From Pseudanabaena mucicola str. Chao 1806 (GTDB taxonomy: Bacteria > Cyanobacteriota > Cyanobacteriia > Pseudanabaenales > Pseudanabaenaceae), in the NCBI RefSeq assembly GCF_030323025.1, contig NZ_CP097329.1:961001-1025000 (forward strand): a stretch of 64,000 nt of DNA, given 5' to 3'. Numbering within the stretch: position 1 is the stretch's first letter; the number at the start of each line of letters is the position of its first letter. Both the position numbers and the translations under genes were made by a program. This document shows positions 1-64,000 of this stretch, piece after piece. The notes under the pieces are model-generated. The model was given only the letters and a program-made list of their open reading frames with translations, had not been told where the DNA came from and made no database searches.

Positions 1-568
1 AGGCAAAGTACAGGGACTTGTTAATCACCCTGCCATTGTCTCGCACTTTGATGACTAGACAGTCCAGAAATACAATCGGATAAACCGCATCAAGGGGACG
101 GTTTTGCCATTGTTTCACCTCATCGATCACTTCATCAGTGACATTGGAAATCAGGGTCGGTGATACCTCGACACCATACATTTCTTGCAACTGGGACTGG
201 ATATCCCTGACACTCATCCCTCTGGCATATAGGGCAATGATCTTCTCGTCTAGTCCTGACAAGCGGCTTTGCCCTTTCTTTACCATCTGTGGTTCAAACT
301 CGCCTTGGCGATCGCGTGGTATTGCAATTTCGGCTATGCCAAAGTCGCCTTGGACTTTTTTCTGGCTATAGCCGTTACGACTGTTGCTTTGTCCTTCTGG
401 TCTGGATTCGTGCTTCTTGTACCCTAGATGCGTTGATAATTCTGCTTCTAATGCTCGTTCCACCAGTGCGGTGGTTAGTTGTTTCAGGATTCCTCCTTCT
501 CCGAATAGGTCGGGTGGTGTTTTACATTCTTGCAGCAATTCGTCTAGCAATTCTTTGCGGATATTCAT
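1..568 (-). CDS. IS256-family transposase, N-terminal part (runs off the window)
   Basis: Reading the minus strand from the ATG at 568 gives an uninterrupted frame of about 189 codons to the window edge. The product starts [14 protein letters not shown] and continues with [17 protein letters not shown], then [17 protein letters not shown], then [19 protein letters not shown], and ends near the first catalytic Asp in a stretch [11 protein letters not shown]. These are hallmark segments of IS256-type (mutator-like) DDE transposases. The C-terminal half, with the remaining catalytic residues, lies outside the window. The gene sits about 95 bases inside the element end that is embedded in an IS1-like gene. 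Family assignment is firm; whether the full gene is intact cannot be seen. Confidence 0.9.
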
Positions 569-665
569 CGGTTTTATTGTTGGTAATTGTGTGTCTTGAT
601 CATCTCTCTATATATATCCCAGACTTTACACACTTTAATTTACACTCTCCCAAAGTGGGATGCTC
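1..665 (-). mobile_element. IS256-family insertion sequence, one end only
   Basis: The element carries the transposase above. Its visible terminus lies at about 635-665, where minus-strand reading gives GAGAGTGTAAATTAAAGTG followed by a leader to the ATG at 568. The exact end is uncertain by about 15 bases because a small palindrome (TCCCACTTTGGGA) sits at the junction. The opposite end and the target duplication are outside the window, so the boundary is inferred from where IS1-like protein similarity stops (about 669). Confidence 0.7.
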
Positions 666-668
666 CCG

Positions 669-1034
669 GGGAAGGTTCTCGCCTACGCGAGTGTAAACCT
701 CATCTCCCTCTATTGTTATATCCCCTCCTGCTGGCGCATCTGGACTCCATTGCTGTGATTGGGCTGCCACTTTTTGCTCCCATCTCATGATACTTGTATG
801 AGATTTTTCTAGTACTCTCCCACTCGCTCTAATTCCCATCCCCTCACTCCTCATTTTCAGTCCAAACGAAACTATGCTTGCTGGCTTTCTCAGCCTTGAC
901 ATTGGCGTTCCTGTACGTTCACTAAATCTCTTGCCGCATCCTTTACACAAATAGTTCTGGATAGCTTTGCCATCTTGGTGGTGATGTTTGCCATTTTTGA
1001 TGATCTTTTCGCTTTGGCAGTGCGGGCATTTCAT
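669..1034 (-). pseudogene. IS1-like transposase gene, interrupted by the IS256 element
   Basis: The ATG at 1034 opens a frame starting MKCPHCQSEKIIKNGK, with the paired Cys motifs CPHC and CKGC of the N-terminal zinc ribbon typical of IS1-type (InsA/InsB) transposases. A helix-turn-helix-like middle follows. The recognisable part ends at GDEVYTRVGENLP (about 669-720). After that the frame only reads IS256 terminal sequence and stops at 600. The catalytic C-terminus is therefore missing at this locus and may lie beyond the left edge, on the other side of the IS256 element. The first DDE aspartate lies in the GDEVYT region. A non-functional remnant is the simplest reading. Confidence 0.8.
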
Positions 1035-1123
1035 TGCTTTTTCCTTGTCTTTTCCTCTATTTTCTCACATCACTAATTTACTGACCAGTGCCCGCCGCGC
1101 AAATAGCGTTATCGAACTCATGT

Positions 1124-1158
1124 AAAAAAAGACCCACGTTAAGCGTGGGTCTTTTTTT
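1124..1158 (-). terminator. Rho-independent terminator, probably bidirectional
   Basis: A perfect 8-bp stem GACCCACG / CGTGGGTC with a 5-base loop is flanked by seven A on the left and seven T on the right. It overlaps the stop of the CHAT gene (minus strand) and would end that transcript. The symmetry means it could also stop plus-strand transcription. Confidence 0.9.
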
Positions 1159-2554
1159 AGAGCCAATTACCCACCAAAACAAAGGAAGCCCAAAAGTACG
1201 GATGTTTGAGGTTTATATTACCTGTAACCTGACTAAGAGGAATTGCAGGTAGATTACCAACTCCCTTGATTTGTCCAGATTCAACTCGCACTTTGCCTTC
1301 TAACAAATCTAATTGCGCTTGCTGAATTGCGATCGCCTTACTCTTAGAAGTTGGGTAATAACTGTAAAAAGACAACATCAAGGGCGTAGTGCCTGCATCA
1401 CTAACTGTCCATAATGAGGCAAGTACACTCTTAGATTTATACACAAGAGCCACTCCACTCAACCCCAAGTTTTTCCCCACTGCGGTCTCACAGGCACTCA
1501 AAGTCAACATTTCAATTGGCTCTTCTCCCAATCTAATTGAGCGAAGATCGTTAAGCGAAAGCCGCTCATTCCAAAATTGAATAAAAGCACCATCAATGTT
1601 ATCGCTCAAAAATTGTGCATGAGTCGCTAAATGGACAATTCCATAGTTGTTTTTACTTTGCTGCTTCTTGAGATTGTCAATTGTAAAGTCTTGGTTGAGA
1701 AACAGATTACCTTGCAAAATCCTAGCGGCGATTACCTTAGTTTCAACTTCCACATTCGGTAAAGCCGTAAACCCTTGCTGTGCTTGAGTTAATCCCATAA
1801 CCAGTATGCTCGAACGGCGGCGATCACGTAACTGTAAATTAACCAAACCCATTGATGGGATGGTTGCTGTGGCATATTTCTGAACTACGAATTTATTACC
1901 ATCATGCAAAGCACTAATTGGAATCGACCTTAAAGAGCCATCCATCACAAAAATTAGAGTTTTGATGCCCTCTGACTGTAAATCTTCATCTATTGGTCGG
2001 ATGATCCAGTTATAGAGTTTCTGGGATAGAGGCAAGTAATCATCATTACTAGAATCGCGCAAAGAATTTAGAAATTCTTGTACTGTTTCAGTTACTTCAG
2101 AACTTTGTACATTAGGAACAACTTTACGGATTTCTTTCCCTGACGACGGCACGATTAAAATCTCTATACGGTCAGGAAAGACATTTGGATAAACCAAAGC
2201 AGTGGCACTATCTGTAACCTGTGCTGACTTTTGTATTGCATCTTGAACAAATGCAAAAGTGACTGGCGAAGGTGGCGAACACTTTGCATAGGCACAGACA
2301 TCTTTGGTTATTTTGTCATCTAGATCGCCGATGCTAGATCGAGTAGGAGTAGAAGGAATACATATTGTGTTGGTTAAGCGATCACAAAGTACTCCAAGTG
2401 GGCTAGACGGGAAAACAATCGGCGGTCCTGGGGGAGTAGGAGTATCACTACTGCTAGAAGGAAGAGCCGCCTGTCCTAAGGAGGGCGAAATACTACAAAT
2501 CACGCCAATTACAACAGCACACCCAGTTTTCCAAATTAACGAACGTATTTTCAT
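1157..2554 (-). CDS. Exported CHAT-domain (caspase-like) protein
   Basis: The 465-residue product begins with a signal peptide (basic MKIRSLIWK, then a hydrophobic run, with likely cleavage near GQAALP). A Ser/Pro-rich linker follows to about residue 60. The C-terminal half is a CHAT domain, a caspase-fold peptidase family. The dyad can be placed as His312 in LATHAQF and Cys355 in LSACETAVG, and the family block LASLWTVSD follows. CHAT proteins usually carry TPR repeats; none is obvious here. The gene lies 47 bp behind the SLH porin on the same strand, so the two may be co-transcribed, ending at the hairpin at 1124. An extracytoplasmic protease is inferred; substrate unknown. Confidence 0.85.
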   Translation of the reverse strand: MKIRSLIWKTGCAVVIGVICSISPSLGQAALPSSSSDTPTPPGPPIVFPSSPLGVLCDRLTNTICIPSTPTRSSIGDLDDKITKDVCAYAKCSPPSPVTFAFVQDAIQKSAQVTDSATALVYPNVFPDRIEILIVPSSGKEIRKVVPNVQSSEVTETVQEFLNSLRDSSNDDYLPLSQKLYNWIIRPIDEDLQSEGIKTLIFVMDGSLRSIPISALHDGNKFVVQKYATATIPSMGLVNLQLRDRRRSSILVMGLTQAQQGFTALPNVEVETKVIAARILQGNLFLNQDFTIDNLKKQQSKNNYGIVHLATHAQFLSDNIDGAFIQFWNERLSLNDLRSIRLGEEPIEMLTLSACETAVGKNLGLSGVALVYKSKSVLASLWTVSDAGTTPLMLSFYSYYPTSKSKAIAIQQAQLDLLEGKVRVESGQIKGVGNLPAIPLSQVTGNINLKHPYFWASFVLVGNWL

Positions 2555-2601
2555 AAACTTTGCTCTATCACTTTTTTGCTCTATTTTTTACAATCCATTT
2601 T

Positions 2602-4434
2602 TTAGAATGAGAAAGTCGTGCGAATTGTGCCAATCGTGACTGTGTCACTTGTTGAAGTCTGGGCAGGGTTAAACAAAAAGATCAGCCCAGGGGTAATGCT
2701 GATGCGATCGGTCAGCCGATGTACATAGAAAAGTTCTACATGGGTTGTGCTAGCAGGCTGTGCACCTGCTACTCTGGTATCAAATCCATTTAGAGAACTA
2801 GGGACATTGCCGATTGATAAATTACTACTCGTAATTTTGGGCGGTTGTCCAATATAGATGCCCCCCAGATTCCCTTGCTTAAACAGATCGGGAAAATTCA
2901 AATAGACCATCCAGTTCGTAGTTTCCACCGTACCCGAAGCACCAATAACCGCATTAGATTTGGTATAGCCACCCCATGTCCCTAAAGTGACATAGGGGCT
3001 GATCCGCCAGTTGAGAGTTGCCCCGATCGCATCCGTTAAAAAGCTTGAGCCAAGACCAATTACACTATCGCCAATTCCAGTATTGAGGGAGCCAGTTGTC
3101 GTGTATGAATGCAGGTAATAAAGCGCTGTATCAATCGAGTCCGTTGGCATCAGTGTGGCTTGTAACCCTGTAACATACGAACCACCCGTCAGTCCTCCCG
3201 TAGTGGGATTAGCAGGATTGCCTGCGGCATATACACCCTGCAAACTAATGCGATCGCTGATCTGCCAGTCAAACCCGATCCCCGCACTACCTGCACCAAG
3301 CCCTAAAATCGGATTGCGCTGAGCAAAGGCGGAAATTGGACCAGTTCCTGAACTTTCTACACGATTGGGACCACGAAATACAGCACTAGGAGCAACTCCA
3401 GCCGCACCAATAATAAAAGCAGCATTATTACTAACTTTAAAACGATAGGAGAGATCGGACAGAGTGATTTGATTAGCCGTCGTTCCCTCATATCCCAGTA
3501 ATGTGTAACTATCTCGCAATGGCAACCTTGAATTAAGAGCTAAATTACCCGAATTTAATCCCACAAGAAGGATACTACGATTGAAAGCATCAAATTGAGT
3601 GAGGAATGTAATTCCCAAGTTATAGCCAAAGGTGACATTTGTGCCTTGATCAGCTTCAACTACTGTCCGAATACCATCTCGCGGAAAAATATCAGCCGTA
3701 TTGCCAAAACGTCCCTGTAATCCAAAGATTGCCTGACCAAAGAGTTTGGTTGTTGTCGAAAATTGCTGTGCTTCTAGGGTGGCAGTTTTTGCTCCTAACG
3801 TATTCACCCGACCACGTAACACAGATAACTCCGTTGCAAATTCTTCTTGAAGTTTTTGGATAGTTGCCAGATCTTCTTTATTGGCTTTATCTGCTAGCCC
3901 TGTCGCAATGACTTCATTAATTCTATCTAAGCAAGCATTTAAACCCGCCGCAAATTCATAACGAGAAATAGCTTGTTGCCCACGAAATTTATAATCTGGA
4001 TAACCCGCAATACATCCATAACGTTCAACCAAAGATTGCAAAGCCGTAAATGCCCAGTCAGTCGATCGCACATCACTCAATTGCGAAACCGATGTCACTG
4101 ATTGCGAGATATTTGTATCAACATTTTCATTTGGAGAAGCAACAATATTTGAAGAATCTTGGAGATTTACCAAAGAATTTTGAAGATTTCCTTTTCTTTC
4201 AATCTGAGATTTTGAGACATCCTTTTGATTGCTAATTTGATTGCTAATTTGATTGCTAATTTGATTGCTAATTTGATTACTAATTTGATTGTTGTTCAGC
4301 TTTGATTTAGTCTGAGCGATCGCACTTGTATCCAATCCTCCTATTACAGCCAAAGTCAAAAGCAGCAAAAACTGCCAAGAAGATGCGAATAGTCGCAACA
4401 ATATTTGTCTATCTACATAAACTCTATAAGTCAT
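2602..4434 (-). CDS. SLH-domain outer-membrane porin (cyanobacterial iron-uptake/OprB-type)
   Basis: The frame is open from 4470, but the Met at 4434 (MTYRVYVDRQILLR) gives a better signal peptide ending near AIAQT, so I prefer that start (610 residues). Order: signal peptide; a low-complexity run of ISNQ repeats; an SLH domain (VSQLSDVRSTDWAFTALQ to GLNACLDRINEV); a coiled-coil stretch rich in Leu and Glu (LATIQKLQEEFATEL); then a beta-rich barrel ending in TIRTTFSF with a terminal aromatic residue, as in outer-membrane proteins. This is the architecture of cyanobacterial SLH/OprB porins, in which SLH anchors to peptidoglycan. It is followed by the CHAT gene 47 bp downstream. Transport specificity cannot be read from sequence. 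Confidence 0.88.
   Translation of the reverse strand: MTYRVYVDRQILLRLFASSWQFLLLLTLAVIGGLDTSAIAQTKSKLNNNQISNQISNQISNQISNQISNQKDVSKSQIERKGNLQNSLVNLQDSSNIVASPNENVDTNISQSVTSVSQLSDVRSTDWAFTALQSLVERYGCIAGYPDYKFRGQQAISRYEFAAGLNACLDRINEVIATGLADKANKEDLATIQKLQEEFATELSVLRGRVNTLGAKTATLEAQQFSTTTKLFGQAIFGLQGRFGNTADIFPRDGIRTVVEADQGTNVTFGYNLGITFLTQFDAFNRSILLVGLNSGNLALNSRLPLRDSYTLLGYEGTTANQITLSDLSYRFKVSNNAAFIIGAAGVAPSAVFRGPNRVESSGTGPISAFAQRNPILGLGAGSAGIGFDWQISDRISLQGVYAAGNPANPTTGGLTGGSYVTGLQATLMPTDSIDTALYYLHSYTTTGSLNTGIGDSVIGLGSSFLTDAIGATLNWRISPYVTLGTWGGYTKSNAVIGASGTVETTNWMVYLNFPDLFKQGNLGGIYIGQPPKITSSNLSIGNVPSSLNGFDTRVAGAQPASTTHVELFYVHRLTDRISITPGLIFLFNPAQTSTSDTVTIGTIRTTFSF
4225..4284 (-). repeat. Coding tandem repeat, 12 bp x 5, giving ISNQ units
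   Basis: On the plus strand the unit TTGATTGCTAAT is repeated four times exactly and once with one change, followed by a degenerate unit. On the coding strand it gives five consecutive Ile-Ser-Asn-Gln units just after the porin signal peptide. Copy number changes keep the frame because the unit is 12 bp. Confidence 0.95.
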
Positions 4435-4470
4435 ATGAGCCGACTCCACAAACTCACAATAATCTAGCAA

Positions 4471-4632
4471 AGTATAATAATAAGAATGATCTCTATAGGT
4501 TTGAAGCTATGTTTGTTATCCTCTTAGTATCCTGCTTGTTTGAAAATAAAATATTTGCACATACTGTACATTAAGAATACAAAAAAAGAATCAGTAAAAT
4601 CAATTAAGAAATCTATCATTTGTATTCTAATT
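4471..4632. other. Divergent intergenic segment, AT-rich
   Basis: This AT-rich stretch lies between the porin (minus) and the kinase (plus) and must hold the porin promoter. No clear operator, RNA or gene was recognised. Its right side joins the inverted-repeat element at 4633. Confidence 0.5.
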
Positions 4633-4762
4633 CTAAGTACAGGACAAAAATTTAAAAATAGAACGCCAAAACACCCTGAAACCGTTACTAGGCAAAGCTC
4701 TTGGACTTATTAAGTCAAATCCTTGCTGGGAGCGCGTTTCAAGTTTTTTGTCCTGTACTTAG
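4633..4762. mobile_element. MITE-like 130-bp element with 18-bp perfect terminal inverted repeats
   Basis: The left end CTAAGTACAGGACAAAAA (4633-4650) is exactly repeated in inverse orientation at 4745-4762. The 94 bases between hold no ORF. No target duplication is obvious. The structure fits a non-autonomous miniature element or the fused ends of a deleted IS. It lies directly upstream of the kinase gene. Confidence 0.75.
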
Positions 4763-4855
4763 GCATAGCGTACAAAACACCAATTTGAATTTTAGGTATA
4801 CTTATGCCTAACTATTTAGAAGGTAAGATGTTTTTGCCACTAACAAAGTTTTATT

Positions 4856-5935
4856 ATGCGACTTTGCATCAATCCCAATTGCAATAACCAAAATCAAGAC
4901 ATTGTAGAGCTTTGTCAACAATGTGGCTCAGAGTTACTGATCGATCAAACCTATACTGTAAAGCGGTTACTGAGTGACAAAAGCGGCTTTGGCACAATTT
5001 ATGAAGTAGAAGATCCCAAACAACATCCTAAGGTACTCAAAATCCTTAAACCTGAGTTTAATGATCAACCAAAAACGATCTCACTCTTTGAACAAGAAGC
5101 TTTTTTGTTAGGGAGAATTGAATCCAAGGGATTACCCAAAATTGACGCTTATATCCATCATTACTTACCTGATCAAAAAATTCTTTATGGTATTGTCATG
5201 GAAAAAATTGAAGGTAGTAACCTGTATGAATGGATACGCAACCACAAGCCACTCTCTGAAAGAATGGCAATTGGTTGGATGCGGCAAGTTGTGCGCGTAT
5301 TGCAAATCGTACATCAAAATGGCTACTTCCATCGGGATATCAAACCTTCAAATATCATGCTCAGACCATCAGGTCAACTTGCTCTAATCGACTTTGGTAC
5401 AGCAAGGGAAGCAACTTTTACCTATTTAGCAAAGATCGGTGGTGTTGGAGGTGTGACCCAAATCTCTTCTGCGGGTTACACAGCGTCAGAACAGGAACGA
5501 GGCTTTGCGATTCCCCAATCTGATTTCTATTCATTAGGGATGACATTTATCCATTTAGTAACAGGTACTTATCCCCTTGATATGCATGATCCCATGACAG
5601 ATATTTATCATTGGCGCAAATTGGCTCCTCAAATTTCCGATGATTTTGCACAACTACTAGAACGACTGATCGCCAAAAGACCCGTTGACCGTCCGCCCGA
5701 CTGCAATGCAATTTTACATAGTCTTGATGAAATTGATCGCCATGCCAAAGAACTACAAATTGAGCAGCAACTCCAATCAAAAAAACAGATTCAGCAAGCA
5801 GAGAAGAATCGCCAACGCATTTGGATCGGCTTAGCAATCACCTTAATCGGATTGGCTGGTTATGGGATCGCTATTTCTAAGCGAATTATTCCTTCCCCAA
5901 TTCCATTATCTCCATCCATCGTGCAGCCTAAATAA
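4856..5935 (+). CDS. Ser/Thr protein kinase with N-terminal four-Cys ribbon and C-terminal membrane anchor
   Basis: The 359-residue product starts with a small zinc-ribbon-like motif (CINPNCNN ... CQQCG, residues 4-24). A Hanks-type kinase domain follows: glycine loop SGFGTIYEV near residue 43, VAIK-like lysine in KVLKIL, catalytic loop HRDIKPSN with His159 and Asp161, and DFG at 179-181. An activation segment with GYTASEQ follows. A coiled stretch (about 295-320) precedes one transmembrane helix (WIGLAITLIGLAGYGIAI) near the C-terminus, so the kinase would be membrane-tethered and cytoplasmic. This layout is common in cyanobacterial PknB-like kinases. No strong ribosome-binding site is seen before the ATG. 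Confidence 0.9.
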   Translation: MRLCINPNCNNQNQDIVELCQQCGSELLIDQTYTVKRLLSDKSGFGTIYEVEDPKQHPKVLKILKPEFNDQPKTISLFEQEAFLLGRIESKGLPKIDAYIHHYLPDQKILYGIVMEKIEGSNLYEWIRNHKPLSERMAIGWMRQVVRVLQIVHQNGYFHRDIKPSNIMLRPSGQLALIDFGTAREATFTYLAKIGGVGGVTQISSAGYTASEQERGFAIPQSDFYSLGMTFIHLVTGTYPLDMHDPMTDIYHWRKLAPQISDDFAQLLERLIAKRPVDRPPDCNAILHSLDEIDRHAKELQIEQQLQSKKQIQQAEKNRQRIWIGLAITLIGLAGYGIAISKRIIPSPIPLSPSIVQPK

Positions 5936-5990
5936 ATTTTCAGAAGTTTCGATAAGTAAAAATAGTTACTATTAAATACTATTAAACATT

Positions 5991-6983
5991 ATGCAGATTA
6001 AAAGATTATTCGCGATCGCAATTTTTTTACTGACCCTGACCAGTTTTATCCTCCTATCAGAACCAGCAAAAACAAAAGTAGTCGCCGATGCTAAGTTTAC
6101 AGAAAACCGTTCACAAGAGACTTCAGTTAAGCTATCAAAATCCACAAAGTCCCAAAAAGTCAGCCAAAATTTTTCATCTTTTAACCTGTCTCCAGCAATC
6201 AACCAATTTGCACCAGTCCAAGGCTGCGATATTCAACCGCCTGCGAATCCTCCCAAGCCTTCATTACCTGCATCTCTCACTACCACTCCCATTACCCTAG
6301 AGCGATTTCGCAAAGGTCAAGCAAGTCCTACATCTACTCAAAAGGCTCTTACCTATAACCCAAGGGAAATCATTGCTTTGGCGGCAGCCTCTAACTATGG
6401 CGATCGCTACCTCAATGATCTATCAGGTAAACCCGCGAATAATTCACCCATTATCGTTCTCCATGAGACTGTTGGCTCTGCTAACAGTGTGATTAGTTTT
6501 TTTCAAGAATTCCATTATGACGAGGATAATCAAGCGAGTTATCACACCCTAATCACCCTTGATGGAACAATTATTTATTTTGTACCACCAGATAAGCGAG
6601 CTTTTGGGGCAGGAAATTCCGTATTTGTCAGTTCGATTGGAAAAGAAGCAGTTCAGACCAATCCCCATTATCCACGCTCTGTCAATAACTTTGCTTATCA
6701 CATTTCACTAGAGACTCCTGAGGACGGAATGCACAATGGTTATACCCATAGTGGTTATACAGATGCTCAATATCAGTCTCTAGCATGGCTAGTTGCCAAA
6801 ACTAATGTCCCTTTAGAACGCATTACTACTCATAAAATCGTTGATTTATCTGGCTCTCGTATCGATCCCCGCAGCTTTGACCTTAATGTGTTTAAAAAGA
6901 TCCTCAGCACCTATCCTAGAACCAATGAAATTGAGATTGGATGTACGCTGCCTGCTACAGATAAAAAGAAAGCAAAACAGTAA
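5991..6983 (+). CDS. N-acetylmuramoyl-L-alanine amidase (Amidase_2/PGRP fold), exported
   Basis: The 330-residue product has a signal peptide (KRLFAIAIFLLTLTSFILL) and a low-complexity linker. From about residue 150 an Amidase_2 domain follows. Zinc-ligand candidates are His158 in VLHETVG and His281 in TTHKIVD; other family landmarks are SYHTLITLDGTI and SLETPEDG. The domain cleaves the amide between muramic acid and the stem peptide in peptidoglycan, here probably in the periplasm. It starts 55 bp after the kinase stop on the same strand, so co-transcription is possible. The substrate is inferred from the family. Confidence 0.88.
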   Translation: MQIKRLFAIAIFLLTLTSFILLSEPAKTKVVADAKFTENRSQETSVKLSKSTKSQKVSQNFSSFNLSPAINQFAPVQGCDIQPPANPPKPSLPASLTTTPITLERFRKGQASPTSTQKALTYNPREIIALAAASNYGDRYLNDLSGKPANNSPIIVLHETVGSANSVISFFQEFHYDEDNQASYHTLITLDGTIIYFVPPDKRAFGAGNSVFVSSIGKEAVQTNPHYPRSVNNFAYHISLETPEDGMHNGYTHSGYTDAQYQSLAWLVAKTNVPLERITTHKIVDLSGSRIDPRSFDLNVFKKILSTYPRTNEIEIGCTLPATDKKKAKQ

Positions 6984-7020
6984 AGGTAGGAGATATGTCT
7001 CCTAGTTTTTATGCGGAATA

Positions 7021-7200
7021 TGACTTACGCAAAACGAACGAATTTAGCTAGTGCTGCAAAGTGATTTTTTAGTAATTGTGTTGCGGGCGCTTCGCGCCCG
7101 CAACACAATTACATTGCATGACTACCTGAATTTATTTGTTTTGATGTACGTGTGGAGAGGGTTTTGCCCGCACCACGTCTACTCAATCCGTAAGTCCTAC
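7021..7200. repeat. Compound palindromic repeat (GACTTACGCAAA family)
   Basis: This is a copy of the repeat also seen at 8455, 30399 and 32035, but expanded. It starts GACTTACGCAAAACGAACG and ends CCGTAAGTCCTA. It contains a long perfect hairpin at 7073-7111 (arms TAATTGTGTTGCGGGCGC) and a second GC-rich stretch GTTTTGCCCGCACCACGTC. It fills most of the gap between the amidase and the next gene. No gene is seen in it. Confidence 0.75.
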
Positions 7201-7327
7201 TTTATTTTCACTTCATCACAGATTAAGTTTGTGCTTTGACAGATGTTTTGCGTAACTAAGGAACAAAGTAAGCTATTGATAAGTCTCTAGTTTAGATAGA
7301 ACTTTATTGACATTGCCAAAGGCATTT

Positions 7328-8014
7328 ATGAGCGCTAAACATACCCCAAAATTAGCAAAAGTATCATCACTGAGCATGGTACTCAGCTTAGTTGTAACAT
7401 CTCTCATGTCCTCCCCCAGTGATGCGTATCAAAAGTTTCAACCACAATCAGCACAGAAGGTATCTCAGCAAAAGCAAATAGCACAGGTATTTCGCTCCAC
7501 CTATAACTTACCTGTTGGTCAAGCGATCGCTACAAAAATCAATCGTCAAGATACCCTCTACATTGCTAAGGGCGAAACCGTTAACGCGAGTCTTCTAGTT
7601 GCCCAAGATATTGCCGCTAACAATGGTATTGTTTTAATTCCTTCTGGTGCTCTCATCGAAGGGCAATTTGTACCCGTAGAAGGTGGTTCTAAATTTATCG
7701 CCAAAAAATTGACGAGTCGCGGAGCTACAATCAGTCTCCAAGCAGAATCAGCATTAATTAATGATATGAAAGATCCGCGTGAGACTAATGCAGGATCAAT
7801 TTTAACTGACGCTGGCATAGGCGGAGCCGCAGGCGCTGTACTTGGGAGCGTATTGCGTGGCGGTATCCGCATTGAGGATATTCTCGGAGGTGCGGCGGCT
7901 GGAGCCGTACTTGGCAATGTGACAGCACCTCAGGTAACGGTCATTGAGCCGAATACTGCTATTAATATTGTCACTAAACAAACTCTCACCTTCGCGACCC
8001 GTGATGATTACTAA
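7328..8014 (+). CDS. Exported glycine-zipper protein of unknown function
   Basis: The frame is open from a TTG at 7307, but the ATG at 7328 (MSAKHTPKLAK) gives a normal signal peptide with core SLSMVLSLVVTSLMSS. The mature part holds a beta-rich domain (residues about 60-140, with GIVLIPSGALIEGQF). A glycine-zipper segment follows (AGIGGAAGAVLGSVL and LGGAAAGAVLGNV), then a short beta tail. Such proteins occur widely in cyanobacteria, and some are annotated as TrbI-like; I do not assert that role. A cell-envelope location is inferred. Confidence 0.75.
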   Translation: MSAKHTPKLAKVSSLSMVLSLVVTSLMSSPSDAYQKFQPQSAQKVSQQKQIAQVFRSTYNLPVGQAIATKINRQDTLYIAKGETVNASLLVAQDIAANNGIVLIPSGALIEGQFVPVEGGSKFIAKKLTSRGATISLQAESALINDMKDPRETNAGSILTDAGIGGAAGAVLGSVLRGGIRIEDILGGAAAGAVLGNVTAPQVTVIEPNTAINIVTKQTLTFATRDDY

Positions 8015-8143
8015 GGATTGATTTTCGAGTGTTAGAATTAGCAAGAATGTAGCTGTAACTGTCATTACTATACTTAAGCCAGAAAGCCGCAGTTATAATT
8101 TCAATTTTGAGATAATTCAAGATATAGAGCGTTTGTTGTAGAT

Positions 8144-8452
8144 ATGGCTATTTTTGCTGCTGTTCAAACTCCCGAAAAAGTTAAAGAAACCGTAAGGGAA
8201 GTAATACGCAAACCTTACCCCAAGTATAAGGTCATTGTATTAGACGATGATTTCAATACTTTTGAGCATGTTGCTAATTGCTTGATGAAATATATTCCCC
8301 ACATGACCGAAGAGCTAGCATGGGAATTGACCAATCAAGTGCATTATCAAGGCTTAGCGATCGTTTGGGTGGGACCGATGGAACAGGCTGAGCTTTATCA
8401 CGCCCAATTAAAACAAGCAGGGCTAACGATGGCTCCTCTTGAACCTGAATAA
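8144..8452 (+). CDS. clpS: ClpS, ATP-dependent Clp protease adaptor
   Basis: The 102-residue product matches ClpS in length and core. After a variable N-terminal arm it has YKVIVLDDDFNTFEHVANCL, then MTEELAWELTNQVHYQGLAIVW, then a final helix and PMEQAELYHAQLKQAGLTM. The Asp pair and the Asn of the DDDFNTF segment form the N-degron pocket in the family. ClpS delivers N-end-rule substrates to the ClpAP or ClpCP protease. It stands alone here, followed 3 bp later by a palindromic repeat. Confidence 0.95.
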   Translation: MAIFAAVQTPEKVKETVREVIRKPYPKYKVIVLDDDFNTFEHVANCLMKYIPHMTEELAWELTNQVHYQGLAIVWVGPMEQAELYHAQLKQAGLTMAPLEPE

Positions 8453-8454
8453 AT

Positions 8455-8547
8455 TAGGACTTACGCAAACCGAATGAATTTATTACGCATTGGGTAGATA
8501 TGTTGCGGGCGAAGCCCGCAACATATCTACCCAATGCGTAAGTCCTA
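8455..8547. repeat. Palindromic intergenic repeat (GACTTACGCAAA family)
   Basis: The copy starts TAGGACTTACGCAAACCGAA and ends GCGTAAGTCCTA. Its centre is a long perfect hairpin with loop region GCGGGCGAAGCCCGC and arms running through GGGTAGATATGTT. It lies 3 bp after clpS and may act as its terminator. Related copies are at 30399-30490 and, in the opposite orientation, at 32035-32123. Confidence 0.9.
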
Positions 8548-8555
8548 TAAATATT

Positions 8556-8592
8556 GAGGTTTTCATTTTGCCGTAGTTAAAATGAAAACCTC
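8556..8592. repeat. Short hairpin resembling the IS630-MITE end
   Basis: Arms GAGGTTTTCATTTT and AAAATGAAAACCTC enclose the 9-base loop GCCGTAGTT. The loop and arm sequence recall the hairpin at the ends of the IS630 element and its MITE (30285, 36498). It may be a decayed relative or an independent terminator. The rest of the gap to 8788 shows no gene. Confidence 0.6.
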
Positions 8593-8788
8593 GATACTTA
8601 TCCTTTTGAGGCTGAAATTTTCAAAATTGAATTTACCAGAGCTAGCCAAGCTTCTGCGTTCGGAGTAACACAATCATTTCTGAAACACTACCCTCTTTTT
8701 CTCGTTTTCTTAATTAACTTAGTCTAAACTCCAGTTAATATAGCGAAAATTGATCCTAGAAAATGTATCGAAGTATCAATCAGGTTAT

Positions 8789-10345
8789 CTATCCCCGAAT
8801 TACGACAACCTCCCTCCCCATCGGACTGATGACATTTTCGGTGGTTGTACGATCGCTAATCGGCGGCAAACCAGAACGGCGATCGAATATCACCAACCAA
8901 CCTGTATCCAAACTCAACCCTGATAAATATTTATCCAACTGCGGCAATCCTTCCTTGATTGGATCTGGTCTTTTATCAGCCCAAACTTTCAACTCCATTG
9001 CCAAAGTTACCTTGCCATAGCGCAAACAGATATCCATTCTTCCCGAACCGATCGCATATTCCCGCTCCAATGTGCCATTACCATTAACCACTCGATGCAA
9101 AAATGCCATCATCACCAGATGCGGTGCAATTTCTGGATAGTTAGCACTATTAAATAATGGCTCTCCATGTTGTCGCCAGAATTTAAGAAAAGCATCAAGC
9201 AGGACTTGAGCATTAAGACTGCCATCAGGATTTAGCCAGCTAGGTTGAATCATCGGCAGACTATCCTGCACACCTTGAGATAAAACTCTAGGAATCACTT
9301 CTTGATAAATTGGATTAGCAATCTTTAAGCCACCTTCCTGACTCCGCACCACTAAACCCAAATCCAACAAATAGCGCCGATCATCATCTGGTGTATCTCC
9401 TAGCTCTAATCCAGATAAAATCGGTTGAATTATAGCTCTAACTCTATCTTCTCTTAATCTCTCGGCAAGACTATCCAGATGCGTATCCTGTCTTTTAATC
9501 AGTATTTCCTTTGCTTGATTTACCAACTCAGGAGTAATTGGAATAGATGGATCTTTAGCTATGTATTCAACAATTTCCTTGGCGATCGCATTTACCAACC
9601 AAGGCTGGCCCTGCGTCAAAAGAAAAGCTAAATCAATAGCTTCAGTCGTAAATATCTGTCCTGTCGCTTCTGTATGTTGCTTATAAAGCCTATTAACATC
9701 CGCAAAAGTAAAGTTACTCAAAGTAAAAGATTGAACTTTGATATTAAATGGACTAGAAGATTGCAGACGTTCGCTCCCTCCTGATGCATATTTATAATCC
9801 CTCACATCTCTCATCCCAATCAAGGCAAGTGACTGAGGAAATCCCTTCGGACGATTAGGATAACCAGAACGAAACTGTCTTAGCACCGAAATTAAAGTTT
9901 CGTCACTCAAAGCATCAATTTCATCTACAAAAACAACTAGAGGCAAAGCCGATGCCATTGACCATGCCTGTAAGACCGTTTGCAAGTCAAGCTGACTAAC
10001 ACCTGTTTCCTGTTGAATTTGTGAGGGATTTGGTAATGGCAACTGCAAGAAACGAACTTGATTCCACCAACTATTTAAAATACTATTCTGCGCTAACTGG
10101 GGATCATGGGGAAATGCAGCTCCTACTTCAACCGATAACATCACGGCAACGTATTGACCACTCTCAGTCAAGTCTTTTGCGAGGTCGATCATTGCTGTAC
10201 TTTTACCCGTCTGCCTTGGCGCATGAATTACAAAGTAGTTACGCTGAGCAATCAAGTCCACAAACGCAGGTAAGCGCTCCGTAGCTGACAACATGTAGTG
10301 AATGTCAGCTTGACAAGGGCCAGCAGTATTAAACCATTTTTTCAT
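8789..10345 (-). CDS. AAA-family ATPase with C-terminal PD-(D/E)XK nuclease-like domain
   Basis: The 518-residue product has Walker A APRQTGKST near residue 45, Walker B LPLVVFVDEIDAL near 133-145 and an arginine-rich middle domain as in the archaeal-type/AAA_35 ATPases. The C-terminus (about 440-515) has GSGRMDICLRYGKVTLAMELKVW, which fits the D...ExK core of PD-(D/E)XK enzymes. This is a widespread prokaryotic family without a fixed role. The gene stands between a repeat-filled gap and the DISARM island and points away from it. It could be part of the same accessory region, but nothing ties it to DISARM function. Confidence 0.8.
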   Translation of the reverse strand: MKKWFNTAGPCQADIHYMLSATERLPAFVDLIAQRNYFVIHAPRQTGKSTAMIDLAKDLTESGQYVAVMLSVEVGAAFPHDPQLAQNSILNSWWNQVRFLQLPLPNPSQIQQETGVSQLDLQTVLQAWSMASALPLVVFVDEIDALSDETLISVLRQFRSGYPNRPKGFPQSLALIGMRDVRDYKYASGGSERLQSSSPFNIKVQSFTLSNFTFADVNRLYKQHTEATGQIFTTEAIDLAFLLTQGQPWLVNAIAKEIVEYIAKDPSIPITPELVNQAKEILIKRQDTHLDSLAERLREDRVRAIIQPILSGLELGDTPDDDRRYLLDLGLVVRSQEGGLKIANPIYQEVIPRVLSQGVQDSLPMIQPSWLNPDGSLNAQVLLDAFLKFWRQHGEPLFNSANYPEIAPHLVMMAFLHRVVNGNGTLEREYAIGSGRMDICLRYGKVTLAMELKVWADKRPDPIKEGLPQLDKYLSGLSLDTGWLVIFDRRSGLPPISDRTTTENVISPMGREVVVIRG

Positions 10346-10428
10346 AACGACAGCTAACTAACGGGCAGATACCCCTTCAATATATCGCAACGCGCTAAGC
10401 AAAGCCCTGAAACCTAGAAAACACATTG

Positions 10429-10530
10429 AGTAGCTAGACATAAGTAAACTAAAAACCGAGAGTTTTGTTCCGCCCGCTACGCGGGCGGAACAAAACTCTC
10501 GGTTTGGGTTTTAATTAAGTTGAGCTACTT
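10429..10530. repeat. MITE-like palindromic repeat (GTAAACT-AAACCGAG family)
   Basis: The copy contains GTAAACTAAAAACCGAGAG, a perfect hairpin over TTTGTTCCGCCCGC / GCGGGCGGAACAAA, and the tail GGTTTTAATTAAGTTGAGC. Its outer ends (AGTAGCTAG and TGAGCTACT) are imperfect inverted repeats. Two further copies lie at 59940 and 60499. Confidence 0.88.
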
Positions 10531-10997
10531 AAAAGTACTAAGTATAAATATTTATTCGTATAAATTTAATGGCAAATAAGTGACGATTATTTGTTGTTAG
10601 ATATTTCTATGACAAGTTGAGAGTTAGAACTTGAAAACTATACATTTATGTAATACGAGCATGAGTTTGCTGCTGCGACAAAATTATGGTACCAACCTTC
10701 AAGGAAACGGAATCTAACATAGCTGCTTAAGGCTTTGGACGGCTTCAAGAGCTAAGAATTTTCGGCAAACTGGTGCTTCCATCTGGGGAGACGAATCTAG
10801 GAAAACCCAACGATAAAATCAGTATTTCAAACTCAGTAGCAGTAAATTTATGGTATGAATGGCGACAAACTTATAATCATAATCACAGTTTATTCACTGC
10901 TAATTCTTCAAAAATACATGCTGAATGTAGTCTATCAAAGAATAACTAGCGTAAAATAACCACTAAAGACGGCAAAATTATGCCATAGCAAAAGTTT
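10531..10997. other. Intergenic segment upstream of drmA
   Basis: About 470 bases without a supported gene. A frame of roughly 75 codons without ATG runs on plus from about 10730 to the TAG near 10949 (with KLVLPSGETNLGKPND); I recognise no family in it. The promoter for the plus-strand DISARM arm should lie here, but no clear -10/-35 pair stands out. Confidence 0.4.
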
Positions 10998-13900
10998 ATG
11001 CAAATTATCAAGCTTCCTCGCCAAGAATTCGATCAGATGAACCTCGGAGAAATCAATCAGCAATTGCAAGATGGAAAAGTTCAACTCGATTGGAATCTCG
11101 TCGAAGAAGTTAGCGATCGCCATTTGGAAATATTACTGCAAGGTTTGAGTATTGCAGCGCATGAGAAAGTGTTGGGAACGGAAACTATTTCACCAAGATT
11201 ATGCGATCGCATTAATCGAGTCATCGATAAATTATCGTCAGGGAAATCATCGAAAAAAAACAAGCCAAGAATACAGGGCAAACTCTTGGAAGAACAATTT
11301 ATCCCTGCCACAAGTCAACCGCAAGATGGTCAAGGGGAATTACTGAGGACAGAATTTGTCGTTCCATTGCAGAGCGTAGAACAGGGAAAGATTCTCCAAA
11401 AGGCAACGCCTAGGGAGATCCGAGAGAAGTTGGTGACAATGATTTATAAGGATTTGCTGGGACCTGTAAATGGTGAGCATGAGGAGGTTGATGAGGATAG
11501 AGTTAGCCTCACTGAGCGCTATCTAGTTGGAGCGATCGCTCCTCGTAAACGCTATACCAAAGTTACATCTAGCGATGAGCTTGGAGATAAAATTGGTGAT
11601 GAAATAGATATTACTCAAGAAGAAGATCCTGCCCAACAGGATAATCTAGCGATCGCAGGCAAAAAGAATATTGATGATGGTGATACGGAGGAGGTCGCAC
11701 CACCTAGCAGCTTATTTCCATCGTCAATTGGATTGAGTTTTTGTGTAGATGGTGATTTTGAAGAGATTGATATTCATGCTAGTTGGGGCTATTACCAAAA
11801 AAGGGAAAGCGAAGTAATTACTAATGACAAAAATAATCCGAAGATAGTTTGGAAGCGCAGAACGATCAAGGGCGATCGCCTATTCAAATTAGTCGATATT
11901 GCGGCAACTGCTGAACAGACAAGGGAATGGCTGCCCGATCCCGAAAATGCCCCTGCGGTAGTCTTGCGGGTGCGTTGCCGCAAAATTGAGCATGATTGGA
12001 TTGTGACGATCTTTTTAGAAAATTGTCAAACGGAACCTGCGCGAAACCGTGATTCAGCTTGGCTGTTTCAACCAGAGATTAAGGTGCGAGGTAGTAATCC
12101 CAATCAGGCAATTTTTATACGGAAACCGCTTAGCAGCAGTGATAGTCTTGATGGCGACCTGCGTTATGAACAGGAATCTTTGCAACTTCTGTATCGTAAC
12201 TGTATTGAATTTGCGGTAGGGCATAATACTAGCGTCCATGCGGAAGTTGTAAATGACGCTGCATCAAAACAAAATGATCGCGCGATCAGTCTTACCACTA
12301 GCGCAATTCCTAGACATATCGTTCCCAATACCACGCCGCCCGATGAGCGAGAAATACCTGCCCTCAAGGGCTTGATCTTAGATATGAAAGTACTGGCTCA
12401 AGTTGAAGCGGAGGCATTGCCGCCAATTCTCGACCCACTTGTGAATGCCTATGAGCAATGGTTACAGGTTCAGCAAATAAATAAAGAGCAATTACCAAAT
12501 AGTCCCAGCTTCTATAAACAAGCTGCCGATCGCAATCTCAAGGATTGTCAAGAGGCTCTCAAGCGAATTCGTGCAGGAATTGGGATATTAGCAACCAATC
12601 CGCAAGCGGTCGAAGCTTTTCAGTTTATGAATGCCGCAATGGCTCAGCAACGGATTCATGGTCTCTATACTGAACAGAAAAGACAGGGTAAGGAGAAAAC
12701 CCTTAGTGATTTTGAGAAGACTGAGAATTATAGTTGGAGGACTTTTCAGCTTGCATTTATTTTGATTAATTTACCGAGTTTAACCGATCTGCATCATCCT
12801 GATCGCCAAACCGATCAGAAGGCAATCTGCGATCTGCTCTGGTTTCCTACTGGTGGCGGTAAAACTGAGGCATATCTAGGACTAACTGCTTATACCTTAG
12901 CGATGCGGCGCTTGCAGGGTGTGGTGTCTGGACATGATGGAGAACATGGTGTGGCGGTATTGATGCGCTACACATTACGATTGCTGACGTTGCAACAGTT
13001 TCAACGTGCTACGACGCTGATCTGTGCCTGTGAGTCTCTGCGGCGCAAAGATGTGACTAAGTGGGGAAGGGAACCCTTTCGGATTGGGCTATGGGTGGGA
13101 AATAATAGCACTCCTAATAGAACAGAACAGAGTGAAGAAACGATCAAACAACTCAAGGGACAGCATCAGGGACAAAACTATAGTAGTTCCTCTGGTACGC
13201 CCCATCAGCTTACTAATTGTCCTTGGTGTGGATCGGTAATTGATGCGGGAAAAGATATTGAAGTGCTTTCCTTTGAAAAAAATATTGGCAGAACTCTTGT
13301 TTATTGCAGCGATCGCCTAGGCAATTGTTTATTCGGTCGCAGGCACTCACCTAATGAAGGCTTACCGATTGTGGTAGTTGATGAAGAAATCTATCGCCGC
13401 TTGCCGTCTTTGGTAATTGCCACGGTCGATAAGTTCGCGCAGATGCCTTGGAATGGCAAAATCCAGATGCTGTTTGGGAAAGTGAATGGCTATTGCGATC
13501 GCCATGGATTTCGATGTCCCGACCTTGAAGATAACGACAGTCATCCCAAAAAGGGAAATTTACCCGCCGCCAAAACTAGTCCCCATTTGCCCTTACGTCC
13601 GCCTGACCTGATCATTCAGGATGAGTTGCACCTGATTAGCGGCGCATTGGGGAGCATGGTGGGACTCTATGAAACAGCGATCGATCGCCTCTGCACATGG
13701 GATGTCAATGGTCAGCAAGTACGTCCCAAGGTGATTGCTTCGACAGCGACAATTCGCCAAGCACGTCATCAAGTCCATCAACTCTTTTTGCGCGAGGTGA
13801 AGATATTTCCACCACAGGCGATCGACATCGAAGATAATTTCTTCTCGCGGCAGCGTCCACCAAGCAATGAACATTCTGGGCGCTTGTATCTCGGCATTTG

Positions 13901-14954
13901 CGCCCCTGGTCGGCGGCTTAAGGCAGCATTGATTCGAGTCTATTTAGTGGCGCTATCGGCGGCGCAGCAACTGATGAATGATGGCTATGATGCCGATCCT
14001 TGGATGACGTTGGTGGGTTATTTTAATTCCTTGCGTGAGCTAGGGGGAACGCGCCGTCTTGTGGACGATGACATCACTACGCGCTTGTCAAAAATGGAAG
14101 CAAGAGGTTTAGCCAAACGTTATCTCAACAAGATCGAAGAACTCACTTCGCGCAAAAGTTCGACAGATATTCCCACAATTCTCGATGCTTTAGAAATTAA
14201 GTTTACGGGAGCCAAAGATAAGAAGCAGCAAAAACCCCTTGATCTAATTTTGGCAACCAATATGATCTCTGTGGGTGTGGATGTGAAGCGGTTGGGGCTA
14301 ATGGTGGCTTGTGGTCAGCCCAAAAATACGGCGGAATATATTCAAGCCACATCGCGGGTGGGGCGGAGTCATCCAGGACTAGTTTTGACGGTGTATAACT
14401 GGGCAAGACCGAGGGATTTATCGCACTATGAGCGCTTTGAGCATTATCATGCGACTTTTTATCAGCACGTTGAGCCATTGTCGGTAACGCCATTTTCTTC
14501 AGGAGCTTTGGATCGTGGTTTAGCGGCCCTATTTATTTCGTTGGTGAGGTTGAGTGGGTTTGAGTTTAATGATGATGATGGAGCCGCCAGAATGATTGCC
14601 GAAAATTTTGAACATCCTGATGTAATTGCTAGCATGGAGGCGATCGCCGATCGCATTAGTCAAAGTTTTCAAAATCCTGACTTAAAGGATGGAATTCTCT
14701 ATCAACTGTATGGACTGCGCGATAAGTGGGCAAGGGCTGCAAGACCCAATGAAGCAGGGACAAGGTTACAGTTCAAGGCTTCCAGTCGTGGCGATACAAC
14801 GGTTTCGCTTTTAAAGAATATTGCTCAAGATCCTGACGATTATTTTGCCTGTTTAAATTCCCTTCGCAATGTCGAACCTGCTGCACCACTAATCTTTATT
14901 GATAAGGCTCCTGATAATGAAAGCGATCGCTTGCCAGAACCATTCGTATCTTAA
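10998..14954 (+). CDS. drmA: DrmA, DISARM helicase
   Basis: The 1318-residue protein matches DISARM DrmA. The canonical part begins near residue 135 (MIYKDLLGPVNG ... YLVGAIAPRK). Walker A PTGGGKT is at 617-623 and the DExH-like box QDELHL at 874-879. C-terminal superfamily-2 motifs follow: LILATNMISVGVDVKRLGL and YIQATSRVGRS. DrmA is the helicase core that, with DrmB, binds and unwinds invading DNA in DISARM. About 130 residues precede the usual start and resemble nothing I can name (motif VSDRHLEILLQGL). The stop codon is directly followed by a long hairpin. The next genes on the same strand are a Uma2 gene, drmB and drmC. Confidence 0.93.
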   Translation: MQIIKLPRQEFDQMNLGEINQQLQDGKVQLDWNLVEEVSDRHLEILLQGLSIAAHEKVLGTETISPRLCDRINRVIDKLSSGKSSKKNKPRIQGKLLEEQFIPATSQPQDGQGELLRTEFVVPLQSVEQGKILQKATPREIREKLVTMIYKDLLGPVNGEHEEVDEDRVSLTERYLVGAIAPRKRYTKVTSSDELGDKIGDEIDITQEEDPAQQDNLAIAGKKNIDDGDTEEVAPPSSLFPSSIGLSFCVDGDFEEIDIHASWGYYQKRESEVITNDKNNPKIVWKRRTIKGDRLFKLVDIAATAEQTREWLPDPENAPAVVLRVRCRKIEHDWIVTIFLENCQTEPARNRDSAWLFQPEIKVRGSNPNQAIFIRKPLSSSDSLDGDLRYEQESLQLLYRNCIEFAVGHNTSVHAEVVNDAASKQNDRAISLTTSAIPRHIVPNTTPPDEREIPALKGLILDMKVLAQVEAEALPPILDPLVNAYEQWLQVQQINKEQLPNSPSFYKQAADRNLKDCQEALKRIRAGIGILATNPQAVEAFQFMNAAMAQQRIHGLYTEQKRQGKEKTLSDFEKTENYSWRTFQLAFILINLPSLTDLHHPDRQTDQKAICDLLWFPTGGGKTEAYLGLTAYTLAMRRLQGVVSGHDGEHGVAVLMRYTLRLLTLQQFQRATTLICACESLRRKDVTKWGREPFRIGLWVGNNSTPNRTEQSEETIKQLKGQHQGQNYSSSSGTPHQLTNCPWCGSVIDAGKDIEVLSFEKNIGRTLVYCSDRLGNCLFGRRHSPNEGLPIVVVDEEIYRRLPSLVIATVDKFAQMPWNGKIQMLFGKVNGYCDRHGFRCPDLEDNDSHPKKGNLPAAKTSPHLPLRPPDLIIQDELHLISGALGSMVGLYETAIDRLCTWDVNGQQVRPKVIASTATIRQARHQVHQLFLREVKIFPPQAIDIEDNFFSRQRPPSNEHSGRLYLGICAPGRRLKAALIRVYLVALSAAQQLMNDGYDADPWMTLVGYFNSLRELGGTRRLVDDDITTRLSKMEARGLAKRYLNKIEELTSRKSSTDIPTILDALEIKFTGAKDKKQQKPLDLILATNMISVGVDVKRLGLMVACGQPKNTAEYIQATSRVGRSHPGLVLTVYNWARPRDLSHYERFEHYHATFYQHVEPLSVTPFSSGALDRGLAALFISLVRLSGFEFNDDDGAARMIAENFEHPDVIASMEAIADRISQSFQNPDLKDGILYQLYGLRDKWARAARPNEAGTRLQFKASSRGDTTVSLLKNIAQDPDDYFACLNSLRNVEPAAPLIFIDKAPDNESDRLPEPFVS

Positions 14955-15006
14955 AACCCGAAGGGAGAGATGCGGCGCTCCGCGCCGCATCTCTCCCTTC
15001 GGGTTT
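14954..15006. repeat. Long perfect hairpin at the drmA stop codon
   Basis: The arms run AAACCCGAAGGGAGAGATG plus CGGCGC and back to CGGGTTT, with a very short loop. There is no T-run, so it is either an attenuator or processing hairpin or a repeat insertion rather than a classic terminator. The hairpin at 15847 has the same layout (AACCC at the base, GGCGGCGC-type tip) but different middle sequence. Confidence 0.85.
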
Positions 15007-15069
15007 GGTGTCCTAATCAGACTGACGACAGCTATAATTTAATCAAAGATCCTAAGTCAAGAGTTAACT

Positions 15070-15846
15070 ATGGTAGCCATCACTGAACCGCGATCGCTTT
15101 CCAAATCCACTGACAGTAATCTAAATGATACCAATCCCCATGAACCAGAGATAATCTATCCCACATCGGACGGTGAACCCTTGGCAGAAACTCAGGAACA
15201 TAGCTGGGCAATTTTGATGACCCTAAATCTGCTCTCGCAATATTTGACAGGTAAACAGGCTGTTGTCTTTGCAAATCAGTTTTTTTATTACATTGAGAAA
15301 AAGCCTACGGCACGAGTTGCCCCTGACGTGATGGTGATCTTTGATATTCCTGTGAAGATGTATGGCAATTACAAATTATGGGAAGATCAACAAACACCAG
15401 CGATCATTTTTGAAATGACCTCCAAAGGGACAAAAGAGACGGATCTAAATTTCAAAAAGACTTTGTATGAGCAGCTAGGCATACAGGAATATTGGCTGTT
15501 TGATCCCTATGGTGAATGGATTCCCGAACAGCTGCGGGGCTATCGCCTCAATGATGAAAACTTGTATAAACCAATCAAAGATAATTGCAGTGAAGTTTTA
15601 CAGTTGCGACTGCAACCAGATGGTTATTTGTTGAGTTTCTATCGTTTAGACAATAATCAAAAATTGCTCACTCCCGATGAATTATTGTTAGCTTCGCAGG
15701 AAGCCCGTCAACAAGTTGAAGAGGCTATGCAACAAGTCGAGGAGGCTACTCGGCAAGCTCAAGATGCTATGCAACAAGCTCAAGCAGAAAAATCCAGAGC
15801 CGATCGCCTTGCGGAAAAGTTGCGTCAGTTAGGGGTTGAATTATAA
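15070..15846 (+). CDS. Uma2-family (DUF820) PD-(D/E)XK protein inside the DISARM arm
   Basis: The 258-residue product has the Uma2 core: GEPLAETQEHSW, then RVAPDVMVIFDIP, then PAIIFEMTSKGTKETD, giving the D...ExxS pattern of the PD-(D/E)XK-like fold in which the usual Lys is replaced, then KKTLYEQLGIQEYWLFDP. The C-terminus is a heptad-rich coiled coil with repeated QQVEEA-type units. Uma2 is a very large cyanobacterial family of unproven function, sometimes called putative endonuclease. It separates drmA from drmB, which are usually adjacent, and both its neighbours are hairpins. Two other Uma2 genes lie at 19148 and 47555. Confidence 0.88.
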   Translation: MVAITEPRSLSKSTDSNLNDTNPHEPEIIYPTSDGEPLAETQEHSWAILMTLNLLSQYLTGKQAVVFANQFFYYIEKKPTARVAPDVMVIFDIPVKMYGNYKLWEDQQTPAIIFEMTSKGTKETDLNFKKTLYEQLGIQEYWLFDPYGEWIPEQLRGYRLNDENLYKPIKDNCSEVLQLRLQPDGYLLSFYRLDNNQKLLTPDELLLASQEARQQVEEAMQQVEEATRQAQDAMQQAQAEKSRADRLAEKLRQLGVEL

Positions 15847-15897
15847 AACCCAAGAAGCTAGTGGCGGCGCGAAGCGCCGCCACTAGCTTCTTGGGTT
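15847..15897. repeat. Long perfect hairpin at the Uma2 stop codon
   Basis: Arms AACCCAAGAAGCTAGTGGC... and the exact reverse complement close over GGCGCGAAGCGCC. It begins at the base following the TAA. Its layout matches the hairpin after drmA. It lies 24 bp before drmB and may shape expression of the arm. Confidence 0.88.
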
Positions 15898-15920
15898 GAC
15901 TATGGCTATAAATCAAAAAA

Positions 15921-17789
15921 ATGACAAATAGATATCGCATTGGTGAACTTCGTCCTAGTCAGATTATGTTTAGTTATGGCATCGGCGCGATCGCGGATTT
16001 GCCTAACTTAGCGGCGATGGTGATGGGGCTAGAGGATTGGCAACGTCAACATACACAAGTAATTAGCGAAGATCGACTGTTAGCGGCAGTGCAGGAGCAA
16101 CTGGGGGGACAGGTACAGCAATTAGTTAGTTTACCAATTCCTGAAGAAGAATCCCGTCACCCCTATCTCAATCAGCAACCGAACCTTGAAGGAATCCCCG
16201 TTGCGCCGTTTCCGACTTGGATGGTATGCCCTAAGTGCGATCTGCTTGCGCCGATTACCGATGGACTTTTTGAATTAAAAACACCACGCAATCGTCATAG
16301 CGAAGCTGCTTATCACCATGTCAACTGTACGAAGGGAATTACCCCAAGAGTGATTCCTGTGAGATTTCTCACCGCTTGCGAAAAGGGACATCTTGATGAT
16401 TTTCCTTGGCGCTATTTTGTACATCGTGGGAGTAGTGATTGCAAGGGATCGTTGCGGTTAATTGAGCCGAGTGTGTCGGGAGCCGTGACCGATATTATGA
16501 TTAAGTGTGATACCTGTGGGGCGAGTCGGCGGATGTCCGATGCTTTTGGGCTGTCGGGCAAACAAAATATGCCCCGTTGTCGCGGTCGCCATCCCCATTT
16601 ACGGAGCTTTGACGATAAGTGCGATCGCCAAATGAAAACTATGCTTTTGGGAGCGTCGAATAGTTGGTTTTCCCTGAGTCTATCGGCGCTATCGATTCCC
16701 AATGCTGAGAATAAATTAGAACAATATATTGATAGCTATTGGTTGACCCTAGAAGAAGCTGATAGTGCTGATACTTTGAAAGCTTTTCTCAGGCTTTTAC
16801 AAAAACAGGGTAAAGCCTACGAGCTAGAGAATTATGATATTCAAGAAATTTGGCAAGCGATCGCCAAGCGTAAGAACGGCTCTAGCCAAGAGAGTAATGA
16901 TCATATTTCGCGCAGCGATCTCAAAACTCCTGAATGGCTCAAATTTAAAAGCGTGACGGGGCTTGAGGATCGCGGCAAGGACTGGCGACTGAAGGCGATC
17001 GCGCCACCTGTCGATTTTGACAAGGTGATTTCCAAAGTAATTCTGGTGGAAAAATTGCGAGAAGTGCGATCGCTAATTGGCTTTACCCGCATTCAGTCCT
17101 CTGGTGATTTTACTGATACAGGAGAGGTTCCTAAGGAATATCGAGCGCCCCTCAGTCGCCGTGATCCAACTTGGGTTCCTGCGATGGAAGTGCGTGGCGA
17201 GGGGATTTTTATTGAATTTAATGAGACAGCCCTGCAAAGATGGGAGCAACAACCCGCAGTCAAAAAGCAACATATTCAAGTTAGAGAAGCCCATAAAAAT
17301 TGGCTCAATCAGCGCAATCCCGAACTGGTGGATAAAATCTCCACTCCTGATATGCGCTATTTATTGATTCATTCCTTTTCCCATGCCCTGATGCGTCAGT
17401 TGGCGATCGAATGTGGCTACAATGCCGCGAGTCTGCGGGAACGCATTTATGCTCAGGTCGCAACTAGCGATCGCCAAGCACAGGCAGGTTTATTAATCTA
17501 TACGGCGGCTCCTGACAGTGAAGGAACATTGGGCGGTTTGGTATATCTTGGCGAAGCGCCAAGGCTCAATCATCATATCCACCAAGCCCTTGAGTCTATC
17601 AGGATCTGCACCTCTGACCCTCTCTGTGCCGAGCATGACCCTGCTGGCGATCGCGTTTCTCTGCATTGGGCAGCTTGTCACGCCTGTTTATTTAGTCCTG
17701 AGACTTCTTGCGAGAGGGGCAATAAGTTTTTAGACCGCGCTTTACTGGTTCCTACCTTCTCGCAAACAGATATTTGTTTTTTTAATTAA
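15921..17789 (+). CDS. drmB: DrmB, DISARM DUF1998 protein
   Basis: The 622-residue protein opens MTNRYRIGELRPSQIMFSYG and GIGAIADLPNL, typical of DISARM DrmB. Cys-based metal sites are visible at CPKCDLLAP (about 101) and CDTCGASRR (about 195), and again near the C-terminus (HWAACHACLFSPETSCERG). The DUF1998 region includes HSFSHALMRQLAIECGY. In studied DISARM systems DrmB forms a complex with the DrmA helicase that is needed for defence. Here the two genes are separated by a Uma2 gene and two hairpins. The protein looks full length. Confidence 0.93.
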   Translation: MTNRYRIGELRPSQIMFSYGIGAIADLPNLAAMVMGLEDWQRQHTQVISEDRLLAAVQEQLGGQVQQLVSLPIPEEESRHPYLNQQPNLEGIPVAPFPTWMVCPKCDLLAPITDGLFELKTPRNRHSEAAYHHVNCTKGITPRVIPVRFLTACEKGHLDDFPWRYFVHRGSSDCKGSLRLIEPSVSGAVTDIMIKCDTCGASRRMSDAFGLSGKQNMPRCRGRHPHLRSFDDKCDRQMKTMLLGASNSWFSLSLSALSIPNAENKLEQYIDSYWLTLEEADSADTLKAFLRLLQKQGKAYELENYDIQEIWQAIAKRKNGSSQESNDHISRSDLKTPEWLKFKSVTGLEDRGKDWRLKAIAPPVDFDKVISKVILVEKLREVRSLIGFTRIQSSGDFTDTGEVPKEYRAPLSRRDPTWVPAMEVRGEGIFIEFNETALQRWEQQPAVKKQHIQVREAHKNWLNQRNPELVDKISTPDMRYLLIHSFSHALMRQLAIECGYNAASLRERIYAQVATSDRQAQAGLLIYTAAPDSEGTLGGLVYLGEAPRLNHHIHQALESIRICTSDPLCAEHDPAGDRVSLHWAACHACLFSPETSCERGNKFLDRALLVPTFSQTDICFFN

Positions 17790-17790
17790 A

Positions 17791-17946
17791 AACTGATGTT
17801 ACGTGGAAGTTTCTAAGACCCTCACCCCTAGCCCCTCTCCCATTAAGGGAGAGGGGAACAAGAAATTAGTCTAGCTCCCCCTCTCCCATCGAGGGAGAGG
17901 GGGCAGGGGGGGTGAGGGTGATATTTGTTCCACGGTAACATCAGTT
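17791..17946. mobile_element. MITE-like repeat with TIR AACTGATGTTACGTGGAA (copy 1)
   Basis: The ends AACTGATGTTACGTGGAA and TTCCACGGTAACATCAGTT are inverted repeats. The inside holds the GC-rich units CTCACCCCTAGCCCCTCTCC and GGGAGAGGGGGCAGGGGGG. It starts 2 bp after drmB. A full second copy is at 40601 and a half copy at 41307. The internal unit also resembles the in-frame insertion in drmMI at 23210. Confidence 0.88.
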
Positions 17947-17977
17947 AAAAAGATCAAATAGATAGAAGCGGTCTTTT

Positions 17978-18046
17978 GTAGGGGCAGAGCATTCCTGCCA
18001 AAATTTAGGCTTTACACCACAGTGTTACAACAGGAATGCTCTGCCC
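17978..18046. repeat. MITE-like repeat, GTAGGGGCAGAGCATT family
   Basis: GTAGGGGCAGAGCATTCCTG at the left is mirrored by CAGGAATGCTCTGCCC at the right, with an AT-rich centre. It is one of several related copies in this window (18086, 20592, 20715, 25388). Confidence 0.85.
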
Positions 18047-18085
18047 AGAAATTAACGCTATTAAAGGTTATCTGCAAACCGAGGA

Positions 18086-18159
18086 AGAGGGTAGAGCATT
18101 TGCAGATCTAGATTTCAGTGATGATTTAAAAATTGTGGCGCAAATGCTCTACCCCTACA
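18086..18159. repeat. MITE-like repeat, GGGTAGAGCATTTGC variant
   Basis: GAGGGTAGAGCATTTGC is mirrored by GCGCAAATGCTCTACCCCTA. It ends 15 bp before the drmC start and so supplies the drmC leader. An apparent longer drmC frame from 18133 is only this repeat being read through. Confidence 0.85.
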
Positions 18160-18174
18160 AATTTTTGTGTAATT

Positions 18175-18981
18175 ATGTTCAAACCAATTTTTGTTGATGC
18201 GCTCAAAGGATTAGCTCTGTCTCTGCCCGATCGCCTACTACCCGAATTAATCAAAATCATGGCGATGATTCCTAATCAGGATAAAGATCGCTCTTACTAT
18301 TGGAAATATTTGCTGTCACAAAAGGTGACATCGCAGGAATTACGCGATCGCCTATATAAATTTATTGCCATTTGGCAAGAACTGCATCCAGAGGTTAGCG
18401 CTGAGGCTTTGCATTTGGCTTTGCTGTCGGCGATGGAACTGGGGCGAGAGTTGCAAAAAAGTTATGAGGTACAGCCAATCTGGACGATGCCCGATCAGGC
18501 GGGGGAATGGAATCGGCAAACGGAACCGACGATTTTAGAATTAATCCATCAAAGTCGTGAGGAGCTATTGCTGATTAGCTTTGCGGTGTATGATATCCCT
18601 GAGATTGTGTCGGCGATGCGGAAGGCATTGGCGCGGCGAGTGATGATTACGATGATTGTGGAGATGCCCGAACGTGCTGATAAGGTTCCCTTTGGGGTGT
18701 TGCAGACTTTTCCTGCGGATATGATTGAGCAGTTACAGATTTATTATTGGGCGGTGGGTAAAAGACCTGTGAACTCAAAAGGGAAGTATGGATCTTTGCA
18801 TATTAAGGGAGTAATTAGCGATCGCCATCGGGTGTTAATCAGTAGCGCAAATCTGACAAAATATGCAATGGATTTAAATCTAGAGCTAGGGTTATTAACG
18901 GATCAGGCGAAGTTAGCCAAGCAGATTCACCGCACCTTTGATGTTTTAATTCGCGATCGCGTCTTGATTCCTTTTCGTTAG
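18175..18981 (+). CDS. drmC: DrmC, DISARM phospholipase-D-family protein
   Basis: I choose the ATG at 18175 (MFKPIFVDALKGLALSLPD), because the upstream 14 codons lie in a repeat. The 268-residue product has an N-terminal helical part. A PLD-like fold follows, with ELIHQSREELLLISFAVYD and a single HxKxxxxD site in LHIKGVISDRHR, then LISSANLTKYAMDLNLELG. One HKD motif per chain suggests a dimeric active site, as in Nuc-type enzymes. In DISARM this component was reported as not essential in at least one system. It closes the plus-strand arm. Confidence 0.92.
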   Translation: MFKPIFVDALKGLALSLPDRLLPELIKIMAMIPNQDKDRSYYWKYLLSQKVTSQELRDRLYKFIAIWQELHPEVSAEALHLALLSAMELGRELQKSYEVQPIWTMPDQAGEWNRQTEPTILELIHQSREELLLISFAVYDIPEIVSAMRKALARRVMITMIVEMPERADKVPFGVLQTFPADMIEQLQIYYWAVGKRPVNSKGKYGSLHIKGVISDRHRVLISSANLTKYAMDLNLELGLLTDQAKLAKQIHRTFDVLIRDRVLIPFR

Positions 18982-19147
18982 TTTTAATTTGTTGCGATAT
19001 GATTGGTTTAATGTTGCATGGAGCAGGCAAAATGACACAGGCAATTATTCATGATTCGAGCAAGCAAAATGCTCAAATTTCTGATAATTCTTCAAGTTAA
19101 CCGCGATGTGGAGGCAATTATGACAGTAAACTTTTGGGAATAACGCG

Positions 19148-19759
19148 ATGATTGCGAATCTTAAAAATAATTTCTTAACACCTGAAGAGTATTTGGCATG
19201 GGAAGCGGAGCAGCAGGTGCGCCATGAATATATTGATGGTCTGGTGTATGCGATGGCTGGTGGCACGATCGCTCACAATGATATCGCTTTAAATGTTTAC
19301 AATGCACTGCGATCGCATTTAAAAGCGATGGGATGTCGCATTAATGTCGCTGATGTGAAGGTGCAAGACAGGAATGCTTCAAAATATTTCTATCCTGATG
19401 TAGTAGTAAGTTGTCATGAGAGCGATCGCCAATCGCGTGAGGTGATTGCGTTCCCTAAGTTGATTATCGAAGTTCTATCACCAAGTACGGCGGGTTTTGA
19501 TCGGGGTGATAAGTTTAAATATTATCGGCGTTTTCCGAGTTTATTGGAGTATGTGTTGATTGATGCGGAGAAGATTAATATTGATGTGTATCGGCGGGAA
19601 GATATGGGTAAGTGGGTGTTGACGAGTTATCCAGAAGATTTTGAGGGAACTGATCATGCTGATTTGTTTGAGTTAACGAGTATTAATTTTCAATGCTCTT
19701 TGGCGTTGATTTATGAAGATGTGGAGTTGTTGCTAGTATCGGAGACTTATCAGGATTAA
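19148..19759 (+). CDS. Uma2-family (DUF820) protein
   Basis: The 203-residue product has the full short Uma2 form: FLTPEEYLAWEAEQQVRHEY, GLVYAMAGGTIAHNDIALN, NVADVKVQDRN, FYPDVVVSC, KLIIEVLSPSTAGFDRGDKF and YVLIDAEKINIDVYRR. The Asp of YPD and the Glu of IIEV are the conserved acidic residues. It is followed 4 bp later by the MNT gene, so the three genes 19148-20500 may form one transcript. Function of the family is not established. Confidence 0.9.
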   Translation: MIANLKNNFLTPEEYLAWEAEQQVRHEYIDGLVYAMAGGTIAHNDIALNVYNALRSHLKAMGCRINVADVKVQDRNASKYFYPDVVVSCHESDRQSREVIAFPKLIIEVLSPSTAGFDRGDKFKYYRRFPSLLEYVLIDAEKINIDVYRREDMGKWVLTSYPEDFEGTDHADLFELTSINFQCSLALIYEDVELLLVSETYQD

Positions 19760-19763
19760 TATT

Positions 19764-20126
19764 ATGAATGAATTGCGATCGCTTACTTTTGATGGCACGG
19801 TATTGATGCCCGATCGCCTCCAAACATTACTTACAGAGCTAAAGCTGAAATTACAGAAACTTTATGGCGATCGCCTATTTACATTGTTGCTTTATGGCTC
19901 GGTGGCAAGGGGTGAGGCGAATGCGGATTCGGATATTGATATTTTGGTGGTGCTACGCGATCGCGTAGCACCGATGTCAGAAATTCGACGGATGGCAGAT
20001 ATTAAGTTAGATTTTTTGCTGGAATTTGGCGAACTGCTTTCAATTATGCCTATGTCTTTGGATGAGTTTAATGACAATTCTGCTTCGTTTATAAATAGCA
20101 TTCGCCGAGATGGAATTTCTCTATGA
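19764..20126 (+). CDS. MNT-type nucleotidyltransferase (antitoxin-like partner of HEPN)
   Basis: The 120-residue protein has the polymerase-beta-like motif LLYGSVARGEANADSDIDIL, where GS and the Asp pair bind nucleotide and metal, and a later Asp in IKLDFLLEF. MNT proteins paired with HEPN proteins form type VII-like toxin-antitoxin modules, in which the MNT enzyme can AMPylate the HEPN toxin. It overlaps the HEPN gene by 4 bp (ATGA), showing tight coupling. Confidence 0.9.
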   Translation: MNELRSLTFDGTVLMPDRLQTLLTELKLKLQKLYGDRLFTLLLYGSVARGEANADSDIDILVVLRDRVAPMSEIRRMADIKLDFLLEFGELLSIMPMSLDEFNDNSASFINSIRRDGISL

Positions 20127-20500
20127 GCGACTTACAAAGGTTTATCGCATTATCCAAAGAAGAGTTAGAAACGGCGCAATTGCTTATAGATGCGAGGCGT
20201 TATCGTTTATGTTTGTCTCGTTCTTACTATGCAATGTACTATGCTGCTCAGGCGTTGTTGTTGTCAGAAGGTTTGGAAGTTTCTACTCATAAGGGTTTGA
20301 TTAAGTTATTTGGTTTACATTTTGTAAAAACGGGGAAGATTAGCGCCGATTTGGTAAAGTCTCTAGCAAGTGCCTATGACGATCGCCAATTGAGCGATTA
20401 CAATGTGCGGTTTGAGCCTGAAGAAAATGATGCACTAATGGCAATTGAGGAAGCAAAAAGATTTACGCAGGCAGTTTTTGTATTACTCAAAGTAGTTTAG
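20123..20500 (+). CDS. HEPN-domain protein (toxin-like partner of MNT)
   Basis: The 125-residue protein is all-helical with the HEPN landmarks RSYYAMYYAAQALLLSEG and HKGLIKLFGLHFVKTG, and ends ASAYDDRQLSDYNV. The RxxxxH RNase motif is not clearly present, so RNase activity is uncertain. Paired with the MNT gene upstream by a 4-bp overlap. It lies between drmC and drmMI, pointing toward the latter. Confidence 0.88.
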   Translation: MSDLQRFIALSKEELETAQLLIDARRYRLCLSRSYYAMYYAAQALLLSEGLEVSTHKGLIKLFGLHFVKTGKISADLVKSLASAYDDRQLSDYNVRFEPEENDALMAIEEAKRFTQAVFVLLKVV

Positions 20501-20591
20501 CCGCGATTGCGATGTGGATTGTGGCAATTGGCGAAAATACACGGGAGGCGATCGCTAGGCTTCGCCATGATGTTTTTTAATATTTTTTCAG

Positions 20592-20661
20592 GTAGGGGCA
20601 AAGCATTCCCATAGGGGTTGATGATGTTTACCGAAAGTTTGTCAATGGGAATGCTTTGCCC
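20592..20661. repeat. MITE-like repeat, GTAGGGGCAAAGCATT family
   Basis: GGTAGGGGCAAAGCATTCCC is mirrored by GGGAATGCTTTGCCC. The centre contains TTGATGATGTTTACCG. Same family as 17978. Confidence 0.85.
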
Positions 20662-20714
20662 AAATCTGGGGCGATCGCAGTTTGTCTGTGAGGGCGGGGG
20701 GACAAATGGCGAAA

Positions 20715-20852
20715 GAAGAGGATAAAGCATTTGCGAATAAAGGTTATTTATGATTGTTCAAGATTGTGGCGCAAATAGAAGAGGGTAAAGCATTTGCGAA
20801 TAAAGGTTATTTATGATTGTTCAAGATTGTGGCGCAAATGCTTTACCCCTAC
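20715..20852. repeat. Tandem duplicate of the GGGTAAAGCATTTGC repeat, 63-bp period
   Basis: Two copies of a 63-bp unit follow each other: each runs GGATAAAGCATTTGCGAATA or GGGTAAAGCATTTGCG, then AAGGTTATTTATGATTGTTC and GATTGTGGCGCAAAT. Only the second copy has the full right end GCTTTACCCCTACG. This looks like a repeat whose left part was duplicated. It overlaps the stop of drmMI by a few bases. Confidence 0.9.
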
Positions 20853-23800
20853 GATTGATTGATTTTGCCCAAAAGATTCATTTGCCTCTTATCAACGAAT
20901 TTTTCCTTTTTCCTTTTTCCTTTTTCCTTCCCAACTCCTGCCTTAACCTCTTCGGCATATCTCGCATGGTTGAGGGCAAGGAGGCGATCGAGGATGTCGC
21001 GGCGGGCGGTTTCGCTAATGGTAAATCTTAGTCCTTGTTTGGTTTGGTGGAAGTTGTGGTTTAGGGGATTGGTAATTGCGGATTGGTGATTGGTGATTGG
21101 TGATTGCGGATTGGTGATTGTTCCATTACCCATTACCAATTCCCCATTACCCATTACCAATTCCCCATCACCTATTACCAAATCTAGCCACCCATATGCT
21201 TTCATCACTGCATAATCCATCTGTATATGCAGTTCCCGAAGTTGCTGGATATCGGCGGCGGTGTCGTTGGGGTCGTGGAAGCGGTTATAGGTTTTGGTGA
21301 GTCCGAGTTGGGTGGTTTGCATGATCTGCTGACGATGGTTGTAATATTTCTCTCCTATTGTTTCTAGTTCTTTTTCTGTTTCTGGGGTGAGGGTTGGGAA
21401 TGGGAAGGTTTCAAGAACATCTGTTGGTGAATAGTTAATACCAGCATCTCTCATTGTTGAGCTATATTGCCAAGCCCAATGCACATGAATATCAGATTGA
21501 AGCAAAGAGAAATAGACGGAATTAGAATCAGGAAAAACAACTAACTTTTCATTAAATACATACTCGTTAGGCACAAATGAAAAAATGAGCATTTTAGAGA
21601 CGCGAGCGCAAACTAAAACCCGATCGCATTGGGCGATCGCCTCATAAAGTTCTTTTCGTGGTCCTCCGTAAAGCCACCAATCTCTGGCAATTGTCTTGTT
21701 AAAATGATTGATTGGTGGTTTAGTTATTCTTTCAGGCTTAACCAATCTCTCAACAATTTCTAGGCAATCAGGATAATCGGTCGCATAGGGCGCACCTTTA
21801 GGCTTTTTCGGATCATCATGTTCTGGTGACAATGCCCAATCAAAAAAGTTAATCACCCATCGCGAAGGAGATTGATCGTAATTGCTATTGACATCTGAAC
21901 CATTGAGATAAGGAAATAAAACATCTTTATTTTTAGAGTTCTTCGTAATTAAAGCTTTAGCTTCCTCTGGTTCAAGCACAAATCCCATTCCAACAACATT
22001 AGAACCTTGAAAAGATTTACTTTCATTTGCTTTCAATTTTTCAGGAGTTCCCATAGAATTACTGCTAACTGATAGATAGGACGTGATCCCATCAACTTCT
22101 TTCTCATTAATAAAATACTTGCCTTCCCAACCACCTTTTTTCGCCCAAACATAAGCAACCTCTAGCGCCGCAGTACCAGACCAAGGACGACTAGGCACAG
22201 AACGATAGATTTCCCCTATTTTTACTACTTGATCTAACCCAATTTCTCTTGTATCACCTTGCGCGATGGTATTTGTAGCAACTAAACCAAAACATCCATC
22301 TTGCTTCAATAAATTGATAACCCGCAAAAAGAAATAAGCGCAAAAATCAGCTGTTCCTCGATTACCTCTAATTCCACTAGCTAGATGGTTAACAAGATAA
22401 TCACGATAAGCACCTCCAAAATTAGGGAACAATTTCAGTCCACCCATAAACGGCGGATTGCCACAAATTGCATCAAAACCGCTCCCTTCGGCTCCGCTCA
22501 GGGTGCGGTGGTCAGATAACTTACGCTGGCTGAGCGAAGCCGAAGCCAAAACCACACTAGCCCCTAAAAACACCTCTGGAAACTCCAACTCCCAATGAAA
22601 CGGGCGCAACGCCTCCAAATTAGGCAAAATCTCACGCTGCGAATCGCTCACACTCATATCACCATTCGCCACCAACAGCAACTCACGGCGCAAATCATCC
22701 TGCTGCGACCTCTTGCAACTCGCCAAATACGACATCACCAACAAATCCGCCCGATCCTTCAGATCCTTTAACCGCGCTTGCGACTCCATTAAAAGCAACT
22801 CCTTCTTTACCCGATCGCCCAATGAATTGACAGCAAAACTCTCAAGCTGCATCCGCTTAGAAATAGCCTCCCGAATCCGATTCCACACCTCATTAATCCC
22901 CATTCCCAATTGATGAATATGACTCGACACATCCAAATCCCAAAACCGCAACTGCTCCACCGTCACCCCCACCAACGAATCCCCACACCGCAACGCATGA
23001 TCCACAAACGTAAACGGCTTATCCTTCTGCAAAGTCTCCAACCATAACGACAACTTCGCCATCTCCACCGCCAAAGGATTCTTATCCACCCCATACACAC
23101 AACGCTCCGCAATCAACCGCTTCGCCACAATCAAGCGATCAGCCTCATCATCAGGAATCAAAGGCTCATCCAGATCAGGCTTAGAAACATTTCCGAAGAC
23201 AGTGAAGACAGCCCTCACCCCCAGCCCCTCTCCCAGAGGGAGAGGGGAGCCAGAAAGATCTCTTGTTCCCCCTCTCCCAAGGGGCGAGGGGGCTAGGGGG
23301 TGAGGGCTTCCCAACCTCTCCCAACTCTCCAACAACCGCGCCGCCAAATACCGACAAACCTGCACCAAAAACGCCCCCGAACCCATCGTCGGATCGCAAA
23401 TTTTTAAACTCAAAATCTCCTGCGGCGACCTTAACCTCCATTCCGCCTGCGGCAAACCCTCACTCACCCCCACATACACCAACGGCTCCAACGTATAGCG
23501 CACAATCTCCTCCGTCAAAGCCTTCGGCGTATAGTGAGTCCCCGACTCCCGCCGATCTGTCCCCGCCGTCACATACACCGACCCTGCACTAATAATCACA
23601 GGATACTCCCGCGAATCCTTCCGAATTAACCGATAAAAAGGCTTAACCCGATGCCAAAGCGCCAGATCATTGCCACAACGAGTTAAATAACGCGATTCTT
23701 CGTAATGGGACAAATTGGTAATTGGTGATTGCGGGTTGGTAATTGGTGATTGGTAATCGGTGATTGGCTTACTTTGCATTCCCAATTCCCCATCACCCAT

Positions 23801-25336
23801 CACCAATTCCCGATTCCCAATTCCCAATTCCCGATCAAAACTAAGCAACTTTTTCAACGCCGCCTCACCCCTTCCCGTCTCCTTCTTCAGAAACTTGAGC
23901 AACACCTCCTCACCCTGCGCCGCCAACGCCTCCAAATCCTCTAATAAAATCTCAGGTTCCTTATTTTTTGTCCCCTCCAAACCCAAAACCGTCGAATTAG
24001 ACCGCACCGCCTGATGATCCAGCAAACCCTCATAGACATGACCGATCTGCTCCACCTCGATCGCCTTGAAACTCAAACGGCGCGGCTCAAAACCACCCCC
24101 CGCCACCTTGATTCTCAGGATTTGCAACGACTCCAACAAATGTAACACCGTGCGATTATCCACAGCGATCGGTTCATCATGCCCCTCAAAACGTCCCTCC
24201 AAAAATGGAAACGCATCAGGATCAAACAAATTGCCACCATAGGCAGGCAGCTTAAAATTAGGATGATAAACACCCCCATGCACCGCCCGAAATAGCGCCA
24301 TCAACCGACACCAAGCATCATGGCGACGTTCTAAGATCTCCTCACCACTATGATCGGCGATCGCCCGCAAACTCTCCTGCAAAGTCGAAACCGCATAATT
24401 CTTGTCATAGCGCTCCTCACCCAATAGCAATAAGCCACGCTCCTCCGCACATAGCAAAAACACCAAGCGCATCATCACAAAACAAGCCGCCTGATATAGC
24501 TCCTGCGTCGATACCCCCGCCAACATTCGCCCCTGATGATCCGTATCAATTTCCGCTAACTTTTGAATCAGGATTTCGACCGCCTTGCGTACCTGTAGCC
24601 CCAGCTGATCGGTAACTTCCTGTTGCGAATTTTTGGAGCGATCGCACAGACTCACCAAAGTATCCTGCTCCTGCACCCCAAAGAAGCGCTCCACCCCCAG
24701 CAAATCCCGAAAAGCGCGTAAAGTAATCTTCTCCTCAATCCAAATATTCGCATACCAAGAAACCGTCGATGAAGTCCCACCCTGCGGCGCATAGACCAGC
24801 ATCCATTCTTCACCATTAGTAATCAATCCCAAACTCACCCGCAGCCCCCGCAATAGCTCCACCATCCGCGTCACAGGCGAAGCCGACCAATTGGAACTTC
24901 TAGTTATGCCCTTATAAGTTCCCTCCAATTTTTGATTTGGTTCAAAAATCTGAATCAACAACTCAGGCTTATTTGCCCTCTGAGGATCACGCGGATCGAC
25001 CAATACCCAATCAGGAATCAGCGTTTCCTGTTGCTGCTCCAACCGCACCCGCCAATGCTCGCCAATCTCCTGCCCCGTTTTCAAATATTCCTGCGGATAG
25101 CCCAAAGTATTTAGCAACACCCATTCCACCCATACACGATGAATCTCTTGATCAATAGAGCGATCGCGCTGTTCCTGTCCCCACTCCGCATAAACCTGTT
25201 TCAAGAGCGCAAAATGCTCGCTATCATGGGCGCTCAACCCCTGCGGAAATACCTCTAGCAATACCTCCATACTCAAAAATGAGCCAACAATATCAAGGAG
25301 GCTTAACCATTCAGCATGATGACGGGCGATCGACAT
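20849..25336 (-). CDS. drmMI: DrmMI-type adenine-specific DNA methyltransferase (class 1 DISARM)
   Basis: The 1495-residue product is a large Eco57I/PglX-like N6-adenine methylase. SAM motif I is DPTMGSGAFL (Asp648) and catalytic motif IV is NPPFMGG (Asn960). Its N-terminal part (QQETLIPDWVLVDPRDPQ) resembles the recognition or regulatory part of such enzymes. In class 1 DISARM this methylase marks host DNA. Three stretches are unlike the family and match intergenic repeats of this genome: residues about 501-542, 677-709 and 1387-1425. The C-terminal tail (EKGKRKKEKF) is also read from a TTTTTCC-type repeat. The frame stays open throughout. It points toward drmC, opposite to the drmA arm. Confidence 0.88.
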   Translation of the reverse strand: MSIARHHAEWLSLLDIVGSFLSMEVLLEVFPQGLSAHDSEHFALLKQVYAEWGQEQRDRSIDQEIHRVWVEWVLLNTLGYPQEYLKTGQEIGEHWRVRLEQQQETLIPDWVLVDPRDPQRANKPELLIQIFEPNQKLEGTYKGITRSSNWSASPVTRMVELLRGLRVSLGLITNGEEWMLVYAPQGGTSSTVSWYANIWIEEKITLRAFRDLLGVERFFGVQEQDTLVSLCDRSKNSQQEVTDQLGLQVRKAVEILIQKLAEIDTDHQGRMLAGVSTQELYQAACFVMMRLVFLLCAEERGLLLLGEERYDKNYAVSTLQESLRAIADHSGEEILERRHDAWCRLMALFRAVHGGVYHPNFKLPAYGGNLFDPDAFPFLEGRFEGHDEPIAVDNRTVLHLLESLQILRIKVAGGGFEPRRLSFKAIEVEQIGHVYEGLLDHQAVRSNSTVLGLEGTKNKEPEILLEDLEALAAQGEEVLLKFLKKETGRGEAALKKLLSFDRELGIGNRELVMGDGELGMQSKPITDYQSPITNPQSPITNLSHYEESRYLTRCGNDLALWHRVKPFYRLIRKDSREYPVIISAGSVYVTAGTDRRESGTHYTPKALTEEIVRYTLEPLVYVGVSEGLPQAEWRLRSPQEILSLKICDPTMGSGAFLVQVCRYLAARLLESWERLGSPHPLAPSPLGRGGTRDLSGSPLPLGEGLGVRAVFTVFGNVSKPDLDEPLIPDDEADRLIVAKRLIAERCVYGVDKNPLAVEMAKLSLWLETLQKDKPFTFVDHALRCGDSLVGVTVEQLRFWDLDVSSHIHQLGMGINEVWNRIREAISKRMQLESFAVNSLGDRVKKELLLMESQARLKDLKDRADLLVMSYLASCKRSQQDDLRRELLLVANGDMSVSDSQREILPNLEALRPFHWELEFPEVFLGASVVLASASLSQRKLSDHRTLSGAEGSGFDAICGNPPFMGGLKLFPNFGGAYRDYLVNHLASGIRGNRGTADFCAYFFLRVINLLKQDGCFGLVATNTIAQGDTREIGLDQVVKIGEIYRSVPSRPWSGTAALEVAYVWAKKGGWEGKYFINEKEVDGITSYLSVSSNSMGTPEKLKANESKSFQGSNVVGMGFVLEPEEAKALITKNSKNKDVLFPYLNGSDVNSNYDQSPSRWVINFFDWALSPEHDDPKKPKGAPYATDYPDCLEIVERLVKPERITKPPINHFNKTIARDWWLYGGPRKELYEAIAQCDRVLVCARVSKMLIFSFVPNEYVFNEKLVVFPDSNSVYFSLLQSDIHVHWAWQYSSTMRDAGINYSPTDVLETFPFPTLTPETEKELETIGEKYYNHRQQIMQTTQLGLTKTYNRFHDPNDTAADIQQLRELHIQMDYAVMKAYGWLDLVIGDGELVMGNGELVMGNGTITNPQSPITNHQSAITNPLNHNFHQTKQGLRFTISETARRDILDRLLALNHARYAEEVKAGVGKEKGKRKKEKFVDKRQMNLLGKINQS
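21062..21178. repeat. In-frame GATTGGTGATTGG / CCATTACCCATTACC repeat in drmMI (3' part)
   Basis: Clustered GGATTGGTGATTGGTGATTG and CCCATTACCAATTCCCCATT units lie within the methylase frame and read as Gly/Asn/Asp-rich units (MGNGELVMGNG, ITNPQSPITN). The same repeat type lies at 23711. It is a common low-complexity repeat of cyanobacterial intergenic DNA. Confidence 0.88.
23210..23307. repeat. In-frame CTCACCCCCAGCCCCTCTCC repeat in drmMI (middle)
   Basis: The segment matches the GC-rich palindromic core of the MITE-like repeats at 17791 and 40601. Read in the methylase frame it gives HPLAPSPLGRGG ... SPLPLGEGLGVRA, about 30 extra residues shortly after SAM motif I, without frame loss. Confidence 0.88.
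23711..23836. repeat. In-frame GGTAATTGGTGATTG / CCCAATTCCCGATT repeat in drmMI (5' part)
   Basis: Read in frame this gives GIGNRELVMGDGELGMQS and ITDYQSPITNPQSPITN, about 40 residues placed before motif I. It matches the insertion at 21062. Confidence 0.88.
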
Positions 25337-25387
25337 AGATTTAGACGTGATGTAAATATATTAAAAATATTAAAAAATTAAAATCTC

Positions 25388-25458
25388 GTAGGGGTAGAGC
25401 ATTTGCGTATTAAGGTTTTCTTTGAATTTCTAAATTGTCGCGCAAATGCTCTACCCTC
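25388..25458. repeat. MITE-like repeat, GTAGGGGTAGAGCATTTGCG family
   Basis: GTAGGGGTAGAGCATTTGCG is mirrored by CGCGCAAATGCTCTACCC. It lies in the drmMI leader, between the methylase start and the DUF433 gene. Another fragment (GGGGCAAAGCATTG) is at 25504. Confidence 0.85.
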
Positions 25459-25529
25459 TTCATTCTCGCGCAGTTGAATAGATAGTTGATTATAGCGAGG
25501 GTTTGGGGCAAAGCATTGTCGTTAGAGAT

Positions 25530-25718
25530 TTAAGCTGCATAAGATAGAGCCGCAAAAATATCTTCTTTCTCTAAATAAGGATAAGCCTCCAAAATTTTAT
25601 CAGGAGAATAGCCAGCCGCCACCAGCCCCACGATAGTTCCCACTGTGATCCTCATTCCTCTTATACAGGGCTTACCACCCATCACCGCAGGATTAAACGT
25701 AATTCGTTGTAATTTCAT
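25530..25718 (-). CDS. DUF433 protein (antitoxin-like)
   Basis: The 62-residue product is a complete DUF433 protein: RITFNPAVMGGKPCIRGMRI, VGTIVGLVAAGYSPDKIL and YPYLEKEDIFAALSYAA. DUF433 has a winged-helix-like fold and is often paired with a DUF5615/PIN-like gene as a toxin-antitoxin module. No such partner is visible next to it here; the upstream neighbour is a broken DUF29 gene. Orphan antitoxin or remnant. Confidence 0.88.
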   Translation of the reverse strand: MKLQRITFNPAVMGGKPCIRGMRITVGTIVGLVAAGYSPDKILEAYPYLEKEDIFAALSYAA

Positions 25719-25732
25719 TAGTTGATATCTCC

Positions 25733-26158
25733 TTAATTAACTTCGTTAACTTGCTCAAAAATTTGATTAATCGTAAAGGGACAAACTTCAGGAAATAGAT
25801 TTAAACCCGTCTCTCTTTCCGCCGCAATTACCGCCAACTTATACACCTTATCTAGCCGAGAAACCAGATGCGCTTTGAGACTAGGACTATCTTCTAGCAT
25901 TGATTGTAGTCGCATTCTCTGCTCCTTAATCGTCAATTCTCAACTCCGTGATCGCAGATTTGGCTGAAAGTTCCACTTTAATAGGTGCATAATCAAAACT
26001 TCCAAACGACTTTCTAAAGCTCTTTTTTCAGAACGACCCATATCGGCAATTTCTTCAGCTAAATGTTGCAGGTCAAGGGCTTCAAATTGTCCTAATTGCA
26101 AAAACTGCGCCTGATCCTGAGTCCAAGCATAAAAATCGCGATCGTAAGTGCTAGTCAT
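25733..26158 (-). pseudogene. DUF29 gene interrupted by one in-frame TGA
   Basis: Two frames, 26158-25940 and 25936-25733, are in the same reading frame, separated by TGA (25942-25940) and GAA. Joined, they give a normal DUF29 protein of about 140 residues: DRDFYAWTQDQAQFL, LAEEIADMGRSEKRALESR, MHLLKWNFQPNLRSRS, stop, then ELTIKEQRMRLQSMLEDSPS and GLNLFPEVCPFTINQ. Family members usually have Trp where the TGA stands (SWxLTIKEQR), so TGG to TGA is the likely lesion. An internal TTG restart for the second half is possible but unproven. Confidence 0.85.
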
Positions 26159-26308
26159 GACAATAGCTCCATTGAAACTACATACATCTTAAATCACGAC
26201 TGTTAAAATGTTTACAATACCGATTGATTTATTAGACAATCTACTCGTTTTTTTAAGTTAAAATCAGAGCATATAAACCTTTTAATCTATAGTTAACGCC
26301 CAAAAGCC

Positions 26309-26563
26309 ATGCAAGTTACTATTGAAATATCCGATGAAATAGCATTACAGGCAAATCGAACAGGATTTTCTGTGCAAGAATTTATCACGCAAGCAATTCA
26401 AAAATATATACATCAAGAAGTTCCTTTAGTTAATACCCAAACTTGGCAACTGTGTGGCGGATTGCAGGTTAAGAATAATCTAGATGTAGCGATTCATAAC
26501 GATCTAAATGTGGTTACAAACTATGCTGAGAGTATTGATGACGTTCTTTATGGCAATTTGTGA
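26309..26563 (+). CDS. Probable antitoxin of a VapBC-like pair
   Basis: The 84-residue product opens MQVTIEISDEIALQANRTGF, a form seen in many cyanobacterial antitoxin-like proteins preceding PIN-domain genes. It has no strong family signature beyond that. Its stop codon TGA shares bases with the ATG of the PIN gene, so the two are translationally coupled. The role is inferred from this pairing. Confidence 0.75.
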   Translation: MQVTIEISDEIALQANRTGFSVQEFITQAIQKYIHQEVPLVNTQTWQLCGGLQVKNNLDVAIHNDLNVVTNYAESIDDVLYGNL

Positions 26564-26967
26564 TGACAGAAGTTCTAGTTGATACATCAGCACTAATTGC
26601 TTTTTTTGTTGGCTCCGAGAAACACCATCTAGCTGTAAAAAACTATTTCTTATCCAATTCTGATTCAAAATGGGTAATTCTCTCAACAGTTTTTGATGAG
26701 ACAGTGACATGGCTTCGAGTCAAGATTTCAATTCGTGATTCTATTGCTGTTGGACGGCTATTACGTCAAGAGCATCGTTATGTTCCTTTATCGGAAACTG
26801 ATGATCTCGCCACTTGGGAAGCATTTTCTCGTTATGACGACAAAGCTTGGAGTTATACGGATTGTTCATTGTTGGTAATGTCTCAGCGTTTAAATATCCC
26901 TACTGTCGTAGCTCTAGATGATCACATTCGACAAATGCGTGGTTTAGGTGTCAATTGCGTTCCCTAG
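26563..26967 (+). CDS. PIN-domain protein (VapC-like RNase toxin)
   Basis: The ATG at 26563 (a GTG at 26560 is an alternative) opens a 134-residue PIN domain. Acidic residues fall where expected: Asp7 in VLVDTSALIAF, Glu in FDETVTWL, and Asp in SYTDCSLLVM and ALDDHI. PIN toxins of this type cleave RNA. It follows its presumed antitoxin with overlap and ends at the hairpin that also serves the convergent drmD gene. Confidence 0.88.
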   Translation: MTEVLVDTSALIAFFVGSEKHHLAVKNYFLSNSDSKWVILSTVFDETVTWLRVKISIRDSIAVGRLLRQEHRYVPLSETDDLATWEAFSRYDDKAWSYTDCSLLVMSQRLNIPTVVALDDHIRQMRGLGVNCVP

Positions 26968-26991
26968 CGATTTGCGCCGCGCAAATCGCTA
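26967..26991. terminator. Hairpin between the PIN gene and drmD
   Basis: Arms AGCGATTTGCG and CGCAAATCGCT meet over a small loop, followed by ATATTGAACTCACGTTAA. A fragment of the same repeat (GCCGCGCAAATAGCG ... GAACTCATGT) is at 1094-1122. It lies between two convergent genes and is a likely bidirectional stop, though it lacks a long T-run. Confidence 0.65.
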
Positions 26992-27009
26992 TATTGAACT
27001 CACGTTAAA

Positions 27010-30000
27010 TTAAAACAACTTTGGCGGTATAAGAAAGGCGATCGCTAAAGGAAATAACCTCGGTTGTGGGTCAGCATACCTTTGGCGAATAATTTCCTGC
27101 TCCTTTTTAAGTTCATCAGGAATCTGCTGGAGCCGCAACTCCAACCCTTGACGATTGCGCTCAAACTGTTCCCTCTCATCATTGCTAAACAGTTCTAGCT
27201 GTAATGGCTTATCCGTATCCGCAAGCTCCTTCTCGATACTCTGTTGCAATTCCGTCAGAATTGCCTCAATATCCGCACTCTCCTGTTGAGCGCGATCAGC
27301 TAATTGCTTTTGCAAAGAATTTTGGCGATCGCCCATCCGAGATTCCAGACTTCTTTTTAACGGCTCCGCGTAAGTATCCCATAGCCCAATCAGCTTATTA
27401 GTCATTGATTCTGGGACAGGCTCAGACGTAGCACTTTGCAATAAATTGCTGAGTTCCAATACATTCAAGCGCACAAACTTACCGCCACGAATCGCACCAC
27501 CCACCGTAATCACCTCTTCATTCAAACGCTGTTGATCGCTACCCAAAATCACCAGCCGCCCATAGGCGACGACCACAGGCTCAGCACTGAGATGATTGGG
27601 AATTTGGAGTGCGGTGACGCGATTGATCTTTTTAGTCTGTCCCCGCAACCAGACCTCGGCTCTGAGCAACCGCAAACACATCTGCACTAACCGATGATTG
27701 AGGTGGGCAAGTACCACATCATCTTTATGCCTAGCGCGATCGGGATTAAAGGTAATCGGACGGATTTCACCTGTATGGGGATGGGCTAAGCCCTGATTGC
27801 ACACCGCCCAACTGCCTCGAAATGCTTGTAAATAGAAGGCATCAGGATCATCCTCAATGGGAATTAATTCAGGCTGTCCTGCGAGATGCAGACCCACCTG
27901 TACCACCGATTGAATATTGCTTGGTTCGAGACGCAACTCCTGACGGGTCTGGTCAAGTTTCTCCTTTAGCTTCTCAATATCCTTTTGTACCTGTCGCTCA
28001 AATTTAAGTAGGCGGCGCATCGGTTCCGCATCCTTTTCCGCTTGAGCCGTATCGAGGCGCACTCGTTTGCCGAGCATCGCTTCCTCCACCTGTGCAGCGA
28101 TCACGGGACCAACCTTGCCCAAGTCCTCACGGATATTATTAATCTTCAACGCCGCCCGCATCAAAAATTCCAGATCACCTTCGAGATCGCCCGCCTTCAC
28201 ATCACGCATCACCTGATTTTGATAGCCCTGTCCCACAAAGTGATAGATCTGCACCTTGTCCGCCCTTTGTCCGTGGCGATCGATCCGTCCATTGCGCTGT
28301 TCCATGCGATTCGGATTCCAAGGGATTTCGTAATGGATTAACTTCGAGCAGTAATTTTGCAAATCCAAACCCTCAGAAGCGGCATCAGTCGCCAGCAAGA
28401 TCCGTACAGGCGAAACTTGGGGATGGGTTTGAAAGGCAGCTTTTACTTTTTCGCGATCGTCGCTATTCATGCCACCATAGAGCGTCATCAGGCGATCGCC
28501 CTGTCCTAACCCACGACTGAGCAACAAATCTGCTAACCATTTTTGCGTAGTCCGATATTCCGTAAAAATAATTACGCGCTCCTCTGACCATTGCCCATTG
28601 GGTCGAATATGTTGATCTATCCAAGTAAGTAATTGCTCAGCTTTGCTATCAACTTGACGCGCTGTTTGTTCCGCCCAAGCCTTTAGATCTGAGAGTAAAT
28701 TTTGCTCTTGCGTCGATAGCGATCGCCATAGCACTGTACTTGTCGCGATCGCCGCCGATGTTGATTCTTCATAGAGATCATCATCGGCAAATTCTTCTTC
28801 AATATCTTCAATCTGTCGCCGCAATAGCCCCACCGATGGCTGCGCTAAACGTTTTGATAGACTTTTACCCTTTTTGAGTGATTCCTCATGCTTGATTAAA
28901 GTCGTCAAAAAGGCTTGAGGACTAGAGAATAAGCGCTTTTTTAGCAATTTCAATACAAACTCAGTGGCAGTCTGCTCTAGCTTATTAGTCGCCCCTTCTC
29001 TTCGCAATTTTGTATATTCATTGAGCTTGCGATTAGCTGCACGCTCGGCATCAGTATAGGGAACAGCGATCGCCTCCAAGCATCTCTCTGGAAAGCGCGG
29101 CGTACCATCCCAATTGGGCGGCAATTCCCGCTTGAGACGACGGATCATGATCAAATTCAACTGCTTAGGATCAGGTAGAATCTCCCTTGCAAAGCGTTGA
29201 GAATCCAATAGTTCCAATAGCGCCGTAAAGCTCTCACTATAACCATTATGGGGCGTTGCCGATAGAAATAACTTATGCTCACAATGGGGAACTAAAAATC
29301 TTACGGCTCCCGTTCGTTGCGAGTCCACAGCGTATCTACCACCCGCCGACGGTGCGATATTATGGGCTTCATCAACAATTAATAAATCAATCCTTCTAGG
29401 ATAGATCGACTCACCTTCCGATGGCAATGATTCGCGTAATAACCGTAACGGGCGATCGCGCTTAATAAAATCAATGGAAGTAATTAAACGCGGATAATGC
29501 CCCCAAGGATTAGTATGCAGCCCGCGCCGCCGCCGCAAATCTCGCATTAACTCACTATTCACAATCCGAAAATCTAAGCCAAACTTATCGCGCATCTGCT
29601 CTTGCCACTGCACCTGCAACGCTGATGGACAAATAATTAACATCCGATGTGCCCTTTGCCGCAAGGTTAACTCCTGCGCCACCAGTCCCGCCTCAATGGT
29701 CTTCCCTAAACCCACATCATCAGCAATCAACAGATTCACCCTTGGCATCTGCACCGCCCGCACCACAGGATCGAGTTGATAATCCTCAATGTCAATGCCA
29801 CTGCGAAAAGGTGACTGCACACCTTGGCGATCGCCCCTAGATACTGCTCCCCACTTGACCGCATCCAAAAACGCTGCAAACACTTCAGGACGATCCAAAG
29901 CACTGGGATAGGGTAATTCCCTCTCTTCAAATAGCTTTGCCCCCTTCTCTAGTTCCCATACCACCTCTAACTCTTCCCCCAAACCCTCATCCTCAATTGA

Positions 30001-30168
30001 AGCAAGAGTTAGCAAATGGTGGTTCGGCAACTTCGCAAGGTGCACAGGATTCGCCATCATGCCCGAAGCTTGGACATTCATCACCGCAAAAGTCCGACCC
30101 CGTACTTTGACTAACTGCCCTTGTTCTGGCAAGGCCTGAGCTTGTTCGTGAGCTTGATAAAATGGCAT
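27010..30168 (-). CDS. drmD: DrmD, SNF2-type helicase of class 1 DISARM
   Basis: The 1052-residue product has the full SNF2 set. Walker A ADDVGLGKT (Lys156), DEAH box IVDEAHNIAP (Asp266), motif III LSATPHNGYSES, helicase C motifs VIIFTEYRTTQKW and ATDAASEGLDLQNY, and NRMEQRNGRIDRHGQ. The opening QGQLVKVRGRTFAVMNVQAS also fits DrmD. This gene is what marks the system as class 1. Typical members stand directly next to drmMI; here DUF433, DUF29 and the PIN pair lie between. A short hairpin (30233-30255) precedes it. Confidence 0.9.
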   Translation of the reverse strand: MPFYQAHEQAQALPEQGQLVKVRGRTFAVMNVQASGMMANPVHLAKLPNHHLLTLASIEDEGLGEELEVVWELEKGAKLFEERELPYPSALDRPEVFAAFLDAVKWGAVSRGDRQGVQSPFRSGIDIEDYQLDPVVRAVQMPRVNLLIADDVGLGKTIEAGLVAQELTLRQRAHRMLIICPSALQVQWQEQMRDKFGLDFRIVNSELMRDLRRRRGLHTNPWGHYPRLITSIDFIKRDRPLRLLRESLPSEGESIYPRRIDLLIVDEAHNIAPSAGGRYAVDSQRTGAVRFLVPHCEHKLFLSATPHNGYSESFTALLELLDSQRFAREILPDPKQLNLIMIRRLKRELPPNWDGTPRFPERCLEAIAVPYTDAERAANRKLNEYTKLRREGATNKLEQTATEFVLKLLKKRLFSSPQAFLTTLIKHEESLKKGKSLSKRLAQPSVGLLRRQIEDIEEEFADDDLYEESTSAAIATSTVLWRSLSTQEQNLLSDLKAWAEQTARQVDSKAEQLLTWIDQHIRPNGQWSEERVIIFTEYRTTQKWLADLLLSRGLGQGDRLMTLYGGMNSDDREKVKAAFQTHPQVSPVRILLATDAASEGLDLQNYCSKLIHYEIPWNPNRMEQRNGRIDRHGQRADKVQIYHFVGQGYQNQVMRDVKAGDLEGDLEFLMRAALKINNIREDLGKVGPVIAAQVEEAMLGKRVRLDTAQAEKDAEPMRRLLKFERQVQKDIEKLKEKLDQTRQELRLEPSNIQSVVQVGLHLAGQPELIPIEDDPDAFYLQAFRGSWAVCNQGLAHPHTGEIRPITFNPDRARHKDDVVLAHLNHRLVQMCLRLLRAEVWLRGQTKKINRVTALQIPNHLSAEPVVVAYGRLVILGSDQQRLNEEVITVGGAIRGGKFVRLNVLELSNLLQSATSEPVPESMTNKLIGLWDTYAEPLKRSLESRMGDRQNSLQKQLADRAQQESADIEAILTELQQSIEKELADTDKPLQLELFSNDEREQFERNRQGLELRLQQIPDELKKEQEIIRQRYADPQPRLFPLAIAFLIPPKLF

Positions 30169-30284
30169 AAATCCTTACTTGAATCTATAACTATCGCCAT
30201 CTATATTACTCCTTTCCCATCCAAGAACTAGCAGGGAGGTGCAAAGCACCTCCCTACATGACATTGTCATCGGTCTGTTTATCA

Positions 30285-30387
30285 TAGCGATTTTCAAATG
30301 AATGCATACTCATTTGAAAACAAAAAAATCAATCCCAGTAAAGTTTTTGAGTTTTCATTTTGCCTACGGCAAAATGAAAACCGCTAT
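30285..30387. mobile_element. MITE derived from the IS630 element at 36498
   Basis: The left end TAGCGATTTTCAAATGA matches one IS end. The right part (CATTTGAAAACAAAAAA, GAGTTTTCATTTTGCC, GGCAAAATGAAAACCGCTA) matches the other IS end nearly base for base, joined through a few bases (ATGCATAC). The transposase is missing. This is an internal deletion derivative that keeps both termini, about 103 bp long. Confidence 0.88.
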
Positions 30388-30398
30388 AACAAATATGA

Positions 30399-30490
30399 TA
30401 GGACTTACATAAACCGAACGAATTTATTAGACTTGAGGTAGATGTGGTGCGGGCGAAGCCCGCACCACATCTACCCAATGCGTAGTCCTA
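30399..30490. repeat. Palindromic intergenic repeat (GACTTACGCAAA family)
   Basis: Copy of the 8455 repeat: TAGGACTTACATAAACCGAA at the left, hairpin over GTGGTGCGGGCGAAGCCCGC, and ACCCAATGCGTAGTCCTA at the right. It stands 11 bp from the IS630 MITE. The remaining bases to 30624 show no gene. Confidence 0.88.
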
Positions 30491-30624
30491 CTAGCAACAG
30501 GTAATGTTTCAAACTTGTTGGGGAACAAGTAAAACTTGGAAGTTAGGAGCACTGGCTAACTTGTTTTTCAGCTTTTATCCAATTTTCTGCTCCAACAACT
30601 TTGAAACACCACCCAAAATTCTAT

Positions 30625-31884
30625 TTAGATAATTCCGTCTGCGACCATATCTTCTCGGGTGTAATCAACAGAAAAATCTAGGACAGACGAATGAAGTTCA
30701 ATTACAGCAACTGTAGGAAAAATTCGTAATGCACTAATTCCTATGTCTTTAGGATTATCAGCTAGCCAACCAAAAGCCTCGCGAGTATGAGTATGAATGA
30801 TTAAAATTTCGCCCTCAGAATTTCTGTTTAATGATAATTCCGCTTCCCCAGGGGTCAAATACATTTCGCTATAAATTTGTCCTAGCATCCGCCACTGTTG
30901 CTGCCATGACTTCATCCCATTTTGTTCATAGGCGATCGCATATTCTGCAAGAGAAGTAATATTTCGCCATGTAATATCATCTCGTTGAAAAATGATGCGT
31001 AGCTCTTTGATAGCCTGTTCGCAATCTTCGTCAAACTTGAGATATGGAAGTGGAATAGCAAGACGACGAGGCTTTTTACTTAATGTCATCATTGCTTGAA
31101 TCACTGCTGACTCAATTTGACTAGCCATTTGCTTTTTTGCCTTTCGGTTTTGCAAAGCTAATCCTTGCTCAGTAGTTGCATACATAGGCGGTAGTCGATT
31201 GAGTACATATGCCGAGATGTCAGCAATACCAACCTTGAGCGGCAAGATATTTGCCATATTTACTAATTGATTTTTTACTTCCTGCTGCACTAAATCTTCG
31301 AGAACATTAGTAACTGAATATGAAGCAGAAATAATGTAGGAATTTAGATCAGGATTAGGTATTTCTGTGTTTAGTTGACGCCAATTTTCAAGATCATTAT
31401 CATGCCCCTTACGCCGTAAATAGCTTTTGATTTCGCGAATGCGATTGCGATCGTAGGTACTTAATTCCACATATCCTGAGGATTGCGCCACTAAGGTAAG
31501 TGTTTCTTGAAAAGCTTCTGGCACATTCTGCCATAATAGGGACGGTTTGCTAAAAAGTTTTTGTAAGTTAACCAAGACATGGGCAGGGGTTTCAACTTTT
31601 ATAGCTGTGATATGGGTGTCTTTGCGATCTGGATTACGCTTTACACCCAGTAATGCATTTTGGACGGCGCTTACAACCTGATCTCGCAACTCATTGTGGG
31701 CTCGTTTGCGCTGTTGTAACCAACCTCGGCTATTACTAGCATATAGTGCTGGCAATCGATTCAAAGCAAAGGCAGTTACTTCACTAAGGTTAATTATTTC
31801 GCGTGAAGCCTTGCTCAGTTGCTTGAGCTGATTCTGTACTTCTACGACAACGATTTCCTCAAGGACATTTTTGAGGCTAGTCAT
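30625..31884 (-). CDS. Protein with two ComFB domains
   Basis: The 419-residue product carries two copies of a ComFB-like domain. The first (about 5-100) has NVLEEIVVVEVQNQLKQLS and VTAFALNRLPALYASN. The second (about 188-290) has NVLEDLVQQEVKNQLVNM and ISAYVLNRLPPMYATTEQG. The spacing of the LNRLPxxYA motif is the same in both. Single-domain cyanobacterial ComFB proteins have been described as cyclic-dinucleotide receptors. The linker and the C-terminal 130 residues (EREAFGWLADNP-like region) are not recognised. It stands upstream of nothing obvious on its strand; HerA lies 365 bp further up. Confidence 0.75.
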   Translation of the reverse strand: MTSLKNVLEEIVVVEVQNQLKQLSKASREIINLSEVTAFALNRLPALYASNSRGWLQQRKRAHNELRDQVVSAVQNALLGVKRNPDRKDTHITAIKVETPAHVLVNLQKLFSKPSLLWQNVPEAFQETLTLVAQSSGYVELSTYDRNRIREIKSYLRRKGHDNDLENWRQLNTEIPNPDLNSYIISASYSVTNVLEDLVQQEVKNQLVNMANILPLKVGIADISAYVLNRLPPMYATTEQGLALQNRKAKKQMASQIESAVIQAMMTLSKKPRRLAIPLPYLKFDEDCEQAIKELRIIFQRDDITWRNITSLAEYAIAYEQNGMKSWQQQWRMLGQIYSEMYLTPGEAELSLNRNSEGEILIIHTHTREAFGWLADNPKDIGISALRIFPTVAVIELHSSVLDFSVDYTREDMVADGII

Positions 31885-32034
31885 AAGTTTGTGCTACGAG
31901 AAATTGCTATGCAAAATTTTTTGTACTATTTTAAGCCTGAATAAGCTGTAATTAATAGATTTAGATTTTATGCTATTTACGTAAAAAAATAATATTACAT
32001 CTGAGTTTATCTGTAACTTGAGGTTTTGGATATA

Positions 32035-32123
32035 TAGGACTTACGCATTGGGTGGATGTGATGCGGGCTTCGCCCGCATCACATCCACCTACTAATAAAT
32101 TCGTTCGGTTTGCGTAAGTCCTA
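32035..32123. repeat. Palindromic intergenic repeat (GACTTACGCAAA family), inverted
   Basis: TAGGACTTACGCATTGGGTG at left, hairpin over GATGCGGGCTTCGCCCGCATC, and TTCGGTTTGCGTAAGTCCTA at right. It is the reverse orientation of the 8455 and 30399 copies. It fills much of the gap 31885-32249; the rest is AT-rich with no gene seen. Confidence 0.9.
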
Positions 32124-32249
32124 ATGTATAGACTTTTGGTTGTAAGGGGGTAGGGTTTGCTCTTGGGGTATTTTATTTTTATATTATTTTTATTTTTATA
32201 CCTTGGGACAGGCTAAAAGTGCTTGCATCGCCGCATGACTACCCAGAAC

Positions 32250-33986
32250 TTATAGACGCTTCACTTTTTTGTCCATTATTTTTTTCTCTATTTCATTGAT
32301 CTGGACTTCTCGTAAGCGCGTTGCATAGGCTGGGAAGGGAAAACCAACTAGGAGAGGTGATGGCACTTCAGGCTGATGGATAAACATACTGCCAGACTTT
32401 AATAGCAGCGATCGCTTGCGACAGGCTCCAGTTAAAAAATTATATTCAGGGCGTTCTACTTCGGCGGAGTCAAGACGACCGACAACGCGCACTGCTGCTT
32501 GCCCGACGACACGACGCTCCACCTCAGAGGCAGTTTGTTGAGCGCCAATTAAGATGATGCCTAGCGATCGCCCGCGTTCAGCAATTTCCACTAACAAATC
32601 TTTGATCGGGCTACGACCCTCCTTGGGTGCATATTTGTTCAACTCATCGAGCACGATAAAGACTACGGGATATTGTCCGCGCTTTTCCTTTTCCATGAAC
32701 AGCTTTTGTAACAATACGCCCACGACAAACTTTTGTGCTTTGCTACCAAGTTTGTTGATATCCGCGATCGTTAACTGATATTCCGCCGCCAGAGGATCGA
32801 GCTTATACTTTTGTAACTCCTCCGCAGGCAGATCGCCGCGCACCAGATGCCCCATTTCGTCAGCAATCCCCCACATCCGACGAGTGAGCGCCTCGGCTGT
32901 CGCAGGAGCATTACGCCCTAGCCATTTCTGATCGGGATTCTCCACCAACTTATCTTCGAGAAATTCAATCAAATCTCGAAAGGTTTCCACTTTATCCTTG
33001 CCATCTTCGCCATAGCTATCATCTAAATCGAGACTAGTTCTTGGCAAAAATCCTAACTTCTTATCATACTTGTCATTATCCGCAGCTAGTCTGGCTAAGC
33101 GCTCCTCAACAATACTCGCTAAAAAGCCAATATTTCCTCGCTCTAGGTCATCACCTGCAAATAAGAAACGAAATAGGCGATCGCGACAAAATTCACGCAT
33201 TCCCCAGACATAGGCGGAAATATTATCGGAACGTTGATCGAGATGGGGTTCGATTTCCTGAGTATTTTTCTTAGGCGCAACGCAAAATCTGACATCACGG
33301 AATGGTTCTACGGGTAGATCGAGAATGTGATAACTCGCATGATCCTCTTCCCTTATTTTGTTATTAGGCTTATCTAAAAAGAATAAATCTTCTCCCTTAA
33401 CATTAAAAATTAGCGCCTTCGTATTTGCTCTCTTAGAACCTAGGGCTGCTGAATTGAAAATGGAATGGAGAATAAACAGGGCAAAGGAAGTCTTGGTCGC
33501 CACACCTGAAATCCCTGAAATATTGACATGAGCGCCCTTTGTGCCATCGATAAATTCGTAATTCAAATAGGCAGGACTGCCATTTCGCATGATTCCTGCG
33601 GAGATGCGCTGCTCCATACCATCAAAATTCAATGCAAAGCGCAAATTCTCATCTTCGGCTAAATAGACTGCATCGCTAGGTTGTGGTGGCAGATATTCTT
33701 CAGGTTCAATGCGAGTGACTTGGATATGTGCGGCATAGGAGACATTTACGGGCATACTGCCAGTGGTAACGAGAAATGTATCCGTATCAAATTGGGTTCC
33801 TTCATGAATAGTTCGCACATGATCGACGACACCATAGAAGTTGACGACACCTTTTTTATCGGGGCGATCGGTTTTCACCTGCACGACATCATCCAGACGT
33901 AGGACTTTGCCATCACTTACCGCTACCCAAAACTCAAGGGGGGTCGCATCTTTGGTTCCCAAGATATATCCTATCGGCTCGATCAT
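32250..33986 (-). CDS. HerA-like ATPase with HAS-barrel N-terminus
   Basis: The frame is open from 34073, but that would overlap the small ORF upstream. The ATG at 33986 (MIEPIGYILGTKDATPLEFW) starts directly with the HAS-barrel and is preferred, giving 578 residues. The P-loop region reads ISGISGVATKTS, which differs from the canonical GxxxxGKS because Thr precedes the Lys. Walker B-like VVFIVLDELNKYAP and the sensor block ILIGAQQTASEVERRVVG are typical of HerA/FtsK-type DNA translocases (DUF87). HerA-like motors often work with a nuclease; no NurA gene is next to it. Role: DNA handling, partner unknown. Confidence 0.85.
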   Translation of the reverse strand: MIEPIGYILGTKDATPLEFWVAVSDGKVLRLDDVVQVKTDRPDKKGVVNFYGVVDHVRTIHEGTQFDTDTFLVTTGSMPVNVSYAAHIQVTRIEPEEYLPPQPSDAVYLAEDENLRFALNFDGMEQRISAGIMRNGSPAYLNYEFIDGTKGAHVNISGISGVATKTSFALFILHSIFNSAALGSKRANTKALIFNVKGEDLFFLDKPNNKIREEDHASYHILDLPVEPFRDVRFCVAPKKNTQEIEPHLDQRSDNISAYVWGMREFCRDRLFRFLFAGDDLERGNIGFLASIVEERLARLAADNDKYDKKLGFLPRTSLDLDDSYGEDGKDKVETFRDLIEFLEDKLVENPDQKWLGRNAPATAEALTRRMWGIADEMGHLVRGDLPAEELQKYKLDPLAAEYQLTIADINKLGSKAQKFVVGVLLQKLFMEKEKRGQYPVVFIVLDELNKYAPKEGRSPIKDLLVEIAERGRSLGIILIGAQQTASEVERRVVGQAAVRVVGRLDSAEVERPEYNFLTGACRKRSLLLKSGSMFIHQPEVPSPLLVGFPFPAYATRLREVQINEIEKKIMDKKVKRL

Positions 33987-34002
33987 GTCACTATGTTCTA
34001 CG

Positions 34003-34191
34003 TTATTTTCCAAGTATATAGCGCTTTCCCAGCAAGTGCGGATGAATGCAATTAGGTTTGAGATCGTTGTCAATAATTTCTTGGAAACGCTCCTGTACTA
34101 ACTTTTTTAGAGCTTCGGGTATTTTAGGACTTGGCTCTTTTTTTGGAGAATATACCCATTCATGCTTTGATCTTGATTTCGATCTTGCCAT
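34003..34191 (-). CDS. Small hypothetical protein upstream of the HerA-like gene
   Basis: The 62-residue frame opens MARSKSRSKHEWVYSPKKEP and continues KIPEALKKLVQERFQEIIDN, rich in Lys and Arg. It ends 16 bp before the preferred HerA start, so the two are probably co-transcribed. The ending (GKRYILGK) looks abrupt, and a longer ancestral protein is possible. I do not recognise a function. Confidence 0.55.
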   Translation of the reverse strand: MARSKSRSKHEWVYSPKKEPSPKIPEALKKLVQERFQEIIDNDLKPNCIHPHLLGKRYILGK

Positions 34192-34317
34192 TTCTCGAAG
34201 TCCTCTCTAAATCTTTGTTTTAAACGCGATGATGATCGTTTTAAAATTTAATTATTTTAGCCGACTACCCGTTCAGAGACTAAATGTAAAATAGTTGGAT
34301 CAACATCATTTTTGATA

Positions 34318-35094
34318 ATGAAATTAACTTCTTCAGTCTTAGTAGCGATCGCGATCGCTACCACATTTTTGCCAAGAGCTTCTGAAGCTCTACCGAGGCT
34401 CAGCCTACAAAAAACGCAAAGTCATCAGACTCTAAATGCATCCTTAACTAAGCAGTCTCAAACAAGCCCAGTCTATTCCGTTCCACAGAATGCGATTCTA
34501 CTGGAAGCGGTTAAGAATGAGGATTTGGATTTAGCGAAATTGGCTTTATCTCGAAACGCTGACCCTAATACTCTTGATAACAATGAGGAAGAAGCCTTAA
34601 ACGGTAGAGCTATTTTACAAATTGCGGCTGAGAACAATAGTCTGGAAATTGCCAAACTATTAATTGCCTATGGGGCAAATGTGAATGGTAATCCAAAATA
34701 TACCTATATTGGCGGTACTCCCTTATCTACAGCCGCAGCTATGGGGCATCTGGAAATCGTGAAACTGTTAGTTAATAAAGGCTCCAAACTGGATCTGGCG
34801 GCTGATGGCGGATATACGGCGCTTGATGAAGCGATCGCTGAAAATCGGGCTGAGGTGGTGCAATTTTTATTAGAACGTGGCATGAACCCTAACTATTATG
34901 TGGAGGGATATACGCCGCTTTATGATGCTGCTAGTCGTGGATATACCAACATTGTCCGTCTGCTAATCAAACATGGTGCGGATGTCAATTTTGGTAATAG
35001 CTTTGCGAAACCGTTAGAGATCGCTATCAAAAAAAGCCATCTCGAAATTATTGACATCCTCAAAAAAGCAGGGGCAAGATCAGCCACTCTGTGA
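34318..35094 (+). CDS. Exported ankyrin-repeat protein
   Basis: The ATG at 34318 (TTG at 34312 is less likely) opens a signal peptide MKLTSSVLVAIAIATTFLP with likely cleavage near SEALP. About five ankyrin units follow from residue 60, e.g. GRAILQIAAENNSLEIAKLL, GGTPLSTAAAMGHLEIVKLL, GYTALDEAIAENRAEVVQFL and GYTPLYDAASRGYTNIVRLL. The protein would act by protein-protein contact outside the cytoplasm. The gene ends about 50 bp before ahcY on the same strand; shared transcription is possible. Confidence 0.88.
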   Translation: MKLTSSVLVAIAIATTFLPRASEALPRLSLQKTQSHQTLNASLTKQSQTSPVYSVPQNAILLEAVKNEDLDLAKLALSRNADPNTLDNNEEEALNGRAILQIAAENNSLEIAKLLIAYGANVNGNPKYTYIGGTPLSTAAAMGHLEIVKLLVNKGSKLDLAADGGYTALDEAIAENRAEVVQFLLERGMNPNYYVEGYTPLYDAASRGYTNIVRLLIKHGADVNFGNSFAKPLEIAIKKSHLEIIDILKKAGARSATL

Positions 35095-35104
35095 TGGGGA
35101 TTAG

Positions 35105-36436
<1,332 letters not shown>

Positions 36437-36450
36437 TCAAAAAGTCAACG

Positions 36451-36479
36451 AAAAGGGAGCGCAAAGCGCTCCCTTTTCT
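36451..36479 (+). terminator. Rho-independent terminator of ahcY
   Basis: Perfect hairpin AAAAGGGAGCGC / GCGCTCCCTTTT over a short AA loop. It ends the ahcY transcript 15 bp after the stop. Confidence 0.88.
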
Positions 36480-36497
36480 GTCATTGCAATACTTCGC

Positions 36498-37577
36498 TAT
36501 AGCGGTTTTCATTTTGCCGTAGGCAAAATGAAAACTCAAAACTCTTAATGGGACTGATTTTTTGTTTTCAAATGAGCGTGGTACGAGCATCACATTCATA
36601 AAACCAGCCAAAGAAGTCAGATTCAGAAACAGAATTGAAAGCGAGAGTGATAGCCTCATGAAACTGCTCAGTGGTTATCGGAGCAATCGAACGCAGAATA
36701 GATTTGACTTTAGACCAAAACATCTCAATCGGTGATAAATCAGGAGAATAAGTGGGTAAGAAAATCAGTTTAGCGCCAGTATGCTCAATCGCAGTTCTGA
36801 CCTCATCGCTACAGTGGAGATTGAGATTGTCCATCACGACGACCATCGTATCGTTTAGCTGAGGTACAAGTACCTCAGTCACATAAAACAAAAAAGTTAC
36901 CGCATTGTTACTACCAAAAAATGATAGAGCCGCAATTACACCCGTAATGGAGATCGCCGCGATTATGGTTAAATTTTTACCTTTGTTGTGTGGTTTACAG
37001 CCATGCACCCTTGTGCCTTTTTTTGACCTTGCATAAGTCCTAGCCATATTTAGGTTTGTTCTTGACTCATCGATAAACACCAGATTATTGGTTTCGATTG
37101 CCCACATCATCAGTTGATATTCTAGTCTCAACTGTTTGACTGCTTCACTTTCTTGTTTGTCGGCATGAAAAGTTTTTTTTGCGGGTTAACTCGATTTCCT
37201 GTAAGGCTCGACAAATCGTGGACTGACTTACCAATATCTCTGTCTTTGCCGCAAACTTTTGCCTGATTTCTAGCAAGGTTAAGTCATTTTGACCATCAAT
37301 GATCGCTTCTAGGATTGGATAATGGGTTGCGTTGACTTTGGCTACTGCTCATCCTCCATGGGGTTTTGCCGCCACACTCCCTGTTTGTTTTTGTCTTTGC
37401 ACCAGATTATTGACCCAGCTTCGACTTACTGCAAACCTATCTGCTACCTCTTTCATCGTGGTTTTCTCTTTTTGATAGCTTGCAATTACTCGTTCTCTCA
37501 AATCCTGTGAATACGCTTTTCCTGTTTGCTTTTTCTCTCCATTTTACTTTGCTCATGCTCATTTGAAAATCGCTATA
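36498..37577 (-). mobile_element. IS630-family insertion sequence, decayed
   Basis: The element runs between TATAGCGGTTTTCATTTTG at the left and CAAATGAGC... ATCGCTATA in inverse form at the right (GAAAATCGCTATA at 37565-37577). The TA dinucleotides at the ends fit IS630/Tc1-type TA insertion. The left side also holds a hairpin (TTTTCATTTTGCC / GGCAAAATGAAAA). Its deletion derivative is at 30285. The transposase inside is broken. Confidence 0.85.
36568..37538 (-). pseudogene. IS630-family transposase pseudogene
   Basis: The C-terminal half (37131-36568) is intact and carries the DDE core: FIDESR, VMDNLNLH and SPIEMFWSKVK. The N-terminal half lies upstream in another frame (AYSQDLRERVIASYQKEK, MKEVADRFAVSRSWVNNLVQ, LEIRQKFAAK). 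It contains an in-frame TGA after KPHGG (near 37360) and joins the second half only through a run of eight A near 37180, where seven A would keep the frame. Slippage on A8 could rescue the shift, but not the TGA. No ATG opens the first frame. The copy is most likely inactive. Confidence 0.85.
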
Positions 37578-37654
37578 CTCAACAACGGAATTGAACCATT
37601 TTTGCTTGCCAAATTTTAGCTAAAAATAGACAGAGTTAGTCAAACTCCTGTTCA

Positions 37655-37939
37655 TCAATATTTGGATTTAAGTTCAAGTGCTGCACAAAAGCTGTTGAGG
37701 CTATTCAATAAGGCATTGTAGTATGTATAAGCATCATCGCGTTCGTTCTGAAGATGGGCATACAGTGCTAGTTCTGGCTCTGATACTAGAGGTGCTTTTG
37801 GAATGTCTAAACCTGCTGAGGTTAAGCGCACGGATGCGATCGCAATTAATAGAGACCCGATGGTATTATTTTTGCCTTGATAAAGATCTTCCAGACCAAG
37901 TAAGATTAAATCCGATCCTGGTAATTCATTTAGCTCCAT
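37655..37939 (-). CDS. Hypothetical protein (94 residues)
   Basis: The product MELNELPGSDLILLGLEDLY ... AYTYYNALLNSLNSFCAALE is mostly helical. No family recognised. It lies beside the IS630 element and may belong to the cassette-like segment further right. An open ATG frame with ordinary composition supports it being a gene. Confidence 0.55.
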   Translation of the reverse strand: MELNELPGSDLILLGLEDLYQGKNNTIGSLLIAIASVRLTSAGLDIPKAPLVSEPELALYAHLQNERDDAYTYYNALLNSLNSFCAALELKSKY

Positions 37940-38188
37940 TATTTCTCTCTCTTTGATGTACTTTCACAATGCTCAATGAATTTTTCAATTCTATTTCTCA
38001 GAAAATCGGGGGCGATCGCATGTCCAAAAATTGAAGGTGATCGCCCCCAGTCTATTTAAGCCCGATCGCTTAACTATTATTTGTCTTTGCGATCGCCAAC
38101 AAGCTCTCGGAACTCATAAACGAAACCGATAACTTTTGCTTGCTTAAACTTGGCTGAAAATAGACAACTTTAACGAACGTATCGGTTA
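37940..38188. other. Intergenic segment with hairpin 38008-38048
   Basis: Contains a hairpin GGGGGCGATCGC ... GCGATCA-type arms ending GATCGCCCCC, probably a terminator or repeat. Toward the right, TTTGCTTGCTTAAACTTGGC resembles TTTGCTTGCCAAATTTTAGC at 37600, suggesting a diverged direct repeat around the 94-residue gene. No gene seen. Confidence 0.5.
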
Positions 38189-38275
38189 GGCATAACGGTT
38201 TAGTTGAGCCGCCTTAGTCAACCTTTAGCTTTTATAAATTGTCTGAGTAAAGTCGGCTCCAACTCAGTGTTAGAC
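38189..38275 (-). other. Integron attC-like site 1
   Basis: Read on the minus strand, the 87-bp site begins with the R-double-prime-like box GTCTAAC, then GAGTTGGAGCCGAC, a less conserved centre, GGCGGCTCAACTAAAC, and ends with the R-prime-like box GTTATGCC. Inner arms GTTGGAGCC and GGCTCAAC are inverted and imperfectly paired, as in attC sites. The second site (39523) has the same length and the same boxes. The orientation agrees with genes reading on minus. Confidence 0.72.
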
Positions 38276-38302
38276 GGTCTTTACAGATAACTTTTGGCTG
38301 AG

Positions 38303-38609
38303 TCATAGCGCTTCGATTGTAACGCGATCACCTTCAACTGCCTCAATCTGAAGTTTAAAGCCATACAACAAACCCATTCCGACTAACGGATCTGCGTCAG
38401 AAACTGCAACATCAATAACTTGCTCTTGACCATCCCAGATTACAGAAGCTTTGTATATTTCAAAAACGACTTCGCTCCCGTCGCCTAGATGAAAAACTGG
38501 TGAAACCTGTATCAATGACAGCATCAACAGCTATTTTGCGTGAACCAATACGACCAACTGCAACTTTGATGATTGCTTCACAATCATTATTGACAACACC
38601 GAGCATCAT
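38303..38609 (-). pseudogene. Clan AA aspartic protease gene with internal deletion/frameshift
   Basis: The ATG at 38609 gives MMLGVVNNDCEAIIKV ... AVDAVIDTGFT, the conserved N-terminal part with the catalytic DTG. Right after it the frame is lost, and the C-terminal part continues one frame over (HLGDGSEVVFEIYKASVIWD, DPLVGMGLLYGFKLQIEA) to 38303. The family has about 20 more residues between these parts, so a small deletion with frameshift near 38495 is likely. Non-functional. Confidence 0.75.
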
Positions 38610-38834
38610 ACGGACTTTCTCTGGCTGCGACTGCCAAAACGGAAGACCGCTCTATGTCCAATCCGAATCACCCAAGGTTGAGCATCGGGTTTACGTTCAT
38701 AAAGTTTATCAGCAGCTAAAATCGTTGAATTGGCTATCTCAAAATCTCCAGTCTCAATATCAATGGCAACTATTTTGCCGTGATTACCTGCTTCGATCTG
38801 TGGGCGGATTTGCGTTTGATAAAATTGAGAACAT
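38606..38834 (-). pseudogene. Remnant of the small gene paired with the clan AA protease
   Basis: A frame without start codon reads CSQFYQTQIRPQIEAGNHGK, IVAIDIETGDFEIANS, WVIRIGHRAVFRFG and stops at 38606, overlapping the ATGATG of the protease. This small protein commonly precedes clan AA proteases in cyanobacteria. Its N-terminus is missing: an in-frame TAG lies about 12 codons upstream of the IRPQ motif. Confidence 0.65.
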
Positions 38835-38842
38835 TCACACCG

Positions 38843-39484
38843 CTATTTGATTTCAACATCAAAGACTCCGCCATCAGGAAGTGGACTTGTTCTACGACGA
38901 ACGATATTTCCCCACCAATCCCTAGCTACCATTTTCCCATTTTCTAAACTATAAGTTTGATATCCGCTGTGATCTGTCTTGGGTTCGAAGGTAACTTTAT
39001 ACCCTTTTGGCAGCTTAGGTATTGTCACCATGTTTAGGCTCTGTAATCCTCGACCGCGACATGCAATGTCTCGTTCCTGAACCTTAATGCTATAAAGAAT
39101 TTCTTTCTTTTCAGAGTCTTTGGATATCGTGCGTTTGAAACCGAAAGCAGCGCACGAACCACCAGTCCAATTGCCGAGGAGTGTGTTTTGTGAGAAGTCA
39201 ATAGATGGAAACGTCACGCTTTTGCAAGCCATGTTTCTCTCTTTGCTTATCTTTTTCTGAAATTCCTCATAAGCTTGCTGATCGTCGATCACGAGTTTTT
39301 CCTCTAAGAAGGATTTACCTTCACGACGTTTAAACTCGGGCGTGTAAATTAGTGAGGATAGACCGAAGCAGCGCTCTTGAATATCAATATTCTCAAAAGT
39401 TATTGATACCCGATCTTGGGCAGTAACGCCCAAAACATTTGATGATCCTATGGCAGAAATAAGCAAGATTGCAGATGCTCTCAT
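38843..39484 (-). CDS. Exported protein of unknown function in the attC-flanked segment
   Basis: The 213-residue product starts with a signal peptide (MRASAILLISAIGSSNVLG) and has several Cys residues (ERCFG, ACKSV, SCAAFG, ACRGRG), which could form disulphides outside the cytoplasm. No family recognised. Its start is 38 bp past attC-like site 2, as expected for a cassette ORF that begins near the previous recombination point. Confidence 0.7.
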   Translation of the reverse strand: MRASAILLISAIGSSNVLGVTAQDRVSITFENIDIQERCFGLSSLIYTPEFKRREGKSFLEEKLVIDDQQAYEEFQKKISKERNMACKSVTFPSIDFSQNTLLGNWTGGSCAAFGFKRTISKDSEKKEILYSIKVQERDIACRGRGLQSLNMVTIPKLPKGYKVTFEPKTDHSGYQTYSLENGKMVARDWWGNIVRRRTSPLPDGGVFDVEIK

Positions 39485-39522
39485 TTTGAACTCTCGTGCA
39501 CCAAAGAATTGGGCTGTAATGG

Positions 39523-39609
39523 GACATAACGGTCTAGTTGAGCCACATCAGATGACCTTTGAATTTTAAAGATCGCTTTAGAGAAGTCGGCTCCAACGCA
39601 ATGTTAGGC
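39523..39609 (-). other. Integron attC-like site 2
   Basis: On the minus strand the 87-bp site starts with the perfect R-double-prime box GCCTAAC, then TTGCGTTGGAGCCGAC, an AT-rich centre, GTGGCTCAACTAGAC and the R-prime-like box GTTATGTC. It begins 8 bp after the antitoxin stop codon, the place of an attC behind a cassette gene. Length and boxes agree with site 1. Confidence 0.78.
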
Positions 39610-39616
39610 TGGGTTC

Positions 39617-39904
39617 TTATACAGGAGTAGCTCGTAAACGGATGCCAAGTGACTGTATAACTCTTAAAACAGTTGCAAATTCTGGGTTACCGTCAATTGA
39701 CAAAGATTTATAAAGGCTTTCACGACCTAATCCTGTTTCACGCGCAACATTTGTCATTCCTTTAGATCGAGCAATATCTCCTAATGCTGCTACCACTAAA
39801 TTAGGATCGCCATCTTCAAGAGCGGCTTCGAGATAAGCTGCCATATCTTCTTTCGTTTCTAGATGTTCTGCTGGATCCCAAAGAGAGGTTGTAACTTTGT
39901 TCAT
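39617..39904 (-). CDS. HigA-like antitoxin (addiction module antidote)
   Basis: The 95-residue protein has EDMAAYLEAALEDGDPNLVV and an HTH with GLGRESLYKSLSIDGNPEF, ending VIQSLGIRLRATPV; this is the putative addiction-module antidote family. It follows its toxin gene with 8 bp between, the reverse order typical of HigBA-like systems. The gene ends at the attC-like site 2. Confidence 0.92.
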   Translation of the reverse strand: MNKVTTSLWDPAEHLETKEDMAAYLEAALEDGDPNLVVAALGDIARSKGMTNVARETGLGRESLYKSLSIDGNPEFATVLRVIQSLGIRLRATPV

Positions 39905-39912
39905 GATATTTC

Positions 39913-40203
39913 CTATAGGTTTTCTGATAAGTCTAAGGCTGTTTTGATATCCCGATCTTGGGTGCGTTTATCGCCTCCTGCAAGCAAGATGATTAACGTA
40001 TTACCTCGTTGTATGAAATACACTCGGTATCCTGCACCATAGTCAATACGGAGTTCTGACACACCTTTTCCTATCGGTTTTACGTCACCAGGATTGCCCA
40101 TAGACAATCGCCGAATACGAATGTCGATACGCGCCCTAGCTTCCCGATCGCGCAGTGATTTGAACCACCGAGAATAGATTTTAGTCTCCCGAATTTCAAT
40201 CAT
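39913..40203 (-). CDS. HigB/RelE-like toxin (HI1419/Gp49 type)
   Basis: The 96-residue toxin contains YSRWFKSLRDREARARIDIR, GDVKPIGKGVSELRIDYGAG, YRVYFIQRGNTLIILLAGGD and KRTQDRDIKTA, characteristic of addiction-module killer proteins related to RelE/ParE. Such toxins cleave ribosome-bound mRNA. The palindrome at 40214 just before it is a likely operator for the antitoxin. TA pairs are common integron cassettes. Confidence 0.92.
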   Translation of the reverse strand: MIEIRETKIYSRWFKSLRDREARARIDIRIRRLSMGNPGDVKPIGKGVSELRIDYGAGYRVYFIQRGNTLIILLAGGDKRTQDRDIKTALDLSENL

Positions 40204-40213
40204 GGATTAAATT

Positions 40214-40229
40214 GTATCCTATGGGATAC
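40214..40229. promoter_or_regulatory. Palindromic operator-like site before the toxin gene
   Basis: GTATCCTATGGGATAC has perfect 6-bp arms (GTATCC / GGATAC) and starts 10 bp upstream of the toxin ATG. Toxin-antitoxin operons are usually repressed by their antitoxin at such sites. The role is inferred from position. Confidence 0.65.
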
Positions 40230-40283
40230 GGAAAAACAAGCAATAAGAAAACCTGCTCGACTGCTTCCATTTATGCAAAAAAA

Positions 40284-40309
40284 GGTGCGTTACATTTGAT
40301 TAACGCACC
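40284..40309. repeat. Hairpin of the GGTGCGTT / AACGCACC family
   Basis: GGTGCGTT and AACGCACC enclose ACATTTGATT. Such hairpins are frequent between cyanobacterial genes. From here to 40600 no gene is supported; the plus-strand frame to 40406 has no recognisable product. Confidence 0.7.
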
Positions 40310-40600
40310 CTACAAGATCGGCGATCGCACTTTTCCTCGCTTTCCCATCATCAAAAAACGGGCTTTCCGTCCTAAAAAGGTCAATAAAGACAACCTTAAT
40401 TCCTAACCCTCAATATTCTCAGGCTTATTCTCTTAGCTTTGCTCAGTTCACTATTTTCTGAGTTATTTTTCCTGATCTTTTTCTGCTTGTCTCAATCAAT
40501 TTAGTCTAAAATCCAGAAACAGTTGTTAAATTTCCATAATGAGAATTGCTGTTTTACTGCGTTTCCCTCAGTAATTTTATGTCTTTATAATTATCTTTAT

Positions 40601-40754
40601 AACTGATGTTATGTGGAAGTTTCTAAGACCCTCACCCCTAGCCCTTCTCCCTTAATGGGAGAGGGGAAAAAGAAATTAGTCTAGCTCCCCCTCTCCCATC
40701 AAGGGAGAGGGGGCAGGGGGGTGAGGGTGATATTTGTTCCACGTAACATAAGTT
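40601..40754. mobile_element. MITE-like repeat with TIR AACTGATGTTA (copy 2)
   Basis: Full-length relative of the element at 17791: AACTGATGTTATGTGGAA at left and TTCCACGTAACATAAGTT at right. It ends 39 bp before the EVE gene and so forms its leader. Confidence 0.9.
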
Positions 40755-40793
40755 TATAATTATAATGATGATGGAGTTTCAAACACTGACATC

Positions 40794-41201
40794 ATGGCTT
40801 ATTGGCTTCTCAAAAGTGAACCTCATGTCTATTCTTATGCTGATCTAGAACGCGATCGCCAAACTATTTGGGATGGTGTCAATAATAATCTAGCTCTCAA
40901 GCATATCCGCACTATGCAGCCCAAGGATTTAGCCTTGATCTATCACACAGGCGATGAGCGTCGTGCAATGGGGATTGCTGAAGTGGTTAGTCTTCCCTAT
41001 GTTGATCCAGAGCTAGATGATCCTAAACGTGCTGTTGTTGATGTCAAAGCTGTGCGATCGCTACCGCAATCTGTCACCCTTGCCCAAATCAAACAAAATC
41101 CTGATTTTGCAGGTTTTGACCTTCTTCGGATTAGTCGTCTTTCAGTTGTACCTGTATCAGAGTTCCACTGGCAAAAAATTTTGAAACTAGCTGAAATATA
41201 G
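40794..41201 (+). CDS. EVE-domain protein
   Basis: The 135-residue product is a complete EVE domain: MAYWLLKSEPHVYSYADLER, IWDGVNNNLALKHIRTMQPK, LALIYHTGDERRAMGIAEVV and a final LLRISRLSVVPVSEFHW. EVE domains belong to the PUA-like fold and bind modified nucleic-acid bases; in bacteria they occur both as housekeeping genes and in modification-dependent restriction. Here it stands alone between two copies of the AACTGATGTT element. Confidence 0.92.
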   Translation: MAYWLLKSEPHVYSYADLERDRQTIWDGVNNNLALKHIRTMQPKDLALIYHTGDERRAMGIAEVVSLPYVDPELDDPKRAVVDVKAVRSLPQSVTLAQIKQNPDFAGFDLLRISRLSVVPVSEFHWQKILKLAEI

Positions 41202-41306
41202 CGATAGACGATTAGTAGCAAGATAGCTTTACATTGTTTAGCAGTCATGCTTACTGACCTCATTTTGTTAGGGAGCATCTCAATTAGGCACTGAGTATAA
41301 ATGCTT

Positions 41307-41406
41307 AACTGATGTTGCGTGGAAGTTTCTAAGACCCTCACCCCTTGCCCCTCTCCCTTAATGGGAGAGGGGAACAAGAAATTAGTCTAACTCCCCCTCT
41401 CCCTTA
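41307..41406. mobile_element. MITE-like repeat (copy 3), cut by the IS5-family element
   Basis: AACTGATGTTGCGTGGAAGT starts a third copy, identical in layout to 17791 and 40601, but it stops inside the CCCCCTCTCCC unit where the IS begins. The other half is not found after the IS. Confidence 0.9.
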
Positions 41407-42416
41407 GACCTGTTGGGAAATAGGTGATAATAACAGGCAGTGACTCGATGCGCTCCTGATGTTGGATCTAGAACGCATTCTCAAGCAGGATTGCCTACTG
41501 CGGGCAACAACAGGACTCAACCGCAAAGCGTTTGAAGCGCTGCTGCCTGATTTGGCAGGGGCTTATGGGCAAAGTCGAGTCAAACCCGATGTTGTCCGCA
41601 AGCGTGCAGTAGGCGGTGGACGCAAAGCCACGTTGCGAACCAGTCAGGACAAACTGTTCTACATTTTTTTCTACTGCAAATGTTATGGCACCTTTGACTT
41701 GATGGGTGTATTGTTTGGCTTTGACCGCTCCTGCGCCTGGGACTGGGTACATGCTTTGTTGCCCGACCTGGAGCAGGCATTAGGGTACAAACAGGTGCTT
41801 CCAACGCGCAAACTGCGGAGCATGGAGGAATTTCTAGAACGCTTTCCAGACGTGAAGGAGGTGATTGTTGATGGCACGGAGCGTCCGGTACAGCGTCCCC
41901 AAGACCCCGACCAACAAAAGGAGCATTACTCCGGCAAAAAGAAACGCCATACTCGTAAGCACATCACGGGCCGTACGCGAAAAAAGCGAGTCATCCTCTT
42001 GACGAAGGCGAGAGCAGGCACTGTTCATGACAAACGACAACTCGACGAAGAAGACTTGGTGGGTAACATTCCCGATGAAGTCGCGATAGAAGGAGACTTA
42101 GGATTTCAAGGATTACAGAATGAGTATAAGAACGTTCGTTTGCCACACAAGAAACCCAAGGGCAAGGAATTGAGCGAACAACAGAAGCAGGAGAACCGAG
42201 AGTTCAGTCGTCAACGGGTTGTGTGTGAACATGCCCATGCAGGCATTAAGCGTTATCGTTCGGTCGCGGACGTTTATCGCAATCGTGGGTCTGATTTCGA
42301 TAACCGCTTAATGTTGAATGCAGTCGGTTTGTGGAACTTGTATCTGGATGCAGCGTAAATTTGGCAGAAAATTGGAAAACCTTGTCTCAAAGCTGGTTCT
42401 ATTTCCCAACAACTCT
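41406..42416 (+). mobile_element. IS5-family insertion sequence
   Basis: Left end AGACCTGTTGGGAAATAG (41406-41423) and right end in inverse AGAGTTGTTGGGAAATAG (42416-42399) match in 16 of 18 positions. One transposase gene fills the inside. No clean target duplication is seen. The element is about 1.01 kb long. Confidence 0.88.
41459..42358 (+). CDS. IS5-family transposase
   Basis: The 299-residue product has the DDE pattern VIVDGTERPVQRP, AIEGDLGFQGLQ and RVVCEHAHAGIKRYR. N-terminal helices and LFYIFFYCKCYGTFDLMGVL are typical of the IS5 group with HARBI1-like architecture. The frame is unbroken, so the copy may be active. Confidence 0.92.
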   Translation: MLDLERILKQDCLLRATTGLNRKAFEALLPDLAGAYGQSRVKPDVVRKRAVGGGRKATLRTSQDKLFYIFFYCKCYGTFDLMGVLFGFDRSCAWDWVHALLPDLEQALGYKQVLPTRKLRSMEEFLERFPDVKEVIVDGTERPVQRPQDPDQQKEHYSGKKKRHTRKHITGRTRKKRVILLTKARAGTVHDKRQLDEEDLVGNIPDEVAIEGDLGFQGLQNEYKNVRLPHKKPKGKELSEQQKQENREFSRQRVVCEHAHAGIKRYRSVADVYRNRGSDFDNRLMLNAVGLWNLYLDAA

Positions 42417-42417
42417 A

Positions 42418-43068
42418 CTATGTACCAAAAGAGCGATCGCCTGCATCACCTAATCCAGGAACAATCCATCCTTGCTCATTGACAACTTCATCAATACCAG
42501 CGGAGTAGATTTGTACTGGTGGGAACTGTTGATTAATTAGCTGCAAAGCTGGTGGCGCACATAGAGCATTGATAATCCGAATGAAAACGGGATCAGCCCC
42601 TCTCTCTGTGAGTAATTTCAAAGTAGTGATAATTGATCCACCCGTTGCCATCATTGGCTCCACAATGAAAATACGAGTTTCTGGCTCAAATCTTTCTGGT
42701 AAACGATTGAGATAGCAGCTAGCCTCAAGGGTTTCTTCATTACGTACTAATCCCAAATGGTAAACATTAGCCGTTGGCAAGAGAGTTTGACATCCTTCTA
42801 GCATAGCCAATCCTGCTCGTAAAATTGGCACAATTGCTAAAGGGATGGAAGCATCAATTAATTGTCCTGAAGCAGATCCTATGGGTGTTTCAATATCAAC
42901 TTCCTGCACTGGCAAACATTCACGAATTGCCTCATAGGTCAGCCATTTTCCAAGTTCACTCATGGCTGCGCGAAATAGGGGAACAGGTGTATGTTTCTCC
43001 CGCACAATTGTAAGCCAATGGCGGATGATGGGATGGGGAGGAACATATACGCGCAATTGAGGAGCCAT
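42418..43068 (-). CDS. upp: Uracil phosphoribosyltransferase
   Basis: The 216-residue protein matches Upp: LRVYVPPHPIIRHWLTIVRE at the start, VPILRAGLAMLEGCQTLLP, the PRPP-binding block VEPMMATGGSIITTLKLL and the end VPGLGDAGDRSFGT. It converts uracil and PRPP to UMP. The stop codon lies 1 bp from the right end of the IS5-family element, so its natural 3' region has been removed. Confidence 0.95.
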   Translation of the reverse strand: MAPQLRVYVPPHPIIRHWLTIVREKHTPVPLFRAAMSELGKWLTYEAIRECLPVQEVDIETPIGSASGQLIDASIPLAIVPILRAGLAMLEGCQTLLPTANVYHLGLVRNEETLEASCYLNRLPERFEPETRIFIVEPMMATGGSIITTLKLLTERGADPVFIRIINALCAPPALQLINQQFPPVQIYSAGIDEVVNEQGWIVPGLGDAGDRSFGT

Positions 43069-43129
43069 GAATTTATTTTATGCTTGAATAAACTTGAATA
43101 AATTAAGTAGTGCAGCAAAGCACCATTAG

Positions 43130-43241
43130 TCATAACATCCTACGATGATTTGGTTTGTAGTTTTTGAAAATCTCAAAATGTAAATGAGGACCTGTTTCTC
43201 CACCTGTTGCTCCAACAACGGATCTTTCGATTATCAAGTTT
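43130..43241 (-). pseudogene. Relic of an M23 (LytM-type) peptidase gene
   Basis: A frame of about 37 codons without start reads LIIERSVVGATGGETGPHLH and FEIFKNYKPNHRR, then stops at 43130. ATGxxTGPHLHFEI is the signature of the M23 zinc peptidase active site (HLH). Only the C-terminal piece remains, between upp and the FHA-PrsW gene, and an in-frame stop lies just before it. Confidence 0.8.
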
Positions 43242-43272
43242 TATTTAGCTCAATTAAATTTTTGATTTATAA

Positions 43273-44568
43273 TTAGACTCTAGAAGAAAAACTATGGGCT
43301 TTGAGTATCGCCGCAACAAGAAATGCGTAGGAAACGCCACCCACGATCGCTAATAGCCAAAAATTGACCAAGGCACTAGTATTCCACAAGGCATGGAGCA
43401 ACGCAGAACTGAGATAGCCAATCGTGAGAATTTGCCAACGAAGCGAAGGTTTCATCACGCTTAACCCGATGAAATAGCCGAAATAGCCACTATAAGCCAT
43501 ATGCCCCGCTACGGAACCCAGCACACGGGGAATAAGCAATTGTAAACCAGTTAGTTGAGCGATCTCAGGGCTAGCTGTTTGATTTGCCACACTCTGGACA
43601 ATACTTGGTACATATAACCCGAGAGTTTCCGTCAAGGTAAAGCCAACTGCGGAAGCGGCTCCAATTAAGATGCCATCTAGAGGTTCACTAATTCCAACAC
43701 GCGATCGCCATTTCTTTCCCAATCGCAAACCCATAAACCAAAGCAAAAAAACGGGTAATGCTTTGAGCAATTCCTCCATCATCCCCGCCCCAAAAAACAT
43801 GGAAATCAAAACACTGACAAAACTCACCTGTCCAGTTGGCGCATTTCCAGGTAAGACTTTATAGAAGAACCAAAGAAATAGATTTAAAATTGGGCTTCTG
43901 AGAATAATTGCGGTAAATATTGCAGCACCTAAAATCACCCACCAAGGCTTATTCTTGCCACAAAGCTGATAGACAAAATAATAGGCGGCGAGACTGATAT
44001 AGACAGAAATTGTGAGGTTAAATAATTGGGGTTGCCCCAAAAATGCAAACATCATCACCACAAAGCCAACCGTTGTCATCCCTGGGAGGAGATAGGCTTT
44101 CTGCCAAAGATCGTTCCCTGTCGAGAAAATTGGTAATAGTTTTGTCAGTGTAATGCTCGTAATTTGCGATTGCGGACGACGGCTATAGTCTTTACCAAAC
44201 CTAGTATCAGGACTAGACCCCAACTCAAAGATAAACTGAGGACCATCTTTGGTCAACTGAATGCGATCGCCATGATTTAGCGGATAACAACCATACAAGC
44301 GGCGATCATTAATCAATGTACCATTGGCGCTATCAAGATCGCAGATTTCCCAGCCTTGAAAACTTTTATTAACTATGGGACGAATCTCCGCATGGCGACG
44401 GGAAACGGCTCCATAAAGATTGATATTGATCGCAATGTCACAGCTAGGATCACGCCCCAAGGTAATAATGCGATCGCCTAAAGTCGCCACAATTTCAGCC
44501 CGATCAAAGCCTTGTTGATCGGCTGAAATTTCTTTGAGAAATGCGATTGAGGTAAGGCGATCATACAT
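43273..44568 (-). CDS. FHA domain fused to PrsW-type intramembrane protease
   Basis: Start chosen at 44568 (MYDRLTSIAFLKEI); the frame is open to 44604. Residues about 30-105 form an FHA domain with GRDPSCDIAI, SRRHAEI and NGTLINDRR. About eight membrane segments follow with the PrsW motifs MMEELLKALPVF (EExxK), FTLTETLGLY (ExxE-like), GHMAYSGYFGYF and LSSALLHALWN. PrsW enzymes cleave membrane anti-sigma factors; FHA binds phospho-threonine, so the fusion suggests phosphorylation-guided membrane proteolysis. That coupling is an inference. 431 residues. Confidence 0.88.
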   Translation of the reverse strand: MYDRLTSIAFLKEISADQQGFDRAEIVATLGDRIITLGRDPSCDIAININLYGAVSRRHAEIRPIVNKSFQGWEICDLDSANGTLINDRRLYGCYPLNHGDRIQLTKDGPQFIFELGSSPDTRFGKDYSRRPQSQITSITLTKLLPIFSTGNDLWQKAYLLPGMTTVGFVVMMFAFLGQPQLFNLTISVYISLAAYYFVYQLCGKNKPWWVILGAAIFTAIILRSPILNLFLWFFYKVLPGNAPTGQVSFVSVLISMFFGAGMMEELLKALPVFLLWFMGLRLGKKWRSRVGISEPLDGILIGAASAVGFTLTETLGLYVPSIVQSVANQTASPEIAQLTGLQLLIPRVLGSVAGHMAYSGYFGYFIGLSVMKPSLRWQILTIGYLSSALLHALWNTSALVNFWLLAIVGGVSYAFLVAAILKAHSFSSRV

Positions 44569-44645
44569 AGCTTCATTTATATCATTAGTGCAGGGTCTCG
44601 CCACAAGATTACCCTACTAAAGTGAAAGTGAGGTTCAGCTAAGAA

Positions 44646-45350
44646 CTAAACGAGAATTCTTTCTATATCTAAATCAGAAGCAGCTTGGGCAAGTTGGGAA
44701 ATATCGCTGAGATTCTGAATATAGGGCAGGATGCCTAGTATAGGCACTGAGGTCAGTCTGGAAATCATCAGAGGCGGTGCAAGTTGCTCGATTTCCTCTT
44801 CGGTATAGATTTGTGAGCAACTCAGGACAATTCCGCGCAACTTCACCTTCTGCAAAGTTGCTAGAGACACATTAGCGACCGCCTGAGAAATTGCTCCCAA
44901 TCGCACAGGCACAACTAAGATCGCATCTAGATGCCAATCTCGAGCCAAATCCGCCACAATGTACTCATCGGTAATTGGTGAACCTAATCCTCCCATTGCT
45001 TCTACTAGCAAACACTCTTTTTGTTGTTGCAATTTCTGGAACTGTTGCCAAATTAATCCTAAGTCGATCGCTTTTCCTTCTTTATAAGCAGCGATCGCAG
45101 GGGCAATCGGAGTTTCAAAATATAGGGGAGTAATCTCCGCAAGGGTTTGCGATAGAGAAAAAGTTTGACTATAAAATTCGCGATCGCCTTCTCCTGATTG
45201 CAAAGGCTTATAAATCCCTAAAGATGTACTAGGTGTATCTAAAGATGAATTGCGATCTCGATAGGTTAACCAATAGGCTGCTAGGGCTGCGGTTAACACA
45301 GTCTTGCCCACACCCGTATCACTACCAACAATTAGTAAAGGTTTCGTCAT
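44646..45350 (-). CDS. bioD: Dethiobiotin synthetase
   Basis: Start chosen at 45350 (MTKPLLIVGSDTGVGKTVLT), which puts the P-loop GSDTGVGKT at residues 9-17 as in BioD. Other marks are YKPLQSGEGD, ETPIAPAIAAYKEGKAID and LLVEAMGGLGSPITDEY. BioD closes the ureido ring of dethiobiotin from DAPA, CO2 and ATP. No other biotin gene is adjacent. 234 residues. Confidence 0.93.
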   Translation of the reverse strand: MTKPLLIVGSDTGVGKTVLTAALAAYWLTYRDRNSSLDTPSTSLGIYKPLQSGEGDREFYSQTFSLSQTLAEITPLYFETPIAPAIAAYKEGKAIDLGLIWQQFQKLQQQKECLLVEAMGGLGSPITDEYIVADLARDWHLDAILVVPVRLGAISQAVANVSLATLQKVKLRGIVLSCSQIYTEEEIEQLAPPLMISRLTSVPILGILPYIQNLSDISQLAQAASDLDIERILV

Positions 45351-45432
45351 TATGTTAGAAGTTCCAGTTTTTGAATATTGAAAAAGGGGCATAAGCCCCT
45401 TTAAGTTGTCAGCTATATCGTTAGGTGTTAGT

Positions 45433-45507
45433 GATCCCCCTCAATCCCCCTTAAAAAGGGGGGAGAATTTTCTTCTTCCCCCTTTTTAAGGGGGGCTGGG
45501 GGGATCT
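45433..45507. repeat. Palindromic GATCCCCC / GGGGGGATC repeat
   Basis: GATCCCCCTCAATCCCCCTT, then AAAAAGGGGGG and later CCCTTTTTAAGGGGGG with GCTGGGGGGATC. The outer arms and inner arms each pair, giving a large hairpin. It lies between thrS (which reads toward it) and bioD and is a likely stop or repeat. Confidence 0.85.
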
Positions 45508-45583
45508 ACACTCTGAGACGTAGACAGAAAGACTTGTATGTATAAGTAGCCCTTTCAAGGTGAGGGCTAGGGAGGGGTAAACC

Positions 45584-47419
45584 CTAGAACCAAGTGCGAT
45601 CGCTAATGACAGATTTCATCTTACTAATCGCTTCATCGACAGAGATCGCTCCAAGCTCACCATTTTTACGACTGCGGATACTCAAGGTTCCTGCTTCGAC
45701 TTCCTTTGCCCCGATCACTGCCATCACAGGTACTTTTTCAAGTTCTGCTTTACGGATTTGCTTCGCCATGCGATCACCGCTATAGTCTAGCTGTACGCGC
45801 AAACCTGCGGCTTTCATCTTGGTTGCAACTTCTTCGGCATATGCCATTTGACCATCAGACACAGCAATCAAACGCGCTTGGACTGGTGCAAGCCAAAGTG
45901 GGAAATCTCCTGCATAGTTCTCAATCAAAACACCGATGAAACGCTCAACCGAACCAAACAAGGCTCGGTGAATCATGATCGGTTGATGACGCACACCATC
46001 TTCACCGACATACTCCATCTCGAAGCGATCGGGCAAATTGAAATCTAGTTGAATCGTGGAACATTGCCAACGGCGACCGATCGCATCCTCGATCTTGATA
46101 TCAATCTTTGGCCCGTAAAATGCACCGCCGCCTTCATCAACCACATAGTTCCAGCCCTTGTGATTGAGCGCTTGTTTGAGAGCTTCCGTAGATTTTTCCC
46201 AGATCGCATCGGAACCGACATATTTTTCGGGGCGGGTAGAAAGATTGATCTCATAATTCTCAAAACCAAAGGTAGAGAGAATCAATTCCGCAAGATTGAG
46301 AACACCGAGGATTTCCGATTCAATTTGTTCTTCGGTACAGAAAATGTGAGCATCATCTTGGGTAAAGCCGCGCACGCGCATCAAGCCATGCATGGTTCCA
46401 GATCGCTCGTAACGATAGACCGTTCCAAGCTCAGCATAGCGAATCGGGAATTCCTTATAGGAATGGAGCGTATCTTTGTAGATTAGCACATGGAAAGGAC
46501 AGTTCATTGGCTTTAGCTGATAAACCTGATGTTCTACTTCCATCGGCTGAAACATACTTTCGCGATAGAAGTCGTTATGTCCTGAGATTTTCCATAAATC
46601 CAAGTTTGCCATATGGGGCGTAGTTACTGCCTCATAGCCATTCTGAGCATGGGTCTCTTTCCAGAAGGTTTCGATGGTGTTGCGGATAATCGCGCCTTTA
46701 GGATGCCAGAACACCAAACCACCACCAGCATCTTCTTGAATGCTGAATAGTTGCAAATCTTTACCGATGGTGCGGTGATCGCGACGTTTTGCTTCTTCGA
46801 GCATGGCTTGGTAAGCCTGAAGTTGCTCAGGGGTTTCCCATGCCGTGCCGTAGATCCGTTGCAGCATCGGATTCTTTTCGTCTCCACGCCAATATGCTCC
46901 TGCAATACTTTCGAGAGCAAAGGCCTCGGGATGAATATCACTAGTGCTTTCGAGGTGAGGACCCGCGCACAAGTCCCACCAAGGTTGCTTTTCAAATTTA
47001 TCTGGATCACCGATGAAGTAGCGGCTAATATTTTGCCCTTCAGGAATCGCTGCTAATAGCTCAATTTTGTATGGCTCATTGAGTTTTTCGATTTCCGCTA
47101 GCATCTCAGGACGAGGCAATTCCTGACGCACAAGGGGTTGATTCCACTTGATGATCCGCTTCATTTCCTTAGCGATCGCTTTTAAGTCACTAGGAGCAAA
47201 AGGCTCTTGGCGATCGAAGTCATAGTAAAAGCCATTTTCAGTTGCAGGACCGATAGTCACCTTCGCATCGGGATATAACTTTTGGACTGCCATTGCCATC
47301 ACGTGCGAGCAAGTGTGGCGAATCCGCGCTAGTTTTTCGGTATCGGCTTGCCGCAGGATATCACTAGGTTTAATATCACTAGGTTTGCTTTCGCTGGGCA
47401 TTACTGCAACTGCATCCAT
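45584..47419 (-). CDS. thrS: Threonyl-tRNA synthetase
   Basis: The 611-residue protein has the editing domain (RHTCSHVMAMAVQKLYPDAK, with HxxxH), the class II core (KPMNCPFHVLIYK, with the zinc Cys/His residues; RYERSGTMHGLMRVRGFTQ; GGGAFYGPKIDI) and the anticodon-binding domain (PVQARLIAVSDGQMAYAEEV). The N-terminal TGS domain is lacking, as in other cyanobacterial forms I recall. The first 20 residues contain a small duplication (KPSDIKPSDI). Confidence 0.96.
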   Translation of the reverse strand: MDAVAVMPSESKPSDIKPSDILRQADTEKLARIRHTCSHVMAMAVQKLYPDAKVTIGPATENGFYYDFDRQEPFAPSDLKAIAKEMKRIIKWNQPLVRQELPRPEMLAEIEKLNEPYKIELLAAIPEGQNISRYFIGDPDKFEKQPWWDLCAGPHLESTSDIHPEAFALESIAGAYWRGDEKNPMLQRIYGTAWETPEQLQAYQAMLEEAKRRDHRTIGKDLQLFSIQEDAGGGLVFWHPKGAIIRNTIETFWKETHAQNGYEAVTTPHMANLDLWKISGHNDFYRESMFQPMEVEHQVYQLKPMNCPFHVLIYKDTLHSYKEFPIRYAELGTVYRYERSGTMHGLMRVRGFTQDDAHIFCTEEQIESEILGVLNLAELILSTFGFENYEINLSTRPEKYVGSDAIWEKSTEALKQALNHKGWNYVVDEGGGAFYGPKIDIKIEDAIGRRWQCSTIQLDFNLPDRFEMEYVGEDGVRHQPIMIHRALFGSVERFIGVLIENYAGDFPLWLAPVQARLIAVSDGQMAYAEEVATKMKAAGLRVQLDYSGDRMAKQIRKAELEKVPVMAVIGAKEVEAGTLSIRSRKNGELGAISVDEAISKMKSVISDRTWF

Positions 47420-47554
47420 AACTTGATGTCGTGACCTTTATTGATTACAAATTTACAAAATTTACTGCAAGCTACCATCTTAACTTTTTTTGCTGAGCAT
47501 TGTTTTTCGCATTTGCTAAAATTATTGCATTGCAATAGTGTGATCGCCTAAGCT

Positions 47555-48325
47555 ATGGTCAACCTCACTTATTCTCAAAATTGCCAACTTCCTACTGCTG
47601 AAGAGTTGCCATCATCAGACGAAACCCCTGTGGATAATCAATTACAAAATGACATTCCCAATTTATTGCTAAGTTTATTAGCCTCAATCTGGGCAGGGCG
47701 TGATGATTGGTATTTTGGTGTGGATATGGCGGTTTACTATAATCCCAATGAACCAGCGATCGTGCCTGATGGTTTTCTAGCGCTTGGAGTCAAGCATGAT
47801 ACGGGTGAAAGAGGTCGGCTGAGCTATGTTCTATGGGAAGAGCGTAATATTATGCCGATTTTTAGCTTGGAAGTAATTTCGGAAAAATACAACAGTGAAT
47901 ATGAGGATAAATTAGCGGATTATGAAGCTTTAGGGATATTGAATTATGCGATTTATAATCCTTTGAGTGGTCGAAAGGGTCGCTTTAAAAATAGAGCTAG
48001 ATTAGAAGTCTATCGATTGACTTCTGGAAAATATGAACTCCTAACAATGGAGAATAATCGGGTTTGGCTGCCTGAAATAGGACTTGGGCTTGGCTATGAA
48101 AAAGGTGAGTACATTGGATGGGATCGAGAATGGCTCTATTGGTATGATGAGTCGGGTATCCGCTATTTAACGGCTGAAGAAAGGGCGACTAAGGCTGAAA
48201 TCATGGCAACTCAGCAGGGTTTAATCGCTAATCAGGAACGTCTAGCTAAGCAACAAGCAGAACAAAAGGCTCAGCGTCTTGAGGAAATGCTGAAAGCAAT
48301 GGGAGTTGATGTTGATCAAATTTAA
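47555..48325 (+). CDS. Uma2-family (DUF820) protein
   Basis: The 256-residue protein has the long Uma2 form: WAGRDDWYFGVDMAVYYNPN, AIVPDGFLALGV, MPIFSLEVISEKYNSEYEDK and YEALGILNYAIYNPL, with a C-terminal coiled coil (NQERLAKQQAEQKAQRLEEM). The acidic pair is Asp in VPDGF and Glu in LEVIS. It is the third Uma2 gene of the window and divergent from thrS. Function unproven. Confidence 0.88.
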   Translation: MVNLTYSQNCQLPTAEELPSSDETPVDNQLQNDIPNLLLSLLASIWAGRDDWYFGVDMAVYYNPNEPAIVPDGFLALGVKHDTGERGRLSYVLWEERNIMPIFSLEVISEKYNSEYEDKLADYEALGILNYAIYNPLSGRKGRFKNRARLEVYRLTSGKYELLTMENNRVWLPEIGLGLGYEKGEYIGWDREWLYWYDESGIRYLTAEERATKAEIMATQQGLIANQERLAKQQAEQKAQRLEEMLKAMGVDVDQI

Positions 48326-48461
48326 AGCGATCGCTCTATATCCCAGTTTAGAAATTTGGTAGTCGGCGGTTCGACAGGTAAATAATTCACCTCTTAACTC
48401 TCAACTTGTTTTACCAAATTTTTTAGCTTATAGTTGAGGGGAAGTTTGATCTTGCCTAATC

Positions 48462-49520
48462 ATGACCAATGCTAGTGCTTCAGTATGTCCCTTTGCGGTT
48501 GGTGGTAAGATTACCGATCGCAAGTCATTTATTGGTCGGCGGGACGAGATTGAGTTGATTATTAGCCATATGCAAAGCGATCGCGCTAGTCTCAGCATTG
48601 TGGGCGATCGCAGAATTGGTAAATCATCCTTGATCTATCACATTGCTCAGACCTATGAAGATCGGGTCATCAATGTCGATCAATTCGTAGTAATTTATCT
48701 GTCTTTGCAACAAGCAAATTGTCGCAATCGAGAGAGCTTTTATCAAGCAATAGCAGCAGAATTGTTGAAACTGCCGAAGGTGCAAGTCCGTCATGAACTT
48801 GCCGATCCATTGCGAGTACTTCCCTCCGATGAGATCACCTTTGAAAGCATTTTACAAGCATGGCAAGCTGCAAAGGTATTGCCTGTTGTCTGTTTGGATG
48901 ACTTTGAAGAACTGCTAGATCGCACAGATAGCTTTGATAAAAACTTTTATGATTATCTCCGATCGCTGATCACCTCTCAAAAGCTAATGCTTGTGATTGC
49001 TTCGCGCAAACCTCTAATAGTTTACAGTCGCCAAAAGAAACTCACATCTGACTTTTTTAATGTTTTTACAAATAAGCGCCTCACAGAATTTAAAGACGAT
49101 GAAGCGAAAGACTTAGTACGCCTTCCCCATGCTGATCACCCTGCCTTGGGAGAAGAAAAGAGAACTTTGGCGCTACAGTGGGGCGATCATCATCCTTGCT
49201 TGTTGCAAATTGCGGCATGGTGTCTGTGGGAGGCAAAAAAACTTGATCACAGTCATGAATGGGCAAAAAGGCAATTTGAAGAGCGAAAATTGGGCATCCC
49301 GCGCCGTCAGAGTCCGCTTAAATGGACGCTCCAATCTGTCATACGTTTAGGGAGTTTTGGACAGGCGATCGGTGACAATATTGATGATTGGGGCAATTTT
49401 GTCAAAGGAATGTTTATTCTATTGTTGATTGTTGCAATGGGTACAGGCGCGGCAAACTGGCAACAGGTGAAGGGCTGGTTTGATAATACGGCACAAGAAA
49501 TTAAGCAAAATTTTAAATAA
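48462..49520 (+). CDS. P-loop ATPase with C-terminal membrane segment
   Basis: The 352-residue product has Walker A VGDRRIGKSSLIYHIA (about 47-56) and Walker B VLPVVCLDDFEELLD (about 144). It resembles the STAND/archaeal-ATPase-like group and the ATPase domain of the next gene. One hydrophobic segment near residue 320 (GMFILLLIVAMGTGAAN) would anchor it in the membrane. It ends at a hairpin and is followed by the larger ATPase gene 97 bp later. Role unknown. Confidence 0.8.
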   Translation: MTNASASVCPFAVGGKITDRKSFIGRRDEIELIISHMQSDRASLSIVGDRRIGKSSLIYHIAQTYEDRVINVDQFVVIYLSLQQANCRNRESFYQAIAAELLKLPKVQVRHELADPLRVLPSDEITFESILQAWQAAKVLPVVCLDDFEELLDRTDSFDKNFYDYLRSLITSQKLMLVIASRKPLIVYSRQKKLTSDFFNVFTNKRLTEFKDDEAKDLVRLPHADHPALGEEKRTLALQWGDHHPCLLQIAAWCLWEAKKLDHSHEWAKRQFEERKLGIPRRQSPLKWTLQSVIRLGSFGQAIGDNIDDWGNFVKGMFILLLIVAMGTGAANWQQVKGWFDNTAQEIKQNFK

Positions 49521-49566
49521 TTGCAGACGTAAGGGCTGTTCATGAACAGCCTTTACGTCTGCAATT
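49519..49566. terminator. Long hairpin between the two ATPase genes
   Basis: AATTGCAGACGTAAGGGCTG and its near-perfect inverse CAGCCTTTACGTCTGCAATT meet over a tiny TTCATGAA-type loop. No T-run follows, so it could be an attenuator or repeat instead of a strict terminator. Confidence 0.7.
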
Positions 49567-49617
49567 ATTAGTGAAGGATGCACAGCAAAATGTACTAAAT
49601 TGTAGGAGCAGTTATTC

Positions 49618-52104
49618 ATGGCAGTTGGTCAATGGGCAGATTTGAAAAACTATGTTCTGGAATGTTCGCAACTGCTATATCAGATCTTCTTTCAGCCCTA
49701 TACATTGCGGCGGAGACTGCGTGATATCCATCCTAGTTTAGATATCAATAGCAATCCTTTTCTGTTGAGGAATGAGTTTGTTGATAACCCTGATTTGGAA
49801 CGTTATGCCGAGCAGACATGGTGGTTGACCGCAGTTGTGCCAGTAATTTCGGTGCTGCTCGTTGCTCCGATTTATTCTCTATTCTCAGGTACTATTTTTA
49901 ACTTTTTGCCAAGTAGCTTATTTCTATTAGGTTGGTGGTTGGGAATTTGGTTGGCTAAGGGAGATTCTGGAAAATGGAGTAATCGCTTGATGATTCTAGT
50001 TTACAGTATCTGGGGAGTAATTCTTCTATTTCAATTAGTATCGCGGATATTCCCAGATTTTACTGCTTTCATTTCCAGTAATTTGGGAATGTTCTTAAAT
50101 TCCATATTTTCCAATCTATCTACACAAAGATATTTATTAGGCGCATTATATTATTTTGCGTTTGGTGTGGCGGTTGGTGTGGCGGGTGGTGTGGCGTTTG
50201 GTGTGGCGGGTGGTGTGGCGGTTGGTGTGGCGGTTGGTGTGGCGGGTGGTGTGGCGGTTGGTGTGGCGGTTGGTGTGGCGTTTGGTGTGGCGTTTGGTGT
50301 GGCGGTTGGTGTGGCGGGTGGTGTGGCGGGTGGTGTGGCGGTTGGTGTGGCGTTTGGTGTGGCGTTTGGTGTGGCGGTTGGTGTGGCGGGTGGTGTGGCG
50401 GGTGGTGTGGCGGTTGGTGTGGCGGGTGTGTTGGGAGTCTTGCGGGTTTACTTTTGGCTGCCAGAGTTTATTTGGCTGGTATTAGTTTACTATACCGCAG
50501 ATAGACGCGATATTAGCCAAAATCTGCGGTATTTGCCACCATATTTCGACCAGCTTATTCATTTGCCATTACCCTTTATGAGCGAACTGATTGCGGAGGC
50601 GCATCAACAAAATCCCCTTGCGGCGCGTAGCACCATCGATTATCTTACCAACTTCACTAATCAACAAGCTGCTGCTGCCAGAGCCATGCTACTGATCGCT
50701 GTGGGAACCCTCGATCGCTGCCAAACATCAGGAGATATTGCCGCCAGTGGTTCTCAACTCGATTGGATTCCTCGCGATGACGAGACTTTTGGTTCGGCTT
50801 TTGCGGAAATGCAGTCCATCAGTCAGAGTGTCAATGCTGTCTATCAAGCGACTAGTCCCTATCGTCGTCTCGAACTTTTAGAAAAGCCCTTAAACGATTT
50901 GCAAGCCCTACAAAATAACCTCGCTTTCCAGAAATCCGCCAAATTTGCGCCCATCTTTGGACCGATCGCCGCACGTTGGCAAAATATTCTCCATGACAGC
51001 CAATGCACCCTCACCGAAGCCGCCCAAAAATCCCCCGAAATTCCCAATCGTTACATCGCAGGCAATGCCCTCGATCCCGATACTTCCAAAGGACGTTTTA
51101 AAGGTCGAGCAGATCTATTTCGTGCCATAGAAGATGTTTCCCTCTCAGACAATCCACCTGTATGGATGCTCCACGGACATCGACGCACAGGCAAAACCTC
51201 GGCTCTGAAATATCTCCCCAATCGCATTGGTGGCGATCTAATCCCTTTATTCATTGATTGCCAAAAAGTTGCCAGCAGCACAAAACTTAGCAATATTGCC
51301 CAACTGATCGCCAATGGCATTGTCGAGAGCGCGTGGACTGCTCGTAAAATCAAAATTAGCCCCATCGACCCCGATTTACTGTTAGACGATCCCTTCTACG
51401 CTCTCCAAAACTGGATGCAAACCATCGAACAACAATTCCCTCACAAGCGATTTTTGCTGTGCTTCGATGAATTTGAAAGCCTAGAAGAAGTAGTTGATGT
51501 CACCAACAGCCCTGCCCCGCTTAACTTTTTGCGAAATGTGATGCAACATCAAAAACAATGGATCTTACTCTTCTGCGGCTCTCATTCCTTCAGAGAGTTA
51601 AAGCCCTATTGGAGTAGTTACCTCATCAGCACCCGTACCCTGCGACTCACCTATCTCAACGAGACTGAAGCCAGAGATTTGATTCTCCATCCCGTTCCCG
51701 ATTTTCCAGATATCTATGATGCTGATGCGATCAATGCGATTATTCATCTCACCCATTGCCAACCTTTCTTTGTGCAGTTAGTCTGCTCAGCTTTAGTTGA
51801 AACCGTAAATAACCAAAATCGCGATCGGGTTACTCTTGCCGATGTACAAGCTATTCCCCTAACCGCCATAGAACGTGCCGATGGATATTTCAATGAGTTT
51901 TGGGGTAAAATCATCACGACAAATCATCAAGAATTGCTGATTAAATTAATCAATAAAGAACCTTTATCAGCAGGCGATCAGCCAATTCTATCTCAACTTA
52001 TTCAAATGGAAATCTTAGAACGCATTACTGAAAGCCAATATCAGTTTCAAGTTCCATTAATTCAAAAATTTGTCGAATCACTGATCTTCAATCATCATTA
52101 CTAG
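49618..52104 (+). CDS. Membrane P-loop ATPase with Gly-Val-Ala repeat segment
   Basis: The 828-residue protein begins with a soluble part and membrane segments (WWLTAVVPVISVLLVAPIY; FLLGWWLGIWLAKG; WGVILLFQLVSRIF). Then comes a run of about 88 residues built of GVAV, GVAG and GVAF units (residues about 182-269), and another hydrophobic block. The C-terminal half has Walker A LHGHRRTGKTSALKYL and Walker B LLCFDEFESLEEV, then LRLTYLNETEARDLILHPV, like bacterial ATPases near NB-ARC/STAND. The repeat is fully in frame. Together with 48462 it may form a membrane-bound pair; function not known. Confidence 0.8.
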   Translation: MAVGQWADLKNYVLECSQLLYQIFFQPYTLRRRLRDIHPSLDINSNPFLLRNEFVDNPDLERYAEQTWWLTAVVPVISVLLVAPIYSLFSGTIFNFLPSSLFLLGWWLGIWLAKGDSGKWSNRLMILVYSIWGVILLFQLVSRIFPDFTAFISSNLGMFLNSIFSNLSTQRYLLGALYYFAFGVAVGVAGGVAFGVAGGVAVGVAVGVAGGVAVGVAVGVAFGVAFGVAVGVAGGVAGGVAVGVAFGVAFGVAVGVAGGVAGGVAVGVAGVLGVLRVYFWLPEFIWLVLVYYTADRRDISQNLRYLPPYFDQLIHLPLPFMSELIAEAHQQNPLAARSTIDYLTNFTNQQAAAARAMLLIAVGTLDRCQTSGDIAASGSQLDWIPRDDETFGSAFAEMQSISQSVNAVYQATSPYRRLELLEKPLNDLQALQNNLAFQKSAKFAPIFGPIAARWQNILHDSQCTLTEAAQKSPEIPNRYIAGNALDPDTSKGRFKGRADLFRAIEDVSLSDNPPVWMLHGHRRTGKTSALKYLPNRIGGDLIPLFIDCQKVASSTKLSNIAQLIANGIVESAWTARKIKISPIDPDLLLDDPFYALQNWMQTIEQQFPHKRFLLCFDEFESLEEVVDVTNSPAPLNFLRNVMQHQKQWILLFCGSHSFRELKPYWSSYLISTRTLRLTYLNETEARDLILHPVPDFPDIYDADAINAIIHLTHCQPFFVQLVCSALVETVNNQNRDRVTLADVQAIPLTAIERADGYFNEFWGKIITTNHQELLIKLINKEPLSAGDQPILSQLIQMEILERITESQYQFQVPLIQKFVESLIFNHHY
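50161..50424 (+). repeat. 12-bp coding minisatellite, 22 units
   Basis: The unit is NNTGGTGTGGCG, where the first codon is GTT, GGT or TTT (Val, Gly or Phe) followed by GGT-GTG-GCG (Gly-Val-Ala). There are 22 units. Coding the variable codon, units 10-15 read V F F V G G and units 16-21 read exactly the same, so a 72-bp higher-order block has been duplicated. Confidence 0.95.
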
Positions 52105-52207
52105 GCAATGGTCAGCTAAATCGTGATCAACGTATTTGCGTCTTTTTCGTTGCCATGAAATGGACGTTTCAGTAGCCATCCCTCATTAGCTAACCAATGC
52201 CCTACGA

Positions 52208-52652
52208 TTAGAGCAAAATCATGCCATATTGCAAATTGCTTAAAGAAGTCACATCGATGGCATTACCTCGAATATCCAGTCTTACTAAATTCTGGAGGTT
52301 CGCAATTTCTGGGGGCAAGCTTGTAAGCTGATTGTAGGACAAATCAAGTTCAGTTATATTCGTGAGATTCCCAATTTCCGCAGGAATAGAAGTTAGTTGA
52401 TTATTCCCAAGATAGAGATCGGTCAAATTGGTGAGATTGCCAATTTCTTCGGGTAAACTGGTGAGTTGTTTTTTGCGTAAATCGAGTTCCGTTAAGCTCT
52501 TGAGATTACCAATTTCTAAAGGCAAACTAGCGAGTTGGTTTTCACAGAGATCGAGCCATGTTAAGAACTTCAGCATTCCCATCTCTGATGGCAAAGTTGG
52601 ATTCTGCAACTCTAGCCATCTCAATTGGCTCAAGGAGAACCTGTTCGTTCAT
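52208..52652 (-). pseudogene. Leucine-rich-repeat gene, probable frameshift near the start
   Basis: The frame 52633-52208 (141 residues from a TTG) holds five LRR units of the form LTxLPxEIGNLxxLTELDL, e.g. NQLASLPLEIGNLKSLTELD and NQLTSIPAEIGNLTNITELD. An ATG at 52652 starts the N-terminal sequence usual for such proteins (MNEQVLLEPIEMARVAE), but in another frame. A one-base shift between about 52605 and 52630 would join them. The protein may still be made from TTG. The start is only about 10 bp from that of menH on the opposite strand. Confidence 0.7.
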
Positions 52653-52661
52653 TGTGGGATT

Positions 52662-53507
52662 ATGTTACGCAGAGTACAAATTGGTAACTGTAGAGTTACA
52701 TACTACGCAGAGGGAGATCCCAGTTATCCAGCAATTTTGTTTTTGCATGGATTTATGGGTGATTGCCATGAGTTTAAACAAGCGATCGCGGGATTGTCTA
52801 AACGATTTTATTGTGTGGCGATCGACTTAATGGGACATGGACAAACGTGTTTCATTAAACAATTTTCTCAAAATGCAGTTATGGTTGATCAACAAGAGTA
52901 TTACTACACAATACAAGCCAATGCTGATCTTGTTATTAAATTTTTAGATTTTCTTCGTCTGGATTACTGTTTCTTGATAGGTTATTCCTTGGGTGGCAGG
53001 TTAGCTTTATATCTAACCTTGCATTTTTCACAATATTTTCATAAAGTAGTTTTAGAATCTGCATCCGCAGGTTTACGCACGGATGCCGAAAGGAGCGATC
53101 GCTTAGCCAAAGATCAGCAACTCGCTGCTAGATTAGAAAATGAAGATTTTAGACAATTTCTAGAAAATTGGTATCAACAGCCTATTTTTGATTCGCTGCG
53201 ATCGCATCCCGATTTTCCTGAATTATTAGAACAACGGCTCAATAACTCACCATATCAATTAGCTAAATCTCTACGCAATCTTAGTACAGGAATGCAGCCA
53301 TCATTATGGGAAGATCTGCATAAAATCGAAATCCCCTTACTTTTGCTAGCAGGAGAGTTAGATCCTAAGTTTGTCAAAATCAATCAACAAATGGAACAAC
53401 TAACAAAATGTTCCCAGTTACAAATTGCGCCTAACTGTGGACACAATATCCATTTTGAGAATACCGAATTATTTGTAGAAAAGATTCAAGCTTTTTTCTC
53501 AAAATAA
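52662..53507 (+). CDS. menH: MenH-like alpha/beta hydrolase (SHCHC synthase)
   Basis: The frame is open far upstream, but the ATG at 52662 (MLRRVQIGNCRVTYYAEGDP) begins the fold and is preferred; 281 residues. The oxyanion part LFLHGFMGD, the nucleophile elbow GYSLGGRLAL (Ser109), DPKF near the acid, and NCGHNIHFE with the catalytic His are present. GYSxGGRLAL is characteristic of MenH, which makes SHCHC in phylloquinone/menaquinone biosynthesis. Other hydrolase roles remain possible because no men gene is adjacent. Confidence 0.8.
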   Translation: MLRRVQIGNCRVTYYAEGDPSYPAILFLHGFMGDCHEFKQAIAGLSKRFYCVAIDLMGHGQTCFIKQFSQNAVMVDQQEYYYTIQANADLVIKFLDFLRLDYCFLIGYSLGGRLALYLTLHFSQYFHKVVLESASAGLRTDAERSDRLAKDQQLAARLENEDFRQFLENWYQQPIFDSLRSHPDFPELLEQRLNNSPYQLAKSLRNLSTGMQPSLWEDLHKIEIPLLLLAGELDPKFVKINQQMEQLTKCSQLQIAPNCGHNIHFENTELFVEKIQAFFSK

Positions 53508-53533
53508 AGGCAGCGCATTGCGCCGCCTTTATT
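53503..53533. terminator. Hairpin terminator between menH and the GHL10 gene
   Basis: AATAAAGGCAGCGC and GCGCCGCCTTTATT pair around a short loop and overlap the menH stop. It serves two convergent genes. Confidence 0.85.
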
Positions 53534-53538
53534 GTTTG

Positions 53539-54822
53539 TTAGCTTCTTGCTGAAGCGATACTTTTGATATCTGGACGATTTGCAGGCGCAAAAAGGAGTG
53601 ACTCAAAAGATGCGTCACGATTGCCTAGTGTTTCATAAAAGAAAAAAGAAAAACCATCAAATGACATCTCGCGAGCAACCTTGACCTGCCCCTTAATTTG
53701 ACGCATATCAACATTTTTAATTCTTAAACCTGTCAGAATCCCAATAGCAACAGGAACTTTTTGGCGAATTTCTTGCCATTCGGGAAGTTCTAACTCTCTG
53801 GTAAAGTTTTCAATATTATCTCGATAAATCTGGACGACTAACTCATCTATTAATCCTAAATAAACCCAGCTATACCAATCTTGGAGGTATTTTTTGTAGG
53901 AAAAATCCTTCGGATTAGGAGATAAAGAAATTAAGCAATTAGATTTGACTGCTCTGACAGATTTAGTGATCTTTTGCATCAAATTACTTAGCTTACTAGC
54001 CCGCCATCGCATCCATTCGGGATCTTGAAAATCGTCAGATGGCAGCCTACCGAAATGCTCTTTTTTATATAAATTTATCGTATAGTCATCATAGCCAAGC
54101 TCTGAGGGCATGCCAAAATGATCGTCTAGTTGAATCCCATCTAAATCATATTTTTTAACGACTTCCACAATTAGATCCGTCAGAAACTTTTGGACTTCTG
54201 GGTGGGCAGGTGTAAGCCAAACTAGTCGATGCTGGTTATTTTCGCCATGAACAAAGACTTGAGAACCATCTTTCCGTTTACTAACCCAATCAGGATGTTG
54301 GCGCATTAATTCCGAACCTTCCTCGGTCATTAATCCATATTCAAACCAAGGAATAACTGCAAAATTTTGCTCATGCCCCAATTCAATGGCTTCCGCAAGC
54401 ATATCGCGATTTTGAAGGTCAGGGTTAGGATCAATACTTACGCCAAAGGTTTTTTCAGCGACATTGCTAGGATAAAGTGTATATCCCCCATTCCAAACAG
54501 TGGGATAGAGTGTATTAAATTTCAAGCGTTTCAGCCTGTTAACTGCCTGCTGGATGCGTTGTTTGGAAAATAAAACTTCACTATCAACATTTGTCAACCA
54601 AACGCCGCGTAACTCGTTGTTATTGGTGGGTCGAATTGGGGTAATTATTGGTTGCTCAATTGTGTTAATTGGAGCGTCACTTGCTGGAGCATTACTGCTA
54701 ACAGGAGTTTGAGCGATCGCCCAAAAAGGGAAATTGATCATTAACGCCATCACTAACCCAAAGAATATCAAAAGTAGAAAGCGTAATCGCGATCGCCAAA
54801 ATCCAAAATTAATTTTCCCCAT
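53539..54822 (-). CDS. Exported family-10-like glycosyl hydrolase (GHL10/DUF187)
   Basis: The 427-residue product has a signal peptide or anchor (RFLLLIFFGLVMALMINFPF). The GHL10 core starts at NELRGVWLTNVDSEVLF and continues LKRLKFNTLYPTVWNGGYTL, FAVIPWFEYGLM, RLVWLTPAHPEVQKFL and LDGIQLDDHFGMP, a TIM-barrel with acidic residues at strand ends. Related enzymes act on peptidoglycan-type glycans in bacteria (DigH). The exact substrate here is not known. Confidence 0.9.
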   Translation of the reverse strand: MGKINFGFWRSRLRFLLLIFFGLVMALMINFPFWAIAQTPVSSNAPASDAPINTIEQPIITPIRPTNNNELRGVWLTNVDSEVLFSKQRIQQAVNRLKRLKFNTLYPTVWNGGYTLYPSNVAEKTFGVSIDPNPDLQNRDMLAEAIELGHEQNFAVIPWFEYGLMTEEGSELMRQHPDWVSKRKDGSQVFVHGENNQHRLVWLTPAHPEVQKFLTDLIVEVVKKYDLDGIQLDDHFGMPSELGYDDYTINLYKKEHFGRLPSDDFQDPEWMRWRASKLSNLMQKITKSVRAVKSNCLISLSPNPKDFSYKKYLQDWYSWVYLGLIDELVVQIYRDNIENFTRELELPEWQEIRQKVPVAIGILTGLRIKNVDMRQIKGQVKVAREMSFDGFSFFFYETLGNRDASFESLLFAPANRPDIKSIASARS

Positions 54823-55335
54823 AACAAATGAGCTAGGTAAGCTCTAACTCCTCACATTTAGGCTTTAATATTTTGCAATTATATATGATATTTAGCAGTC
54901 CTAAATCATTTGTAAATTTTGGGGTTCGTGGAAGCCTACCCCTTCATGATGCGCTTCCACAAACAATTTAGAATTGCAATAACCAAATAGCTTTCATATC
55001 TTCGCATCTAAGCAATCACAAGCTTTGAGTAGTATAAAAATATCGTAGATGGTAGTCCTAAAATGGAAAGGATTTATTGAGTTAAGGATGGGCAGCGCGA
55101 AATGCCGCCCATCCTTCTTTAGGGACTTGAGGTGATCTTGTCTAGGGAGATAGCTTGGCAACTAAGGGAAAAATGTACCTTGATCAAAATCAAAAAGTGC
55201 TATGTAAAGTTTATATGCCTACTAGTTAAAAAAAATCCGCTACTTTAAGCATTATGTCAGGCGATCGCAGATTTTTTGTTACGATCCAGATAAATTGATA
55301 AACATCTATGCGATCGTTCGCCGCAATATCCTGTC
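54823..55335. other. Intergenic segment with a hairpin at 55084-55117
   Basis: The stretch is AT-rich. One hairpin AAGGATGGGC ... GCCCATCCTT over a GCGCGAAATGC loop resembles other GC-tipped hairpins of this window. A weaker one (GTGGAAGC / GCTTCCAC) is near 54932. No gene, RNA or clear promoter recognised. Confidence 0.5.
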
Positions 55336-56991
55336 ATGTTATCTGATAACGAACACATTGAAGGGCTATTCCCAGAAGCGGCACAAAACTGGGACTTAAA
55401 TCGACTCTATGCCGATTTACAAGCTGCTAGTGGCAAGGAAATTAAGCCATTTGAAAAAGCTTGTTTACGTGGTTTGCTCAGTCGCTATCGACCGGGGCAA
55501 CTTGCTTTTAAATTAGCTTGGACATCGGGGGCTTTGCGCGTTGAGTTAAATAAAGGACTATATCGATCCATAGAAGCGATCTGTGAGCAGCCTATCAATA
55601 CTTTACGTTGGGAAAAAGTTCCTGAATGGCTAGAGGCGAAAGGTTATAAAATGCAACGCCAAAACCTTCATAAACCGATCACCAATTCATCAATTACATC
55701 ACAGGCAAGTTTAGTAGATTGGGGCGAAGCTCCCAATATTCAAACATTTTATGGGCGTACCGAAGATTTGACCAAATTAGAGCAATGGCTGGTGCGCGAT
55801 CGCTGTCATCTATTGGCAATTTGTGGTATGGGTGGTATCGGTAAGACAGCTCTCACTGTGAAGTTAGTCGAAAATATTCAGTCTCAGTTTGATTGTCTGA
55901 TTTGGCGATCTCTGAGAGGAGCACAGCCCACTGCTCAATTAATTACCGATCTGCTACAATTTCTTAACCTTTCTCAGCAAACAGGTAGTAGCATTTCCGA
56001 TTTATTAGAGATCTTGCGTCAGAAGCGGTGTTTAATTGTGCTGGATGACTTTGAGGCAACTCTCCAAGATGGGGAACTCGTGGGAGCATATCGGCAAGGT
56101 TGCGAGTTATATGCTGATTTGTTGCAGCGTGTTGGGTCTGAGCGACATAAAAGTTCTCTAATCCTGATTGGGCGCGAACAACCCAAAGAAATTTCAATGA
56201 ACCAAGGAGAAGATCAACCAATCCGCTATTACAAAGTAAATGGATTACAGCGTCAAGGAGCATTTGATTTGCTAAGAGCTAGAGGATTTAAAGGTTCTGA
56301 GAATGGATTAGATGCGCTAATTCAACAATATCGAGGCAATCCTTCGGCTTTAAGGATTGTGGCAGGAACAATTCATGAACTCTTCAATGGTAATGTTTCG
56401 GAATTTCTCAAACAGACTGCTCTAGCTCTGGGGGATGTATTAAGAACATTGCTCTATGAACAGTTTGAACGCCTCTCAAAATTAGAAAAAGATGTATTGT
56501 ATTGGCTAGCAATTAAGCATCGTCCAGTTTCACTCTCCACTTTGCGTTCAGAGATGAATTTACAAGCTACTGGTTCAGAACTGATTGATGCCCTTGAGTC
56601 ATTGCGGTGGCGATCATTAATCGAGAAAGTTAGCGAACAGGGAGAGGTGATGTTTTTGCTTGAGCCTGTTGTCTTAAAGTATGTCAGTCGTCAATTTGTG
56701 GAAGAGGTCAACAAAGAGATTACGGCGATCACTATGCAGCAAAATCTCAAATCGATTAATTTATTACAAAGTCACATTTTAGTCGAAGATCGCGCTCCAG
56801 ACTCAATTCGGGCGATGCAAATTCGGTTAGTGCTGAAACCAATTAAAGACAAACTAAATAAAGTAATCTCTCAAAACAATATCGAACTAGAGACCCTGAG
56901 AGAGTTACTCGCTAGTCATCAACAAACGAAACTAGCAGAAGGCACAGGCTACATCGAGGTCAATCTCGCTCTGATTGGTTTATGGTGGTAG
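55336..56991 (+). CDS. NB-ARC (STAND) ATPase lacking a C-terminal sensor domain
   Basis: The 551-residue product has a small N-terminal helical domain (FEKACLRGLLSRYRPGQLAF, KVPEWLEAKGYKMQ) of the vMAP/effector-adaptor type. NB-ARC follows with P-loop ICGMGGIGKTAL (Lys170), RNBS-like LIWRSLRGAQPT, Walker B CLIVLDDFEATL, GREQP and a winged-helix part (FERLSKLEKDVLYWLAIKHR). In related cyanobacterial proteins this is followed by WD40 or pentapeptide repeats. Here the frame stops soon after GYIEVNLALIGLWW, 3 bp from the stop of the convergent FAD gene. Truncation is likely. Confidence 0.85.
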   Translation: MLSDNEHIEGLFPEAAQNWDLNRLYADLQAASGKEIKPFEKACLRGLLSRYRPGQLAFKLAWTSGALRVELNKGLYRSIEAICEQPINTLRWEKVPEWLEAKGYKMQRQNLHKPITNSSITSQASLVDWGEAPNIQTFYGRTEDLTKLEQWLVRDRCHLLAICGMGGIGKTALTVKLVENIQSQFDCLIWRSLRGAQPTAQLITDLLQFLNLSQQTGSSISDLLEILRQKRCLIVLDDFEATLQDGELVGAYRQGCELYADLLQRVGSERHKSSLILIGREQPKEISMNQGEDQPIRYYKVNGLQRQGAFDLLRARGFKGSENGLDALIQQYRGNPSALRIVAGTIHELFNGNVSEFLKQTALALGDVLRTLLYEQFERLSKLEKDVLYWLAIKHRPVSLSTLRSEMNLQATGSELIDALESLRWRSLIEKVSEQGEVMFLLEPVVLKYVSRQFVEEVNKEITAITMQQNLKSINLLQSHILVEDRAPDSIRAMQIRLVLKPIKDKLNKVISQNNIELETLRELLASHQQTKLAEGTGYIEVNLALIGLWW

Positions 56992-56994
56992 TTT

Positions 56995-58599
56995 TCAATT
57001 ATTCAAAATGCTTAGAGCCATAGCCTCTGCTACTTTAATCCCATCAATTCCTGCCGAGAGAATTCCACCCGCATAACCCGCACCTTCCCCCGCAGGAAAA
57101 AGCCCTTCAGTATTTAGACTTTGATAATTCTTATTACGCTTAATTCTAATTGGTGAAGATGTGCGTGTTTCCACGCCTGTGAGCATAGCATCATCCATCG
57201 CAAACCCTTGAATTTTTTTATTAAATTCGGGAATCGCTTCACGGATAGCAGCGATCGCATAATCAGGCAAACTCTCACTAAGATCACCCAAAAGTATATC
57301 TGGTGAATAGGATGGATGCACCATGCCGAGAGCCTTAGAAGGACGATTCGCTAGAAAATCTCCCACTAACTGAGCAGGAGCTGCATAGGTTCCACCACCA
57401 AGCTCAAAAGCACGGGATTCTAAACGACGCTGAAAATCAATACCTGCGAGAGGATGCTCTGGATAATCATCGGGAGTAATGCCCACGACAATGCCACTAT
57501 TAGCATTACGTTCATTGCGCGAATATTGACTCATGCCATTAGTCACCACGCGCCCAACTTCCGAAGTTGCTGCCACGACTAATCCCCCAGGGCACATACA
57601 GAAGCTATACACCGAGCGTCCATTTTTGCAGTGATGTACTAGCTTATAGTCAGCAGCACCCAAGGTTTTATGCCCTGCATAGTCTCCAAATCTGGCGCGA
57701 TCAATTAGTGTTTGTGGATGCTCAATTCTGAAGCCTATTGAGAAAGGTTTTGCTTCGATATATACCCCGCGATCATAAAGCATTTGGAAAGTATCACGGG
57801 CGCTATGACCGACAGCTAAAACGATATGATTGCTAGCAATATATTCTCCACTAGCAAGGTTTACCCCTTTCACCTTGCTATCACGAATATCGATATCTTC
57901 AACTCGACTTTGAAAACGAATTTCGCCACCGAGTTCTTCAATTCTGGCACGGAAATTCTGGACAATACCAACGAGCTTAAATGTACCAATATGCGGCTTA
58001 TTGATGTAGAGAATTTCGGGCGAGGCTCCCGCATTCACAAATTCGGTGAGCACTTTGCGTCCATAGTGTTGCGGGTCTTTGACTTGGCTGTAGAGTTTGC
58101 CGTCAGAGAAAGTGCCTGCACCACCTTCACCAAATTGAGCATTAGATTCAGGATTAAATGTTGCTCTTTTTTTCCAGAAATTAAAGGTATCGGCTGTGCG
58201 ATCGCGTACTGCTTTACCCCGTTCTAAAATAAGCGGACGAAATCCCATTTGTGCTAATGTTAGCCCCGCAAACATCCCCGCGGGGCCCATTCCAATAACA
58301 ATGGGACGAGTTTTTAAATTACTAGGAGCCTTGGCTACATAGTGATAGCTCATGTCTGGCGTAATTGAGACATGGGGATCTGCTTGGAATTTTGCTAATA
58401 ATTGCTTCTCTACCGATGTCTCAACATCAACGATGTAAACCAAGTAAATATCTGTTTTATTGCGTGCATCATAACTACGTTTAAAAATGGTGTAATCAAT
58501 TAGTTCTTCTGGCTTAATTTGTAACTTTTTGAGAATTGCTAATTTTAGGGCATCTTCAGGGTGATCTAAGGGCAGTTTAATTTCCGTAATTCGTATCAT
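56995..58599 (-). CDS. FAD-dependent oxidoreductase (COG2509 type)
   Basis: The 534-residue protein has an N-terminal extension (ITEIKLPLDHPEDALK). A Rossmann FAD site follows (PIVIGMGPAGMFAGLTLAQM, ILERG), then NAQFGEGGAGTFSDGKLYSQ, YSFCMCPGGLVVAATSEVG and the C-terminal LFPAGEGAGYAGGILSAGID. This is the conserved, widely distributed family sometimes annotated as NAD(P)/FAD-dependent dehydrogenase; its substrate is not established. Full length and unbroken. Confidence 0.9.
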   Translation of the reverse strand: MIRITEIKLPLDHPEDALKLAILKKLQIKPEELIDYTIFKRSYDARNKTDIYLVYIVDVETSVEKQLLAKFQADPHVSITPDMSYHYVAKAPSNLKTRPIVIGMGPAGMFAGLTLAQMGFRPLILERGKAVRDRTADTFNFWKKRATFNPESNAQFGEGGAGTFSDGKLYSQVKDPQHYGRKVLTEFVNAGASPEILYINKPHIGTFKLVGIVQNFRARIEELGGEIRFQSRVEDIDIRDSKVKGVNLASGEYIASNHIVLAVGHSARDTFQMLYDRGVYIEAKPFSIGFRIEHPQTLIDRARFGDYAGHKTLGAADYKLVHHCKNGRSVYSFCMCPGGLVVAATSEVGRVVTNGMSQYSRNERNANSGIVVGITPDDYPEHPLAGIDFQRRLESRAFELGGGTYAAPAQLVGDFLANRPSKALGMVHPSYSPDILLGDLSESLPDYAIAAIREAIPEFNKKIQGFAMDDAMLTGVETRTSSPIRIKRNKNYQSLNTEGLFPAGEGAGYAGGILSAGIDGIKVAEAMALSILNN

Positions 58600-58770
58600 A
58601 GGAATATTAGTTATTGTTCACAACTACTTTCACAACTTTAACATTAGGTACTTGCGATTAATTAAAGTACCTATGGCTAAGACTTCGCTTTTACCTATCA
58701 CCTTGTCCGATGAGTCATTCAGTATGGTTTTCGTCATCGCACCCGCTTCTCGATATCTTGAATATGAATC

Positions 58771-59895
58771 TTAATATAGCTCGTACTTCATCAACTGACA
58801 GGGTAAAGAGCCATTGAGTACTGCCTTTCGTTCCGCGCATTTCAATCCAATCGTTTGTGATAACTGCTTATTACCACTCAGGACAAAAGCAGTCCATCCC
58901 TTAAATTGCTGTTTGAGAACATTCCCTAATTGCTTATAAAAAGCTCCTAAATCACTGTCACGTCCTAGCCTCTCGCCATAGGGAGGATTGCAGAAAAGAA
59001 CACCACTATCGACAGGTGCAACAATTTCTGCCAGATCTAAGGCGGAGAAATAGACATGATTGGCTAAGCCACAATTTTGAGCATTGATCATTGCTTGATC
59101 AACTACTTCAGGATTGCGATCGCTACCCCAGATAGGCGCAGGTAAAGTATCTAAACGATTATCATCAGCTTCTTGAATTAATTGAGCTAAAAGTTCTTGA
59201 TCAAAATCCAGCCAAGTCTCAAAGCCAAAATGTTCGCGAAACATTCCAGGGGCAATGTTGAGAGCTTTTAAACTTGCCTCTAGTGGCAAAGTTCCTGAAC
59301 CGCATAGGGGATCGTAAAACATTTGATCGGGTTGCCACCCTGACATCTGGATGAGGGCAGCCGCAAGGGATTCCTTTAAAGGTGCGACTCCCACTGCAGG
59401 ACGATAACCGCGACGATGGAGGCTATGACCAGAGCTATCAAGGCTAACAGTGCAGCCATTGTTATCAATATGTACGCTAATTTGTAAATCTGCTTCGTGG
59501 GTATCTACATCTGATCGCTCACCAAATCGATCCATCTGTTGATCAACGATCGCATTTTTAACTTTGAGCGCGGTGAAATGCGTATGATTAAGCTGATCGT
59601 TTTTACCAGTCGCATTTACCGATAATGTCATCTCAGGGGTTAAATATTCTGACCAGTCAATCGCTTTAATTCCTTCATAGAGATCATCGGCATCAAAGCA
59701 GTCAAATTGATCGAGGTGCATTAAGATACGGAATGGGAGTCTTGCCCAGAAATTGACGCGATAAAGTAAAGCGCGATCGCCTGCAAAGCTAACACCACAA
59801 AATCCAGCCTCAACGGAATGAGCACCTAGTTGTTCTAATTCCTGTGATGCAAGATTTTCTAAGCCTCTTGCAACAGTTGCAAAATATTGATTCAT
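58771..59895 (-). CDS. THUMP-domain 23S rRNA guanine-N2 methyltransferase (RlmL-like)
   Basis: The 374-residue protein has an N-terminal THUMP part (FATVARGLENLASQELEQLG) and a methyltransferase with motif I DPLCGSGTLPLEASL and motif IV NPPYGERLG (Asn303). This single-domain form corresponds to YpsC/RlmL, acting on 23S rRNA. In the gamma-proteobacterial enzyme this half is fused to RlmK. The target guanine is inferred from the family. Confidence 0.9.
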   Translation of the reverse strand: MNQYFATVARGLENLASQELEQLGAHSVEAGFCGVSFAGDRALLYRVNFWARLPFRILMHLDQFDCFDADDLYEGIKAIDWSEYLTPEMTLSVNATGKNDQLNHTHFTALKVKNAIVDQQMDRFGERSDVDTHEADLQISVHIDNNGCTVSLDSSGHSLHRRGYRPAVGVAPLKESLAAALIQMSGWQPDQMFYDPLCGSGTLPLEASLKALNIAPGMFREHFGFETWLDFDQELLAQLIQEADDNRLDTLPAPIWGSDRNPEVVDQAMINAQNCGLANHVYFSALDLAEIVAPVDSGVLFCNPPYGERLGRDSDLGAFYKQLGNVLKQQFKGWTAFVLSGNKQLSQTIGLKCAERKAVLNGSLPCQLMKYELY

Positions 59896-59939
59896 AAACC
59901 TATCATACTTTTACAGAGCAATTGTTTAGTATTCTCTTT

Positions 59940-60010
59940 AGTAAACTAAAAACCGAGAAGTTTGTTCCGCCCGCTAGGTGGGCGGAACAAACTCTGGTTG
60001 AGCTACTTAA
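59940..60010. repeat. MITE-like palindromic repeat (GTAAACT-AAACCGAG family), short copy
   Basis: AGTAAACTAAAAACCGAGAA, hairpin GTTTGTTCCGCCC / GGGCGGAACAAAC and TGGTTGAGCTACTTAA. It lacks the GGGTTTTAATTAAG part present in the copies at 10429 and 60499. Confidence 0.88.
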
Positions 60011-60071
60011 TATAGCGTTTACCAGTCTATAGATGATTTAAACAACCGCAAAGCACTATAGCTATATCAGT

Positions 60072-60100
60072 CAAAAAAATCCCCACCTTTCGGCGGGGGT
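60072..60100 (-). terminator. Rho-independent terminator of hli
   Basis: On the minus strand CCCCCGCC and GGTGGGG pair over GAAA, followed by seven T (plus-strand A at 60073-60079). It ends the hli transcript about 55 bp after the stop. Confidence 0.88.
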
Positions 60101-60152
60101 AAAGAATCGTTTTTTCTTAGTCTTAAACATTTTGATTGAGGAAACTCAAGAT

Positions 60153-60362
60153 TTAAAGATTTTGTAGCCACCAAATCAAGCCATGCCCCGTGGATAACTC
60201 AAGAATTAGGAGAGAAGCAAAACCAATCATGGCAAGCCTACCGTTCAATAACTCTGCATAAGGTGTAAATCCAGCCTTATTACTTTCTTCGACGTACATC
60301 TTTGGTTCGATCGCAAAATTGTTGAGAATACCTCTTTCATCAACTCTGTAGCTGTTAGCCAT
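60153..60362 (-). CDS. High-light-inducible chlorophyll-binding protein (Hli/Scp)
   Basis: The 69-residue product has one transmembrane helix with the chlorophyll-binding motif [20 protein letters not shown] (ExxNGRxAMIGF). An N-terminal arm and a short tail GLIWWLQNL flank it. Hli proteins bind chlorophyll and carotenoid at photosystems and protect under high light. Its presence supports an oxygenic phototroph. A promoter should lie in 60363-60500. Confidence 0.96.
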
Positions 60363-60498
60363 TTCTTTAATCCTTATTTATTTCTATGTAAAGAACTTTA
60401 ACAAAATATTTCGAGATGTTAATCTAGCTAAAGACATGGATGGCTGAGTGACTGCACCTATACAAAGAGGTATACAAAAAGATGAGATTGATAACCCT

Positions 60499-60585
60499 AG
60501 TAAACTGAAAACCGAGAGTTTTGTTCCGCCCGCGTAGCGGGCGGAACAAAACTCTGGTTTGGGTTTTAATTAAGTTGAGCTACTT
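60499..60585. repeat. MITE-like palindromic repeat (GTAAACT-AAACCGAG family)
   Basis: AGTAAACTGAAAACCGAGAG, hairpin TTTTGTTCCGCCCGC / GCGGGCGGAACAAAA and GGTTTTAATTAAGTTGAGC. Nearly identical to 10429. From here to 60776 only a short GATGGAGAGGGACTAGG remnant of another repeat is seen. Confidence 0.9.
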
Positions 60586-60776
60586 TTTATTTTCTTGTTC
60601 ATCTCTCTTGATGGAGAGGGACTAGGAGTGAAGGATTGACAACCTTCAACAGAATATCGCTAACTAACAAAACTGGTAGTCATGCAATGTAATTATGTTG
60701 CAACTAACTATCTTCTTGAAGCTTAGCGTAATTAAGTATTATGGTAGTCGCGCATTCTTGACACAAAATCAGATCC

Positions 60777-61838
60777 ATGACACCAAAAATTTCTTTCAAA
60801 CTCTCCGAACTGGCAGCCGAGTTTGTTGCTACCCTACCCGATTGTCAATTTGAATCCGATGGTAATGATCCACTTATTACGGGTGTCGCGGCGATCAATA
60901 AGGCGCAATCTGGAGAAATCACCTTTGTGTCTTCATCAAAATTTGTCGCCCGACTGAAGGATACCCAAGCCAGTGCCGTGATTCTCGATCTGAAAACCCC
61001 GTCTCCTTTGCCCTGTATTCGTACCGCACATCCTCGGATTCTCTTTGCCAAGGTTCTCGAAAAGTTTTATCAACCACCTACACCACCCATTGGCATCCAC
61101 CCCACTGCGATTTTGGGTGTGGATGTACAACTAGGGGCAAATGTGGCAATCGCTCCCTATGTCGTTATTAGCGATCGCGTCAAAATAGGTGATAACGTCA
61201 CAATTTATCCCCATGTCGCTATTTATAACGATGTGGAGATTGGCGCAAACACTACGATCCATGCAAATTGCGTAATTAGCGATCATACTCAAATCGGGGC
61301 AAATTGTATCTTCCATCCCAGTACTGTGCTTGGTGGTGATGGTTTTGGTTTTGAAATATCCTCCAATGGTACTTGGTACAAAGTTCCACAAATTGGTCAT
61401 GTTATTATTGAAGACAATGTGGAACTAGGTTGTTCCTGTGCTGTTGATCGTCCAGCCGTTGGCGTTACTGTCATTCGTAAAGGCTCTAAACTGGATAACT
61501 TTGTGCAAATTGGGCATGGTGTGGAAGTAGGAGCACATTCTGTTCTCGCTTCTCAGGTGGGCTTAGCGGGTGGTGTTACGCTTGGTCATCATGTAGTGAT
61601 GGCAGGACAGGTCGGCGCAGCGAATCATATTCACATCGGTGATGGTGCAATCATTGGTGCAAAATCAGGCATTCCTAGTGATGTTCCCGCAGGGGTGACA
61701 ATGATGGGATATCCTGTAGTTCCCGAAAAGGACTGGAAGCGAATTGTCATCTCAGAGCGTCAACTTCCTGATTTGTTGCATACCGTTCGCAAATTGGAAA
61801 AGAGAATTGCAGAACTAGAAGCAAAACTTGCTGATTAA
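60777..61838 (+). CDS. lpxD: UDP-3-O-acylglucosamine N-acyltransferase (LpxD)
   Basis: The 353-residue protein has the LpxD N-terminal UDP-binding domain (ISFKLSELAAEFVATLPDCQ; ITFVSSSKFVARLKDTQASA) and a left-handed beta helix of hexapeptide repeats (IGANTTIHANCVISDHTQIG). The catalytic block NFVQIGHGVEVG contains the conserved His. A C-terminal coiled coil (LLHTVRKLEKRIAELEAKLA) follows. It adds the N-linked acyl chain in lipid A biosynthesis, consistent with a Gram-negative envelope. No other lpx gene is adjacent. Confidence 0.96.
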   Translation: MTPKISFKLSELAAEFVATLPDCQFESDGNDPLITGVAAINKAQSGEITFVSSSKFVARLKDTQASAVILDLKTPSPLPCIRTAHPRILFAKVLEKFYQPPTPPIGIHPTAILGVDVQLGANVAIAPYVVISDRVKIGDNVTIYPHVAIYNDVEIGANTTIHANCVISDHTQIGANCIFHPSTVLGGDGFGFEISSNGTWYKVPQIGHVIIEDNVELGCSCAVDRPAVGVTVIRKGSKLDNFVQIGHGVEVGAHSVLASQVGLAGGVTLGHHVVMAGQVGAANHIHIGDGAIIGAKSGIPSDVPAGVTMMGYPVVPEKDWKRIVISERQLPDLLHTVRKLEKRIAELEAKLAD

Positions 61839-61912
61839 TCTATCGGGAGAGATCCTTTGCGTCTCTCTCAAATTGCTTGCATCAAAATGGAAACTGCTAT
61901 ATAGATCTTCAA

Positions 61913-62572
61913 ATGTTTATCGATTTCCATACACATTATGATCGCCAATTACCAAATCTCATTAATTTGCAGACGTTTCATGTGACAACTATATTGCAGG
62001 AGGTAGATTTACCAAATACTTGCAGTCTCGGTTTACATCCATGGTTTGTTGATGAGACATGGGAAGATGCTTGGCAGAATCTCGAAGCATTGGCTAGCTT
62101 AGAACAAGTAGTAGCGATCGGCGAATGTGGCTTAGATCGGCATATTAATTTGCCAATAGAAAAGCAAATTATGATTTTTCAGAAACATCTAGAACTTGCA
62201 GAGTCAATTCGCAAGCCATTAGTAATTCATTGTGTAAGAGCCTTTGCTGAATTAATTGCACTCAAAAAAAGCTCTAAATCTTCTGTTCCTTGGATTATTC
62301 ATGGCTTTCATAAGAAAATAGAAGTCTTTCAGCAATTACTGAGGCATGATTTTTACTTCTCTTTTGGTGCGGCAATTTTAAGTGATCGCGCTCCTGTGAT
62401 TCAGGCGATCGCTAATGTTCCCGATAGCAAATTTCTCCTCGAAACCGATGATCAACAGGATCTTAATATCAAGCAAATTTATGATCGTGTCGTTACATTG
62501 CGTCAAGTGTCCCTCGAAACTTTGCAAACGCAATTACTCGAAACTTATCACCAATTGACTAGATTGTGTTGA
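61913..62572 (+). CDS. TatD-family metal-dependent hydrolase
   Basis: The ATG at 61913 (MFIDFHTHYDRQLPNLI) is preferred over the TTG at 61877. The 219-residue product has HxH in FIDFHTHYD, GECGLDRHINLPIEKQIMIF, LVIHCVRAFAELIALKKSS and FLLETDDQQD, as in TatD-type nucleases. It is shorter than classic TatD (about 260) and lacks part of the usual middle, so the exact activity is uncertain. Its last 39 bases overlap sbcD on the other strand. Confidence 0.85.
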   Translation: MFIDFHTHYDRQLPNLINLQTFHVTTILQEVDLPNTCSLGLHPWFVDETWEDAWQNLEALASLEQVVAIGECGLDRHINLPIEKQIMIFQKHLELAESIRKPLVIHCVRAFAELIALKKSSKSSVPWIIHGFHKKIEVFQQLLRHDFYFSFGAAILSDRAPVIQAIANVPDSKFLLETDDQQDLNIKQIYDRVVTLRQVSLETLQTQLLETYHQLTRLC

Positions 62573-63820
62573 TTCAGGAGCAAGATCGATGCCATCTATT
62601 CCTAAACCAATTTCGCTGAGCAATTCTTGGGCAGCATTGAGCATTTCAGATTCGAGATTTTTAAGGTCTTCGCGAGTACTGAGATAGGTTTTTAGTGCGG
62701 TCATCGGATCGAGAGCCTCGGCGGTACTGAGATCGGGTAAGCGAGTGCGAGGATTTTGGCTGACGACTTCAGGGATGAGGGAATAGTTATGAGCATTTTC
62801 CATTGCTTCATGCAAGATGCGATCGTCAATCAGGGATAACTGTTCAGCTCTAATTTTGTAGATTAAACGAGCGATCACATTGTCGATTTTGCCTTTCAGA
62901 ATTGCTTTGAGTAACTTCCCCTGTGGATCTTCGGATTGAGTAACATCAACTTCTATCGTCCGAAAGCCCCGAGTGGGAATAGGACAAAATTCAAACCTAA
63001 CATTCCCCTTTTCGACTTCTAGCCAACAATAGCCCTTAGATTCATTCTCCTCTCCAAAATCCACTCTCTCAATGCTCCCTGGGTAAACTACAAGTGGCTG
63101 TGTGGCAAGAATTTGATGGCGATGCACATGACCAAGAGCTACATAGTCAAATGCTTCACGGGTGAGCATTGACAGGGGAATGGTGAAGCCTTTTCCTGCG
63201 GCAAGAAATCGCTCTGCCCCATAGGTTGCGGTATCAACCATTACATGAGCTAATAAAATCGTAGGTAATTTGGAATCAAGTTGACGGATTTCACCTTCGA
63301 GAACTACTTGCAATCGATCAATCAGAAATTGACTGACTTCACTCATGGAGAATCCTTCTGTTTCTGATTTCGTAAGCAAAGTTGATCGCGTAATCCAAGG
63401 TAACGTAATAATCTGAATATCGCCTGCATTGGTGGCAATCCGATGGGTAGCGATCGTGTCGCCAACGGTGAAGTTCGGCACAGCAAGACTGCGATATATA
63501 GCAAGACTTGCGCCGCCAATCCCTTGTGAATGTTGGTCATGGTTGCCTACTAATAGCACTGTTGGGATACCTGCATCGGCGAGGCGGCGAAATTGATTGG
63601 CGAAGGCTTGCTGAACTAATGGTGGTGGTGTAGCATCAGGGAAGGCATCACCACCAAAAAGAACGATATCGGCAGGTTCGTTAATTGCGCGATCAATGCA
63701 GATAGTAAGCGCTGATACAAAGTCCTCTAGACGAGTGTTTAGCCCTGTTTGAGGATTGACTTTGCCGTGTGTAATGCTGCCGAGATGGATATCGGAGAGA
63801 TGTAAAACTTTTATCGCCAT
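62534..63820 (-). CDS. sbcD: SbcD, exonuclease subunit (metallophosphoesterase)
   Basis: The 428-residue product has the MPE motifs IKVLHLSDIHLGS, DIVLFGGDAFPD, TVLLVGNHDQHS and DYVALGHVHRHQ, plus the Mre11/SbcD-type ILLAHVMVDTATYGAE and PLVVYPGSIERVDFGEE. SbcD works with SbcC to open DNA hairpins and ends. sbcC is not next to it. In a genome full of long hairpins the activity is of interest. The gene is complete. Confidence 0.92.
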   Translation of the reverse strand: MAIKVLHLSDIHLGSITHGKVNPQTGLNTRLEDFVSALTICIDRAINEPADIVLFGGDAFPDATPPPLVQQAFANQFRRLADAGIPTVLLVGNHDQHSQGIGGASLAIYRSLAVPNFTVGDTIATHRIATNAGDIQIITLPWITRSTLLTKSETEGFSMSEVSQFLIDRLQVVLEGEIRQLDSKLPTILLAHVMVDTATYGAERFLAAGKGFTIPLSMLTREAFDYVALGHVHRHQILATQPLVVYPGSIERVDFGEENESKGYCWLEVEKGNVRFEFCPIPTRGFRTIEVDVTQSEDPQGKLLKAILKGKIDNVIARLIYKIRAEQLSLIDDRILHEAMENAHNYSLIPEVVSQNPRTRLPDLSTAEALDPMTALKTYLSTREDLKNLESEMLNAAQELLSEIGLGIDGIDLAPESTQSSQLVISFE

Positions 63821-63931
63821 GCGCTTGAGGGATTAATAGAATGCTAATTTTCTCTGGTGATGATGGCTAAAATCGTTGGTTTGAGACTATTTTGGCATAG
63901 TTTAATCTGACTGAATGGTGATTGCTTCATA

Positions 63932-63970
63932 AGTAGCAAAAAGCTTGACTTCGACAAGCTTTTTGCTACT
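63932..63970. terminator. Hairpin near the right edge
   Basis: AGTAGCAAAAAGCTTG and CAAGCTTTTTGCTACT form a 16-bp perfect stem over ACTTCGA. It probably ends a gene beyond the window. No gene is seen from 63821 to 64000. Confidence 0.7.
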
Positions 63971-64000
63971 GGAATTGCGACAGAAACTCTAACATTAATT

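What the first reader, a model, noticed from the sequence alone, without database searches (positions are those of the whole stretch)
30625..31884. Protein with two ComFB domains
The motif LNRLPxxYA and preceding helix VLExxVxxEVxNQL recur about 195 residues apart. Usual ComFB proteins have one domain and act as cyclic-dinucleotide receptors; a tandem form could sense two ligands or work as an internal dimer.
Basis: partly seen in the sequence, partly recalled or inferred. Interest (0 to 1): 0.6.

Follow-up and report, generated by a model that had tools for sequence, protein, structure and literature searches.

The report
Double-domain ComFB receptor of Pseudanabaena
This gene encodes a protein with two fused copies of ComFB, a domain whose studied cyanobacterial members bind cyclic dinucleotide signals; every genome searched in this cyanobacterial order carries several such double proteins, and none was found in the other cyanobacteria sampled.

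Summary
The 419-residue protein at 30625-31884(-) carries two ComFB domains (PF10719; residues 5-85, 66 bits; 193-272, 73.5 bits). The motif spacing is 187 residues, not 195. The duplicated unit is larger than ComFB: about 130 residues, ComFB plus a conserved helical extension. The protein ends in an alpha/beta domain of no known family. It is not a one-off: the genome holds five tandem ComFB proteins plus one ordinary CdgR-type protein, all 38 genomes searched in the order carry tandems, and none of 350 other cyanobacterial genomes showed one. N and C halves cluster by position, so the tandem arose before the paralogs split. This paralog keeps the dimer-interface residues (N, E, Y) and an E15/Q58 signature in both halves (20/20); the other four paralogs have lost the signature in the second half. 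I read it as a receptor for c-di-GMP and/or c-di-AMP that carries its own pseudo-dimer, with two candidate sites. Binding, pairing mode and output are inferred, not shown. A sister paralog lies directly behind a CheW gene in 8/8 loci, which hints at control of pili or motility. New variant of a known kind.

The parts
30625..31884 (-). Tandem ComFB protein, paralog A, 419 aa (whole gene)
   Evidence: ORF; two PF10719 matches; orthologs across the family
31630..31872 (-). ComFB domain 1, residues 5-85
   Evidence: PF10719 66.2 bits; AF2 of this half matches 8HJA Z 13.1, 1.8 A over 85 residues
31477..31629 (-). Conserved helical extension 1, residues about 86-136 (L104, W118, P122)
   Evidence: alignment, model
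31351..31476 (-). Poorly conserved linker, residues about 137-178; segments 137-142, 145-148 and 153-175 have pLDDT under 50
31069..31308 (-). ComFB domain 2, residues 193-272
   Evidence: PF10719 73.5 bits; model matches 8HJA Z 8.7, 1.9 A over 92 residues
30922..31068 (-). Conserved helical extension 2, residues about 273-321 (D303, W307, N308)
   Evidence: alignment, model
30628..30912 (-). C-terminal alpha/beta domain, residues about 325-419, found only in A-type tandem proteins in the sample searched
   Evidence: no Pfam or PDB sequence relative; 13/13 family genomes, 0/132 others

Best explanation
The protein is a soluble cyclic-dinucleotide receptor of the CdgR/ComFB kind, built as a single chain with two ComFB units. 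The two units most likely pack on each other through the known ComFB dimer surface, so that one chain does what a CdgR homodimer does. In this paralog both units keep the residues that single-domain receptors keep, so each chain should hold two ligand sites (c-di-GMP and/or c-di-AMP). Ligand binding would change how the unit, or the paralog-specific C-terminal domain, contacts a partner that controls pili, motility, competence or transcription. Shown here: architecture, distribution, conservation pattern, and genes for making both messengers. Inferred: ligand binding, pairing mode and output.
For: Two PF10719 domains. Half 1 matches the c-di-GMP-bound structure 8HJA at Z 13.1, half 2 at Z 8.7. 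Dimer-contact residues N6/E9/Y48 and N193/E196/Y235 are kept in 20/20 A-type orthologs; E15 and Q58, kept by nearly all single-domain proteins, are kept in both halves of A (20/20), but in the C halves of B-E only in 0/68 and 2/68. The whole-chain AF2 model has pLDDT 82 and pTM 0.69. The genome has one DAC domain and nine GGDEF domains. Single-domain relatives bind c-di-AMP and c-di-GMP with micromolar affinity and are dimers (PMC12313861); CdgR binds two c-di-GMP per dimer (PMC13075795). Sister paralog E follows a CheW gene in 8/8 loci.
Against: No binding data. The ligand contacts of 8HJA could not be read here, so it is not known that E15 or Q58 touch the ligand. Single CdgR-type proteins have an N-terminal extension of about 65-80 residues that the tandem lacks; if it takes part in binding, the tandem may differ. 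In paralog E the changes at the E7 and Y46 positions fall in the same half, which would also suit pairing between chains. The target has no conserved gene neighbour.
Confidence: 0.55

Rival explanations
1. Receptor paired between chains: domain 1 pairs with domain 1 and domain 2 with domain 2 of another chain, so the tandem is an elongated dimer or a polymer rather than an internal dimer. Ligand binding may control the assembly.
For: In paralog E, E7 is replaced by a hydrophobic residue and Y46 by F within the same half in 9/9 proteins, a pattern expected if a half pairs with its own copy. The linker is long and partly disordered. Single ComFB proteins pair as identical chains (PMC4381287).
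Against: The paralog E change is one inherited event. Whole-chain pTM 0.69 favours packed domains within a chain. The two halves have diverged to 35/135 identical positions, yet both keep the interface residues.
Confidence: 0.25
2. Scaffold without ligand binding: the tandem has kept the ComFB fold and dimer surface as a protein-protein module and has lost or never used dinucleotide binding; regulation comes through partners.
For: Four of five paralogs have lost the shared E15/Q58 signature in one half. The literature read here reports zinc but no dinucleotide for B. subtilis ComFB (PMC4381287). A CdgR-type single protein remains in the genome and could be the only receptor.
Against: In the target both halves keep the LNRLP motif, E15 and Q58 in 20/20 orthologs, the same constraint as in single-domain proteins that do bind.
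Confidence: 0.2

Closest known systems
CdgR / cyanobacterial ComFB (syn_CdgR, PDB 8HJA; Synechocystis Slr1970; Nostoc Alr3277)
   Same: ComFB fold in each half (Z 13.1 and 8.7), LNRLPxxYA motif, dimer-contact residues N/E/Y, E15 and Q58.
   Different: One domain per chain with an N-terminal extension of about 65-80 residues; no helical extension of the tandem type and no C-terminal alpha/beta domain. This genome also has its own CdgR-type gene.
Single 'ComFB-ext' proteins of other cyanobacteria (about 165-205 aa, e.g. L012, L171, L186)
   Same: ComFB plus the same helical extension as each half; closest sequence relatives of the halves.
   Different: One unit per chain; no functional study found under this architecture.
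Bacillus subtilis ComFB (PDB 4WAI)
   Same: Fold (Z 9.3 for half 1, 6.3 for half 2) and dimer-contact residues N, E, Y.
   Different: Short single-domain obligate homodimer with a four-cysteine zinc site; the target has no cysteine at all.

Membership tests
ComFB (PF10719) | Match to the Pfam profile over the curated cut-off, in each half | tested here: met
   66.2 and 73.5 bits against a cut-off of 25
ComFB (PF10719) | ComFB fold | tested here: met
   Half 1 to 8HJA Z 13.1, 1.8 A, 85 residues; half 2 Z 8.7, 1.9 A, 92 residues
ComFB (PF10719) | Dimer-contact residues N4, E7, Y46 (B. subtilis numbering) | tested here: met
   Both halves, 20/20 A-type orthologs; contacts from PMC4381287
CdgR-type c-di-GMP / c-di-AMP receptors | Binds c-di-GMP and/or c-di-AMP | not testable with these tools
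   Only conservation and homology are available; ligand contacts of 8HJA could not be read here
CdgR-type c-di-GMP / c-di-AMP receptors | Single ComFB domain behind an N-terminal extension of about 65-80 residues (as in the CdgR-type rows here) | tested here: not met
   Domain 1 starts at residue 5 and there are two domains; filed as a tandem relative, not as CdgR itself
Bacillus-type zinc ComFB | Zinc site of four cysteines | tested here: not met
   No cysteine in the 419 residues (sequence)

The most novel reading that the evidence does not exclude
The tandem is a two-input device: the two diverged ComFB sites of one chain prefer different messengers (c-di-AMP and c-di-GMP) and pass the combined result to the unknown C-terminal domain, while the sister paralogs are one-site versions wired to separate outputs, one of them a CheW chemosensory pathway.
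Probability: 0.1. Interest if true: 0.75.

Novelty: new variant of a known kind. Interest (0 to 1): 0.45.

Why it matters
ComFB/CdgR receptors were tied to c-di-GMP and c-di-AMP only recently, and it is open how one fold serves both messengers and how the dimer passes on the signal. A lineage that carries five double-domain versions, one with both halves intact and four with one half altered, offers natural single-chain constructs in which the two sites can be changed separately.

Tried and rejected
Chance repeat: rejected, both halves match Pfam with E below 1e-17. Recent internal duplication in this one genome: rejected, halves cluster by position over many species. In the larger tree the C halves grouped with the single ComFB-ext clade; in the reduced tree one clade of all tandem halves was not rejected (p-AU 0.52), so duplication versus fusion of two paralogs stays open. 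Operon partner for the target: none conserved among 22 A-type loci. Part of the DISARM system next door: no PADLOC match for the target, and the window's neighbours recur in none of the other A-type loci. Spread by phage or plasmid: no tblastn match in either collection. C-terminal domain fold: only middling matches (Z 5-6.5) to many unrelated alpha/beta proteins, not interpretable; the domain was not folded alone. DSSP comparison of the whole chain with half 1 alone (bridge residues 51, 91, 238, 278 appear only in the tandem model): compatible with domain-domain contact, but such bridges could lie within a domain, so not used as proof. The 2023 PNAS paper on CdgR was looked up by a DOI recalled from memory and is not held.

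Full report
Observation. The ORF at 30625-31884 on the minus strand encodes 419 residues. Pfam finds ComFB (PF10719, cut-off 25 bits) in each half when they are scanned separately: 66.2 bits at residues 5-85 and 73.5 bits at 193-272. LNRLP begins at residues 41 and 228, a spacing of 187.

What is repeated. An alignment of 20 diverse tandem proteins and a comparison of halves show that the repeated unit is about 125-130 residues: ComFB followed by a helical extension with conserved L104, W118 and P122 in the first copy and D303 and N308 in the second. The two units of the target are identical at 35 of 135 aligned positions. After the second unit the target carries about 95 more residues (325-419), predicted as an alpha/beta domain, mostly at pLDDT near 90. 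This part matches no Pfam family over its cut-off and no PDB chain by sequence at a meaningful E-value. It occurs only in A-type tandem proteins: 13 of 13 family genomes in that sample and 0 of 132 others.

Not a one-off. The genome (4.53 Mb, one contig) has 11 ComFB domains over the cut-off. They form five tandem proteins, here called A (the target), B, C, D and E, and one single-domain CdgR-type protein. All 38 genomes of the order that were searched have 7-12 ComFB domains. With the tandem profile all 38 give tandem matches (best E 6e-77 or lower; one is cut by a contig end), while the best match among 350 other genomes of the class is 6e-48. In 20 of those others, which include the strongest scorers, each ComFB domain lies at its own place, although two genomes of one family (f11) have single ComFB genes side by side. 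Contigs of the unnamed same-genus relatives have the same lengths as named contigs of Pseudanabaena frigida, P. mucicola and P. cinerea, so the window most likely comes from a Pseudanabaena.

Origin. In a tree of 113 units, C halves group together and lie next to the single ComFB-ext proteins of other cyanobacteria; N halves lie elsewhere; CdgR-type units form their own long branch. In a reduced set of 58 units the N, C, ext and CdgR units each form one cluster, and a single clade of all tandem halves is not rejected (p-AU 0.52). In the reduced set I counted two split or truncated rows (L160, L146) with the halves they resemble. The halves cluster by position rather than by protein, so the tandem formed before the paralogs split, probably early in this order. 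Internal duplication versus fusion of two neighbouring genes is open. Neighbouring single genes exist elsewhere (L182), and in one relative (L160) a tandem is split over two adjacent ORFs.

Structure and residues. Half 1 alone matches syn_CdgR with c-di-GMP (8HJA) at Z 13.1, 1.8 A over 85 residues and 33% identity, and B. subtilis ComFB (4WAI) at Z 9.3. Half 2 in the full model matches 8HJA at Z 8.7. In B. subtilis ComFB, N4, E7 and Y46 hold the obligate dimer together, as shown by mutagenesis (PMC4381287). Their equivalents are N6, E9, Y48 and N193, E196, Y235, and they are kept in both halves of 20/20 A-type orthologs. Two further positions are kept by nearly all single-domain proteins: E15 (CdgR-type 10/10, ext-type 24/26) and Q58 (9/10 and 23/26). 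N halves of the five paralogs keep E15 in 88/88 and Q58 in 79/88. C halves keep both in paralog A (20/20), but in paralogs B-E keep E15 in 0/68 and Q58 in 2/68, where the residues are mostly hydrophobic. So, within this genus, A is the paralog with two intact-looking halves. Outside the genus A-type C halves vary: L046 keeps E15, L050 and L045 do not (read from the alignment). These two positions were picked after looking at the data, and many rows are close relatives, so the counts are not independent events.

Mechanism. Published work shows that Synechocystis ComFB is a dimer that binds c-di-AMP (about 2.6 uM) and c-di-GMP (about 1.7 uM), and that its loss alters pili, motility proteins and competence (PMC12313861). 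CdgR of Anabaena binds two c-di-GMP per dimer and acts partly through DevH on cell size (PMC13075795). The present genome encodes one diadenylate cyclase domain and nine GGDEF domains, so both messengers are likely made. The simplest reading is that the target is a single-chain version of such a dimer with up to two ligand sites, and that the C-terminal domain carries a paralog-specific output. The whole-chain model has pTM 0.69 in spite of a disordered linker, which favours packed domains, but no coordinates or PAE were available to measure the contact. The joint changes in paralog E could also suit pairing between chains.

Context. The target has no gene neighbour conserved in all its orthologs: a MutS-like gene lies next to it in several and a 4-alpha-glucanotransferase-like gene in others (names read from the sequences). 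In this genome it lies beside a DISARM system, which looks incidental. By contrast, paralog E is directly preceded by a CheW-domain gene in 8/8 loci, with a 144-bp gap in this genome, and paralog C lies between a DUF3318 gene and a glutaredoxin gene in about 20 of 26 loci. The CheW link fits the pilus and chemotaxis effects reported for comFB (PMC12313861).

Verdict. It is a new variant of a known kind. Only 20 papers of the open library contain the word ComFB; none of the titles, abstract openings or passages I read mentions a tandem form. Subscription papers and supplements could not be searched.

Noticed in passing
L039:9282-10976 (own genome C1:1372282-1373976): Tandem ComFB paralog E lies directly behind a CheW-domain gene (PF01584, E 3e-14; 144-bp gap), conserved in 8/8 loci: a candidate operon joining a ComFB receptor to a chemosensory or pilus pathway.
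   Followed up: partly
window 10998-30168: DISARM defence genes: DrmA 10998-14954, DrmB 15921-17789, DrmC 18133-18981 on the plus strand; DrmMI 20849-25336 and DrmD 27010-30168 on the minus strand (PADLOC). DrmMI contains short repeated peptides of the GDGELVMGNGEL and ITNPQSPITN type (read).
   Followed up: partly
window 32035-32123, also 8455-8547 and a related stretch near 30399-30490: MITE-like element of about 90 bases with inverted ends TAGGACTTACGCA; 40 full-length or near full-length matches at 87-100% identity are listed in the genome. Two related copies flank the target gene.
   Followed up: partly
window 32250-34073: HerA-like ATPase gene just upstream of the target, weak PADLOC HerA match only (E 1.7e-8).
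   Followed up: no
window 49618-52104: 828-residue protein with a long GVAGGVAVGVAFGVA repeat ahead of an ATPase-like part (read).
   Followed up: no
L160:1021-2024 and L182:7265-8892: A tandem ComFB split over two adjacent ORFs (L160), and two adjacent single ComFB-ext genes in Symploca (L182): possible picture of the state before fusion, or of later splitting.
   Followed up: partly
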